This document shows, one piece after another, positions 1-64,000 of a DNA stretch of 64,000 bases. The first letter of the stretch is position 1. Each line of letters begins with the position of its first letter. The position numbers and the translations under genes were made by a program. The notes under the pieces are model-generated. The model did no database searches and was not told where the DNA came from. It worked only from the letters and a program-made list of their open reading frames with translations. The DNA lies in the NCBI GenBank assembly GCA_023055425.1, contig JALGPY010000006.1:76320435-76384434 (forward strand), in the 5' to 3' direction. Source of the stretch: Linanthus parryae (lineage: Eukaryota > Streptophyta > Magnoliopsida > Ericales > Polemoniaceae).

Positions 1-149
1 AACCATCTGCTAGCAAATTAATTGAATTCTCCTCGTGTCCATCCTGGCTCGAAGCGAATAGACGGTTAGGCCATATCTTGCGCAAGAGAAATTTGTAGGG
101 CTCCAAAAGAGTCTCACATGGTGTTCTACAAACAATGATTATGCGTTAA
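1..149. other. Flank left of the MULE
   Basis: No gene, repeat or RNA feature is recognisable. The last nine bases (141-149, ATGCGTTAA) are the left target-site duplication of the Mutator-like element that follows. Confidence 0.6.
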
Positions 150-337
150 GGGTCATTGACACTAAACCTACCTGCAATATACACTTTGTGACACTAAACC
201 ACCAACAGTTTCAATTTGCCACCACAATCCCCTGCACTAATGTGTACAGGGACACTTCACCCCAAATTAGTAACGGTGTTAAAAAATGTAACGGACGGAT
301 GGGCGTTTAAGTAATTCCCACTAATAAAATAAAAACA
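150..337 (+). repeat. Left terminal inverted repeat of the MULE
   Basis: It aligns with the reverse complement of 6884-7070 almost throughout. Shared blocks include GGGTCATTGACACTAAACCT at the tip, GGGACACTTCAC in the middle and TAATAAAATAAAA at the inner end. Confidence 0.85.
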
Positions 338-519
338 AATACAGTAAATGTTCAAAAATAAAACAAAAGAAGAAGAAAAATTAGATTAAGAAGAAAAGAG
401 TGTAAAACAAATGGGCGCCTCCACCTTCTAGCCACTGAACGTTCTTCTTCCATTCCACATTCTCCTTGGCAGCAACCTCCAATTGCTGCTACCCAAAACA
501 GAGCATCACAGCGAAACAC
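338..519. other. MULE internal sequence, left part
   Basis: This is the stretch between the left TIR and the gypsy insertion. Its second half (about 410-519) is C-rich and less AT-biased than the TIR, as expected of captured genic DNA. No homolog is recognisable and no open frame of useful length is seen. Confidence 0.4.
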
Positions 520-1029
520 TGGACCTCACAGCAACTCTCCGGCAAGGTAACACACAGAGAAGAACACAGTTCGGAGATGAATTTCTCCGATTTGCAGAGA
601 GAGAGAACTAGGGTTTAGAAAGAGAAGAAGAATTTGGGGAGAGTTCGGAATTAACATAAAAACGTAACAATTCTATTACAACCCCAGCTAAATATAGCGG
701 GGGGTAGGAAAATGTAATCATGCTAAAGTACTAACGGTCATGACAGCTCAGCTTAATCGACGCACATGGACCAATCAACGGCCGGAGAGAGGCTGATGTG
801 GTGTTCCAGCTGTACTCCTAGCCGAACGACTCCGTTGTACTTAAACTTGTTTGAATCCAACGTTTGAAACATCTGGACGGCTGAGATGAAGTCTCCCTCT
901 TGATCCAACGGTAGCTGCTGTCCCGGATTACACGACCACCGTTTTGCTCTGATTGCACTTTAGTCCTACTTATACAACCACACTGTCTACCATATTGCAA
1001 TTAGGTCCTTATTGCAGAAGACCCTGACA
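520..1029 (-). repeat. 3' LTR of the first gypsy element
   Basis: It begins TGGACCTCACA and ends CCCTGACA on the plus strand, TG...CA overall, and matches 5738-6249 base for base apart from a handful of differences. It contains the TATA-like TAAATATAG of the LTR in a slightly altered form. Confidence 0.88.
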
Positions 1030-1044
1030 AGTTCCCTCCCCTTA
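1030..1044 (-). other. Polypurine tract of the first gypsy element
   Basis: On the minus strand a purine run (AAGGGGAGGGAACT) lies immediately before the TGTCAGGG start of the 3' LTR, the position where plus-strand DNA synthesis is primed in LTR retrotransposons. Confidence 0.8.
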
Positions 1045-1059
1045 AAATGCAGCTTGACC

Positions 1060-2493
1060 TCAAGCTGAAAACTGAGGGAACTGCTGCTTAAGCTCATAAT
1101 AGTCTTCCCAGGTAGGTTCTGAGGGAGATAAGTTCAGCCACTGAACTAGAACTTTGAATGTGGATGAATTCCCCTTCTTGGCCAATCTTCTATCTAAGAT
1201 GGCCACTGGTTCCACCAGGAATTGGCCATCTGGTCCAACCATGGGAAGAACAACAGAGGCTTGGTACTGACCTATAGCTTTCTTGAGCTGAGAAACATGA
1301 AATACTAGGTGTACCCTTGACGGATCAGGAAGCGTGAGTTTGTAAGCTACTTTACCTACTTTCTGCAGAATCTCAAATGGCCCATAGAACCTAGCGGACA
1401 ACTTGCAGTTAGTTCTGACCTGCACTGAACTCTGCCTGTAGGGTTGTAACTTCAGAAAAACCCACTCTCCAACTTGAAATTCCGTCTCAGTTATATGCTT
1501 ATTAGCATAATGCACCATCCTTTCATGTGCCTTGCCTAAATTGTCTTTGAGCAGCTGCAGCAACCTTGCCCTGTCTTGAATGAAGCTGTCCACAGAGTCC
1601 ACTCCAGTCCTGTTCAACTGATGGAAGTTGTAATGTTGGGATTTAAATGCATACATGACTTCAAAGGAGGTAAGTTGAGTGGTTGTATGGTAGTTAGTAT
1701 TGTACCACCATTCTGCCAAACTAAGCCACTTCACCCACCTCTTAGGTCTATCTCCAGTTAGGCACCTCAAATACACTTCTAGGCACTGATTGAGCCTTTC
1801 ACTCTGTCCATCTGTTTGAAGATGGTAGGAAGTGGAATATTTGAGAGAAGTTCCCATCAACTTGAATAGGGTATTCCAAAATTGACTGAGAAAAATAGGA
1901 TCTCTGTCACACACAATGGAGTTAGGGAGTCCATGCAACTTACACACTGTTTGGAAGAATGTATCAGCCACATCTTCAGCAGTATAAGGGTGAGTAAGTG
2001 CAATAAAATGGCCATACTTTGAGAGCGTGTCAATCACCACTAAAATGGAAGTTTTTCCCTCAGATTTGGGAAGCCCTTCCACAAAGTCCATGGCTATGTG
2101 GGCCCAGGGCTTTTCAGGGATAGGAAGAGGCTGCAGCAATCCTGGATATGGGAGATGTTCAGCTTTCATCCTTTGACAAATGTCACATTGCTTCACCCAA
2201 GTCTTGACCTGCTTCTTGAGCCCTGGCCAATCAAATAACATTTTGACCCTTTTGTAAGTCCCTAAAATTCCAGAATGACCCCCCACTCCAGTATCATGAA
2301 GTTATTTGATAATGTGAGCCCTCGACTCAGTTTCACTACCCACATATATCAACCCCTTGTGTTTAAGCACTCCATCCTGCAAAGAAAATTGTGGTAACCC
2401 CTGGGAATCAATACACAACACAGCTATTTTATCCATGGCCACTTTGTCATTAACATAGCTGTCTTTAACCTCCTGCAGCCACTTAGGTATCAC
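1060..2493 (-). pseudogene. Gypsy integrase with chromodomain, interrupted by a stop
   Basis: The integrase inserts element cDNA into chromosomes. The N-terminal part (2493-2302) ends in an in-frame TAA just before the zinc-binding region (HSGILGTYKRVK, then CDICQRMK). The core follows with MDFVEGLPKS, the second Asp in VCDRDPIF and the Glu in GQSERLN, so the DDE triad is present. The final 45 residues (FKVLVQWL...EPTWEDYYEL) look like a chromodomain, which in chromoviruses directs insertion to particular chromatin. The frame relative to the upstream RT-RNase H ORF is shifted near 2565. Apart from these breaks the core is well preserved. Confidence 0.88.
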
Positions 2494-4496
2494 TGAAGAA
2501 ATGGCTGCACATTGTCCAGCTTCTTCCTCTTGATTGCTGTGCCTTCTAGACAGTGCATCATCTGCCTTATTCTCTTTCCCTTCTTGTATTGAATCTCATA
2601 ATGCAGCCCTAGCAGTTTGGAGATCCACTTTTGCTGTATGACTGTAGTTAACTTATGCTCTAACAAGTACTTGAGACTATGATGATCAGTCCTGATTATG
2701 AAATTTCCCCCTTCTAAGTATGATCTCCATTTAGTAATTGCATGAACCAATGCCAAGAGCTCCTTCTCATAAGTAGAGAGGCCTAGATGTCTAGGAGCTA
2801 GATCTTTGCTAAAATATGCCAAGGGTTTATCTTGTTGCATTTGCACAACACCAATACCATCATGGCAAGCATCTGACTCCACTATGAACATCTCACTGAA
2901 ATCTGGCAGAGACAACACAGGAGCTTGCATCATAGCTTGCTTCAAAACTTTGAATGTTGTAGTGGCTTCTTCTGCCCAACTGAAATTCCCCTTTTTTATA
3001 AGCTGAGTGAGTGGTCTTGCTAGGGTTCCATACCCCCTAATAAACCTCCTATAATGCCCAGTTAACCCCAAGAATCCTCTTAACTCCTTAATGTTCTTGG
3101 GAATAGGCCAATTCTCCATAGCACTTAGCTTCCCAGGATCTGTTTGCACCCCTTCTTGGCTGATAACATGACCTAGGAATTCCACTGCCTTCAACCCAAA
3201 ACAACACTTACTGAGTTTTGCAAAGAGCTGGTGTTTCCTCATGATCTCAAAGACCAATTTTAGGTGCAGGTAATGGTCTTTCATAGTACTGCTATATACC
3301 AGAATATCATCAAAGAAAACCAAAACCATTTTCCTCAAATACTCCCTGAAAATATCATTCATTAAGCATTGAAAAGTGCCAGGAGCATTTGTAAGCCCAA
3401 ATTGCATTACTCTGAATTCATATAACCCCTCATGGGTTCTAAAAGCTGTCTTATAAACATCTTGCTCAGCCATTCTCACCTGGTGATTCCCAGAACTAAG
3501 ATCCAACTTTGAGAAAACAGTAGCTCCCTTCAACTCATCCAATAGCTCATCTATGACTGGTATGGGAAATTTGTTCTTCACAGTGATGTCATTCAATCCT
3601 CTATAGTCCACACAGAACCTCCGAGATCCATCCTTCTTCTTTACCCGTAAAACAGGAGCTGAAAAGGGGCTAGTGCTGGGCTGTATGATCCCATTACTCA
3701 GCATTTCTTTCACCATTTTCTCAATCTCATTCTTCTGCATATATGGATACCTATATGGTCTTAGAAAAACAGGTTTAGCTCCATCTGTAAGAGGAATCTT
3801 GTGGTCTTGTGACCTGGGTGGAGGTAATTGAGTTGGCTCTGCAAACAAATCTCCAAACTGTTCAACAAGTGGCATCAATGTCTTTGGAGCTGCAGTCTGA
3901 TTGGAAGCTACAATTCCAATGGAGTAAAGCTGAGCAGCAATACAATGCTCATTTTGTCTATAGTACTCATTGATGGCTTGTAATTGTACCTCCTGTATGT
4001 GATTGTCCATTCCTTGAGCTAGCAACACTATCTCCTGATTGTCCAATTGAAATCCAAAAGTCCTCTTCCTGAAGTCCAATGAAATGGGGCTGATCTGTTT
4101 CAACCACTGAGCTCCCAAAACTACATCACACCCTCCTAGGGGCAACACTCTGATATCAGTAGTCACTTCACATTTTTGCAATTCTATCTTGACCCCATTG
4201 CACACAGCAGTACTGCTTAGCCTACTCCCATCAGCAACAGCTACCTGCATTTCCCTAGTGTTTTTGCTAGCACAATGCACTCTCTTGGTTGAACTTTGAT
4301 CAATGAAATTATGAGTGCTACCTATATCTATCAATATGTGTACCTGTTTACCATTGATGTGGTCTGTGAGCCTTATATTTTCACTGTTTGAACACCCTGA
4401 CATAGCATGAAGTGAAATGCTAAGAGGCAGCTCTTCTTCATTCTGAGTTGCTGTGACCTCACTCCCTTCTTCTAAATTGTCATTGGGTGCCTCCAT
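2490..4496 (-). pseudogene. Gypsy protease, reverse transcriptase and RNase H
   Basis: This 668-codon open stretch carries three enzymes of the pol polyprotein. The aspartic protease lies near residue 56 (LIDIGSTHNFID); the usual D-S-G has become D-I-G, a probable loss of activity. The reverse transcriptase includes RFCVDYRGLND, SKLDLSSGNHQV and FFDDILVYS, an F-F-DD form of the YVDD catalytic box. RNase H follows with ESDACHDGIG and a conserved FSKDL block. The reading frame is lost near 2565, just after KKGKRI, where the integrase continues in another frame. It is separated from gag by a frameshift near 4529. Confidence 0.9.
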
Positions 4497-4521
4497 GGCT
4501 CTGTCATCTTCATCACCCTCC

Positions 4522-5684
4522 TCAGCCTATCATTAGATACAGTGACTTCTTTGTACATTTGTGCCCTGGGGTGTAACCTTCATCACAGTAGAAGCATAAC
4601 TTGTTATCCCTCTTCTCTTTCATTTTTGCAGCACTTAGTCTCTTGAATATGGTGTTTGCTGGTTTGTGTGATTCCTCCTTGCTGCTATTACTCACATTGA
4701 ACTTGATTCTGTCCCAATTGTTCTGAGATGAATGCTGCTTAATGTGTCCCTTCCTGGACATGTGTTTCTCTAAGGATTCCACATGACCTTCCTCCAATCT
4801 AGCAATTGCCTTGGGACAATGTCTTAGGAAAATAGATTTGTACTGCCTTCTGCAAATCATCTCTAATTCCACTTAAGAAACTTCTTACAAAAAAACATCT
4901 CATTTGTCCAGGGCTGCATAGCTTTAATTCTTGGCCTTAGTGCTTCAAACCTTGCTTGATATTCAGCTACTGTAGTGTGTTGTTGCAATTTATTAAAAAC
5001 CCCAAGTACATTCTCATGCCCTGGTTCACCAAATTCTGCACACAACTTTTCACTGAAATAACTCCAAGTTATGCATTCCAATTCATCAAACTCTGACCTA
5101 AACCAAGAGTCAGCTTCCCCTTCCAAATGGAGAGAAGCCATCACTAACTTTTGGCAGTCATTCATTCTATAAATCTGGAAGTATCTATCCAATTTTTGCA
5201 GCCAACCAAGGGGATCAGTTCCTCCAAATCTAGGAAACTCAATTTTTGGAAGTGGAATGCTGCCATTAGAGAAATGTTTGACACAATTGAGTTGCTCATC
5301 TGTGTTAATATCTCTAGTTATGTTACTACTTCCTTCTCCTCTTTTTCCTACAGAAACTGGAGTTCTAGCTTCTCCATTTACCACTTCTGAATAACTAGCC
5401 ATCTTCTCTTTGTCTCTTTGATTGGCTAACAAGTTGTAACAGTTAGTGATTTTCCGAAATTGATCATCAAATTTCTTCACCATGGAGTTCAAACCTTCAA
5501 CTAGATTGCTTTTCAGTTCATGACTGATACTTTGAAATTGAGAGTGTATACCTTCATCCAGCTTGACGAATTGCACTCGGACTCCTTCCATCATCTCACC
5601 GCAGTCATTAAGTTGCTCCTCAAGCACCATAACCTTTTCATCAGTATCCATGGAAATGAGATTGTGGCTTCGAGGATTTGGCAT
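4522..5684 (-). pseudogene. Gypsy gag, frameshifted
   Basis: Gag forms the virus-like particle that packages element RNA. The first in-frame ATG inside the internal region is at 5684. The N-terminal third is coiled-coil-like, followed by a Retrotrans_gag domain (PKIEFPRFGGTDPLGWLQKLDRYF, given here only as its position around 5255-5185, then EADSWF). The frame shifts at about 4863-4872; the C-terminal part (4872-4522) holds a zinc knuckle, CFYCDEGYTPGHKC. Gag and pol were probably one ORF; the shift near 4529 now separates them. Confidence 0.82.
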
Positions 5685-5712
5685 TTTTAGGTCCTCTTGT
5701 TCTCGAAACCTG

Positions 5713-5724
5713 GCTCTGATACCA
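5713..5724 (-). other. Primer binding site, initiator Met tRNA type
   Basis: The minus strand reads TGGTATCAGAGC, complementary to the 3' end of plant initiator methionine tRNA, the commonest primer of plant Ty3 elements. It lies 13 bases inside the 5' LTR, a slightly longer gap than usual. Confidence 0.85.
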
Positions 5725-5737
5725 ACATGTGAGGTCA

Positions 5738-6249
5738 TGGACCTCACAACAACTCTCCGGCAAGGTAACACACAGAGAAGAACACAGTTCGGAGATGAAT
5801 TTCTCCGATTTTCAGAGAGAGAGAGAACTAGGGTTTAGAAAGAGAAGAAGAATTTGGGGAGAGTTCGGAATTAACATAAAAACGTAACAATTCTATTACA
5901 ACCCCAGCTATATATAGCGAGGGGGTAGGCAAATGTAATTATGCTAAATTACTAACGGTCATGACAGCTCAGCTTAATCGACGAACATGGACCAATCAAC
6001 GGCCGGAGAGAGGCTGATGTGGCGTTCCAGCTGTACTCCTAGCCGAACGACGCCGTTGTACTTAATCTTGTTTGAATCCAACGTTTAAAACATCTGGACG
6101 ACTGAGATGAAGTCTCCCTCTTGATCCAACGGTAGGTGCTGCCCCGAATCACACGACCACTATTTTGCTCTGATTGCACTTTATCCTACTTATACAATCA
6201 CACTTTCTACCATATTGCAATTAGGTCCTTATTGCAGAAGACCCTGACA
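5738..6249 (-). repeat. 5' LTR of the first gypsy element
   Basis: It matches 520-1029. On the minus strand it runs TGTCAGGG...GAGGTCCA. It contains CTATATATAG (about 5908-5917), a plausible TATA box for minus-strand transcription. Confidence 0.88.
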
Positions 6250-6883
6250 CACCCACCATCAATCTCTCACCCCTGCCGCCTTCTTCAACCCAGGAACCAC
6301 AAAACCCACCCAATTCTGACTACCCACAGCCACCCCAATGTGCTAGATCCCATCTCCGAACCCCCACGGAAACCGGCGAACGCACCCATTAATCCCGACG
6401 AACCCAGAACCACAATCGGAATCTACCTCGCCACATAGCACAGCCCCGTCGGTCATCGCCATCAATGCCTGCATCATAGACCGCAAACAACACCAATCCG
6501 AACCCGTTCTTCAAACATTTTCCACCACCGTTTCTCTGCTCAGCCCACCCTCACCCTGCTCCAGCAACCGCCACACCTCGACCGAAATCAAATGCTTGTC
6601 TTGCAAACCTGACCCGGATCTGGGTTCGGCTTGAGGCGGCAATGGCCTTTTCTTCGGCTGCGTGATATATGGTTTTGATTTGGGGGATTTTGGGGATTTG
6701 TAGAAATAAAAACATAGAAAGGAGAAGATATGGATTGAATTGAGAGAGAGTGAGCGTTTGAATAAGGGAAGATAGAGAGGATGAGGGTGGCTTGGTGGGT
6801 TCTGCTGAGTTCTTCTTCTTCCTATCTTCATATTCTTTGTATTTTGTTCTTTTTCTTCTTCTTTGTATTTTTTTTTTATATTT
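6250..6883. other. MULE internal sequence, right part (possible captured gene fragment)
   Basis: The segment is strikingly C-rich at 6250-6660, unlike the AT-rich TIR, and reads openly for about 100 codons on each strand (6511-6831 on minus, 6250-6438 on plus). That is the pattern of a captured 5' exon and leader in a Pack-MULE. I recognise no protein family in either frame, so the source gene is unknown. The TC/T-rich stretch at 6800-6880 could be a captured 5' UTR read on the minus strand. Confidence 0.45.
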
Positions 6884-7070
6884 TTATTTTATTAATGTGT
6901 GAAAATTACACAAATATCCATGCATCCGTTATATTTTTTAACACTGTTAGTAATTTGGAGTGAAGTGTCCCTCTATACGTAAGCGCAGGGGGTTGTGGTG
7001 ACAAATTAAAACTGTAGGTAATTTATTGTCACAAAATGTATATTGTAGGTAGGTTTAGTGTCAATGACCC
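6884..7070 (-). repeat. Right terminal inverted repeat of the MULE
   Basis: It is the inverted copy of 150-337 and ends with GTGTCAATGACCC directly before the right TSD ATGTGCTAA. Confidence 0.85.
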
Positions 7071-7338
7071 ATGTGCTAATTACTAACAGTTTGCATAAGT
7101 GGTACACTATGACATTGTATGAGTGATGTACTGTGATTGAAAGTAGAACATCACGTGGTGCTTTTTTGGTGCACTAAAAAACTAATCCTAGCGCCAGACT
7201 TTGTAATAAATAAAGAGAGTTGATTCTTACATTTTTATCACAACTTATTTTTATGGTTTCGCCATATGTGATTTTATTCTATTTCAATTTTGTGTTACGT
7301 ACTGTATTTTCGCATCTAAACAGAATTTTTGTTTAGCA
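7071..7338. other. Spacer, probably leader or LTR remnant of a decayed copia
   Basis: No gene is present. The text ahead of 7339 resembles an LTR end and leader of a copia element (a tract with AATAAATAAAGAGAG near 7207), consistent with the gag remnant that follows. No boundaries can be fixed. Confidence 0.35.
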
Positions 7339-7790
7339 ATGGCAGAAGGACGAACAAAGACTAGCACAGAAGCCACAACAAATGTGGCATTGTTGGTCAA
7401 TGCTCATCCGATCGAAAAACCTACAAAATTCTCCGGCATGATTTCAAATGGTGGCAATAGAAGATGTATTTCTATCTCACCACCCCTTTTTCTTTCAAGG
7501 TATCTGCCGGAGGACGCGCCTAAACTTCTTGAAAATCCGGACAAAGAGACAGTCTTAGCAGCCGATGCTTGGCATAGATCTTTTGGCTAGGAATTATGTA
7601 TTAAATAGCCTAGACAATCAGTTGTATTATGTTCATTTTGATGTAAAGATCACTAAAGAAATTTGACAATCCCTAGAGAAAAATATAAAACAGAAGCGCG
7701 TGAGCCAAAAAGTTCGTAGTGAAAAATTTCTTAGAGTTCAAGATGGAGGACAAAAAAAGTATCATGTCGCAGTTTTTTCTACCTACTTAA
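7339..7790 (+). pseudogene. Ty1/copia gag remnant (UBN2-type)
   Basis: An ATG at 7339 opens 83 codons with copia gag features: KPTKFSGMISNG (usually the F-x-G-x-N-F-x-R-W start of the domain), YLPEDAPKLLENPD and ADAWHRS. After the stop at 7588-7590 the homology continues in the same region as NYVLNSLDNQLYYVHFDVKI, a signature of the plant copia gag (UBN2) family. Stops and frame changes end it by about 7790. No protease or RT follows, so this is a truncated, decayed element cut short by the solo LTR inserted at 7962. Confidence 0.7.
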
Positions 7791-8777
7791 TTCTTATTAC
7801 CCGTATTTTGATTGACGTGGTATACTTATTAAATTGACCGCGTGACCCATTTGTGAGAGCAAGACGATGTGTATGTATTGATTTTCTGTTCATCGTGGTA
7901 TAAATATTTGATGTTCGGGATGATTCTTGAATACCACATGTCAATTGTATGAGTATATTTCTGTTGGAATATGTCCTATAGGCAATCTATTTATCGTGAT
8001 ATTTATGTGGACTTGCTATTCATTGTGTTATCGTTATGGAGATATGTTAACATAAATGTAGTCCGTAGAATATAAGTGTTGTATTCTTAAATATCCCTAT
8101 TCGAGTACTACGGTTAATTAGGACGACTTTATTGCATCGAGACTAATTTGTGGGTAGATTGATATAGAGATATCAAGTCTAACACATGGGTACGCATTGC
8201 GAGTAATGGCGCACTAGAGACCCGACATGAGAGAGCTACACGGGAGTTATGTGAATATCACAAGTGCTTCTCATAACAATGGTGTTGAGATCCTTAGACT
8301 TGAAGTCACTACATTCTCCAGATGTGAATTATCATGTTTTGATATCGACAGACGTCACGCTGTAACAAGGTGATTATAGAACGATAATTGGACATGCTAT
8401 GAAACATGTTGAGAGATGTGAGTGATGTAGATAGGATTTGTCCCTCATACAATTAAATATTCAAAGCCACTCGATGAGTAAGACTTAGGGAAATGCATAG
8501 CCATGCTCAAATAAATCAATATGAGACATTGATGTTATTTGTTTATCTTAGTCTACTCAAAGATTGAGAAACCACATATTGGATATACAAGTGTGACACT
8601 CCATTTCTTGTATCCAATCTGGATAGAGTGAGACGAAGGGATTATACAACACGGTAACATTGGTCATAGAGGTTAATCAGATCACTGATCTTCCTATTAT
8701 TTGAGTAGCATTGATGTACTGCTTGATATCACTCAATGTTCGTAATTGTTACTGCCAACGTAAATAGGAACCTAATG

Positions 8778-11700
8778 TGTAATACCCCGCATTTAAGTTA
8801 GGTGTTATTTGGTCATTTTGAGAAAATATTTGAAAATTTCAAGAAATTTAATTTCAAACTTATTAATGACCTTTTGTTAGTTTTAACATATAAGTGTGTC
8901 ATTTGACATCTATGATGATATATACTTTTATTTTAGGGTTATTTTATAGTTTTTAAAATTTGAAAAAATGTTATATGAAACTTATTTTTTTTATACTTGG
9001 GAGGTACTTATAGTTTTCTAAAGTGAATTATACAAAGTGTTTTATTTGAAATTATTTGGAGATTTTACATTTCATGAAAGTTATCTTTTCAAGTGTTACC
9101 TACTAATTGGAAATTGTATTTCACCCCTCAAATTTTAGTTTTCACAAAGAAACCTCTCATTTATTAATTTTACATTTTCTACCCCCAACTAGCATTTCAT
9201 CTCTTGTTCATATGAATCTAACTCTTCCACCCCATATCTTTGGTCAACTCTAATAAAAATATTATTGCCTATATCTATCACTTTCATTTCATTCAACTCC
9301 ATTCATCAACTCACGTAATTTATATTTTCACCCCTCAATTTTGGCATTTTCTATTTCTACCCTAACTAATTGTTGGGAGACTTTTATTCCTTTCAAGCTC
9401 ATCTTCCTCTCCCATGCAAGTCAAACCCAAATTAAACAATTACTACCTACCACTTGTATGTATGTACATCCCATTGTGGGATTATTCACCCATCCTCACA
9501 TCACCTTAACTAGTCATCACTCCCTAGATTTTTCACCCTCATTTTTTCTTCATCTTTTTCTCTTCAAGAACATCAATACATGCTCTCTTCTCTCTCTCAA
9601 AACTTCATCCCGTCTTTAGGAGTTGACCTCACAAAAACACCATGAAAACTTCATTTCCTAGCATCCAAAGCATGAAAATCTTGATTCCAAGCTTTGTATA
9701 ATTATGGAGGGGAGTCATTTCACCATTCTACTCATGAATTGAAGACCAATTTTACTCTTTTCCTCACCATCATCTTGAATCTTGGGGTAACATTTCTTCT
9801 AGTCTTCAATTCATTCATGCATGTCCATCTTGTGCTTTGATTGATGAAATTTCATCTTAGTTTTCTTTATCTCCATGTGATTCTTCATTCCATAGTTAGA
9901 TCATGTGTTTGAATCTAAAATTTTGACTATTTACACTAGAACCCACATGCATGTTGTGAATGTCATCTTCTTTGCATTGTTACCCAAGAGGGTTTTGATC
10001 ATTCTTGTGTCAAGAGCATGTAGAGGTCTTACTTAATGCCTAAAATGATGTAATTTGGGTGAAAATCACGCCTCCATAAGTTGCATGTGTCATATAAATG
10101 ATTTGATCATGTTTTGAGTGCTCTAGGAGAAAATTGTACATTTTTACAATCTGACCAGTTTGTAAAAAACGTATATTATCTCCAAATTTTGTCTCTTTGA
10201 AATTTTTAACTCTTTCATATTTTGAAACTAGACTCAGAGATGGTCATTTAAAAAAAAAAAAAAACCAACTCCATAGCCATTTTGGTTAGGGAAAAATTCC
10301 CATTTTAAGTTGCATGTTTTCTGAAACTCTATTTCAGTACCAATCTTTCCATTTTTATTAAAAACCCCATTTTCAGTAAACTTTGACATCTCATCTTTCT
10401 TGTGTTGTAACTAGATACATTGAGGGTCAATTCGGGAGAAGATGAGCTTTATTTCTATTATCCAAGTGGTAGTAATCACCTTTCAAAGTTAAAAGTTTTT
10501 ACCAAACTCTTCTCTGCATAGCAGTACTTGTTATTTTTTTAACTAGAGTTTTATAGTAGCTATGCATGATTTTCTTGATGTTTCTGAAAATAGACACATT
10601 TAGGTTGATCCTAAATTAATTTCATAATTTTAGGAGATCTTTGATATGGTAAGTATGCCTCTAAAGTCAGAGATACAATTCTGTCCGGAATTGTAGTTTC
10701 ACCGTTTCTAGAAAACTTGAGTTTTTGAAATTCTAAGTGTATTGTTTGATTTATTTTTGATAAGTGAACATCATGATATGTGCATTGGTGAAATATAGGA
10801 CTATCTGGCATGTAGGTTTGCATGTGTATGATGCATGTGTAAATTAGTTGTAACGAGTACGTTATACGTGTGATTGTAGACCTCGACCTCGTAGGAGAGA
10901 GTGGTTCTCGTAGGAGTGCTCGACTTACCTTATCGCTTTTGCTTGTGCTTCATCTTAGTGGTAAGTACATATGTGCGACTTTTACTTATCAAAATGTGAG
11001 TGTTTTGAATGAATATTTGTTGATTGAAAAAGTATGCAAAGCATGATTTAATACTCGAAATTGTCTGGATATATATTGAATCATCTTTTTGAGTCTTGGA
11101 ACTTTACTTGCGATAAGTTGATAATCTGATTTTTTCTATTGTAAAGAGAAGAAATAAAATACATATGTGCGAAACTTTAATTATCACATTGTGCCCATGT
11201 GTGTGACGTTTTAAATGAATATCGTCTTATTTGGAAGAGTATGAAAAGCATGTTTCATACTGAAAAATTCGGAGTATTGATTTATACTGAGAACTCTTGG
11301 AATAACTTGTGAAGATTGTATACAAACTTTGTTTATGACAAATAAAGGTAATAAGATACCTCTAATATATTTAGGACGATGTAGAGAGTTGTGTTATTAA
11401 TGGGAGGCGCCAAGCGATCCTCCATTTTCTTATGGCTAAGACCAGTGAAGCAATGCTTCTTATTATTGGATAGAACTTAATTGTTCACAAATCCGCCCCC
11501 GATGAGCCAAAATGTACTAAGGTATTGCGGCCAAGGGTTTTTTTAGAGCTATAGAGTGCTACTTATACTTGTAAGGGTCACTACAGTATAGGGGTGTCGA
11601 CACTTAAGGCCTTTTAGCTATTGTTGTGAGCGGGGATTGACGTATGGGCTCCCTTAACGCTCGGGTGAAATAGGGTTTGATAGACCCTAGAAGGAACCCT

Positions 11701-12401
11701 TTGTGATTACTTCGTGATCCCTCTGTCTACATCGATCATGTTGGTGGCTCTGGACATGCCTCAACTTAACTTAACGATTAAATTGGAATTGAAAGAAAGT
11801 TTGATTACTCTATTGATGTTGTTTGTGGCTCTTATTGCTTAATCTGATGAAATGAATTGAAAAGCATATGCTACTCGTGAATTAATATTGTTATCATTTC
11901 AAATGGACTTGTTTACTGTTGATACTTTACTTGGCTAAGAATATCTTGAATACTCGTGATTTATAAACGTTTTAAAGTTGAGAAGTTTGATACACATTTT
12001 CTTATAATTCTTTGAAATTTTTCCCAACTATATTACTTATGATTCCTTCAGATCTCTTGACTTATTGGAACTCATACCTATGTGCCACCCGTTGCTTTAC
12101 ATGTCGTAGTGTGTATTTAATCAGTTTTTACTGATCATTTTCTTCAAAACTGTGTCGGCTTTTGCCATTTCAAAACTGCAGGAAATCAATCAAGGTGGGG
12201 AATGTGAACATGAATCAAGACGAGAATGCCGAGTGTAGTTTAGATACTTTAGGAGATCCCAAACACGTTTTGTTTTCAAATTGTACGTATTATCAAAATT
12301 TTGTTATGTACATTAAACGAAATGTAATCTTAATAGTTAATATTCTACTTTTGGTTACCGATTGTCTCTTTAATCCTGAACCGAGATCCCGGGTTGTTTC
12401 A
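8778..12401. mobile_element. 3.6-kb solo LTR with TSD TAATG
   Basis: It begins TGTAATACCCCGCATTTAAG and ends GGGTTGTTTCA, TG...CA. TAATG directly precedes (8773-8777) and follows it (12402-12406), a perfect 5-bp TSD. There is no protein-coding capacity, no primer binding site and no second LTR, so it is a solo LTR, unusually long at about 3.6 kb. The TGTAATACCCCG start is common in large Ty3/gypsy LTRs of plants, but the clade is an inference. It inserted into the older LTR 7962-12998. Confidence 0.8.
10962..11350. repeat. Diverged tandem duplication inside the long solo LTR
   Basis: Two units of about 194 bases: ACATATGTGCGA occurs at 10967 and 11161, each followed by matching text (a TTATCA block, GAATGAATAT-like block, AAAGCATG block). 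Differences are frequent, so the duplication predates the insertion or is a fixed feature of the LTR family. Confidence 0.6.
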
Positions 12402-13282
12402 TAATGGGTCACACACATTAAATGGATCTAATTGGAATTTTGCTCATTAATTGGACTAAAGAGCAATAATGAATGTTGGACCGAAGTTTAAACGATGCTC
12501 ATTAGTTGGACTAAAGAGAAATAGTGAACTAGAATGCAAACTAATCCAAGTTGTTGGATTAAATGGAAAAGATGAATTCTCTAGCCTATAAATATGATTC
12601 ATAGGCTATGAAATTCAGTCTAGATTCATCCACACATACATACACGCATAAGAAAGAAAGACAGACCAAAGAGTTGGCCTCCTAGGATTCAGCCAAGCCA
12701 AAGTTGCCGCCTCCTCCTCCTTGCCGTCAGGTTGGATCTCGTCCACCCATTCTGCGCATCCAACTTCATCATCTCGTGAGAAAAAAATCTTCTTCTTCAA
12801 GAGGCTAGCAACCTAGAGACGAAGTCCAATTCAGACATGTTCGTGTGTATACCGTAAAGGTGCCAGTCCTCTATTTGGCGCCAATTCAGACCTGAGGTAC
12901 TCTGATCATCAGATTATGTTCATTCACATTGGTCCTTGGTGGGTTTTGGCAAATAAATTTTGATATTTCCTCTGTGTTTGATTGCACAAAACCCAACATT
13001 TCTTCTCTAAAAAAGAAAAGAAAGAATGCTACTGATGTGTTTAAATTATTTTGGCCATAAACAGATGTAACGAGAAGAATGAATGGAACGAAAGAACAAG
13101 ATATCCAAACACATACGATTTATTGATGAGAGAAACCAATTACAAACCACCACGTTTTCACACAAGATTAGCCACAACCTAGGGCCTTCAAATAGACATA
13201 GGTACCTGACCCTTGCCCAAAGGAACACTAAAATGTTGTCAAAACAGATTTGGAAACAACCCAAACCAAGCCCTGCCTCGAC

Positions 13283-13356
13283 CTGGTGGTACGGCCACAA
13301 GAGCTGGTCGTATTACCACCTGGTCGTACGACCACAAGAGTTGGTCGTACGACAAG
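13283..13356. repeat. Palindromic minisatellite, 37 bp x 2
   Basis: Two 37-base units, each built of two half-units starting CTGGT or TTGGT and centred on variants of the 12-bp perfect palindrome GGTCGTACGACC; the first half of each unit ends CCACAAGAG. Confidence 0.7.
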
Positions 13357-13634
13357 CCGAAACCCAATGCTACTGCATTTTTCTTCGTCTTCCTTCGATG
13401 CTTGTTGCTTCGCCAATATCTGCTAGATAAGTTTTAAATCATCCCCAACAAATATCCACCTTCATTCAAACCATAGCAACAAAAACGATGCTTCTCTCTT
13501 TAATCCAAAAACGGATGCGTCTCCCAATCGAGCATGCCTCCCCAAACGGATTCCCCTCTACGAACCGATCAAGTGCTCCATCCATAACCGAACTCGAATT
13601 TATTCCCTCCTGGGAATTTGAATGAATCTACGAT

Positions 13635-13709
13635 GCGCCCAACAGGCGCCAAATTGCTGCGTCACAACAAGCGCCAAAGCTGATGCGTCCCAACAAACGC
13701 TAAATTAAT
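13635..13709. repeat. Minisatellite, about 25 bp x 3
   Basis: Three imperfect tandem units starting at 13635, 13659 and 13685, 24-26 bases each, with shared pattern GCG-CCAACA-GCGCCAAA. Confidence 0.7.
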
Positions 13710-15040
13710 GCATCATGATAGAGTGGGATGTTGCTCGCAATACCAATTGCACTTTGCAACAAGTGCCTCAACAACGACATGGAAATTGGGCCACACAATC
13801 CGTACCAATGTTCCTGAAACCAATGCGCACCAGAAAACTAGTCGCGCCACAACCAATTCACATGCCAACTCACGCACCATTTGCTCCATGCCAGGAACCA
13901 AATTCGCTAGTTGATTCGAGTCGTCTGCACCTTGACTTCAATCATCGTAGCATCCAAAACAAGATTTATCGCATAGTTGCGCACACATATCATCAAATGC
14001 GCGTGGAGCCAAGAGCGTGACAGATATGCCTGAACCAGATTCATGCGCCAGGATGTACCCCCAAAAATTCCCATGGGTTAAAAATGCAATACTTCAACAT
14101 TTTAGGATAAATCATGTAATTAAAGTTGTCGTGCTGCATCAAAATAAGTTAAAAAAATAATTTTAATAGAATATCTTATATTTGTGAAGGTCTTGGAATG
14201 TGATTTAAAAGTCATCTAGTGGAAATAATGCAATATATAAGAAATATGGGGGCAAGTGAGCAATTTCTTAAAAATGAGTTGTCAGGCTGGATGGTGGTCA
14301 AACTAGAAATATTGGGAGAATAGGGGTACATGTGGAATATCTTACAAAGTTGGGTAGAATGTAGTTCTCAGGAAATTAGATTATCTACCTAGTTATTTTT
14401 CTACCCTAACTTTAGAAAAATTGCATCTACATCCCCTAGTGTGAAAACTAGCTTGTTTTCATATTGTGAGAATTGGACACCTCACCAAATGATGTGTCAT
14501 CACCCCAAAGTGGCTCACTAAATCACCCAATCTATTAAAATCCTCCAAGAACTCCCTCTACCTTCATGTTCAACTAAACCGCCATGACACCACTATCATC
14601 GCCACTGTATTACCACCAACCTTCTACCAACTGAAAACATGATGCTATGAGAGGTAATGGGATCATGAGGAGAAAAAGACCTCAAAACATTCCTCTCTTG
14701 AACAAGAGCGAATCGAGAATTACTGTAGGAAGCTAACAACACTAGAACAATTTCCAGTTGATTTCTCCCTTCCTGTTGAAATTAAATAAAATAATCGTGA
14801 TATTGTTGATCATGAGGTGATGCGAGTACAAGGAGCATAAGCTCAACCCCCAGATCGTCAGAAACAAGAACAGTCGCCGGAACATGAGCATTGGCGCGCC
14901 GGAGAACCTCCATGGCTGCATGAGATTCGGTAAGAACTTCCATTCTTTCTTGTCATCCACTACAAATCATCTATCATTGATCTTCTCAATATCATTAACT
15001 TGTTAGAGGGAATGAATCATCCCTATAACTGCGTTGTAAC

Positions 15041-15530
15041 TGTTGGATTTTTTTCTTGACTTTACAGATTTGGTAATATTGGGTATTTATCAATTTTGGA
15101 AGTTAGTAGAATCCGAAATCTACTAGTATTCCTTATTGATTATTTCCTAATATTGTTAATTACTTGGAGAGCTAGTCGGTGTGGCCTATTTATTGGCGGC
15201 TTTACAATAGTTTTAATTGTGGAGTGGTGAGAGGGAATATGGTGAGATATCTTTGAGAGGATGTGTGAGGTTAGGGTTTCATGGTTGTAGGCCATGAGGA
15301 TGAGAGTACCGTGTTGACGTTGTCCGCGGATTGTGCTGTCTCTCCCCTACGATGTATTCCCTAATTGATATAGTGAAATTATCCCCCTTCCGTGGATGTA
15401 GGCGGTTTGGCCGAACCACGTTAAATTCTTGTGTATCGTTTTTATTCTCCAAAATTGCGTGTGTTGAGTGCGTGATCGTGTGGCGTGTTTTTGCTTCCTT
15501 TGCGGCGGATTGACGAATAATTCCCCAACT
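15041..15530. mobile_element. Ty1/copia-type solo LTR with TSD GTAAC
   Basis: It starts TGTTGGATTT and ends TTCCCCAACT; the expected final A is T here. GTAAC flanks it on both sides (15036-15040 and 15531-15535), a perfect 5-bp TSD. The interior has the style of plant copia LTRs, including GTGGATGTAGGCGGTTTGGC shortly before the end and a TTGTGTATCGTTTT tract. At 490 bp without coding sequence it is a solo LTR. Confidence 0.85.
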
Positions 15531-15535
15531 GTAAC

Positions 15536-17391
15536 GGAGTTTGATTTCATCACCCATCGTTTTTCTAGCGGGTTTTCAAACCTTGTTCGCCTGTTTCACA
15601 AAAGAATTGGTTTTGGGTATTCTCAAAATGAAATACTACAGGATACATATGAAAATAATTTTGTGAATCGGTCCATAAAGTTCATGTTTTTGCCTCAAAG
15701 TTATAGCACATTGTTGTTCATGACCACTACATTTTGACCATAATTTTGGACCAAGTTCCAGGCCTTCTAACTTCCTTCTTACTGCATGAAATTGTATCCA
15801 GTTTTCTTCTGCGCATTTATTCCGTCTCCACATACAGATTCCATGTTACTGTCTTTTCCTGAATCAACTTCTACCTGGCATGAATTCGTGCTAAAATTTG
15901 ATACAAATATTGTTCAAATAGGCTTGTTCTTGGTCTATGAGTTTGTGTCAAGTTGTGATGAATATACCCCTCATATGATGATGTTTTAACTAGCCTCTTC
16001 CTTATGTGTACTCTCAAATCATGATACTACAAGTCCATATTGGTCAATAAGTTATGGACAATATCTAGTATCCTGAATTTGGGTGCAAAGTTACTTCAAA
16101 ATTTTGATAAAATGGGGCTGCCCACATTCCTTCACTTTATGCCAACTTTCAACGAAGATATTGATCAATTGACCTAAAAATTGTCCTGGTAATTCTTTGA
16201 AGATAATACTACAAGTTTCAAATCAAACTTTTATTCTAATTCAGCCCTTAAGCAACCTAAAAATCCTTTGAAGTTGTTGTTGTGAATATTTTAACTTTAA
16301 ATAGAAAGACTGATTAAATTCATAAAAGAATTCTAATAGGATAATACATCATTATCACTAAATATATTATGTTCATCAAGATATATTATATTCCTAGTTA
16401 AATTCTCTTACGTGGGAGATAAGGAAAAGAATTCTAAAGGATCTCTAAGAAGAATAAATGAATGACTGAAACTGCCAAAATGGCTACATAAGGACAAGGA
16501 GCCTGCATAACTCAAACTTGGCCGCCCCTAGCTGCGCAAGACCTCCCTAGGGATATGTGCATGGTCAGCAGGCGCGTAGGGGATTTTCTGCTGCTCTTTA
16601 GTCCTTTTCTCTTTTGTAGTGTTGACAATATAGTCCAAAGAAACATGGATTGACGCTACAAATAGTCCTAGACCTAATAATGACTTGGAAACTTCTAGGA
16701 GAATACCGAAAGCACGAGGATCACATAAATGATGATATCTGAAGAATTCTTACTGGACTAGATTCAAGACGTTGAATTATCTGCAAGAACATGGGTTAGC
16801 ATCACAGAGTATCTAAATAAAAGACTCAAATCATTTATAATATTCCTATACAGTGCACTATATCATGTGAGTTATTTTGTTCACCGATTGACAAACACTA
16901 ACAAACAATGCTGGATCCTAGACTGAACACATTCGGAAACATCCTATTTCACAATTAATATAAATAAGCTTCTACTCATAATACATAGTAATGGAGAAAA
17001 TATATATTAATATAAAAAGATTTACATCTAAACTCTTCCAACGAAAAGGCATATTTTGACTTATTCTCTTACATTTCTAGAATAAAACACTCTTCTACTA
17101 CGAATTAAGTAAAGTTTACTATTCCATACACCTATTACAAGAATTAATGTTGTCTTACCATATGGTTGGTACTTCTTAGAATATTCTCATTGCTCAACTA
17201 CATATTCACGACAAGTAACGGACTCTTTTGTATAAAATTATTAACGAAAATACAACATGTATGTATATTAATTGTAACATTGTAAAAGAAAAAAATACTA
17301 TTTCTATTGACAAGTTGGCTCCTAATAGGCTGAAATCCTGCATCCGCGAATGGTAATTAGCATGGCCCATTATACATTATGTACTATCGAC
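15536..17391. other. AT-rich intergenic DNA, no gene seen
   Basis: Open frames here are short and overlapping, with no recognisable family. The 15600-16300 part has the texture of an old long LTR, but no ends could be located. Confidence 0.5.
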
Positions 17392-17991
17392 TAGGGGTGT
17401 AAACGGTTCGGTTTACACCAAAATTCAAACCGAACATAAATTCATGATTTGGGAAAAATCCGACCTAAACCGAACCAGTTATAAACGGTTTGGCTCAGTC
17501 CGATTAGCCTATATACGGTTCGGTTCCGGTTCAAACTACGGTTGACCTAATAACATTATCTATAGTTGAAATTTAGTCCTGAAAACTTCAAAAACTCACA
17601 AATTTACCTGAAAATATCACAACGAGGAAAGTCAATCCAACGAAATGAATAGAACCCAACAGAAAAGTAAGCAGAACGTCACAACACCTGAATTTTAGAT
17701 TGGGTAGTATGAACTCATTATGTTAAAGAGAACATATAGTGTCGGGAAAAATAGAACTAAGTATACATAATTACATATAATAATTATCATTTATTAATAT
17801 AAACGGTATAAACGTTTTAGCCAGTTTGTAAAGCACTGAAACCTAAACTGAACCATTTAATTTTAGGTTTGAAAGTTTACGAATCTAAACCGAATCTTTT
17901 AATTTCGGTTTGGAATTTTCTGAACGTAAACCAAACCAATTAGCACGGTTCGGTCCGATTTGCAGTTTTGGCAGTTTAACTTGCTGCCCTT
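17392..17991. mobile_element. hAT-like non-autonomous repeat, degenerate
   Basis: The left end TAGGGGTGTAAACGGTTCGG is a common start of plant hAT-like repeats, and internal copies of ACCGAAC/GTTCGGT occur in both orientations (around 17410-17530 and 17850-17960). The right end, GTTTAACTTGCTGCCCTT, matches the inverted left end only loosely, and no 8-bp TSD is visible. Boundaries are therefore approximate. Confidence 0.45.
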
Positions 17992-18064
17992 CATATTTTC
18001 TCATTTCAATCCATCTTGTTATTGTGTCAGGTTTGATGACCTCCACCTTGTCATTTATTGATTA

Positions 18065-18320
18065 CCACTCCGTTTCTTCTGAATAGCCCCTTTTTGACTT
18101 TTCCACTCGTAGTTGGGTCACTTTAACCCGACAATTTGAATAGCAAAACGATGTAATTTTTAGATAATTTTTCATGATGTTGTAGAGTAACTTTTATTCT
18201 ACAATACCATGAAAGTATATCAAAAAAATACTTCGTTTTGCTATCCAAATCGCCGGGTCAAAGTGACCTAGTGAATAGTGGTAAAAGTCAAAAGGGGGCT
18301 ATTCAGAAGAAACGGAGTGG
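18065..18320. mobile_element. Stowaway-like MITE, copy 1
   Basis: A long hairpin: CCACTCCGTTTCTTCTGAAT at the left is mirrored by the inverted sequence at 18301-18320, and the inverted match extends for much of the 256-bp element. TA dinucleotides flank it (18063-18064, 18321-18322), the TSD of Tc1/mariner-type MITEs. Confidence 0.75.
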
Positions 18321-18397
18321 TATGAGACAGGTTTTTAATTATTTAATAATGCACGGGTTCATACTGCCCTACTATCCGGTAGCTTCCAAAGTAGTTA

Positions 18398-18655
18398 CTC
18401 CGTTTCTTCTGGATTGTCCTACTTTGACTTTTCAACCCATAACTAGGTCACTTTGACTCAATAATTTAGATAGCAAAACAATATTTTAGTTTTTCAAAAT
18501 TTTTTCATGGTGTTGTATAGTAAAATTTACTTTACGAGACCATGTAAAGATTACAAAATTCTTATATTGTTTTGCTAATCAAATCACCGGGTCAAAATAA
18601 CTCAGTGAATAGTGACAAAAAATGAAGTAGGCTGAAAGAGAAGAAACAAAGGTAG
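18398..18655. mobile_element. Stowaway-like MITE, copy 2
   Basis: Same family as 18065-18320: ACTCCGTTTCTTCT at the left end, inverted AGAAGAAACAAAGGT at the right, and the shared interior AGGTCACTTTGAC and GCAAAACAATAT blocks. It is more diverged than copy 1. A TA precedes it at 18396-18397. Confidence 0.65.
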
Positions 18656-20131
18656 TATTACATATGCTCGTGATAGTATCATACAAACTATAATTTTCTC
18701 CATAGTTTCAAGAAGAAATGGAAATTAACTTTTTGCAGCTGCTGTTTCTATTTTCAAAGAATTTGTACTATTCAACTACTGAAGGATTATGCTCCTTTGG
18801 AGTTTGTCTGCGATTTTAACCCTTCGGCAGAGAAGATAAGAAATAGCCCCAAAACACACATTGTACCTAGACATTTTCAGCCCTTTTCACATGAATTGAG
18901 AGTGGTCCAAAATACTCGTAAGCATTAGTAAGTAAAAGAGATTACGAAGGGAGTTTAAATATGATAGCCCAAAATATTCAGCTTTATCACTTTCTTTTTC
19001 CCTGGCACATCGATCTTCTCTCATTTACAAGTAAATATCTAATACTGTGCAAAGGTGATAACACAACATACAAGATATCTCAAAAAACAAAAAGAAAAAA
19101 CCAACATACAAGACAAACCACAAGAACGTTTTTCACTTTTTCTTTTGTTTGAGGACACGTTATTTCACTTATACACAAGAAAGTAACTAAGACCTAAACA
19201 TAGTAATTGCAATTAGCTTATCATTGTTTGGACATGTATATAATTAACCAATAAAAGAGTCCCGTGTTCATGTTGGACCATTTTCATTGAGGTGCTGGTG
19301 CATGGTACGGAACAGAACAGAACAGCATGCCTACATAAAAATCCAAATATTTCTGGGGACTTCCAAGTTATTTTTTTAAACTCATTATCTTGGTTATTTT
19401 GTCTTAAAATTCCCCAAGCGGTTGTTTTATTTGCCTTTTTTGTGTAAATGGTGAAGTCTAGAAGGCCGATCATTAGGAAATCACCGATGGTTACAAATGG
19501 TAATTCAAATGCACCAATATCACATATCCTGGCTAGTTGGTGAAGACTGGTTAAGATTTCTATGATTTGGGGAACAATATTACAGAGAAAGAAAGAAAAT
19601 AAACAACCAAATTATCATTTCATTAGAGAAAATGTATATAAAAACAAGGCATTCTAGCGGTCTTAATTTAGACTGTTGGATCAGACAAGGTTTTGATAAT
19701 GATCAGAGAGTGTTTTCTGGGTTTGTAACTAGGTTCAATTCTTATATCAAGAAAGACCCTGAGGTCTAATTGTTAAAGTTATACTAGTACTAGAGATTGA
19801 CTTCATTTCCACTTGGCTTGATACTTTTGATTTGAGATAAAATATTTTTAAAAATGAAAAAATGCAGAACTTTTAATCACAATATGTGCTGATTCCCCTC
19901 ACGTTTTGCAAATATTTAGCTCATATTAATCCGTTTTCGAACTTTCAGCTATTTGGATCTTCAATATGTTTTTCTCTCGAGATTAATTTCAAGAGATTCT
20001 GGAGAATTTCAGCTGATACCAAACAGGGTATCAGGCTTGAACGGAAAACATCACCTTTCCGGCTCACGGAATTCCTTAATCGGGTCATGACGTATGGCAA
20101 GGGGCTATTTTTAGTTGTACAAAGTACAAAC
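18656..20131. other. Intergenic, no gene seen
   Basis: AT-rich sequence with only short open frames (for example 19213-19473 minus and 19886-20146 plus) that resemble no known protein. Confidence 0.5.
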
Positions 20132-20132
20132 A

Positions 20133-20186
20133 ACACAATATTTTGATTTCTCAAAAAAAAAAAAAAAAAAAAACACAATATTTTGA
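20133..20186 (+). mobile_element. Poly(A) micro-insertion with 14-bp TSD
   Basis: ACACAATATTTTGA occurs at 20133-20146 and again at 20173-20186. Between them lie six bases (TTTCTC) and about twenty A residues. This is the footprint of target-primed reverse transcription by LINE machinery, with an insert truncated to almost nothing but its tail. Confidence 0.6.
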
Positions 20187-20961
20187 ATGTTAGTTTATTG
20201 CTTTAATTTAAACAGAAAAGGGAAAAGAAAAGTGACGAGTTGATCACACTATGTAATGGTGGAGTCATCCTAGTGGACACTCAACTCGACCCTGAGTTTT
20301 CAAATTTGGGCATGGTACTGAAACCACCTGACTTAGCTGAGCTGTGAATGATATATGGTGGATGGGTAGTGGAGAGAGGAGGTAGACGTAATTCTTGATT
20401 TCTGTTAACGAAATTTCAGTGGGAGAATGGTTTTGACTGTAATTTTGTACTACTGAATACTGATCACTGGAATAATGATTTTGAAATCATGACATGCTTG
20501 ATTAAATTCAAGATCAACAACCAAGTATGGGCTTTGCTTAAAGTTTTTGAAACCACAAAACAATTATACAAACTTTCTAACCATAATCATCCATAAACGA
20601 ACAAATATAGAAGGAAAAGACTATGCATTGGTCGGAGAACCTACTCTGGTGGCCTTCTTAATTACTTCATGTGGTTGGTTTCTACAGAGACCACACAGCC
20701 CATCATGCAGATGAATTTGGATAATCTCCAACCGAAAATCATCCTCCCCTCTTCAACTTTACATTTACCTTCACTTTCATCTCAAAAACTCACTTATTTC
20801 AACATTAATCGTTTCTTTTTTTTGACATTTTTTTGAGGGAACCTACCTTGTAGGTAGGGCGATATAAACCCCGCTTATATTAATAAAAGTGGGCTTCCAC
20901 CTCATAAGAGAAAACATATGGGGGACATAAACCTTACCCACAATGTTTACATATATACAAT
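20187..20961. other. Intergenic; possible old retroposon tail near 20820-20961
   Basis: No gene. The T-rich run at 20813-20835 followed by GAGGGAACCTACC reads, on the minus strand, like an A-rich-tailed retroposon end. The Tat element inserted at 20962; the sequence resumes at 36188 after the ACAAT duplication. Confidence 0.35.
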
Positions 20962-20995
20962 TGTAGATACTGCTTTCTGACATGACAGATCTTGG

Positions 20996-21003
20996 CCACG
21001 TGG
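20996..21003. promoter_or_regulatory. G-box palindrome in the LTR
   Basis: CCACGTGG, a perfect G-box bound by plant bZIP and bHLH factors. A second CACGTG core is at 21278-21283. Both are repeated in the 3' LTR. Confidence 0.5.
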
Positions 21004-21224
21004 CAGCCATCCAGCACACCATATTGTGCTCCATACACACTGGATCACCAGCCGAGCTGATCCATGTGGGGGCTGCGAGACAGAGCCCTCGCATACCACT
21101 GCACGGGACTTGTAGGGACTTAGTGGTTTGGAGGCTAGAGTAAGCCCTGTCGCGTGCGAGCCAAGCCCGCACGCGACCTTTAGTAACTGTTTTGAGAGAT
21201 TTATGGCACGAGCTCCATAAACCC

Positions 21225-21249
21225 GGTCAATCCGGTCAAACCCGGTCAA
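21225..21249 (-). promoter_or_regulatory. Cluster of three W-box cores in the LTR
   Basis: GGTCAA at 21225-21230, 21234-21239 and 21244-21249, that is TTGACC three times on the minus strand at 9-10 bp spacing, about 150 bases upstream of the TATA box. TTGAC(C/T) is the WRKY-factor W-box, so stress or defence induction is a reasonable inference. Confidence 0.5.
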
Positions 21250-21388
21250 CCCCGTAACGGTTCCGGTATTCGCGCACCACGTGCTCTAACGGTCCCTATA
21301 TACTCGGACGAACGTGCCGTTATGGTTAAGCTAATTAAGCCGCCATCAATGGGCGCATTAACCACACTACAACGGTCACGTTCTCCAG

Positions 21389-21397
21389 TATATATAG
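21389..21397 (+). promoter_or_regulatory. Predicted TATA box of the Tat element
   Basis: TATATATAG in the context CCAGTATATATAGATCG, about 190 bases from the LTR end, which puts the start of the genomic RNA near 21425. A weaker alternative is CTATATAC at 21296. Confidence 0.55.
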
Positions 21398-21591
21398 ATC
21401 GTCAACCTTTCCATACAAAGGAGAACACACTTACCATACGCGGAAGCTCTGCCAAACCTCTGTCTCTCTCTCAGACATTGCTACTGACTTACTCTCTCCC
21501 TACACACAACCCCACTCTTCCTGTGCGATCCTTGATCCACTACACACGGTGCACACGGAGGTCTCCCCGCCGGAATCTCTTGTGCACATTT

Positions 21592-21610
21592 TGGTGAACC
21601 CGACGTGAAC
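21592..21610 (+). other. Primer binding site region of the Tat element
   Basis: Three to four bases after the LTR the sequence reads TGGTGAACCCGACGTGAAC, the position and TGG start of a tRNA primer site. I cannot name the tRNA with certainty. Confidence 0.6.
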
Positions 21611-21628
21611 TTACCAACAAAAGCAACC

Positions 21629-23533
21629 ATGTCTCAGGAGGATGATGTCAGTAACCGATCGCCTTCCACCGAAACTCCCTCGGGAGACGAGACCCGCCGT
21701 ACTCCAACGACCCCCGGCGAGGCACCGACGTTGGAGTCTTTGGATGCCACTGTCCAAAGTCAGGCGAAAGCTCTCAAGGCTCAATCTGCGCAATTGGAAC
21801 AAATCTTGGCCGTTCTGGGTACCCTTGCGCCAAATCCTCCACCAGCCACCGCTATCCCTCAGGGAGGAGGAACCCCTACCGCTCCAGGATTGGGAGTGTC
21901 AGCCACACCTCCCAACCCTCATCTGCAGACTCCACCGTCGGCTACGCAGCTCCCTTCGGTTCAAAGATCAACGGCACAGATGCTGCCTCCTGCTGCTCAC
22001 GCTCCTCAGCCGTCGGCTTTGGCGTCCAACCCAACTCTGCAGTACCCTTTGCCTCCCCCAACGATGATCTGGGGAAATGCGGGTAGTCAATATGCTCCCA
22101 ATCCTCCGGCGGCGTATGTGTCACCACCACCTACGGCAACCCCTCCGTCAACCACCGAGGGGAGCATTCCAGAATGCATGACGTCTTTGCAGAAACGCGT
22201 GGACACTATCCTGGCTCATCAGTCATTCGCGGATACCATTATCCCGAAGTTAGACAACGATCCGCCCATTCCACGAGAGATCTATCTCATGCCTAACCCC
22301 GCAGGGTACAAGGCTCCTAAATGGGATAAGTTCGAGGATGTCAACGGAAACGCTCACGAGCATGTCATGCGTTTCATTGATGTCATGGGTCCATACGGAG
22401 CTGATCCTAAACTGCTGATGCGAGAATTCCCAAAATCTCTTGGGAACGTAGCATACAAATGGTACCGAACATTGGAGGCCGGATCCGTGAAGACTTGGGA
22501 CGACATGGTCCAGAAGTTCTATACCAAGTTCTTCCAGATGGAAGAAAAGGTTACGATGATCCATCTCTCGCGGATGTACCAGAAGCGCGAAGAGGACGGA
22601 ATCACCTTCATCAAGAAATTCAGGGCGAAATCCTTGGAGTGCAAAGATCCAATGCCCGAAAGCCGTCTCGTAGAGATATGCCTGCAATGCATGCGAGATG
22701 AATACAAAGGTATGCTCATCAATCTGCAAACACCTACGTTTTCGAAGCTAATCGAATGCACGAAGAACATCGAGCCCATAGTCGAGAGACAGAAAAAGAA
22801 GAGCGCTCCAGAGCGACCTGCGAGTCCACCTACAAGATCGGAAGGTTTAGCTACAAGCGGGGACGCGAAGCTGAGGTCAATACAGTTTCGCCCCAGAAAC
22901 AAGCGAAGGTTGCGAACTTCGATGTACCGCCTCTGCCATGCTCGGTAGAGGAAGCAAGTGACCTCTGCAAACAGTGGCGCAAGGACGGCGTCCTGCCACC
23001 GCTCGAGAAAACACCCTCCAAGGAGATGGTGAGGGACCCTAAATGGTGTGAGTACCACGGAAAGGTCATGCATCCCACCGCCGAGTGCAAGAAACTCAGG
23101 TTCACGTTCGACCAGAAGATGAAGAACGGCGAGCTCATCGTCAGCGACCACCGGAAGGACGTGCGCAACAACCCGCTTCCCGCGCATGCGGAATCGGGCT
23201 CAAAAGGCAAAGAGGTCGCTATGATCTCGATCGTCGACTTGGAAGAAGTCGCAGAGGATGGCCTGCCCATCGTCGCCGAGGTCCATGAAGACGAAGACTA
23301 TAGCATGGACACAGAGGATGAATGTGCCGACCGCATGAAAGGGTCGCATGGCTTCAACAAATTCTTCGATGAAATGAATTTCTCCGACAAGTGCCGGACT
23401 GATATGACAAAAGCGATTTTGAGAATAGCAGAGGACTACGAGGAGGACCTTGTAGTCTCCAATGGGAAAGTCATCAGGGCATCCCGCTCTATGGAAAAGA
23501 TTATGACCTTTTCTCCCAGCGACAAAAAGACGG
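21629..23533 (+). pseudogene. Tat gag with two compensating frameshifts
   Basis: Gag builds the particle. The ATG at 21629 is chosen because upstream codons in this frame belong to the primer site. The first 200 residues are Pro/Thr/Ser-rich; a Retrotrans_gag domain follows (around 22290-22560, ending KTWDDMVQKFYTKFF). At about 22873 the sensible frame moves by one base, probably a lost C in AAGC(C)TGAG, and continues with the zinc-knuckle-like CEYHGKVMHPTAEC and an acidic region. Near 23530 it shifts back, where an extra base in AAAAAGACGGATG joins the protease. The two changes cancel, so they are either fresh lesions, sequence errors, or, less likely, programmed shifts. Confidence 0.8.
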
Positions 23534-24235
23534 ATGCGAGTCACCAGAGACCTGTACGTGACCGCCATCATCAATGGCGTCGAGTTCAAACGAGCGTTCG
23601 TCGATGGAGGAGCAGCGGTCAACGTCGTTCCGCTCCACACACTGAGGCTAGCAGGGATCCCCGAACATAAGGTAGTCAGACGTCCATCTCCGCTGGTGGG
23701 ATTCGGAAGCGACTCTAGAATGACAATCGGATGGATCCGCCTGGGCGTTCAGATTGGCAAAATCAAGTGCTCAGCAAAGTTCTATGTCATAGACGCGAAC
23801 ACCACATACCACATGATTGTAGGTCGAGCCTGGATTCATCGCTTCGACGCAGTCCCTTCGACGGCTCACCAGGTTATGAAAGCCATCTGGAACGACAGAA
23901 TAGTCGAGATACCGGCTTCAACAAACCCGTTCAACTTGGACGAAGCACATCTCAGTGAGGCGGTGTGGTTCACTGAAATGGCAGATGAGCAAACACCCGG
24001 ACCATTCAACCCTACTCCTTTGCCTCTCTGGGAGAACATCAAGGACCAATCGCCTGCAGGGGTAATGGTGACGAGGGAAGATGACAAGGAGAAGCCGCCT
24101 ACACGCGAAGAGGCGCCGCGTATCGCATATCATCGGAAGAACGTGTACACTCTGAAGAGGATCGCAAAGCATGACCCCGAGGGCAAGGAGATAGAGAGCT
24201 TCTACGCCAATGGGAAGAAATGCTACCGCATATGA
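23534..24235 (+). CDS. Tat aspartic protease domain
   Basis: The protease cleaves the polyprotein. The catalytic loop is AFVDGGAAVNVVP with Asp at residue 24 of this stretch, the D-G-G-A/S form usual in Tat-type elements. A flap-like region and MIVGRAWIH follow. The stretch starts at an ATG that is internal to the ancestral gag-pro frame; true translation would come from gag. It ends at a TGA (24233-24235) in the same frame as the RT ORF 12 bases downstream, so pro and RT are separated by this single stop. Confidence 0.82.
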   Translation: MRVTRDLYVTAIINGVEFKRAFVDGGAAVNVVPLHTLRLAGIPEHKVVRRPSPLVGFGSDSRMTIGWIRLGVQIGKIKCSAKFYVIDANTTYHMIVGRAWIHRFDAVPSTAHQVMKAIWNDRIVEIPASTNPFNLDEAHLSEAVWFTEMADEQTPGPFNPTPLPLWENIKDQSPAGVMVTREDDKEKPPTREEAPRIAYHRKNVYTLKRIAKHDPEGKEIESFYANGKKCYRI

Positions 24236-24247
24236 AGGTGCGCGGGG

Positions 24248-27200
24248 ATGTCCTCACGCGGGCATGGGGATGTCCCTGGGCAAATCAACCAAATCGAGCA
24301 AATTGCGCTGACAGAAGAGCCAACACAAGGCACTCCAGACGAGAAACTCAAAGAAGCTCCTGAATGCATGGAAGACAGGCCAAGACCGCAAAAGCAAGAG
24401 CTAAAGGAAGTGTTCCTCAGCTCGAACGAGGAAAAGAAAAGGCCAGTCTTCCTGAGCGCGGATCTCACAAGCGAAGAAGAACAAGGGCTGCTACAGCTCC
24501 TAACTGAATACAAGGATGTGTTCGCATGGGAGTATGACGAAATGCCAGGTCTGGATACAAGCATCACCATGCACCGTTTAGACATCATCCCCGGGTCTAA
24601 ACCGGTCAAGCAGAGCACGAGGAGCTTCAGGCCGGAGCTTAACGTCAAGATCAAGCAGGAGATTGTCAAACTCCTAGATGCCAAGTTCATAGAGCCGAAT
24701 CATCATCCCACATGGCTGGCCAACATCGTGCCAGTGGTGAAGAAGAACGGACAGCTCCGCATCTGCGTGGACTTCCGAGATCTCAACCGCTTCTGCCCTA
24801 AGGACGATTTCCCACTGCCCAACATCGATTTGCTCATCGACTCAACAGCAGGCCATCGCATGTTCAGTTTCATGGACGGTTTCAGCGGGTACAATCAAAT
24901 CAAGATGGATCCCGAAGACGCGCGCAAAACGGCGTTCATCACTCCTGTAGGGGTATTCAATTACACGGTGATGCCGTTCGGCCTTAAGAACGCTGGCGCG
25001 ACCTATCAGCGAGCCATGATGGCTCTATTTCACGACATGATGCACAAAGAGGTGGAGTTCTACGTGGATGACCTGGTGGTTAAATCCAAGCACGAAGCAG
25101 ACCACCTCGCAGACCTGCGAAAGGTGTTCAATAGATGCAGGCGCTTTCAACTGAAGATGAACCCCATGAAATGCGCGTTCGGGGTAACATCAGGGAAATT
25201 CTTGGGATGTGTGGTTCATCGCCAAGGGATAGAGCCCGACCCTGCGAAAGTATCGGCCATAACTGGCATGACGCCGCCCCACGATCAGAGTGCATTAAAG
25301 ACATTTTTAGGAAAGCTATCCTATCTGCGGAGATTCATCCCAGCAATTGCCGAAATCACATGCTGTTTCAGCACTCTTCTCAAAAAGGACGCCGCGTACA
25401 ACTGGGCTCCGGAGCATGAAACCGCATTCGAAAAGCTGAAGGATTTGCTTACGTCCTCAAAGATAATGATCGCGCCTCAACTGGGATCACCGCTCCTGCT
25501 ATACCTGAAATCTACAAGGAGATCTATAGGAGCGCTCTTGGCTCAAGAGTATGAAGGCCAAGAGAGGCCTATCTACTACATCACCCGCATCGTGCAGCCT
25601 GCTGACTCGAGGTACACAGACATCGAACGTCATTGCCTTGCCTTATTCTTTTTGATAGAAAAGTTGAAGCATTATTTTGCATCACACAAAGTAGTAGTGG
25701 TCACCAAGAGCGACCCCATAAGATACTTGCTAACTCACACTACTCCGGGAGGAAGACTGGCGAAATGGTACATGACCATTTCCCAATACGATATCACATG
25801 TGTGCGACCACGAGCGATCAAGTCGCAAGCGGTGGCAGATCTGTTGGCACAGTTCCCCGATAACAGCCATGAGCCCGTGATCGAAGAAGAGCTCGAAGGC
25901 CCTGAGATCTACGCAATCAATGTGCCCTATTGGACTCTCCACTTCGACGGTTCGTCGACCCGGAAAGGCGGAGGCATTGGGATAGTCTTGACAAAGCCAG
26001 ATGGGGAAGTCATACAGATGTCCGCAAAGCTCAACTTCGCAGTCACAAACAACGAAGCGGAATACGAGGCTCTCATTGTGGGGCTCCGTGCGGCGAAATC
26101 TTTGGAAGTAAGCAACTTGACAGTCATGGGAGATTCCAAGCTGATTGTTAAGCAAGCCTCGGGCGAATATGGTTTGAAGGAGATCAACCTCCTGTCTTAT
26201 CGCACCGCAGTACAGAAGCTGATGCAACAATTCTGCGATGTAAAGTACGAGCACAAGCCCCGAGCAGACAACAGGCACGCAGACGCCTTAGCAACTCTGG
26301 GGTCTAAGGTCAGCATAGACAAGTGCCCCGCAAGGATTTCCATCGAAGTGCGAACATCGTCGGCATTGACAGAAGATGCGTGCGACGACGAACACATGGA
26401 TGACGCAGACTGGCGAAAACCAATCTTGCAAGCTATTGCGAAGGGCACCAGCAACGAAAGCTGGGCACTCACAAAAGGATACTGCATCCACGACAACACC
26501 CTTTACTACAAGGGTCCTGGGGGAATACTCATGCGATGTGTCTCCGAGCAAGAGGGACAACAGCTGTTAGAAAAGATTCACCAACACGCTTGCGGAGAAA
26601 GCGAGGTGTCAATCTACAGAAAGGCTCAGAGATATGGCATTCATTGGCCAGGCATGTCGACAGCTGCAGCCCTGATACAAGGGAAGTGCGAAAGTTGCGC
26701 ACTAATCAAAGATTCTCTACTCGTCGCCTTAATCGATGACGACACGGACTGGAGGAAGCCACTGTTCGATTTCCTCACCCAGGGCACCGTGCCCGAATCG
26801 AGAAAGGAAGCCGAAAAATTAAAAAGGAAAGCGTCTCGATATGTGGTACAGGAAAACCTACTTTGGCGAAGAGGCCACGAGGGCAACTTGCTGCGATGTC
26901 TAGACGACAGAGAAGCACAAGAAGTCATGGACCTTTCTCATCAGGTGGAACATCAAGGAGGTGCGAAATTATGCAGACAGCTCCTCTCAATTGGATATTT
27001 ATGGCCCACGATGGAGGTCGATTGCCGTACCAAAGTGCGACGCTGCCAGGAATGCCAATTCAAAGGGAACCTAGTGCACGCTCCTGCTGTGGATCTACAT
27101 GCACTAGGGACGCCATGGCCATTTCACACATGGGCTCTGGACTTCATCGGTCCCATCCGACCGACGTCGCACGGGAATCATTTCATTCTCACCGCAACTG

Positions 27201-27973
27201 AGCTGTTCACCAAGTGGGTGGAAGCAATACCACTAAAGACGGCAAATGCGCTGGCTGTGGTCAACTTTATCCAAGAAAACATCGTATGCAGGTTCGGAAT
27301 CCCAAACACCATTCTTTCAGATAACGGTACTCCTTTTGTTAATCGCCAGGTAGCTGCGATATTAGCGGAGTACAATATCAGGCAGATATGTTCTACCCCT
27401 TATTACCCAAAGGGAAACGGACAAGCCGAAGCGACTAACAAGACGCTGTTGAGAATATTCAGCAAAATGGTCGCAGATGACCACAAGAAATGGGCCGACT
27501 CTCTAAGCATAGCTCTGTGGGCCTACAGAACTTCTCCAAGGACATCCACAGGGGCCTCGCCATTTCTACTATGTTATGGGGCCGAAGCTGTAGTACCTGC
27601 GGAGGTTAGAGTCAATTCGGCGAGGCTGGCCTTCCATGCACTCTATGAAAATCAACGCGATCATGACTTAGTATTGCTGGAAGAAAAGCGAGAACAAGCC
27701 AAAAGGACTAACAAGCGGTACCAGGAAAGAATCGCTCGCGCTTACAACAAGACAGTCCAGCGAAGGGATTTCGCAGTCGGAGACTTGGTCTTGCGCGCAT
27801 CTGACCACTGTATGCGAGAAGCAACTCACCCAAAGTTCGCAGCTAATTGGGAAGGACCCTTCGAAGTCACAGAAGTCTTCGATAGTGGCTACTGCAGCAT
27901 ACGAAGGTTGCACGGCACAACCTCAACTCCGAGTTCAGTCAACATGCGCTGGATCAAGAAGTACTATCCCTGA
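24248..27973 (+). CDS. Tat pol: RT, RNase H, archaeal-type RNase H, integrase
   Basis: An unbroken 1241-codon frame. RT spans roughly residues 150-320, with RICVDFRDLNRFCPKDDFPL and the YVDD box at residues 272-275. The native RNase H (about 410-520) lacks its first Asp (LLLYLKSTRRSIGALL), the norm in Tat. A second, archaeal-type RNase H starts near 564 and keeps D567 (HFDGSS), NNEAEYEAL, MGDSK and HADALA, so it looks active. Two integrase N-terminal-like modules follow (about 715-825 and 828-940). The integrase core carries D965, D1025 and E1061, the D-D-35-E triad. There is no chromodomain. The ATG is internal to the polyprotein, separated from the protease only by a TGA at 24233-24235. Confidence 0.93.
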   Translation: MSSRGHGDVPGQINQIEQIALTEEPTQGTPDEKLKEAPECMEDRPRPQKQELKEVFLSSNEEKKRPVFLSADLTSEEEQGLLQLLTEYKDVFAWEYDEMPGLDTSITMHRLDIIPGSKPVKQSTRSFRPELNVKIKQEIVKLLDAKFIEPNHHPTWLANIVPVVKKNGQLRICVDFRDLNRFCPKDDFPLPNIDLLIDSTAGHRMFSFMDGFSGYNQIKMDPEDARKTAFITPVGVFNYTVMPFGLKNAGATYQRAMMALFHDMMHKEVEFYVDDLVVKSKHEADHLADLRKVFNRCRRFQLKMNPMKCAFGVTSGKFLGCVVHRQGIEPDPAKVSAITGMTPPHDQSALKTFLGKLSYLRRFIPAIAEITCCFSTLLKKDAAYNWAPEHETAFEKLKDLLTSSKIMIAPQLGSPLLLYLKSTRRSIGALLAQEYEGQERPIYYITRIVQPADSRYTDIERHCLALFFLIEKLKHYFASHKVVVVTKSDPIRYLLTHTTPGGRLAKWYMTISQYDITCVRPRAIKSQAVADLLAQFPDNSHEPVIEEELEGPEIYAINVPYWTLHFDGSSTRKGGGIGIVLTKPDGEVIQMSAKLNFAVTNNEAEYEALIVGLRAAKSLEVSNLTVMGDSKLIVKQASGEYGLKEINLLSYRTAVQKLMQQFCDVKYEHKPRADNRHADALATLGSKVSIDKCPARISIEVRTSSALTEDACDDEHMDDADWRKPILQAIAKGTSNESWALTKGYCIHDNTLYYKGPGGILMRCVSEQEGQQLLEKIHQHACGESEVSIYRKAQRYGIHWPGMSTAAALIQGKCESCALIKDSLLVALIDDDTDWRKPLFDFLTQGTVPESRKEAEKLKRKASRYVVQENLLWRRGHEGNLLRCLDDREAQEVMDLSHQVEHQGGAKLCRQLLSIGYLWPTMEVDCRTKVRRCQECQFKGNLVHAPAVDLHALGTPWPFHTWALDFIGPIRPTSHGNHFILTATELFTKWVEAIPLKTANALAVVNFIQENIVCRFGIPNTILSDNGTPFVNRQVAAILAEYNIRQICSTPYYPKGNGQAEATNKTLLRIFSKMVADDHKKWADSLSIALWAYRTSPRTSTGASPFLLCYGAEAVVPAEVRVNSARLAFHALYENQRDHDLVLLEEKREQAKRTNKRYQERIARAYNKTVQRRDFAVGDLVLRASDHCMREATHPKFAANWEGPFEVTEVFDSGYCSIRRLHGTTSTPSSVNMRWIKKYYP

Positions 27974-28043
27974 CTTCTCTCATTTCATACGTTCTATGAT
28001 AACGTTGTTTAATGTCTCATGTGGCTACGATTTACGCAATCTC

Positions 28044-28122
28044 CTCTCCCATATGAGAGGATTGTAATCTCATCTCTCCCATATGAGAGCGTTGTAATAA
28101 AAGAATTCTCCCAAATGAGAAG
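28044..28122. repeat. Short repeated palindromes with AATAAA after pol
   Basis: CTCTCCCATATGAGAG occurs at 28044 and 28074, each followed by a TTGTAAT block, and a third variant (CTCCCAAATGAGAAG) begins at 28108. The unit CTCCCATATGAGAG is nearly self-complementary. AATAAA lies at 28096-28101. It could mark RNA 3'-end formation downstream of pol, but this is an inference. Confidence 0.5.
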
Positions 28123-28201
28123 TTCACACTTCTAGCTGTTTATGTTGCTCTATTCAGTTTATTATTACTTTTAACAATGGTTTATTCGCCGCAATAGCAA
28201 T

Positions 28202-29180
28202 CAATGCAAATGCGATCTTAAGTGATCATCTAAGCCTATCTCTTACGATAGCAGCCAATGCAATGCGATCTTAAGTGATCATCTAAGCCTATCTCTCACG
28301 ATAGCAGCCAATGCAATGCGATCTTAAGTGCTCATCTAAGCCTATCTCTCACGATAGCAGCCAATGCAAATGCGATCTTAAGTGATCATCTAAGCCTATC
28401 TCTCACGATAGCAGCCAATGCAAATGCGATCTTAAGTGATCATCTAAGCCTATCTCTCACGATAGCAGCCAATGCAAATGCGATCTTAAGTGATCATCTA
28501 AGCCTATCTCTCACGATAGCAGCCAATGCAATGCGATCTTAAGTGATCATCTAAGCCTATCTCTCACGATAGCAGCCAATGCAAATGCGATATTAAGTGA
28601 TCATCTAAGCCTATCTCTTACGATAGCAGCCAATGCAATGCGATCTTAAGTGATCATCTAAGCCTATCTCTCAGGATAGCAGCCAGTGCAAATGCGATCT
28701 TAAGTGATCATCTAAGCCTATCTCTTACGATAGCAGCCAATGCAATGTGATCTTAATTGATCATATAAGCCTATCTCTTACGATAGCAGCCTGTCTAAAT
28801 GCGATCTTAATTGATCACCCAAGCCTATCTGCTACGATAGCAACTTATATGCAAAGTGATTTTAGTTAATCATCTAATCCTATCTGTTACGATAGCAACT
28901 TATATGCAAAGCGATTTTACTTGATCGCTCAAGCCTATCTGTTACGATGGCAACGCATGCGCAAAATGATCTTATTAGATCTTCTAAGAGTATCTGTTGT
29001 GATAGCAGTTTATGTGAGAAATGATCTCAATCGATTCTCTAATAAAGCCTATCTGTCATGATAGCAATTCGCACCACTTAACGATCTTAATTGATCTGCC
29101 AAAGACTATCTACTACGATAGCAACGTTGTGAAAATGATCTTAAATGATCCGCAATGGTCAACCGACAAGCCCATCTGCC
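28202..29180. repeat. 53/54-bp tandem array between pol and the antisense gene
   Basis: About twelve near-identical units at 28202-28790 and about seven increasingly diverged ones to about 29180. Units differ mainly by one A (CAATGCAATGCG, 53 bp, or CAATGCAAATGCG, 54 bp). Each holds GATCTTAAGTGATC and a small inverted repeat CTATC-N6-GATAG. Divergence rises toward the antisense gene, indicating recent homogenisation of the pol-proximal side. Arrays in this position are common in large Tat and Ogre-type elements. Confidence 0.9.
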
Positions 29181-30582
29181 GGGATGGCACAGCTGCGAAG
29201 ATACGATCTCGAATGATCTAGCGAAACACCCGCGAATCAATATATCGCAGATGCGAAACAATTACATAGCATTATGCAAGGCGAAGTATGCCGAAACGCA
29301 TGCGAAATTGTATTTTGTTGTAAAGAAACAGCAGATGATACAGAAAGCTATTTATCATTACGAGTCAAATGACTTACAATTTATCTGTCTAGATAGCAGC
29401 TTACAAGCAAAAAGCTCGAATCTAACTACGCAGCCAACATGGCCTACAATACATTCGAAAAATGGCCGACAAGCCAGAAACACACTACGGGAATTCCGAT
29501 TAGAAAAGGATGAACCCACCGGTATCAACACCGGCTACGCAACGCCCAGATCTGCGGGTGAACATCTGTAGCAGGGGGGATCTTGCTCTAAAAGAGCCAC
29601 ATGAAGCCATACGCTCAAGATTCCGGTATCCGACAAGACCGTTGTCAGATATGCATCCCATAACATTTGCCCAAGGAACCACCGGTTCCGGCGATCCACA
29701 GGCAAGCAGAAGCTCCAAAGGGCAAGGGCTCCTTGTAGACGGGGATGAACGCGACGGTTCGTCACCCCGAGCTCACAAACATGAAGGTGACGGATTCTTC
29801 TCCGGAGATGCTGAAGAAGAATTCCGCCGTTCATTACGAGACGGTAGCACGGTCACTGCGGCGCTGCACCTCAACACGAGGCGGCCGGAAACATGACCTG
29901 CACACATAATACACGAAGAAATTTCTTCGAACACACATGAGATATTATCTGCATCTTCTTTATGATGGTTATAAAGAGCAATAAGCCTCATAAAGTGGAT
30001 CTTGGAAACTATTTCTATAGCACAAAGCGCAAACTCAGGATTCAAAACTTGAAGTTGCCATGAATCAACGAAAAACAAGCGTTGAAGCCAGTAGTCGTAA
30101 GGACTCACGGCAAAGCACATGTTTGGGATGAAGAACCCAAATAGAAAAGACAGGGTTTATATAGACCCTATACAGACTCTTCGGCTGCCTAAGATGAGTC
30201 AGCAAAATTCAAAAAGAGGGTAAGTTCAATCACTTACGCCTTGAAAAGCGGTAACAATCAATTACCCTACTAAAGGCTACGACGATTCAGTTGCGTATCC
30301 TAATAAATGACGGATAGTCATGATTCGGATGGACTTCCCAACGGAAGCGTGCTTATCTGCCGAGAAATTAGCGCGAAAATCAAGCAGATAATCAATTGCT
30401 GATGTCATAATTGGATATGCACAGAAATATCCAATCAGATCCCGGAAAAGGGCAAAACGGGAAAATTCATTGTTTTTGTTAAAAAAAGGGGGAGAAACCC
30501 TAGCAGCATTACATTAATGTTCAAGACATTACATTAATGTTCCGGCTATTTTTCGCGCTATTTTTGTGCAAAATTCGAAAAA
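29181..30582. other. Spacer of the Tat element
   Basis: Non-coding as far as I can see, apart from a doubtful antisense ORF at 29773-30120. Overlapping open stretches on both strands at 29500-29900 reflect GC-rich sequence rather than a clear gene. Confidence 0.45.
29773..30120 (-). CDS. Doubtful 115-codon antisense ORF
   Basis: An ATG at 30120 opens 115 codons on the minus strand, beginning MCFAVSPYDYWLQRL. A TATA-like TCTATATAAACC lies on the same strand at 30153-30165, about 35-45 bases upstream. No domain is recognised. It could be the first exon of a small antisense transcript or chance; the TATA motif is nearly symmetrical and could face either way. Confidence 0.3.
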   Translation of the reverse strand: MCFAVSPYDYWLQRLFFVDSWQLQVLNPEFALCAIEIVSKIHFMRLIALYNHHKEDADNISCVFEEISSCIMCAGHVSGRLVLRCSAAVTVLPSRNERRNSSSASPEKNPSPSCL

Positions 30583-33500
30583 TCAAAGCAAATTCTTGAT
30601 TAAGGAGTCTTGGGGCTCGAACTGCTCGCTCAGCTTCTCCACTTGTTTCACTTCTTGCTTCAGTAGCTCGCACCTAGCATTCATCTCATGATACAGCTTC
30701 AGAGCTTCATCAACCTTTTGCTTCTGCTGCTCCACCTTCTGCATCTCAGCTGCGAGATTCTGGTGACCGAGTTTCAAAGTTATGGCTGCGCGAATCAGCG
30801 TGACTCTGTCCTTGAGAAACTTGAAGCCCATTCTACCTTGGACTTTGGTCACGAGATTTTGGCACATGCCACATAGCAATTCAGCACTCTGGACCGAAAT
30901 GGTCGCAGGTGTAGCCGCAGACAGCTGCTCCAATATCCAAATGGCTTCAGTAAGGAACAGCCTCCTGTCAAAAGGCCCGATCTCCAGAGATCTCACAAAT
31001 GATCGGGGGTAGGTCAGACGCATTCGAACCACCCAGTCTACATCGGTTTGCTTCAAACCTGAGGAGACGTCAAAAAAAAGGTTATGATGTCAAAACTCGC
31101 AAGCGAATAATGCGACATGCGAACAGTAAAGCTCTACTTACCAGTTCCTTCCAGAATCTCATGAAGGGAAGGAATGCGGGCTGCCGGGTTGTTCGAAGAT
31201 TGTCCTCGCTCCATAGCCCTCCTATCAGCTGCGAGCTCCAATCTCTCGTAGTCGGGAGGAAGAGTGTAGGCCGCACCAGCTGCGACTGCATTCCCAGCCT
31301 GCGAGCCCCAAATGCTCCACGCAGGAATAGGTGCCTCGGGCTCAGTCGTCACCGGAGGCGAAGGGGCAGCCGAAGTCGCTTGGCGAAGGACGCTCTCAGA
31401 TGCGAGGACATCAGCAGCACTTGTCCTTCCCATCTCAGCACTAGCATGGACATCTTCACCCATCAGCACAGTGTCAGCTCCAGCATCGTCGGAAAGCTCG
31501 ATGATGTCCTCAAGAGGCTCACCCGTGTGGTCAGCAGCTGCGACGGGCTTCTCGGTATGGGAGCTCGGAACTGGAACATAGTACGCAGAGGGTTGACTTC
31601 TCTGCTCCAACTCTGGTTCTTCAGCATAACCTGCGACATTAAATGCGATGACATGAGGTAACTTGCGTTATAAGTTATTTTGCTATCTTTGCTAAAGCTA
31701 AGAGAAAGCACCTCCACGCGAAGGTGGGATTGAGGTATCCTCATCATACACTAAGGACGTGGAACCATGCCCTATCAGTGTGTCCTCACTAAGCAAGTCT
31801 TTAAGAGAAGCGTGACCTGGGATGCGAATAAACCAGTCATGATTCTGCCTTAAGTTGCTAAGAGCCTAGTACGTGCGAATCACTCAAATAGTTACCTGAG
31901 GGTTCTCCGCATTTGCCTACTAACCAACGGCGAATGTCAGCCTTTGACACACCATGCTTTAACGCACCCACAATAACATCTCTATAAGTCACTGCGAGAT
32001 TGAAGATCTCACCTTTATCGCCACCTGCGATCTCTTCGAAGTCTGCTTGGACTTGCTCCAAGGCCGCTGCATCCTCTCCGGGAACCTCATCTTCCTCTTC
32101 CACATGAGGAGCCACTTCTTCGGGAAGCTCGTCTTCCTCGCCAACTGGACGCACTAAGTCGTCAACATGCTGCTCTTCAAGGCTCCGCTGTTTCACACGC
32201 TCGAGCTCCTCTTCCTCTCGCCGCCTTCTTCTTTCAGCAGCCTCCGCGGCTGTCTTCCGGGACTCAGCAAGAACGTCCTCGCTTATGGGCTCATCTGGAA
32301 TGCCAGAATCGGCATCTCTCTTTTGTCTCTTGGCCACAAGGCCACCAATGGTTTCATCATCATCATCTGCGAATACCCAATTGGTTTAAAGAAAAGAAGT
32401 GCAAAGAAGTTACGATAAGGGGAAAGGAAATGCGACGGAGGTACCTCCTGATTCTTCCTCATGCATCACAACTGTTACTTCTTCTTCATCACTCGCTTGG
32501 GGCTCCTGCCTCTCTTCTTCTTCCTCTTGATTGAAAGGAACAAAGGTCTCAACTGCGAGATCTTTCCGCACTTTGCTGGGCATGCGACCTTTGCCTTTGT
32601 CCTTGATAGAAAGGGACCTCACTGGGGGAGAAGCTGGGGCATTCCTAGGGGAAGAAATCGTAATTCCCTTTTGCCTAGGTCTCTTCACTCTTGGCGCCGC
32701 CGTCGCTGGAGGAGACGGGTCATCTCCAGGAGGAGACGGAGCCGGAGGATTGTCTATCAGCGAGTCAGCAAAAGCATTCATGACCGCGCGAATCTTCATT
32801 TCGAGCTCAGGTTCCATCCTCCACGATAGCCGGAACGACTGCCCTTCTCTCCTGGTGGCAACGATGGCGTTGACCAATGACTTGGAGCGATCGCCAGCTG
32901 CGAATCGCCGCACATGACACTACAACCGTACAGAGTAAAGAGGTCAGCATAAGGAAATCAAGAAGCTTAATGCATGTGGAGAAACCGCTTACCTCCGCAA
33001 ATGCCTTGCTATATCTGGCGACATGCGTATCGCCCTTCTTAATTGCGGCAACTTGCTCCTTCAGAATGACATCAGGGCACAAATGATTCTCCCGATCCCA
33101 CAGTGAGTAACAACCATACTCAGACTCGCTCAGACTGCAAGTAGGGCGAAACGGAAAGGAGTTCCTTTTGATCAAGGGAGATCTACCTGGCTGCGCGGCC
33201 GACTCCGTCTCAATCCTCGTTTGCTGGGCAACCCAGTATGCGAGCCAGTTCTGGGAACAGCCACCCTCGCGGGTTCCCGCAGGCTGCTCAAAAGGAAGGT
33301 TGTTCATGAAAACCGTCTTGCACTCCTTTGTTAGCAAGCGCTTGTAGCATCCTCTGAAAATGGACTGGGGCCAGATTGATGGGGCCACTGCATCAAAACC
33401 AAACTGAGGAGAAACTCGAGTGGGGTCAACGTCCACGGTAAGCTTTTCGTACCTCGGCGCGAGCTCACGAATATGCTCTGCAAGGGCAGGAAGGGAACCT

Positions 33501-34873
33501 CGCAGACACCAGCAAAAGAACTCGCGATAGCGCTCATGAAAATGAGGTCCCCCTTCAAAGAGAAGCTCTTCTGAAAAGACCATGCCTTTAGAGGGGTACA
33601 GCTTTGGGAACCATCGCACGTTCTCAATGCGCTTGGCATAGGGCCTGGCAGTAAACTCCTTCCGTTTGTCGCATATCAAACTCCAAACGCACTTGGTGTT
33701 GCCTGTTCCGAACCATCTCGCAGCTCTTCCGCTGTTGCGCGCTTCTGTCTCGCCTGGGGGACACCACTTATCAAGTTGGAGAGCAGTTGGAGCATAAGAC
33801 GGCCAGCGCTCGAACACCCACATTGTCAAAAAGGAAATATTGACAAAAGTCAGTACATCGAGGCGGCCACGCGACTCCCTCATAGCCAGAACCAGCTGGT
33901 CAAGCCTATAGTACAGCGTGCCCAAGACCAAGGGTCCGAGTGCGACCCTCTGGCCAAGAGCGAGCCTCATAGCAAGTGGCAACACATGGTAGAAGACTCC
34001 GTCATGGGGGTGACCATTAATCAAGTACCTCGACAGCCAGGCACAGAGAAAAGCACAAAGGGTCAAGTGATAACCCTTACCCTCTACGTAATTCTCGGCC
34101 TCTGGATCCTCGCTCAGGAGTTTCTTAGTAATGCTGCTGTTCGCATAATCGCGAAAGAAGTACTGCAACCATTTGTTCCAGGTATTCTTCGCGGATGTAT
34201 CAACCAGCTGCCAGTTAGGAAGAGGCTTGGTAGTGGTCCACCGAGTGGAGATTTTCTTCACCTCTGCCAAGCATTCCTCCATCTGCGTGTACAAGGCAAT
34301 CTCCGCAGATGTCCTCAAGGGACTCAGAGGGTCCACCTCGCCCATGGGGGAAAGCTCGTACAGCATTTGAACGTCCTCGAGTGTGGGGGCAGCCTCGAAC
34401 TCAGCAAAATGGAACGTATGAGTCGCAGGCGAGTAACGGGATAGAAGGTCTAGAAGCATGGACTGATCCAACTTCACGGCAGCACCCTTCATAGCACGGA
34501 TAGCAAAGTATACGCCGGCTTCATTAAGAGTCTCGGCGTGATGATCCAACACGTGGTCGATCCACTCATCCATATAGTCCAATTTCTGGACGAACGCCTG
34601 AGTAGAAATCGCAGTATATGGGAAGTGCCCGTTCTCGATCCCCAATCGAACTACATCCTCGGAACCAACCAACTCGAGCAAGGCTGAGTTAACTGGGCGA
34701 GTCAGCGTCAGCAATCGCTCAACTGGAACAGGATCAGGCATCCTCTTCGCCTTTACCCTCGCATGGTAAAAATCTTTGCCGCCTAAAAAGGGGGATTTTC
34801 GCCACAAGGCCTGCGGAAGGTCGGGTATCTCTTCATCTTCCTTCACGGGTCTGGTTACTCTTGTCTTGGCCAT
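30583..34873 (-). CDS. Antisense six-exon gene for a plant mobile domain protein
   Basis: Exons on the minus strand: 34873-32993, 32919-32445, 32366-31896, 31816-31712, 31630-31142 and 31058-30583. The five introns are 73-83 nt with GT-AG ends, all junctions keep the frame, and coding length is 3897 nt, giving about 1298 residues plus stop. Exon 1 carries a plant mobile domain (PMD, the aminotransferase-like family of MAIN and MAIL1), recognised from PTLEDVQMLYELSPMG near residue 160, the LCAFLCAWLSRYL block and LPLAMRLALGQRVALGPLVL. The C-terminal half is Ser/Pro/Glu-rich with basic clusters (KRPRQKG, KRQKRD) and two coiled-coil-like segments (in exons 3 and 6). The ATG at 34873 (MAKTRVTRP) is preferred over an upstream in-frame start lacking support. 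Function in the element is unknown; nuclear location is an inference. Confidence 0.88.
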
Positions 34874-35548
34874 TCCTGTGGAAGAGCAAGAAAAAGGGGG
34901 GAGAAATACCACACTTCAGTTTGAATTTTGGAATTCAAGATCTATGCAAAGGAAGACGAACAGTTCCGGTATCGATTTCAGAAATTGGGGAGTTGGAAGA
35001 TCCAATATTGTTGAAAGATTAAAACGAAGCAGGTTCAAAGATCAAAGCCTCTTCACAAATTTCATGGGTTTACAGATTCAACGCAGTTCAAGGCAAACAC
35101 TGGTATCTTAAATCAAAAGTAAACGAGGCCAACCTTGTTTTCTTGAAGCCTGCTTGGATATGCACAATTGAAGAATACGATTTGCAGTTCTGAACTGGTG
35201 ATTGATTATCTGGATCTGCTCTCGAAGATCTCCGGGTACCATTCACTTTAAGAGAAAGAAGTGATGCTTTGCAATAATGGGGGATACAAGGTATTTATCC
35301 AAAACAATGAAGGGTTGCGCCCTTTCGATAGTCGAATCGCAACCGTCACCGTCGAATCGCGCAATCACAGGACAAGCTGACGTCACGCCTAAAACCCTAA
35401 GGGTCAGACGGCACGACTCTAGGGGTTTTAGGTCATAATGACACGCACGGGGGCTGAATCTACCCGTATTTAAATTGGTGCGTGGCGGAGACGCGTATGT
35501 TGGTTTCCGCGCATGGAAGTCTATACGGCTATGAGTCTTCACGCGCAG
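34874..35548 (-). promoter_or_regulatory. Putative promoter and leader of the antisense gene
   Basis: No ORF on either strand has recognisable content. The minus strand carries GGATAAATAC at 35291-35300, a TATA-like motif that would give a leader of about 390 nt before the ATG at 34873. This is the only evident region from which the antisense gene could be transcribed, unless the 3' LTR acts bidirectionally. Confidence 0.35.
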
Positions 35549-35560
35549 AAAGGGGGCTAA
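35549..35560 (+). other. Polypurine tract of the Tat element
   Basis: AGAAAGGGGGCTAA lies directly before the 3' LTR start at 35561; the purine run matches the position and composition of a polypurine tract. Confidence 0.8.
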
Positions 35561-36187
35561 TGTAGATACTGCTTTCTGACATGACAGATCTTGGCCACGT
35601 GGCAGCCATCCAGCACACCATATTGTGCTCCATACACACTGGATCACCAGCCGAGCTGATCCATGTGGGGGCTGCGAGACAGAGCCCTCGCATACCACTG
35701 CACGGGACTTGTAGGGACTTAGTGGTTTGGAGGCTAGAGTAAGCCCTGTCGCGTGCGAGCCAAGCCCGCACGCGACCTTTAGTAACTGTTTTGAGAGATT
35801 TATGGCACGAGCTCCATAAACCCGGTCAATCCGGTCAAACCCGGTCAACCCCGTAACGGTTCCGGTATTCGCGCACCACGTGCTCTAACGGTCCCTATAT
35901 ACTCGGACGAACGTGCCGTTATGGTTAAGCTAATTAAGCCGCCATCAATGGGCGCATTAACCACACTACAACGGTCACGTTCTCCAGTATATATAGATCG
36001 TCAACCTTTCCATACAAAGGAGAACACACTTACCATACGCGGAAGCTCTGCCAAACCTCTGTCTCTCTCTCAGACATTGCTACTGACTTACTCTCTCCCT
36101 ACACACAACCCCACTCTTCCTGTGCGATCCTTGATCCACTACACACGGTGCACACGGAGGTCTCCCCGCCGGAATCTCTTGTGCACA
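35561..36187 (+). repeat. 3' LTR of the Tat element
   Basis: 627 bp, indistinguishable by eye from 20962-21588, followed by the TSD ACAAT at 36188-36192. Confidence 0.95.
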
Positions 36188-36192
36188 ACAAT

Positions 36193-36787
36193 CAAAGAAC
36201 CAAGCCCCAAAAAAACCCCAATACAGAAACTAAGAAGTAAAAAACATAGTCTTTAAAGAACAAAGACAAACAGGACTTAAGAACACTAATCGACGTGTAA
36301 TGTATCGGAGCAGTGTATCTCTTCATCATTGTGCACCGCCATTAAGTCGTGTTCTAGATAAGTCTGCAGAAAGACTAGTGGATGAACCGAGTAGATAGTT
36401 GTATCTTCATTTTCAGCCCCTTCGTTGCCATCACATGTGCCGGTTCAGAAAAGAAAATATAAATTATTTATATTCATTGTCTCTATGTTTGAATTGTGTA
36501 ACTTTAAATTATTTATATACTATGCGATATCTCGTGTTAAAGCGCGGGTTCAGAAAAAAATCGTTATTCATATACAGTGACTTTCACCGAATTTCTTTGC
36601 GAATCATGGAAAGACATTTAGTTTATCACACAATATATATGGGATAAACTTGATTGGTACCAATTGTCTATAACCATGCTCAAGGGTGGATTCAGCTATT
36701 TACCATAGTAGGGGGCTAAAATGTTGTAACAAATTCAAATGCAAATTTCTGAGCCATTAAGAACTTGTTTGGTGACGCGTTTTATTT

Positions 36788-36818
<31 letters not shown>

Positions 36819-37028
36819 TTGGCTTTATGAAGCTCTCATGTTTTATGTCTAAAGCAGGTTGTTAATGTGTTTGGTAATTGTTATTAAGCTACTTTCTGGA
36901 TAACAACTGCTTTCCCACCGCAAATTTGAGAAGCTTGGGAATAATTTCTTTCTCGAAAATGTTTTCTGATATATTTATAAATTACTATATTAAGAATGAC
37001 ATAAAAAAATTAAAAAAGTAACTATCGA
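36193..37028. other. Intergenic, with a TA microsatellite
   Basis: No gene. A (TA)n run of about 28 bases lies at 36792-36819. Confidence 0.5.
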
Positions 37029-37037
37029 ATTGCAAAA

Positions 37038-37303
37038 GAGTAATGATAAGTAGCCAACTCTCGTAGCCAGAACGGTAGCCCGAATATGAAGTGGCATGTC
37101 ACGTCAACAAATTGATGAAGGAAAAGAATAAACTAATAACAAGAAAAGACAAGAAATCAAAACAAAGTAGAATGAAAAGGAATGTCATTAAAAAAAAGGG
37201 AAAATAATATTTTTTTCTTCTTTTCCTCTCTCAATGTGCTGATGTGTCACGTCATTTTCGGGCTACCGTTCTGGCTACGGCAGTGGGCTATTTATCATTA
37301 CTC
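37038..37303. mobile_element. MULE-type MITE with perfect 9-bp TSD
   Basis: GAGTAATGATAAGTAGCC at the left is mirrored at the right by GGGCTATTTATCATTACTC, and the inverted match extends about 70 bases, including GTAGCCAGAACGGTAGCCCG. ATTGCAAAA precedes (37029-37037) and follows (37304-37312) the 266-bp element. The 9-bp TSD points to Mutator mobilisation. Confidence 0.88.
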
Positions 37304-37312
37304 ATTGCAAAA

Positions 37313-38390
37313 CCATGTATGATATTTTCATTCCGAAACTTACAACAATTCTTATAATGCATAACTACAAATCACAAAATGCAAATGAGAAGTATTCCAT
37401 ATATATAATTTACCAAATATTTTTAAGTGGATTTCTGCAGTAGCTTTTTCAAAGCACGCCAGAGTTGCTTTCTAAAACACCATAGGATCCTAAAACTGCC
37501 CTGGAAATTATTTTTATGGCCTAAATATATAGTCTTTTAGATAAGTGAAATATAATTTGTTTGGGGCATAAGTGAAATATATGTGAATACTAATTATGAT
37601 ACATCTAAAAGAAATACGTAAACTATCTAATAAGAGAATGACTGTTTTGGAAGAATTTCTAACAACCTCTAGAATGTAACGATGTTGGCTGCTATCTAAA
37701 TAAATCTACATGGTAAAATATCTACAATAAAAATTTAGTGGACATCCTCATTTGGGCAACCCTTGATTTATGTTCCCAACAATATTTATTTTTTCATGTT
37801 CTCTAAATCATATTACTCTTTTGAAAAGCATCAAATTTCACTCGTCCTACACAAAGTATTACATTTACTTGAGAGTGATCTTTTTGGCACACTTGCACGT
37901 TTTTCTCGATGAGTGCTTGAATGATGCAAGCTACGTCATTTGCAGCAATATCGTTTTGCTATGAAGTATCGTCCACCGCACCCCCTTTGGTTTCTATCAT
38001 ATTAGTGTGGAGTCCATTTCAGTTTCAAGACCTATGTAGTCATGTTTCGCTCCCGTAAATTTTATGTAGGCACACTGTCAATAGTTGATTAATGTAAAAG
38101 TCAATAATTTTAATATAGATGAATTGATCTTAAGCTTCACATAGGAAGACATGAGTCATTAGTGAATCATTTCTCTAATATTTTTTAATCATCGCTAGTC
38201 TTTTTGTGACAACGTAGTGGCCTAGTGTGGATTTTACTGAAAATATTTACACTCTTCTTCTTAAGAGGGCTTTGCATATTAACGATAATATCAGAACATC
38301 TACGAAATGCAAGTAAAAGGTAAAAACGTGAAATGGGTATGTTATAATATGTAGTGTAGAAGTTTATAATACAGGATATTTATCCATAAA
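37313..38390. other. AT-rich intergenic DNA, no gene seen
   Basis: Only a 64-codon open frame (37770-37964) without recognisable content. Confidence 0.5.
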
Positions 38391-38618
38391 TAGGGATGGC
38401 AATGCGGCCCGCTCCGATCCGAGATCCGATACTGTTGATCCGTGAGCTGTTTACAGTAACGGATCGGGTTCGGACTATTTTAGTGATTCTTACATGATCC
38501 TATCCCGATCCGATCAGTATCCGAACGGATTCGGATCGGATTTGGATCAGGATGGTACATTTCGGATCGAATCGAATATGTACTGATCCGATCCAAATCC
38601 AATTCGTTGCCATCCCTA
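38391..38618. mobile_element. hAT-type MITE with 8-bp TSD
   Basis: It begins TAGGGATGGCAAT and ends GTTGCCATCCCTA, a 12-bp TIR. Flanks 38383-38390 (TCCATAAA) and 38619-38626 (TCCGTAAA) form an 8-bp TSD with one mismatch. The interior is packed with GATCCGATC-like and CGGATCGGAT-like inverted motifs. Confidence 0.85.
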
Positions 38619-38782
38619 TCCGTAAATTTCTTGAAATATATACTGAGATGAGTAATATTCATGAAGATTAATTGAATATGTGGTGATGTTGGTGACTTTT
38701 ATGACTATGTTACGCATAGAGGGTTTAACTTTGACAGAATTACGTACGAAAAAAGTTCAGTGATACGTGCAGGAAGAGAAAC

Positions 38783-40023
38783 TGAAGGGGTGTACAGTAG
38801 GTAAAAATACATGATCAATACTCTAAAAAGGGTGGGGGGGGGGGGTTTGAATAGACTATGCCAACTTTTGCTAAACTTTCAAGAAGAGTGGTTTCAAAAA
38901 GATTCGTATTGTATTAAGCGTGTTTCAAGGCCTTGAAATGATTTTCAAGCCCTTGGAATGAAAACAATTGAAGTTTAAAAGATAAGTCTATTTCAAGGCC
39001 TTGAAATGAATTTCAAACCATTGAAATGAAACTGTTTTGAATGCTGCAAAAGATCTAAGTATGGAACTGAAAAGTAAATGCAAGAGACTCAAGATATATT
39101 GAGTTCAGCCTACTTGGACCTACATCTCTACCTCATGGATCTTCTCCCTGCAGGATTTTCAACATAATTCTTATTAATCCACATCTAAGTCCTAGATCTC
39201 AAGCATAGAGAGATGCCTTACTCTGTTATAGCTTGTGGTTCTCACTAACCTATCTAGTATCTGCTCTAGCTATCTGATTAACTAGGAATTCTCTATTGTT
39301 CACCTTGAACAATCCTTGAGAATGAAAACTAGAAGTATTAAAAAATATATACAAATGAAGTTCAGAAGAGAAGAACACTAGAGCTGAATCTGCAGTGAGT
39401 ATGCAGTGTTCATCTGTTGCTTGGGTTGAGAGAAAATGAATCTGCTTCTTGTTGCTTGACAATCCCTGAATGTGTTTGTGTGTCTCTTCTAATTTTCCCG
39501 TTGCAATGCTACAGCTTTCCTTCTTTTTCTAGATCAGTTTGAACTGAAGATCTTCAGGATCTTCTCTGTAACAAACTTCCCTATTTTGTAGCTTCAGCTT
39601 TGACTTATTTTATAGCTTCTCCAACGGATAGTTTGCCTAGTTTCTTCATTGATACTGATTTGATATTGTATAAAAATCTGTTAGGAAGCTTCCAAACACA
39701 TCAAAATGATCACAAAATCAAATCAACTCAGAATATTCTTTTGCTGCAAAAACTCAGGTTAGGAAATAGTTCTTGCAAAATAGGAAATAAAATTTCCCTG
39801 CAAAACTATGTCAAACAAATGGAATATATGCTATAAACGTGTCAGGATACTTAATATTTCATCATTAAGTATCAACTAATCAAGCACATGGTTTTAGGAG
39901 TTGAATCAAGATCAGAAACTCCCCCTAAGTTTATGCCGATAAGGCACAGTCAGTTTCAAGGCCTTAAAATAGACTAGCTATTTCAAGTCTTTGAAACTGA
40001 GTTGTAACTGAGTTGAACTTACA
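38783..40023 (-). repeat. 3' LTR of the copia element
   Basis: 1241 bp, homologous to 55844-57066 along its whole length. It contains a G homopolymer at 38833-38845 and several copies of the TTTCAAGGCCTTGAAA-type palindrome. Confidence 0.92.
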
Positions 40024-40038
40024 ATCTCCCCCTTGATG
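40024..40038 (-). other. Polypurine tract of the copia element
   Basis: On the minus strand CATCAAGGGGGAGAT abuts the TGTAAGTTCAAC start of the 3' LTR. Confidence 0.85.
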
Positions 40039-41076
40039 AAAGACAAAACCACAATCTGTTTCATACTATGTTTCTGCAAAAAATACTCATTAGTGTATAG
40101 AACAGTCAATTATAGCACATGATATCCAAAAGAAATCCAACTTATTAACTTACACAAAACATCAAAGTTTAGATAGTTCTACTGACCAAAAACCAGTTCA
40201 GATGTCCTAGTAAGCTGATAAATAAAAACCTAATTATTCTCCCCCTTTTTGGATTTCATCAAAAAAAAGAATGAGAAGATGTTGGATCAAATTTTTTGGA
40301 ATGATTTTTGAAATACTGTTTGAAAAGATAGAATTTTCAAGACTTTGAAAAGGATTTCAAGGCCTTGAAAAAGATAAGAAAGAGTAGGCAAGAGTTAAGG
40401 GTTTGGGTCATCATCTTCTTGCTGCTCTGCATCTTCTTCCTGACTATTTCCCTCATCGTCATCAGCTTGTTCTTCTTCCTGTTGAGCCACATCAACTTCC
40501 TGAATGATTGAGCTTATGGTCTTGATCACACTGTTAAACAGGAAGTTTAACCCTTATAATACCTTCCTTCCATGTTTCAGTTTCTTCTTTACAAAAGACA
40601 TTTTCTTTGTCAATGAAGAATTTTTCTTATGATTCATTCTTTCAGACTCCATGCTAGATTCTGGCTCAGCTTCTTGAAGTTCTTTCTTCTTTCTGTCTTC
40701 CTTGAAATTAAATAGATTTCATATGAACTTGAAGTTGCATTTGAATCCGAGTCTTGAATGTAGATCTCTCTTTTCATTTTACCTTGTATGCTATATCAGC
40801 CTTCTTCTTCACCTGCTTAGGGATACCAATCTTAATCCCTTTATGTTTTTCTTGAGCAGTCTCCACTGTCTTCTTCTTCTTGCTGGATACTGGTGTCTGA
40901 TCTTTCTTTGCCTTCTTAATAGGAGGAGGAAGTGCCATTCCTTCTGCTGTTGGAGTCTTTGAATTGGAATCCCCTTTGATGGTCTGAACCTCTTCCACAA
41001 TTGCCTTTCTTCTCTTCTCTGTGCTAGCCTTTCAACCACCAACCATCTTGATTCTGTCAGAGGCTCTTATAGTGCT
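40039..41076 (-). pseudogene. Degenerate Lys-rich third ORF downstream of copia pol
   Basis: On the minus strand an ORF can be followed from an ATG near 41076 (MSTIRASDRIKMVGG, then a stop) into a Lys-rich stretch at 41024-40774 with KKAKKDQTPVSSKKKK and PKQVKKKADIAYKVK. Below 40774 the frame is lost, though acidic Glu/Asp-rich text at 40390-40490 suggests a continuation. Its place between pol and the 3' LTR is that of the extra ORF of SIRE/Maximus-type elements. No membrane segment is visible, so an envelope role is not supported. Confidence 0.4.
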
Positions 41077-41521
41077 CATTAGGGTTTGGGGAGAAGAAGA
41101 GTGAGCTAGGATAGATACGAAGGAGAGAAAGAAAGAAGAAGATAAATAGAAAAGAGTTTTAGTTTGAAAAGGAAACTAAATATTCTTTCTAATCTTTTAA
41201 GATCTGCTGAATCAAAAAGATTCAAGTTTTGTGTGTGCCGTTGGAAATAAAAGATATAATACTATTTTGGCTGAAAAGAGGTATTTGAAAAATTAAGGGG
41301 CAAAATTGAGCAATTATCTACAAAGATAACACCCAACATTGAAAGATCCAAATTATTGTCTAACTAACATACAATCTTATTTTCAAGTCTTTGGAATGGA
41401 TTTCAAGGCCTTGAAAAGCTATATGGTTTTAAGCACATATACTCAAAGCTTTGAAAAGATTTTCAAGGCTTTGAAAATAAATTCAAACGTTTGAAACACA
41501 TAATACTTACCTGATTCTTCC

Positions 41522-43559
41522 CTAAACCAATGCTTCTTTATTTAGCATGCCCAATTCCAATCTTAAGGCTGAAAATCTTTCATCTGGCAATGGTTTAGTG
41601 AAGATATCTGTAAATTGAAAGTTAGTAGAAACAAATTCAAGAGCAATATCACCTTTTTCAGCAGGATCTCTTATGAAGTGATGTCTAACATTAATATGCT
41701 TTGTTCTTGAATGCTGAACTGGATTCTTTGTAATAGATATTGCACTTGCGTTGTCACACGGGATAGGTATATATATTTCTGAAATCAAATCCAAGCTTCT
41801 GTTGTTTCTTTGAATGCCAGCTGATTAAAGATGATCCAATAAATTGACAGCATCCTGATGTACTCTTTATATCAACTTTATATCCTGCAAAGTCAGCATC
41901 TGAATAGCCACACAAAGAGAAGTTAGATTGTTTAGGATACCAAAGCCCTAAGTCTTTGGTACCATTGAGATATATGGATATTCTCTTAACTACAGTCATG
42001 TGCGATTCTTTATGTTCAGCTTGAAATTCAAAACACATACAAACACTAAACATGATATTTGGTCTGCTAGCTGTGAGGTAGAGTAATGATCCAATCATAC
42101 CTCTATACTCTTTCACATTCACACTCTTACCAGATTCATCTTTCTCTAAAGATAATGTAGAACTCATGGGGGTCTTGATCTCTTTGGATTGAGACATATT
42201 ATACTTAATTAGAAAATCTCTTGTGTACTTGCTTTGATGTAGGAATATGCCTATCTTCATCTGATGAATTTGTAGTCCAAGAAAGAAGTTAAATTCTCCC
42301 ATCAAGCTCATTTCAAATTCCCTGCTCATAAGACTTGAGAATTCCTTGCACAGAAGATCATTAGTAGCTCCAAACAGAATATCATCAACATAAATTTGAA
42401 CTACAAGCATGTCTTTCTCATGAGTTTTTTATGAAAATGGTCTTATCTACTAATCCTATTTTGAAATTATTTTCCAGTAGAAATTTTGACAATCTTTCAT
42501 ACCAAGCCCTTGGAGCTTATTTCAAACCATAAAGAGCCTTGTCAAGTTTGTAAACATGATCTGGAAACTTGTCATTTTCAAAACCTGGAGGTTGAGCAAC
42601 ATAAACTTCTTCTTGCAGATAGCCATTTAAAAATGCACACTTCACATCCATTTGAAAGAGTTTTATATTCTTGTGAGATGCAAATGCAAGTAGAATTATA
42701 ATTTCTTCAACCTGGAAACAAGAGCAAATGTTTCTTCATAGTCAATACCTTCTTCTTGATTGTAGCCTTGAGCTACCAATCTTGCTTTGTTTCTGATTAC
42801 CTTTCCATTCTCATCTAACTTGTTTCTGAATACCCATTTGGTGTCAATGACATACTGATTTCTTGGTGGAGGAACTAGATTCCAAACCTTGTTCCTTTCA
42901 AACTCATTGAGTTCACTTTGCATAGCTATAATACAGTCTGCTTCTTGTAAAGCTTCCTTCACAATTTTAGGTTCTACAGGAGAGATAAAAGCATTAAAAG
43001 CACAAAGATTTTTCAACTGTGATCTGTTTTGTGTACCAGTGGTTGGATAAGAAATAATATTGTCAGCAGGATGAGATGAGAGAGATTTAAATCTCTTCCT
43101 TGGTGTCCAAGGTTCAGGATCTCCAATATGTTTTTTCAAGTCTCTGAGAACTTGAAGTAGTAGCTTGTTCCGCAGTCTTTTCTGGACATTCTGTTTCAAG
43201 GCTTTGAACCTTAGGCCTTGAAAATGCCTTCTTTGTTCCTGCAACACTTCCTTGAAACCTTTTGAGTATTCTTCTTCAGTGTCTGAATCATGCTTGTTTA
43301 TATTAAGATCTGCAAAACCGTCACTCAAAGAACCATCATAGCTTTCATCAAATATAACATGAATGCTTTCTTCAACAAGCTTTGTTCTCTTATTATAAAT
43401 TCTATAGGCTTTGCTTGTCTGTGAATAACCAAGAAAAACCTTAATCACTTCTTGCATCAAACTTACCAAGATTGTCCTTACCGTTATTGTGGACAAAACA
43501 AGTACAATCAAAAGGCTTGAAGTAAGAAATGTTTGGCTTTCCTCCTTTGAATAGCTCAT
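41522..43559 (-). pseudogene. Copia reverse transcriptase and RNase H
   Basis: The RT begins in the 43559-42696 stretch (NELNEFERNKVWNLVPPP-type start, then TKWVFRNKLDENGKV and [20 protein letters not shown]) and continues after a gap at 42695-42411 in 42410-41754, with YVDDILFGATN as the catalytic box and FFLGLQI. RNase H has GYSDADFAGYKVDIKSTSG and, in 41794-41522, PIPCDNASAISITKNPVQHS and DIFTKPL. Frameshifts near 42700-42410 and 41790 break it, the latter removing the segment between WHSKKQ and the final block. Confidence 0.88.
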
Positions 43560-44098
43560 AAGGGGTCTTCTTCAGAATATGTTTGATCAAGCACCTGTTA
43601 AGAATATAGTTTGTCGTATTCACAGCTTCGGCCCAATAATACTCTGGAAATTTGTTTTCCAGAAGCATTGTTCTTGACATGTCTTCAAGAGTCATGTTCT
43701 TTCTTTCAACAACTCCATTTTGTTGAGGAGTTCTAGGAGCAGAAAAGTTGTGAGAGATACCATGCATAGAACATAATACATCAAACTATAGTTTATCAAA
43801 ATCTCTACCATGATCACTTCTGATTGAAGCAATAGGTAGTTTTTTCAAGGTTTAAAGTTTCCTACAAAAGCTTTGAAAATTTAGTGAGAGCTTCTGATTT
43901 TTCTCTAAGAAACATAACCCAAGTATATCTAGAAAAATCATCTACAATAACAAGTATGTACTTCTTACCCTTTGGAGTTGGAGTTCTCATAGGACCACAG
44001 AGATCCATGTACAATAATTCAATGGGTCTAGTAGTACTTACGAAGTTCTTTGGTTTGAATGAGCTTCTAGCTTGCTTGCCTTGGCACATGCCTTGCAT
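43441..44098 (-). pseudogene. Copia integrase, broken
   Basis: The integrase core starts in 44098-43862 with RPIELLYMDLCGPMRTPT (first Asp) and ILVIVDDFSRYTWVMFL. A break at 43861-43768 removes the region of the second Asp. The segment 43767-43441 carries the Glu region (SAPRTPQQNGVVERKN) and YILNRCLI. The middle of the triad is therefore degraded. Confidence 0.85.
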
Positions 44099-44214
44099 AC
44101 TTCTTCATCTTTGAAATTGATAGAGGGTAGACCTCTTACTAAGTTCTTGGAAACCAGCTTGTTCAAGGTATGCAAGCTAATGTGTCCCAACTTTCTGTGC
44201 CAAATCTTTGAATC

Positions 44215-44589
44215 TTATTTCAAGGCCTTGAGATACTTCAAGTTTTCTCCTGCAACTTTGTTAGTTTGAAACGTATAGACATTGTTTAATCTAAAGGTAG
44301 TGACGATGCAATTTCCACAGTTCTCATCTTGCACCAAACATTTATCTTTGTCAAATATAACCTTGTTACCATTATCACAAAGCTGAGAAGCACTATGCAA
44401 ATTGAATTTCAAACCATCAACTAGATATACATCATAAATGAAATTTTCAGAATCTGTACCAACTTTACCAATACCAAGACTGCTGCATTTGCCTTTTTCA
44501 CCAAGTGTAATTGAAAATTCAGATTGCTCTTTCAATTTTGGACATAGAGATCTCATTCCACTCATGTGTCTTGAGCAACCACTGTCCAT
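44215..44589 (-). pseudogene. Copia aspartic protease and pre-integrase region
   Basis: The stretch starts MDSGCSRHMSGMRSL, the D-S-G-C-S-R-H-M protease signature of plant copia elements, and continues as the GAG-pre-integrase region (YDVYLVDGLKFNLHSASQLCD). It stops at 44215, ahead of the zinc-binding part of the integrase. Confidence 0.85.
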
Positions 44590-44647
44590 AAAATATTTAT
44601 GTTATTTGATCTTGGTGACAACCTGCAAAAACCATTCACTGCCTTAC

Positions 44648-46083
44648 CTAGCTGTTAGAGCAAGTGTTGAATTTAGATTCATATTCAGGGTCAACCATGT
44701 TAGGTGGTCTAACCCCTTTAGGTACCCAAATCTGTCTAACTTGTCCTTTGAGTTGGAATGGAAAAGTATTCCTCATTATGTGAGGGTCTCTTCTTCTAAA
44801 AGGACAATTCATCTTAACATTACCTACCTTATTGCAGTAATGGCACTTAAGAAATGTTCTCCTTCCAACTTTCACAAATATGGTATTGTTCTTTTTGGGA
44901 ACATTTGGATTGTATCCAGTATCAGTTTTTTGAGCAGACTTTAAGCTTCCTCCAAGAATCAATTTAAAATTGTGTTCGAGCCTGCAAGTCTTGTTTTGAC
45001 TAATTCAGATTCTTGAAGCTTCTCTGTTAGAGTTTTCTTTTTTTTTTATCCAATTCATCAACTTGATATCTTATATTGACAATATTTTCGCTTGAGAGAG
45101 AGTTCTCAGTGACTACTTCCTTGACTTGTGTTTTCAAGGCTTTGAAACTAGTTTTCAAGGACTTGAAATCACTGTCAGTTTTGTTCTGAGAGATTTCAAG
45201 ATTTTGATTCAGGCAAACAAGATGCAAGTTTTCTTTTTCTTGCTCATGAACTTTTTCTTTCAAAACTCTAATCTCTTTCAGATATTCCTCTTCATTACAA
45301 GCATTAATCTAAGATAATCAGAGAGGGCTTCTGTTTGTTTTGAAATCAAGAAGTTTACCATTACCTCAATGTTATTTTCAGAACTTTCATCATGCTTGGC
45401 CATAAAGCATAGGTTGGAATGTTCTTCAGACAGAGTCACTTGAGGTTTTTGAATCACTCCAGGAGGCTATCATAGCTTTCTTACTTCTATCATGGTATTT
45501 CTTCTGAAAGTTCTGGCTCTTTTTGTGTGAACAGCCTCTGATCAACTGTCCTTCATCACTACACTCAAAGAAATTCATAACTTTAGGCTTATTGCCATGT
45601 GAAGAAGATTTACCTTTGTAGTCTTTGCTACTGGAGGATCTGTGTCTATCTCTGCTGAAGTCCTTGTTATCAAAGTTCTTCTTCATTTCGTGAATTCTGG
45701 TCAAGGCTTTGGAAATCAAAGCAATTGGATCTTCATCATCATCTTCAGTTTCAAGGCTTTGAGGTGGCTCATTCTCCTTTGTCTTGAGAGCTAGGTTCGT
45801 GACACCTTCTGGTAATTCTCCATCAACTTCATTCATGGATATTTCATGTGTAAGGAGCTTCCCTTGTAGGTCATCAAGTTGAAGTAATGAGAGATATTGG
45901 GCTTCCTCAATAGCAGTAGTCTTTGGTTCCCATTTTGCCTTTGGAAGACTTCTCAGAATCTTTCTAACATTTTCTTCATTGGAAATGTGTTCTCCAAATG
46001 AATCAAGATTGTTTAAAATGTCAGTGAATCTTTTGAACATGTCTCTGATTGACTCATCTCCATTCATCTTGAATAGCTCATAT
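44648..46083 (-). pseudogene. Copia gag, C-terminal part
   Basis: From the insertion point of the Tekay-like element at 46083 the gag continues on the minus strand: MNGDESIRDMFKRFTDIL at the start of 46067-45426, LRSLPKAKWEPKTTAIEEA, a degenerate knuckle CSDEGQLIRGCSHK and MIASWSD. It goes on through 45263-45027 (coiled-coil-like, with FKSLKTSFKALK) and 44962-44648, which holds a CHYCNKVGNVKMNC zinc-finger variant. At least two frameshifts or stops break it. Confidence 0.82.
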
Positions 46084-48427
46084 TGTCACGCCCGTAAACC
46101 GGGGTGATTTTTTTTTTTTGAAATAAAACTAAAAGAACTAATCGAACAAGTGGTGAACTGAACAACTCAAACTTTTATTACACAAACTGAAATATGTTAC
46201 AGAGTATTCAGAGCTACTAACGGTTACCAACCCAACTATGTTACAAACAAAACGAGTTGAAACTCTTCTCAAAAGCTACAGATAAACTAGCACTCCAAGC
46301 ATCTAAGACAACTCGGGGACTTGACCGTCACCACCATCATAACTTGTACCTGTAAAATGTTAGGGGTGAGCTTACTGCAAGATCAGTAGAGAACATCAAG
46401 GCAACAGTCCAAGCACGTATTGTTTCATGGTACACGTATCACATCAGCATGCTATTACAGTTTAATATAATCATGTTTATGTCATGCATATGCCAGTTTT
46501 ATCGTTTCATTATCTTCATGGAACCTGGGGTGCTCACATGCGCGGTCGCAGCCCGGAGTGAGTGAGCCGCTCTCCGCATACGTACTCTCACCTGGGAGCG
46601 GAGTGCCCCACCTGCCATCAAGCTGGCAGTGCTTTCTGCACCAGGCCTCGGGTGCAATCAGGGTCTTTGACCCAAGGGATGTACAATCCCTAACCCCGTC
46701 CATTTATCTTTCCATTTTCATATTTAATTTCACATGCAAATCGTGCATGAACATCAATATCGATAATATCATCATGCTAACAGCATATCAACAATCAACA
46801 CAGTTGATAGCATGTATCCAACAAAGTTACGAATATCAACAGTATATTCGAATAGCAATTTCAGCAGCATCTCTGTATGATTCAGATACTCAAATAACAA
46901 TTTGACAGCACCTCCATATGAATCATATATCAACTTACAATTTCACAATAGCATCGACACAATAATAACAATTTGATAATTATAACAGTTATATCGAAGC
47001 AGTACAACAACTAGCATATAAACAGGCAACGCAATGTGTTTAGGGCTATAACGTTGAGATTCCCTAACTCGGTCCGACGAAGCTGCTAATATTATAATAT
47101 AGAACCTCCAGAACCTCCGAATATAATACTCGAGAATATCCTCCGCTAATCTCTCTAACTCTCTCTCTGGTGTTTGACTGAAATCTCGAATGAGAATTAA
47201 CTATAATGTCGGGTCGTATTTATAGGAGAGTGCGACGAATAATATCGCGACGCGCAGCGACATACGTGTCTGATATCCAGACTACTGACTCGTCCGGGTG
47301 GACACATGTCGCACAAGGGACGTGGGCCCCGCATGACCAAGCATGCTTAAGGCCAGGCACTGATTGTCAGGGGACTCCCACGTAAAAAACCCACCTACAT
47401 GGGTATGCTAGCAGGTGCATAAGCCACAAACGTGGCCAACTTCCCTAAGTGAAACTCAACAAAGTCAAATTCACCAATTACTTTACTCTTGCCCCTTTAC
47501 TTGGCCACAAAGGAAACTAATCTTTAGCTATATGAAAGAGTCACGTTGGTAGTTTCCCTTCCTCAGTTATTTTTCTAGTAATATTCCATGTGTTCTTTAT
47601 TTTTATTTTTCTTTTCTTTTTGTTTTGTTTTCTTTTGTCTTATCCTTTAGCCACGTACTGACTCCAAAATGATTGGCCAAATTAGAGACACCCTCCTATG
47701 GTGACAATTTAGTTACTTAATCATCTAGTCTCTCGAACATATAAATATCAAACCTAGTAGCTAGTTTTAGTGTAAACTGTCCAAAAGCAATACTACTATC
47801 ACTAGTATAAAAGTTACTCAAAATAAAGAATAATACCAACTTTGTAAATATTTAAACATGGACTTAAAATTTTGAACATGTATTTTAATGTATAGTTGTA
47901 AAATCATCAGACAGTATGTTAGTAGAGTTCATTCTATATTTCTTTGTTTCCAAAGTCCAGCCATGTTCTTCCTTACCAACACACCCACGTCCAACAACAA
48001 GTCATTTTCCTATCTTCTTCTTTTTTTTTTATAAATATATATATGTATATATATATTTTTTTTAACAGCCATCTAATGATTTTCTGCTTATTTCTGAATA
48101 AACCAACTATTTACCCAAACTGTGAAGCATTAGGAAAATCTTAAGGTAATGTGAGTAATAGCTCCAAGTGCGAAATTCTACAGATATAACCTGGTAATAA
48201 TAATACGTTTTGTTATTCTAAAAATAATAATGTCAAATGTCCAAATTTAGAAGTCCATACTAAAATTGGTTTTAGACGAACACGACTCCCACGTCAATTT
48301 TATACACATGTAAACGTTATGCTAAATAATAGGAAAAATATAACAGCTGTAAATAATCCAAGTTCGACTAACATGGTGGCTAAAAAAAATTATATTTCCA
48401 TATTTTGAAAAATACCGGGACATTACA
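46084..48427 (-). repeat. 3' LTR of the Tekay-like element
   Basis: 2344 bp; matches 53048-55385 with scattered differences. Open stretches within it (for example around 46482-46905) recur in both LTRs and are not genes. Confidence 0.93.
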
Positions 48428-48444
48428 CCTCTACCCCCTTAAAG
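48428..48444 (-). other. Polypurine tract of the Tekay-like element
   Basis: Minus strand: TTAAGGGGGTAGAGG immediately before the TGTAATG start of the LTR. Confidence 0.8.
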
Positions 48445-48462
48445 AAATTGTATCCTCAAAAT

Positions 48463-51400
48463 TTAAGGCATACCTTCTGGTATAAATAAGTGTGGATAGT
48501 TCTCTCGCATCAAAGCTTCTCGCTCCCATGTCATCTCCTCAATACCACCACGACTCCATAAAACTTTCACTAAAGGAATAGCTCGTCCCCTTAGGATCTT
48601 CTCTTGGTGATCTAGAACTCGAATAGGCTTCTCTTCAAATAACACGTCATCAGATACTTCTAGATCCTCAAAATTCAAGACGTGAGATGGGTCTGGCTCG
48701 TATTTCCTTAGCATCGAAACATGAAATACACTATGAACGCCTGGAAGCTGAGGTGGCAACGCTAGATGATAAGCAACGTCTTCAACTCTCTCAAGAATCT
48801 CAAAGGGACCAATGAAACGTGGAGATAACTTTCCCTTCTTCCCAAATCGAATAAGACCTCTTCTAGGCATCACTTTCAAGAAAACGTGATCACCAACTTC
48901 AAAATACAAAGGTCTCCGCCTCTGATCTGCATAACTCTTTTGACGACTCTGAAGTCTCTGTCTAATAAGCTTAATTTTCTCAGTTGTCTCCATGACAAGC
49001 TCAGGTCCTAGAATAGGTGTATCTCCAACTTCGGTCCAACACAATGGTGATCGACAAGGTCTACCATATAAAGCCTCATAAGGCGCCATACCAATGCTAG
49101 CCTGAAAGTTGTTGTTATAAGCAAACTCCACAAGAGGTAAATGATCTTCCCAACTTACCTTAAGATCCATCACACAAGCTCTAAGCATATCTTCTAGAAT
49201 TTAGATCGTCCTCTCAGATTGACCATATGTCTGAGGGTGAAATGCAGTGCTAAAACATAACTGAGAACCTAAAGCATGTTGCAAACTTTGCCAAAACTGG
49301 GAAGTGAATCTAGGGTCTCTGTCTGAAACAATAGATATTGGAACTCCATGTAAACGAACTATCTCTTTGACGTATCGTCGACTCAAGACATCTAATGAGT
49401 CAGTCATACGAATGGGCAAGAAATGAGCCGACTTAGTTAAACGATCAACAATGACCCAAACTGAATCATGTCCTCTAGGAGATCTAGGCAACCCCGTAAC
49501 AAAGTCCATAGTAATATGTTCCCACTTCCACTCTGCTATAGGCAAAGGCTGTAATAATCCAGCTGGTCTTTGGTGTTCTGCTTTAACTTGTTGACAAGTC
49601 AAACATCTAGACACAAACTGGGACACGTCTCTCTTCATTCCATTCCAAATGTATTGGCAACACAAATCACGATACATCTTAGTTCCACCCGGATGACCTG
49701 CTAAACGAGAATAATGGAACTCCTTAAGTACTTCTTCTCTCATTTGGTCCACCTTTGGAACAAATACCCTTCCTCTAAGCCTCAAGCTATTATCTGCATG
49801 AATAGACCAACCCTCCTTTGCACTACCCTCTTTAACTTGCTTCTTAATTTCCTCCGATTCAGAATCTAGTCGTTGTGCCTCAATAACTCTAGTAAGAAGA
49901 CTAGGTGTAGCAACTAAGCTTCCAATATAACATAAGTCATTCTTATCCTCTAAACCCAAGTCGCACTCGTTGATTGAGCTAATCATATGCCACTCTCTGA
50001 TCAAAATACTTGCAATAATTTCTCGAGACTTCCGACTTAAAGCATCAGCAACAGTGTTAGCTTTCCCTGGATGATACTCCAAATGTGAAATCATAATCAT
50101 CTAAGTACTCCATCCAACTATGTTGTCTCATATTAAGATCTTTCTGAGTGAATACGTACTTAAGACTCTTATGATCAGAAAATACTTCAAAACACTCGCG
50201 ATAAAGATAATGTCTCCAAGTCTTCAAAGCGAATACAATAGCTGCTAACTCCAAATCATGTGTAGGGTAATTAATTTCATGAGCCTTTAACTGTCGAGAG
50301 CCGTAAGCCACAAATTTACCTAACTGCATCAATACACATCCCAAACCCTCCTTAGAAGCATCACAATAAACAGTATAGCCCAAACCTCTTTCTGGAACAA
50401 CCAATGTAGGAGCACTCGTCAATCTCTTCTTCAACTCTTGAAATACTCTCTCACAAGAATCATTCCAAACAAACTTCTCTCCCTTCCTAGTCAACTTTGT
50501 CAATGTGCCTGCCAAACGAGAGAAATTCTCTATAAACTTCCGATAATACCCAGCTAGCCCCAGAAAACTCCGAATCTCAAATACAATCTTTGGCCTCTCC
50601 GAATTCATAACGGCCTCAACCTTGCTAGGATCAACTGCAACTCCAGATTCAGACACTACAGGCCCAAGAAACTTCACCTCAGTCAGCCAGAATTCACATT
50701 TGCTGGCTTTGTTGGTTGTCTCTAAGCAATTGTAACACCAACCTCAAGTGTTTCTCATGCTCCTCTTCCGACCGAGAATATATTAAGATATCATCTATGA
50801 ATACGATTACAAACTGATCAAAATAAATCTTGAAAATGCGGTTCATCAAGTCCATAAATACCGCCGGAGCATTAGACAACCCAAATGGCATCACTAAGAA
50901 CTCATAATGACTATATCTAGTCCTGAAGGTAGTGTTTGGTATATCATCCTCTCTAACCCTCAACTGATGATACCCCGATCTAAGATCAATCTTAGAAAAA
51001 CACTTAGATCCCTTCAACTGATCAAACAAATCATCAATTATGGGTAAAGGATATTTATTCTTGATGGTAACACGATTAAGCTACCTATAATCAATAACAA
51101 CCTCAAAGTCCCATCCTTCTTCTTAGCAAATAGCACAGGAGCTCCCCACGGTGAGCAACTAGGTCTAATATACCCCCGATCAGATAAAACTTGGATTTGG
51201 ACCTTAAGCTCCTTCAACTCAGCCGGAGCCATACGATAAGGTGTTATAGAGATAGGTTGAGTACCAGGTTGCAAATCAATGAATACTTCTACTTCCCTAT
51301 GAGGAGGTAAACTGGGTAACTCCTCAGGAAATACATCAGCAAACTCACTAACGACATGTGGTAAGGCAATGACTTGTCCAGACTCATCTGAACCTGATAA

Positions 51401-51913
51401 ACTGGATAACCACCCATCCCGATGATCACGCCACTGAGAGTGTCTAAATGACGAAGGCAATACATCTCTAAAGTTTCTGGTGAACTGGAAACGAGTACCA
51501 TCTGGGGTAACTGCCGTCACCCGCTTCTCATGACAATCTAATACAACAAAGTGAGCAGACAACAAGTCCATGCCCAAAATGATGTCAAACTCGGCCATGT
51601 CTAGAACTCTCAAGTCAAAAGTAAATCGAGCATCAAAAATGACTAGCTCACAGTCTTTACATATTTTATCAACTCAAGTCCTCCCACCTAACGGTGAGTT
51701 AACTCCCAAAGCAGCATGTAGAGGTTCCGCAGATAAGCCAAGTAATGAAACACATGAAGCAAATATGAAGGAATGCGAAGCGCCAGAATCAAATAAGACA
51801 TCTACCCATGTATTGTGCAATAAAAATGTACCTCGTATCACTGTGTGATCATATATGGGTTCCTCAATTGGATAAAGTGAAAAAGCTCTCCCCTGAGATC
51901 CTTGACTTTGCAC
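48463..51913 (-). pseudogene. Tekay-like pol, broken into several frames
   Basis: Protease (51913-51674): VDVLFDSGASHSFIF. RT (51613-50694): [27 protein letters not shown] and FIDDILIYS. RNase H (50677-50057): [15 protein letters not shown] and YLDDYDF. Integrase (50100-48463): [49 protein letters not shown], and a C-terminus with PIRVLDHQEK and EEMTWERE like a chromodomain. Breaks occur near 51640 (stop), 51100-51030, 50690, 50100-50057 (frameshift) and 49201-49188 (stop). Each domain is recognisable but no complete polyprotein can be made. Confidence 0.9.
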
Positions 51914-51931
51914 ACCAACCTTCCCTTTACC

Positions 51932-52903
51932 TCAACCATAGCCCGCCTGCTGGGACCCTCCAGAAGTATGTGAAACTGATGGCCTAGAAGAATGCTCAGA
52001 TGGTGCAGGAAAAAACTGCGACTGCTGGTTCACACTACCCTGCTGAGATCCCCCACCATAACATGTAGCATTCCCACGAGGACACTCACTACGGTAGTGG
52101 CCTGACTGGCCACACCCCCAACATGTAACACTACTCTTCTCTTGGAAACCACGACCTTGTGGACGAGGAGGCCTAAAAGATTGGCTTTGGGAATAAAATG
52201 TCCTCTGCCTCTTGCCAAAATCATTCTCTCTTTGGTTAGACTGCCTCCCCTTCTGTTGGTAACCTCGGTTCTGACCCTTAGTCTCCCATATACCTTTAGA
52301 GTCAGCCAAATCCCTCTCAGCGACTAAAGCAGACTCTACAACCTCAGAATAAGACTCCAAGCGTAAAACTGCTATCTTGCCTCGAACAGATGGAGAAAGA
52401 CTCCATTCAAACAACCTAGCCTTCTCGGTATCATCAGACACCATATTAAGGGCATATCGGGCAAGATCAGTAAACTTTGCCTCATACTGCATTACGTACA
52501 TACTACCCTGTTTCAAGTTCAAGAACTCCCGAGCCTTAGCTGCCCGAACTACCTCCGGAAAGAACTTCCTAAAAAACATAGTCTTAAAGGTCCTCCACGA
52601 GATAAGTGATATGTCAAGGTTAGAGGTCACCAAATACCACCACTGATCAGCCTCATCTTCCAACTGAAAAGTTGCTAATCTTACTCTAGTCTCATCTCCC
52701 AAGATCCCCATAACAACAAAAGTCTTCTCAATCTGTCTTGCCCAATGCTCCGCTGCAACTGGGTCAGGGCTACCTCGAAAAACAGGTGGATTTTGTCCCT
52801 TAAACTCCTTAAGTGCCTTCATAGTATCAGGGTTAGCACCCTGATTAGGGACAGAAGCACTACTATCTCCATTCGTCCCATCCCCCAAGTTTGCTGTAGC
52901 CAT
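51932..52903 (-). CDS. Tekay-like gag, intact
   Basis: A 323-codon ORF from ATG at 52903. The Retrotrans_gag domain occupies about residues 40-190 (PPVFRGSPDPVAAEHWARQI, ATFQLEDEADQWW, FRKFFPEVVR). A Gln/Arg-rich stretch follows, then the zinc knuckle CWGCGQSGHYRSEC near residue 270, which binds RNA. It is the only undamaged ORF of this element and could still be translated. The stop lies just before the protease frame, about 18 bases away. Confidence 0.88.
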   Translation of the reverse strand: MATANLGDGTNGDSSASVPNQGANPDTMKALKEFKGQNPPVFRGSPDPVAAEHWARQIEKTFVVMGILGDETRVRLATFQLEDEADQWWYLVTSNLDISLISWRTFKTMFFRKFFPEVVRAAKAREFLNLKQGSMYVMQYEAKFTDLARYALNMVSDDTEKARLFEWSLSPSVRGKIAVLRLESYSEVVESALVAERDLADSKGIWETKGQNRGYQQKGRQSNQRENDFGKRQRTFYSQSQSFRPPRPQGRGFQEKSSVTCWGCGQSGHYRSECPRGNATCYGGGSQQGSVNQQSQFFPAPSEHSSRPSVSHTSGGSQQAGYG

Positions 52904-53032
52904 CTACAACAAAAACATCTAAAATGTCATACCAATAAACTTGTGAGGTAGGATCAAGTCAAGCACATAGAACTCATAACACAAAAGATTCCTAAACCAT
53001 TACCCCAAGCCCGAGGTGTTTCGTATACCTAA

Positions 53033-53044
53033 GCTCTGATACCA
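53033..53044 (-). other. Primer binding site of the Tekay-like element
   Basis: Minus strand TGGTATCAGAGC, initiator-Met tRNA type, three bases inside the 5' LTR. Confidence 0.88.
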
Positions 53045-53047
53045 AGC

Positions 53048-55385
53048 TGTCACGCCCGTAAACCGGGGTGAATTTTTTTTTGAAAATAAAACTAAAGGAA
53101 CTAATCGAACAAGTGGTGAACTGAACAACTCAAACTTTTACTACACAAACTGAAACATGTTACAGCGTAGTCAGAGCTACTAACGGTTCCCAACCCAACT
53201 ATGTTACAAACAAAACGAGTTGAGACTCGTCTCAAAAGCTACAGATAAACTAGCACTCCAAGCATCTAAGACAACTCAGGGACTGGACCGTCACCACCAT
53301 CATAACTTGTACCTGTAAACTGTTAGGGGTGAGCTTACTGCAAGCTCAGTAGAGAACATCAAGGCAACATTCCAAGCACGTATTGTTTCATAACACACGT
53401 ATCACATCAGCATGCTATTACAGTTCAATATAATCATTTTTATGTCATGCATATGCCAGTTTTATCGTTTCATTATCTTCATGGAACCTGGGGTGCTCAC
53501 ATGCGCGGTCGCAGCCCGGAGTGAGTCAGCAGCCCTCCGCATACGTACTCTCAACTGGGAGCGGAGTGCCCCACCTGCCATCAAGCTGGAAGTGCTTTCT
53601 CCACCAGGCCTCGGGTGCAATCAGGGTCTTTGACCCAAGGGATGTACAATCCCTAACCCCGTCCATTTATCTTTCCACTTTCATATTTAATTTCACATGC
53701 AAATCGTGCATGAACATCAATATCGATAATATCATCATGCTAACAACATATCAACAATGAACACAATTTATAGCATGTATCCAGCATAGTTACGAATATC
53801 AACAGTATATTCAAATAGCAATTTCAGCAGCATCTCTGTATGATTCAGATACTCAAATAACAATTTGACAGCACCTCCATATGAATCATATATCAACTAC
53901 AATTTCACAATAGCATCGACACAATAATATCAATTCGATAATTATAACAGTTATATCGAAGCAGTACAACAACTAGCATATAAACAGGCAACGCAATACG
54001 TTTAGGGCTATAACGTTGAGATTCCCTACCTCGGTCCGACGAAGCTGCTAATATTATAATATAGAACCTCCAGAACCTCTGAATATAATACTCGAGAATA
54101 TCCTCCGCTAATCTCTCTAACTCTCTCTCTAGTGTTTAACTGAAATCTGGAATGAGAATTAGCTATAACATCGGGTCGTATTTATAGGAGAGTGCGACGA
54201 ACAATATCACGACGCGCAGCGACATACGTGTCTGATATCCGGACTACTGACTCGTCCAGGTGGACACATGTCGCACAAGGGACGTGGGCCCCGCATGACC
54301 AAGCATGCTTATGGCCACGCACTGATTGTCAGGGGACTCCCACGTAAAAACCCACCTACATGAGTATGCTAGCACGTGCATAAGCCACAAACGTGGCCAA
54401 CTTCCCTAAGTGAAACTCAACAAAGTCAAATTCACCAATTACTTTACTCTTGCCCCTTTACTCGGCCACAAAGGAAACTAATCTTTAGCTATATGAAAGA
54501 GTCACGTTGGTAGTTTCCCTTCCTCAGTTATTTTTCTAGTAATATTCCATGTGTTCTTTATTTTTATTTTTCTTTTCTTTTTGTTTTGTTTTCTTTTGTC
54601 TTATCCTTTAGCCACGTACTGACTCCAAAATGATTGGCCAAATTAGAGACACCCTCCTATGGTGACAATTTAGTTACTTAATCATCTAGTCTCTCAAGCA
54701 TATAAATATCAAACCTAGTAGCTAGTTTTTGTGTAAACTGTCCAAAAGCAATACTACTATCACTAGTACAAAAGTTACTCAAAATAAAGAATAATATCAA
54801 CTTTGTAAATATTTAAACATGGACTTAAAATTTTGAACATGTATTTCAATGTGTAGTTGTAAAATCATCAGACAGTATGTTAGTAGAGTTCATTCTATAT
54901 TTCTTTGTTTCCAAAGTCCAGCCATGTTCTTCCTTACCAACACACCCACGTCCAACAAGAAGTCATTTTCCTATCTTTTTTTATATGTATATATATATAT
55001 ATAGAGATTTTTTTTAACAGCCATCTAATGATTTTCTGCTTATTTCTGAATAAACCAACTATTTACCAAAACTGTGAAGCATTAGGAAAATCTTAAGGTA
55101 ATGTGAGTAATAGCTCCAAGTGCGAAATTCTACAGATATAACATGGTAATAACATAACGTTTAGGTATTCTAAAAATAATAATGTCAAATGTCCAAATTT
55201 AGAAGTCTATACTAAAATTGATTTTAGACGAACACGACTCCCACGTCAATTTTATACACATGTAAACGTTATGCCAAATAATAGGAAAAATATAAATGTA
55301 TCAGCTGTAAATAATACAAGTTCGACTAACATGATGGCTAAAAAAAATTATATTTCCATATTTTGAAAAATACCGGGACATTACA
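53048..55385 (-). repeat. 5' LTR of the Tekay-like element
   Basis: 2338 bp, TGTCACG...ATTACA, paired with 46084-48427. Confidence 0.93.
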
Positions 55386-55794
55386 CATATCTCCTGAGAT
55401 ATATGTTGATCTTGGTTTGCTTGACTTGACTGGTTCCTTCAAAGGTCACCACAAGCTTATCCTAGATCTCATTGCCAGTCTTGCAACCTGAGATCCTGTT
55501 AAACTCATCTGCACTCAAAGCACAATATAAGAGATTCATAGCTTTATAATTTTTTGAAAATTATTCTAACTCAAAAGAGGAGAGAGTGTGTTCAGATCTG
55601 TGAGTTCTAAGACCATCTTTCTCTATGTAGAAAGTATGAGGACCATTCTGAATGATAGTCCAGAGTTCCATATCTTAATCAATGATGAACATTTTCATCA
55701 AATCTTTTCAGTAGACAATATTATCTCCACATAAGAGAGGAGGTCTGTTAGCAGCTCTTCCCTGAGAGAAACCACCGTCACCTACAATACTCAT
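55386..55794 (-). pseudogene. Copia gag, N-terminal part
   Basis: From an ATG at 55794 the minus strand reads MSIVGDGGFSQGRAANRPPL, then CGDNIVYWKDLMK, the F/C-x-G-x-N-Y-x-W-K start of plant copia gag. Two in-frame stops lie further down. At 55386 it is cut by the CATAT-flanked gypsy insertion and resumes at 46083, roughly residue 136-137. Confidence 0.8.
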
Positions 55795-55829
55795 AATCAC
55801 AAGATGGTTAAATCTATGCAGTGATACAA

Positions 55830-55841
55830 GCTATGATACCA
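55830..55841 (-). other. Primer binding site of the copia element
   Basis: Minus strand TGGTATCATAGC, one base different from the initiator-Met type site TGGTATCAGAGC, two bases inside the 5' LTR. Confidence 0.8.
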
Positions 55842-55843
55842 TT

Positions 55844-57066
55844 TGAAGGGGTGTACAGTAGGTAGAAATACAGGTCAAGACTCTAGAATGGGGAGTTGAA
55901 TAGAGTATGCCAACTTTTGCTAAACTTGCAAGAAAAGTGGTTTCAAAAATATTTGTAATGTAATAAGAGTGTTTCAAGGCCTTGAAATGAGTTTCAAGCC
56001 CTTGGAAAGAAAACAATTGAAGTTTAAAAGATAAGTCTATTTCAAGGACTTGAAATGAGTTTCAAACCCTTGAAATGAAACTGTTTTGAATGCTGCAAAA
56101 GTTCTAAGTATGGAACTGAAAAGTAAATGCAAGAGACACAAGATATATAGAGTTAATTCCACTTGGACCTACGTCTCTCCCTCAAGGATCTTCTCCTTGC
56201 AGGATTTTCAACACAATTCTTATTAATCCACAGCTAAGCGAAGATCTCAAGCACAGAGAGATGCCTTACTCTGTTACAGCTTGTGGTTCGCACTAACCTA
56301 TCTAGTACCTGCTCTAGCTATCTGATTAACTAAGAATTATCTATTGTTTTTCTTGAACAATCCTTTAGATTGAAAACTGGAAGTATATTCAAAAAGATAT
56401 ACAAGTGAAGTTCAGAAGAGAAGGACACTAAGACTGGATCTGCAGTGAGTATGCTGTGTTCTTCTGATCCTTGGATTGAGAGAAAATGGATCTACTTATT
56501 TGTTTCTTGTCAATCCCCGAGTGTGTTTTTGTGTATCTGCTAATTGTCCTGTTGCAATGCTTCATCTTTCCCTCTTTTTATAGATCAGTTTGAACTGAAG
56601 ATCTTCAGGATCTTTACTTTAACAAACTTCCCTATTTGGTAGCTTCAACTTTGACTTCTTTCACAGCTTCTCCAACGGATAGTTGCCTAGTATCGACAAT
56701 GATACTGATTTGATATTGTATAAACATCTGTTAGGAAGCTTCCAAACACATAAAAATGATCACATAATCAATCAACTCAGAATTTCTTTTCCTGCAAAAA
56801 CTCAGGTTAGGAAATAGTTCCTTCAAAATAGGAAATAAAATTTCCCTGCAAAACTCAATCAAACAGATGAATTAGATGCTGTAAAAAGTGTCAAGATACT
56901 TTGTATTTCATCATCAAGTATCAACTAATCAATCTCAAGGGTTTAGGAGTTGAATCATGATAAGAAACTCCCCCTAAGTTTATGCATATCAGCTCAGTTT
57001 CAAGACTTTGAACGCTGTTTAAAGGCCTTGACTATTTCAAGTCTTTGAAACTGAGTTGAACTTACA
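55844..57066 (-). repeat. 5' LTR of the copia element
   Basis: 1223 bp, paired with 38783-40023; several copies of the TTTCAAGGCCTTGAAA-type palindrome (55972, 55992, 56040, 56060 and near 57035). Confidence 0.92.
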
Positions 57067-57884
57067 GAAACCAAAAGACCACGTTTCTTATAGAATCATT
57101 ACAACGTCAAAATTGTCGTTCCGAAAAAGAGATAAAACCTCGCTAAAAAAAAGATTATATGAACAAGACAAATTCATAAATTTTCACTGCACTAATTAAT
57201 CTTGCATGAAAAATTAAATATTTGTGCAGAGCAAGTCTATATGCGTTAGTATCATAAATACGTCAGTTCCGCCATACTTAACTCTTAAGTTTTATAGGGT
57301 TTAAAGATTTTGAGTTTAGAATACTCAAGCAAAAATTACCACGCCGCATTTCTTTTCATGTTTACTCTGAAACATGATTTAAAAATTAAATATATATCTA
57401 TATAGTATATATATATATAATTCTAGCAAAGTTAGCGATGTTTGTCATAGATTAACAATGAATCTACAAATTAATTATACCGCTAAAGTATAATATGAGT
57501 AATCATATGTATATACGATTGTTAGTGTGTTAGCCTATATTGATATCTAGAATTGTTGATCTTTCAAATGTATTCATACTACTTTCTCTTATTTAATCCA
57601 GAGATTCAAATGAAAATCAATACTTTTTTTCGCCGCTATACTAAATGCTAACTTGTAATTGAACTTTCAAAATCTTGCATATTTATCAATCGATCTATCA
57701 ATAATTCAATTTTAAAGTAACTATATTCTAGTTCTCTATTGTCTGCAAAGCCCTGTCACATTCTTGTGAGTCTTCATATATACTTTTTACTCTCTTTCAG
57801 CTAAGAAGTTACTATATAATTTTGATCTTTTAAGAGATATCCAACTCCCCCATAAACAGTCGCATGTGCCAATCAAATAACAAA

Positions 57885-58227
57885 ATATGTTTACACAATG
57901 ACAGATGTTGTTTATAAATTTAAGTACACCTAAAAATTGACAGTATAAAAAAATTTATTCACATAAATTGAATTAAATTCTGATTTTAAAACTCGTAAAA
58001 TAAAATAAATAATTAGTGGTAGCTATTAATTGAGTAAGTTAACAAATTAATGGTAATTAATATGGAAGTTACATGATGAGCCATTTGACATGTTGTATAT
58101 TTACTTTGATACGTTTGCACTTTAAATACTCTTTATTGGTTGGAAGTCCATGTAACCATACACATGTCTACACCCAGTTAAAAGTTAATTGATAATTGGC
58201 AACTCCAAATTCACTCTCGGTACTTTC
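57885..58227 (+). repeat. Diverged direct repeat, copy A
   Basis: Aligns with 58716-59059 along its whole length, sharing ACACAATGAC-GATGTTGTTT, CATTTGACATGTTGTATATT and TTTATTGGTTG blocks. Confidence 0.75.
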
Positions 58228-58715
58228 GTAATCACGTGTATTTCATAAAGTTGCATACAAAGCGGCAAAATTAGTAACAAATTTGTTATTTATTCGATGC
58301 ATTATACAGTGAATATAAGCTATAACATTAGTATTACACAACTTTTCAAATATAATAATGTAATTTCTTAAGGATTCTAATAAATATGGGGATTGGATCT
58401 AATAGAAGATAGGAAATATGTCAATTATAGATGTTATGTGCTAAACCTCGACTATTATAGTATAATTACTGAACATTAGATCTTCAGTAACAGTAAATTA
58501 ATTTATTTAGCTCGTAATTTTCATTTTAAATTTTCATAATTTAATTTGTTTGTACTGTTCTACAAATTGACTTCAAGTATTAGTCACATCATATTCCTAT
58601 GAAACACTTTTTTGTTTTTACATTTTCAGATAGTAAATAAATTTTTTATATAGAAAATGAGTGGAAAGTTTTGATTATTATAGTGTATGTGTAGGTTACC
58701 CTCTTATGAAGATAA

Positions 58716-59059
58716 ACATATACACAATGACGGATGTTGTTTATAAATTTAAGAAGTCCACCCAAATTTGATAATATAAAAAACTATTCACATTAATTGA
58801 ATTAATGCCAATTTCTTAACTCGTAAATAAAATAAATAATCAATGGTGGCTATTAATTGGGCAAGTTAAAAATTTAATTGATAATTACTATGAAAGTTAA
58901 ATGATGAGTCATTTGACATGTTGTATATTTACTTTGATAAGTTGACACTTTTAACTACTTTTTATTGGTTGAAAGTCAATGTAAGCATACGCATGTCCAC
59001 ACTTAATTAAAAATTAATTGACAAATGAGAATTCCGAATTCACTCTCAGCCCTACTTTC
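58716..59059 (+). repeat. Diverged direct repeat, copy B
   Basis: Second copy of 57885-58227, separated by about 490 bases. No terminal inverted repeats or TSDs are evident, so it looks like a segmental duplication. Confidence 0.75.
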
Positions 59060-59128
59060 CTGTTAGAGAATTACAAAAGTTAAGGTCATAGAAATATAAT
59101 CATCTCTCTAAAAGTTTTTTAATTTTAT

Positions 59129-59135
59129 ATATATA

Positions 59136-59213
<78 letters not shown>
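59129..59213. repeat. (TA)n microsatellite
   Basis: About 85 bases of TA repeat with one GTGT interruption near 59141. Length is likely unstable and hard to sequence exactly. Confidence 0.95.
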
Positions 59214-59217
<4 letters not shown>

Positions 59218-59339
59218 TAATGGGGCACACCCCTGGCGTCAGAAGAGAAGAAATTTATTTTAAGATGTATATTTAGGAACAGTCATTTTCATGATTAAGG
59301 ATGATGTCGGATGTTAGGGTCAAAGGGAATAAAAATATA

Positions 59340-59935
59340 GAGGTTAATTGCATATCACTCCTCTTGGATACGGGTTGGTGCGACAGACCCCCTGAGGTCT
59401 AAAATGATGAAATATACCCACCGTGGTTTTGTTTTGTGCGGTAGGGGTATATTTTTTTCCGTTAATGAGGGTAAAAAGACTCCACCACATTTTTATAAAT
59501 ATCATAAACTTTTCATTTCTGATTTCACTTTCTCTTTATATTCTGCTATCTCTCCCTTACTCTACACTTTCTTCTCCTTCCACCTTTCTTTCTAGATCTG
59601 GAGGCCTTCGACTCCTTCCTTCGTCTCTTTCTTCTCCAAACCCAGAAGCGACAAAGTCCGCTCTTCCACCTGCGCCGCCTTCGTCTTCCACCCGTGTCTC
59701 CTTCTATGTTCCGTTTTCGTCGGCTTCCTCGCCGTCGTTATCCTTCGGCGCAGCGGCACCACCAGCCGACTCCCCTAGCCTCCTCATCCTTCATCAGATT
59801 TGCTCTCCGAAATATGTTTTTGTGTGTGTGTGTGAATACTAAGGGTATAATGGGAATATTGTAACATTTGAGACTTAGGGTGGAGGGTTCTTTTGCACAA
59901 ACCCATAACCACATGGGGTAAAATGGAACTCACCC
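59340..59935. mobile_element. Small Pack-MULE-like element
   Basis: Left end GAGGTTAATTGCATATCAC and the inverted right end GGGTGAGTTCCATTTTAC are related, and further inside both ends carry GGGTTGGTGCGA or GGGTTTGTGCAA and an AAATG block, so these are diverged TIRs. AAAAATATA (59331-59339) and AAAAGTATA (59936-59944) form a 9-bp TSD with one mismatch, pointing to Mutator mobilisation. The core (59590-59800) is much more GC-rich and reads openly on the plus strand as Ser/Pro/Ala-rich sequence (SLSSPNPEATKSALPPAPPS), typical of a captured 5' exon. The donor gene is not recognised. Confidence 0.6.
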
Positions 59936-59952
59936 AAAAGTATATGAATATA

Positions 59953-60177
59953 CTAGCATCGGTGCCCACGCGATGCGTGGAAAGTAGAAATAATAATGTA
60001 AGAGAAATAATTTGATATTAGATAATGTATGTAAACTTAATAAAATAAATAAATAATTAGAACATGGGGGAGTGGGTTGTGAGTTGTAACTTCCATGATC
60101 TAATTACTGATGAGGGTACTTTGGGAAGAACAAATGTTTCACCAAAGTGGGGTGTTTGCATATATTATTAGTATAGA
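59953..60177 (-). mobile_element. 225-bp non-autonomous Helitron
   Basis: On the minus strand it starts TCTATACTAATAATATATGC at 60177 and ends in CTAG at 59953. Nine bases before CTAG is the hairpin CCACGC-ATC-GCGTGG. It sits between A (59952) and T (60178), the host dinucleotide of Helitrons. No coding capacity. Confidence 0.8.
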
Positions 60178-60186
60178 TGAAGGGTG

Positions 60187-60228
60187 TTTTATTTATTTAT
60201 TTATTTATTTTAAGAGAGAGAGAGAGAA
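60187..60228. repeat. (TTTA)n and (GA)n microsatellites
   Basis: TTTATTTATTTATTTATTTT at about 60190-60210 followed by AGAGAGAGAGAGAG at 60214-60228. Confidence 0.85.
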
Positions 60229-60631
60229 TGAATATATGAAGTTGAGTACAACTAACACATCCCAGTGACTTACAATAAATAAAATAAACTAAACATCACT
60301 GACTGACTCGATCTGCTTAAGGGTGATGCAACGTTTTCCCTTTATATAAACAATTTTGTAAGTTGACTACATACAATATTGGAACCAAGTACCCTAAAAA
60401 ATTATTGGAACCAGGTAACCCTTAATGCCGACTTGTTATTTGTGAGTTGACTTCATCTCGACATGTAGCAGACTGATTATAATTTTATATAATTATAAAA
60501 AATTATAAGCGAATTGAAAGCGTACCAGGTTACAATAGAAATTATGACCACTTTCTCTGAAGAAGTCATAAAAGATATTTTATTTTACTGAATTGAAAGG
60601 CAAAAAAATTTGATTTTGCCATAAGGTAAAA

Positions 60632-60665
60632 CTAGGTTCACTCCGCGCGCGTTGCGCGCGGCGTG
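60632..60665 (-). mobile_element. 3' terminus of a second Helitron
   Basis: The minus strand reads CCGCGCGCAACGCGCGCGG, a strong hairpin, then AGTGAAC and CTAG at 60632-60635, followed by T. This is a Helitron 3' end of a different subfamily from 59953-60177. The element must extend rightward; its 5' TC end is not identified, so it may contain the ORF at 61456-61884 or more. Confidence 0.65.
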
Positions 60666-60752
60666 CCATTGCACCGGGCGTTGCCGTCTGGTTTGGAAGT
60701 TGACAATTGTGTCATCGTACGTGTAATTGGAATTCATGTGTCGCAGAAAGAG

Positions 60753-60839
60753 TATAGTACAAATTGTTTTTAATTTTTTCTAACAAGAGGATATCATAGT
60801 ACAAATTGTTCTTTAATTTTTTCTAAGAAGAGGACATCA
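60753..60839 (+). repeat. 43-bp tandem duplication
   Basis: ATAGTACAAATTGTT with following TTTAATTTTTTCTAA and AAGAGGA occurs twice in tandem, with a few differences. Confidence 0.75.
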
Positions 60840-61455
60840 AAATCTATGGTTTGATGCAACAAATTGATATTACGTGTAGTAATGACAGCCGACGAAATTG
60901 ATATTGATATTTACTAATGTCAGTGAACGTGTATTTGATCACACATATTTTCCTTCAAAGAAAAACTAATTATATTTACAAATGTGTGTTTGTGATACAA
61001 TAGCTTCGTACTTTATTTTCTTGGTTTTAAAATACATATGATGGAAAATACTTCCTTAAAATTGATTCTCATAATTAGACTCTGCTGCTCTTACAGAGGT
61101 CTTAATTGCCCCGCTACCAGCAGGAAAACACAATTATAACCTCAAACCCTAATCTATTGTCAACGCCTAGTTTCCTCTCCAATAAGTCACCCTCTGATTC
61201 CTTTTGATTTACGTTTCATCATTAAGATCTATCGTTTCGTGTGTGTTGAAGATTTCGCCGGTAGATTTAGTGGGGTTTGCAATATCTTCTGATTGATTCA
61301 AAGTGTGCATTTAATACAGACGTGTCTCTTAGAAGATGCACGGTAATAAGTTCTTTGAATGGACGTGAACAGTTGCAACGGTCTTTTCACATTCATATTC
61401 AGAAATTGTATATAACCACAACCAATTTGTTGTAGTAATAACATATAGTACAGCA
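60840..61455. other. Non-coding, possible upstream region of the 61456 ORF
   Basis: No ORF. It includes AACCCTAAT at 61145 (telo-box-like, frequent in plant 5' regions) and a CT-rich stretch near 61170-61200 that could be a leader. No clear TATA box within the expected distance. Confidence 0.35.
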
Positions 61456-61884
61456 ATGGATTCTGGTAAAGAGAGTAGTGATAGTAAGGTCAGGAAGGTT
61501 GCCAAGAAGAGCATGAAGAAGAAGACGAAGAGAAGTCAGAAATATGATAGTGAGTTGGAGTTATCAGAGGGTATATCTTCGTGGGAGAGTTGGCATGATA
61601 ATACGTATGTGATTGGGAAGGGGTCGGAGTCAACAATCTATTCAGATGCATCGGACAAAGATGAATTCTGGCGCGTTGACACAGCTTCTTCTTTTCCAAA
61701 TAATTGGACCTGTACTTACCATCCCGGCACAAAGAAGAAAAAGAAAGTTAAAGGCAAAGGCAGTGAAGGTTCGCGGAGGAAGAAAGCGAATTCTCCACCG
61801 GATGGTACAGAAGAGCAGGGTGGGAAGAGGAAGAAGAGAGATGATAGCGTTGTTGGTTCGTCCCAGAAGAAGCCGAAGGTGTAG
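61456..61884 (+). CDS. Hypothetical Lys/Ser-rich protein
   Basis: An ATG at 61456 opens 142 codons ending at TAG. The protein has basic clusters (KKSMKKKTKRSQK near residue 18, TKKKKKVKGKGSEG near 92, GGKRKKRDD near 123, a KKPKV end) around a less biased middle with WESWHDNTYVIGKGSES and EFWRVDTASSFPNNWTCTYHP. The C-terminal half could act as a nuclear localisation signal. No known domain is recognised. The frame is open and Lys-rich, but low complexity makes an open frame less convincing. It lies to the right of a Helitron 3' end and could be captured cargo or a host gene. Confidence 0.45.
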   Translation: MDSGKESSDSKVRKVAKKSMKKKTKRSQKYDSELELSEGISSWESWHDNTYVIGKGSESTIYSDASDKDEFWRVDTASSFPNNWTCTYHPGTKKKKKVKGKGSEGSRRKKANSPPDGTEEQGGKRKKRDDSVVGSSQKKPKV

Positions 61885-62589
61885 AAGGTCTTGCATCTTC
61901 CGGTATTCTGTTCCAGTCAACTGTAGTTTGATGTTAGTTTTTATGATGAGTATGATGATGTTGGGGAATGTTTAGTTTGGATTAGTTATTCAAACCTATG
62001 TAATCGTGGAGTATATTTTATCTATGAATGCAGTTTTTTATTTCAGTTAATTTAATGTTTGTTTACATTGGTTTGTTGTCCAATCTGAAACACGCATCAT
62101 TTAGAAGTTTGCATATAACATCAACGAATTTATTGTATCGGATTAATTATAGCATATTAGATGAATGATAAATCAGAATATGGAATCATAGCAATTTTAA
62201 GCATTTCTAATGATGGATTGAGCGGAACGTTGTAAGTTACGAAGCAGTTTTACTGTGGTTACAATGGCGTGATTATGTACTTGTGTTATCCGGTCTGGAC
62301 CAATACGTACATTTGATGCCAGAAATAGGTTATTTTCAATAGATTTAGTGATCGTAAATTTGACGTGTTAATTATTAATATGTTCGGAGGCAAGCGTAGA
62401 TATACAGTACGATGTATTCGCAAGATTATATTTACAGCTTTGCTGACCCTTTTTGTTTCTTTTTCTCCTTTTTTTTTTTTTAAAAACATCCCTTTTGTCA
62501 ATAAGTTATCCATTTAACCATGTTCAACAAAGCTCACCGGTTCAGTGCAAGAGAACTCGAAAATACGACTGGATAGCAATCTTCTCAAA
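61885..62589. other. Non-coding, possible 3' region of the 61456 ORF
   Basis: AT-rich; no gene seen. A T-rich run lies at 62468-62480. Confidence 0.45.
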
Positions 62590-62825
62590 TGGGTAAATAA
62601 AATGAAATAACAGCTCTTAAGTGAGTGAATTATAAACTCTTCACAGAACTATTATTTATTTGAACATCAAAATCAGAAAATAACATGCATCGAGGGACGT
62701 AGTTGCTGTAGCCTGTGTCGTGAGAGGAGGTTTAATGCTTACAAATTTCTAACTTGTCCTCGGCAATTAGATCTTGAACAATATTTGGAGCATCAAATAA
62801 TATTTTGTAACGACTCTCCCTTGTT
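62590..62825 (-). pseudogene. Truncated copy of the RNase H-like gene 3' end
   Basis: Minus strand 62819-62732 reads YKILFDAPNIVQDLIAEDK and stops, matching the C-terminus of the neighbouring gene (FKILYDAPDIIQDLIVEDK). The downstream text to about 62590 also matches the 3' flank of that gene. Upstream of 62825 the similarity ends abruptly, so the copy is a 5'-truncated tandem duplicate about 500 bases away. Confidence 0.7.
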
Positions 62826-63227
62826 TTTAACATCCCCTTCATTGATAAGTCACATGTTTTACGGTGTTAAATGGAGTTCACTGGTATTCACTGTACGTCG
62901 TCAGTTCATACCACTGGTGCTACAATGTATATTAGTTGATGTTTTAGATAATGCAAGCAATGCACTGTGAATGAGTAGAACAATTTCATCGTGACCTAAT
63001 AATGAGCCGTGCGATCAGGCAACGTATATTAGTTGACATATGGGTTTTTGGGCTTGAATTGACCAGGAATCAGGTCATTAGATTTATATCAATGTTATAA
63101 TAAAAATAAATTAACTAACAATGGCAAGTGAAATATAAACTCTTGACATAGCTGTTAGTTATTTGAAGATGAGAATTACAGAATACAACGGATAGAGCGA
63201 CGTAATTGTTGTAAAGATGAGATTGCA

Positions 63228-64000
63228 TTAGTCTGTGTCAGTTGAGGAGGTGTAACGCTTACAACTTTCTAATTTGTCCTCAACAATTAGATCTTGAATA
63301 ATATCTGGAGCATCATATAATATTTTGAAACGATCACTTTGTTGAGATCCCATAGAGGCAAGCTGCTGTGCGACACTGTTGTCCAGTTTTTCGATAGGGA
63401 TCAAGGCTATTTTCATGCGTCTGAGCAATGCATATCCATCATGGATCTCCTGCCTCATTGATAGTGGAGCAGTAGTCTGCAGATGAAAGATTTTGCTGGC
63501 CTCATAGTTGGAAGTCTCAATCTTGATTTCTTTCCACTCATTTTCATAAGCCGAATGAATACCTTGATAAATTGCCCACAGCTCACTTTCCAATTGAGAG
63601 ACCCCATCAATTCTTCCTATGAAACCAAGCTGCCAGTTTTCATTGTCATCGCGGCAGACACCCCCGATTCCACCGGTATTGGTTACCGGTGAGATGAAAC
63701 CATGCACACTTATCCTTATAACTCCTTCAAGGTAGAGAAATGAGTATTAAGATATATATCAGGTTTATATTTTAATTAATGTCGAAGAAAACATGATATG
63801 TCGTTGGCTAACTAATATCATAGAATATTGTGGCCGCATTACATTTTGAAAGTACCGTAGATAGCAAAACATGGTAACAAACTTACTGCGAGGAGTCAAA
63901 ATCGGAGGCGGAGGTGTTTCTTGAAATCGAGTTGGTGCAGTAACAAACTGCGAGAGTGATGGACTTGAAGCTGAGGAGCTTGCAATAGTTTCATTACTGG
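63228..64000 (-). CDS. RNase H-like protein, partial at the window edge
   Basis: Two exons are visible on the minus strand: 64000-63887 (38 codons, Ser/Pro-rich, open to the edge) and 63724-63228, joined across a 162-nt GT-AG intron (63725-63886) with the frame kept. The second exon encodes an RNase H-fold domain of the plant RVT_3 type: GGIGGVCRDDNENWQLGF, LESELWAIYQGI, a strand around IKIETSNYEA and NSVAQQLASMG. Only the Glu of SELWA remains of the four catalytic acids; the others align with His (VHGF), Ser (ETSN) and Gln (VAQQ). It may be a LINE-derived singleton domain, a domesticated protein or a decaying copy. The 5' part lies beyond 64000. Confidence 0.7.

Follow-up and report, generated by a model that had tools for sequence, protein, structure and literature searches.

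Whether the extra open reading frames (ORFs) of plant LTR retrotransposons have a function is a question that was raised by Neumann 2019 (PMC6317226). The window analysed here, a stretch of 64,000 nucleotides from Linanthus parryae, contains a Ty3/gypsy element of the Tat type (15,226 bp) that encloses an antisense gene for a plant mobile domain (PMD) protein. Is this gene more than a chance frame or a decayed relic, and what might it do for the element? An extra gene maintained by selection in a plant LTR retrotransposon is a case that bears on the question of the extra ORFs. Published ORF surveys used thresholds of at least 250 codons (PMC6317226) or at least 600 bp (PMC11963269). Surveys of unbroken frames would miss exons 2-6 of the present gene, so that the frequency of spliced antisense genes may have been underestimated. 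As PMD is also a domain of host silencing factors, a PMD arms race becomes testable with one named gene.

The element and its antisense gene

The element comprises the following features (window coordinates):

20957..20961 and 36188..36192, no strand: target site duplication ACAAT, 5 bp, in the flanking letters
20962..21588, plus: 5' LTR, 627 bp, TGTAGA...GCACA, identical to 35561-36187
21629..22948, plus: gag open frame (PF03732, E=4.5e-8), its ATG 41 bp past the 5' LTR
22702..23670, plus: presumed C-terminal part of gag in a separate frame, with a CX2HX4HX4C stretch seen by eye and no match in a Pfam search
23507..24235, plus: aspartic protease frame with a TGA at its end (PF09668, E=3.1e-4, under its cut-off)
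24236..27973, plus: pol, with Pfam matches to reverse transcriptase, RNase H, a second RNase H (RVT_3) and integrase
28182..29230, plus: tandem array, about 19 units of about 54 bp
35561..36187, plus: 3' LTR, 627 bp, identical to the 5' LTR

The LTR pair, the target duplication, gag and the order reverse transcriptase, RNase H, integrase are those of a Ty3/gypsy LTR retrotransposon. An additional RNase H is characteristic of the Tat clade; here it is RVT_3 at pol residues 570-687, with RT_RNaseH ending at 518 and Integrase_H2C2 starting from 891. Both the Tat affiliation and the young age of the insertion, as given in a preliminary description of this DNA, are borne out by this domain order and by the identity of the two 627-bp LTRs. 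The gag-pol region of this copy is not a single open frame, as it changes frame twice and contains an in-frame TGA, on which that description was silent. The tandem array holds 15 occurrences of an exact dyad, CTATC-N6-GATAG. A tRNA scan of the whole window found none.

The antisense gene is located between pol and the 3' LTR, and its six exons span 34873-30583 of the minus strand. Fractions refer to family copies, described below:

35293..35299, minus: TATA-like GATAAAT 5' of the gene, in 30/30 copies, function predicted
34876..34877, minus: acceptor-like AG preceded by a pyrimidine tract and close to the ATG on its 5' side, possibly ending a 5' UTR intron
32993..34873, minus: exon 1, plant mobile domain (profile match; pooled dN/dS 0.056)
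32920..32992, minus: intron 1, 73 nt (donor GT 28/30, GC 2/30; AG 30/30)
32445..32919, minus: exon 2, charged linker (gene model, codon usage, copies)
32367..32444, minus: intron 2, 78 nt (GT 30/30; AG 25/30 as aligned, the remaining 5/30 reading CAG after an aligner gap is resolved)
31896..32366, minus: exon 3, acidic linker (gene model, codon usage, copies)
31817..31895, minus: intron 3, 79 nt (GT 29/30, AG 29/30)
31712..31816, minus: exon 4 (gene model, codon usage, copies)
31631..31711, minus: intron 4, 81 nt (GT 29/30, AG 27/30)
31142..31630, minus: exon 5 (gene model, codon usage; dN/dS 0.357)
31059..31141, minus: intron 5, 83 nt (GT 20/21, AG 20/21)
30583..31058, minus: exon 6, encoding the C-terminal region, which by eye resembles a coiled coil (dN/dS 0.099)
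30466..30471, minus: AATGAA 3' of the stop, a possible poly(A) signal, predicted

When the exons are joined through the GT-AG introns, they yield 3,897 nt, or 1299 codons including the TGA that follows ...DSLIKNLL at the end of exon 6; this is the structure that had been proposed. The PMD that had been placed in exon 1 is confirmed by the PF10536 profile search suggested at that time, in which the spliced protein scored 93.8 bits (gathering threshold 34.9) with E=1.5e-26 over residues 127-499, and exon 1 alone scored 96.5 bits. The protein carries basic stretches (KRPR, KRQK and RRRRR). In a check for exon duplication, likeness between exons was weak, with the best E of 0.004 found for the charged exons 2 and 3. 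An AlphaFold model of exon 1, made from the single sequence without an alignment, had a mean pLDDT of 35.8 and was set aside. No relatives were found in a set of 5.8 billion proteins, in viral contigs, in prokaryote contigs or among PDB sequences.

A dynamic-programming search allowing up to five GT-AG introns, each of 65-95 nt, gave a longest spliced frame of 1305 codons on the gene strand (six more than the model) versus 517 on the opposite one. Sixty sequences simulated with a first-order Markov model gave 190-497 codons, with a mean of 305 and an sd of 62; a chance open frame is thus rejected. Codon usage trained on exon 1 singles out the predicted frame among all six in each of the five remaining exons, and the GC content is 37-43% in the introns and 49-58% in the exons. 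Scored against a plant consensus, the predicted donors rank 1, 3, 4, 19 and 28 of 328 GT sites and the predicted acceptors 7, 10, 16, 96 and 104 of 444 AG sites, so that two of the acceptors are unremarkable. The AG just 5' of the ATG ranks 13 of 444 and is present in 30/30 copies, its function being predicted.

Selection in the family copies

All copies come from the same 1.5-Gb genome, in which 70 of 17,318 candidates were scored. They were ranked by exon-1 protein similarity and the best-scoring ones taken, exons 2-6 playing no part in the choice; the best 30 of the 70 were fetched, and exons 5-6 were obtained from 20 of the 29 non-reference ones. For dN/dS, three of the 30 copies (L024, L033 and L039; long deletion or truncation) were dropped from exons 1-4, and the truncated L060 was dropped from the 21 rows for exons 5-6.

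All 627 residues of exon 1 are covered in 70/70 scored copies at 97-100% identity, and exon 1 is free of stops in 62 of them. Among the 21 copies read throughout, 16 have all six exons intact, with 1296-1301 codons. The common stop of exon 6 is found in 19/20 fetched copies, and 17/20 arrive at it with no earlier stop in exons 5-6. The preliminary description named dN/dS among copies as a check and a frame not conserved in them as a refutation; the copies did not refute the gene. The pooled dN/dS in the predicted frame, computed from copy pairs that are not independent, is 0.056 for exon 1, 0.241 for exons 2-4, 0.357 for exon 5 and 0.099 for exon 6, compared with 0.88-2.2 in the wrong frames of the same strand; as the ranking used exon-1 protein similarity, dN of exon 1 is lowered and intact copies are favoured. 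One sense-strand frame of exon 1 likewise has a low dN/dS (0.144), yet it contains 25 stops.

Relative to the reference copy, 28 others (L039 excluded) show 14 indels in exons 1-4, 11 of them multiples of three, and 28 indels in introns 1-4, 25 of them single-base; in these counts the aligner gap at acceptor 2 was resolved, with a by-eye correction for four copies. Divergence between copies is 0.022 in the upstream region (34874-35560), 0.032 in the LTR and 0.047 in the introns, and the low upstream value is as would be expected for a promoter and leader in use. Two figures count against the reading favoured below: one upstream 60-bp window (35047-34988) reaches 0.062, on a par with the exon windows that vary most, and synonymous sites of exon 1 diverge by 0.106, more than the introns do. 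Judging from these sequence comparisons, purifying selection is keeping the antisense PMD gene in frame across the family copies and through six predicted exons, and amino acids are conserved at the two ends of its protein. A decayed relic is rejected by the intact copies, the low dN/dS and the retained splice dinucleotides.

Possible roles of the antisense gene

The explanation we favour, to which we give an even chance, sees in the gene a conserved accessory of the element itself, with a PMD protein that would act in the nucleus and shield the element from host silencing. RNA polymerase II would start in the stretch that separates the ATG from the 3' LTR, where the TATA-like sequence lies at 35299, and the host would splice the five short introns. 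The genomic RNA, judging from LTR element replication, would be the sense strand; the introns read CT...AC on it and would therefore be unspliceable there and survive reverse transcription. A gene on the sense strand would tend toward intron loss. Through its PMD, the protein would pair with, or compete for, host PMD partners of the MAIN/MAIL1-PP7L type of complex, the conserved C-terminal end would join the protein to itself or to other factors, and lowered silencing of the family would be the outcome. MAIN and MAIL1 act in silencing together with PP7L (PMC7156037, PMC9899485), and counter-silencing by a PMD appears in the available text of Ikeda 2017 (PMC5418596) as a speculation about MULE-borne PMD. 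The basic stretches of the protein and the nuclear product of the antisense gene of maize Grande (PMC7264820) also speak for the favoured view. Host PMD proteins work in favour of silencing, so that one can only guess at the direction of the effect; the element protein could interfere with host PMD proteins or serve the element otherwise. The structure, PMD, youth, Tat type and frame conservation in the preliminary description stood, while the counter-silencing or host-interacting role it proposed is one that we, too, only infer. A consideration against the favoured view is that the genomic RNA would form a duplex with an antisense mRNA of more than 4 kb, which could supply the silencing machinery. 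A bolder version, which we consider unlikely, is that the antisense PMD protein binds CTATC-N6-GATAG in its own tandem array and keeps the family copies open, making it a retrotransposon PMD counterpart of VANC with introns protected by the antisense layout.

The same conservation data would also support a conserved antisense accessory gene for replication, nuclear entry or transcription, as with retroviral accessory proteins, that leaves silencing untouched. We think this possibility rather unlikely. The author on Retand, drawing a parallel with the antisense genes of retroviruses, leans towards a regulatory role (PMC11963269, PMC7264820), but experiments in Arabidopsis link PMD with silencing and with the control of transcription (PMC5418596, PMC7156037, PMC9899485), and we noticed no sequence feature pointing to RNA export or packaging. 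It is improbable that the antisense transcript is itself the product, limiting copy number as dsRNA with the genomic RNA, with the protein incidental. Such a role would be indifferent to codons and is therefore opposed by the dN/dS of 0.06-0.36 versus 0.88-2.2 in wrong frames, the triplet indels and the retained splice sites, even though the predicted overlap with the sense RNA exceeds 4 kb, a dsRNA function has been proposed (PMC7264820) and phased siRNAs from PMD loci are reported in tea (PMC10673657); dN/dS in the family copies led us to reject an RNA-only role as the main explanation.

Translation of exon 1 alone, by reading through intron 1 and leaving exons 2-6 unjoined, would give a 688-residue PMD protein, as the unspliced frame from the ATG is open for 688 codons. 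However, exon 6 has a dN/dS of 0.099 in the predicted frame and a stop shared by 19/20 copies, and the splice dinucleotides are retained, making this explanation very improbable. Finally, a host PMD gene might have been copied by chance into the element and carried unused. Elsewhere in the genome there is one host-like PMD gene with a comparable layout (L015, C57:122.94 Mb). It has a PMD frame, a gap in which short exons may lie, and a C-terminal frame with SLAQSLL at its end; the surrounding 29.7 kb contain neither an LTR-like repeat pair nor a match to the element's pol. Its identity to the antisense protein is 31% over residues 17-547, so that any capture would be old, and the C-terminal likeness is weak (its score was reached by 3/300 shuffles). 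As the antisense gene is present at 70 or more places and is under purifying selection, a recent, unused passenger has hardly any likelihood left and is ruled out by the family copies and selection. An old capture, later put to use, is possible.

Comparison with known systems

PMD in Ty3/gypsy elements (PMC6317226) and antisense ORFs in Retand (PMC11963269) have both been published, and our literature search turned up no description of an antisense PMD gene that is both spliced and subject to purifying selection. The element shares with Retand (Vicient 2025, PMC11963269) an antisense coding region in the interval from pol to the 3' LTR, tandem repeats in that interval, and LTRs of similar size (627 bp; 315-1,194 bp in Retand). 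It differs in its distance from POL to the 3' LTR (7,587 bp versus 2,933-6,566) and its internal region (13,972 versus 7,380-12,869; PMC11963269). Its antisense gene is spliced, whereas the Retand survey lists ORFs of at least 600 bp and its main text does not use the word "intron" (PMC11963269). In Retand, the antisense ORF has TRP28 in 97% of clusters (PMC11963269); the present element has PMD instead. TRP28 (PF04195) matched neither the spliced protein nor exons 1, 2, 3, 5 and 6 singly, nor any stop-free minus-strand piece of at least 30 residues that lies outside the gene in the interval from pol to the 3' LTR, the plus strand being partly scanned. A whole-genome search for TRP28 matched 0/31 candidates, with the controls likewise giving no match.

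Ogre ORF1 sits 5' of gag on the sense strand; here, the 41 bp between the 5' LTR and the gag ATG leave no room for such a frame. Ogre likewise belongs to Tat and carries a PMD in an extra ORF (in 57% of Ogre elements; Neumann 2019, PMC6317226), and a second RNase H, placed after the first and ahead of integrase, is common to the element, Ogre and Retand (PMC6317226). Unlike in Ogre, the PMD gene described here is antisense, 3' of pol and carries introns. Gene23 of maize Grande is also an antisense accessory gene in a long 3' internal region, transcribed from its own promoter and encoding a nuclear protein (PMC7264820); PMD is not mentioned in the available text of that paper, whereas our gene has one.

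The antisense gene has the PMD in common with MAIN and MAIL1 (PMC5418596, PMC7156037, PMC9899485). Unlike host PMD genes, it belongs to a mobile element; the host comparison was made with L015, at low identity. VANC of VANDAL (Hosaka 2017, PMC5735166) would be a parallel, as an element-encoded protein with an intron-bearing gene and noncoding tandem repeats, although VANDAL is a DNA transposon and the domains of VANC are DUF1985 and DUF287 (PMC5735166). Binding and demethylation by VANC have been demonstrated (PMC5735166), whereas the Linanthus element offers, at the level of sequence, a tandem array with a conserved dyad.

The element and its antisense gene

The window lies on contig C79 (76320435-76384434) of a plant genome assembly of 1,513,943,953 bases in 121 contigs. 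The features of concern here are:

20962-36187: LTR retrotransposon of 15,226 bp, with TG...CA ends and ACAAT flanking it on both sides
28182-29230, plus strand: tandem array of about 19 units of 54 bp
34873-30583, minus strand: antisense gene of six exons

The two LTRs, each 627 bp long, are identical base for base, in agreement with the preliminary description, which had called the element young. The sense strand carries, in order, gag, one further frame, protease and pol, with the pol domains arranged as reverse transcriptase (RT), RNase H, a second RNase H (RVT_3 type) and integrase. The tandem array and then the antisense gene follow 3' of pol, the ATG of the gene being 687 bp from the 3' LTR. 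This very young copy has an intact antisense gene but not a continuous gag-pol (21589-24300, plus strand): the reading frame changes twice, and an in-frame TGA lies ahead of RT. Both frame overlaps contain five consecutive A, and the interruptions may be family-wide, recoded, or due to an assembly error.

The window holds other elements as well. Direct repeats at 46110-48428 and 53073-55386 (about 6.95-6.96 kb apart, 95-99% alike) enclose gag, protease and integrase pieces and mark a second, broken Ty3/gypsy LTR element. Another pair, at 38841-39943 and 55890-56992 (17.05 kb apart, 86-92%), encloses Ty1/copia gag and RT pieces together with that broken element, and the region 38841-56992 probably represents nested insertions. 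On the minus strand, Ty3/gypsy pieces with integrase, SH3 and chromodomain (chromovirus-like) occupy 520-6183, with LTR-like repeats 5.22 kb apart (94-98%), and an RVT_3-type RNase H piece lies at 63231-63746 (E=7.6e-10).

Joining the six exons of the antisense gene reproduced the structure first proposed for it: introns that are each 73-83 nt long and bounded by GT and AG, and exactly 1299 codons including the stop. GC content is 37-43% in the introns and 49-58% in the exons. A profile search placed the plant mobile domain (PMD, PF10536), expected in exon 1, at residues 127-499 of the spliced protein (93.8 bits). Within it, a weak DUF7745 match (residues 133-187, E=0.002) fell below the cut-off; a relationship between the two families is possible. 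Chance does not account for the exon chain, as the longest chain was 1305 codons on the real strand, 517 on the other strand and at most 497 in 60 simulated sequences given the same freedom of joining exons. Codon usage learned on exon 1 selected the predicted frame in all five of exons 2-6.

Conservation of the gene among family copies

A genome search with exon 1 matched residues 1-627 at 97-100% identity in all 70 copies scored (of 17,318 candidates), and 62 of the 70 were stop-free. The first 30, our copy included, were read 1,500 bases in both directions. All 30 keep the ATG, and each splice dinucleotide of introns 1-4 is kept in 27-30 of them once an aligner gap at acceptor 2 is resolved in five copies; in two copies the donor of intron 1 is GC. 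For exons 5 and 6 and the intron between them, 20 of the 29 other copies were read. The same stop is reached in frame in 17 of these, an earlier stop occurs in two, and one is cut short. Exon 5 is 489 nt in 18/20 and exon 6 is 476 nt in 19/20, with intron 5 shorter than ours by one or two bases in 18/20. Counting our own, 16 of 21 copies are intact across all six exons (1296-1301 codons), so that the frame, whose loss among copies would have spoken against the gene, is conserved; in the other five the gene is broken by a stop or frameshift, by loss of a splice site or by truncation.

The pooled dN/dS ratios (every pair among 27 copies for exons 1-4, 20 rows for exons 5-6) likewise bear out the gene. 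The ratio is 0.056 for exon 1 (bootstrap over copies 0.05-0.07), where dN is lowered by the choice of copies on exon-1 protein similarity. It is 0.241 (0.21-0.28) for exons 2-4, 0.357 for exon 5 and 0.099 for exon 6; exons 2-6 had no part in choosing the copies and are constrained as well. Shifted frames gave 1.0-2.1 in exons 1-4 and 0.88-2.2 in exons 5-6. The PMD and the C-terminus are tightly held and the charged middle loosely. Exon 1 has 627 codons: 352 without variation, 194 with silent variation only and 81 with an amino-acid change. One sense-strand frame over exon 1 also has a low ratio (0.144; the remaining two, 1.8 and 3.0). This frame contains 25 stops and nowhere stays open for more than 78 codons, and we read its low value as that of the register where wobble positions meet.

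Indels were scored against our copy, with one copy (L039) excluded. The 14 in exons 1-4 have raw lengths of 3 (five), 6, 201, 211, 1 (two) and 2 (four), and 11 are multiples of three, since each length of 2 reflects a loss of three bases that the aligner divided over acceptor 2. After the same correction, 25 of 28 indels in introns 1-4 are single bases. Exon 1 dS (0.106) exceeds intron divergence (0.047), and its two-letter columns are C/T or A/G in 244/293 cases, as methylated cytosines would give.

Predicted antisense expression and possible origin of the gene

As is established for LTR elements, replication proceeds through the sense RNA, in which the introns of the antisense gene appear as CT...AC and do not count as introns. 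A retrotransposon can in this way accommodate a gene with several exons; for the same reason, the gene must be expressed from a separate antisense transcript. Upstream of it, a TATA-like GATAAAT at 35299 and an acceptor-like AG directly before the ATG are present in 30/30 copies. Divergence between copies is 0.022 in the 687 bp from LTR to ATG, 0.032 in the LTR and 0.047 in the introns; one 60-bp window within the 687 bp, at 35047, is variable (0.062). A promoter and leader in this region are predictions and no more. A strong donor-like site lies on the minus strand at 36033, inside the 3' LTR (score 6.06, against 6.22 for the gene's best predicted donor), and together with the AG before the ATG could delimit a long leader intron.

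Among 15 PMD loci compared, the one nearest to exon 1 is L015, a host-like locus on another contig (C57:122938283-122940313, at about 122.94 Mb). Its PMD frame of 678 codons is 31% identical to the antisense protein over residues 17-547. A second frame about 400 bp further on (263 codons) ends in SLAQSLL, against DSLIKNLL in the antisense protein; the alignment of the C-terminal halves is weak (score 52, matched by 3/300 shuffles). The 29.7 kb around L015 contain no LTR-type repeat pair and no match to the element's pol. When the L015 PMD frame was searched against the genome (66 scored of 13,223 candidates), the hits were L015 itself (100%), a single broken relative (48%) and 65 rows spread over many contigs (29-37%). 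L015 therefore has the appearance of a host gene present in one copy, its closest relatives being PMD frames that occur in many copies, and is a candidate domesticated or donor gene. Either an intron-bearing host gene was once captured by the element in reverse, or such elements gave rise to the host gene; the available text of Ikeda 2017 (PMC5418596) leaves this direction undecided for the whole PMD family. Strong PMD matches, many above 300 bits, are densely clustered at C57:126.3-127.7 Mb and C46:154.9-155.9 Mb, with many long open frames, some mutually identical (loci L007 and L008), of a PMD type different from that of the antisense gene.

Possible function and comparison with known systems

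On the favoured reading, the PMD gene, whose domain, conservation and structure are established from the sequence, would encode a nuclear protein, as suggested by its basic stretches and by analogy with the Grande gene23 protein, nuclear as told in PMC7264820. Such a protein would weaken host silencing of the element family, by pairing with host PMD proteins or by displacing them; both the partners and the direction of the effect are inferred.

PMD was reportedly first described in Ty3/gypsy elements by Steinbauerova 2011. In the open-access literature, judged by title and abstract, we found no spliced antisense gene of this kind and no PMD in Retand or in antisense; Steinbauerova 2011 may add on orientation and introns. 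Passages in print describe PMD in Ty3/gypsy elements (PMC6317226, PMC5418596) and antisense ORFs in Retand elements (PMC11963269, PMC7264820). The pol domain order of our element is that by which Neumann 2019 (PMC6317226) characterises the Ogre and Retand lineages of the Tat clade, and is common to both. In Retand, TRP28 is given for 97% of clusters (Vicient 2025, PMC11963269), whereas none was found here, whether in the spliced protein or in pieces of the minus strand that lie outside the gene.

A bolder reading draws on the tandem array. In its diverged part the columns of the dyad CTATC-N6-GATAG, which were selected post hoc, agree with the unit at 90%, compared with 67% for the other columns; all 15 exact occurrences of the dyad in the window fall within the array. 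VANC proteins of VANDAL elements, as described in PMC5735166, bind motifs often found in tandem repeats of their own elements and cause loss of methylation. A VANC-like role for the PMD protein, with the dyad as its putative target, is only a lead.
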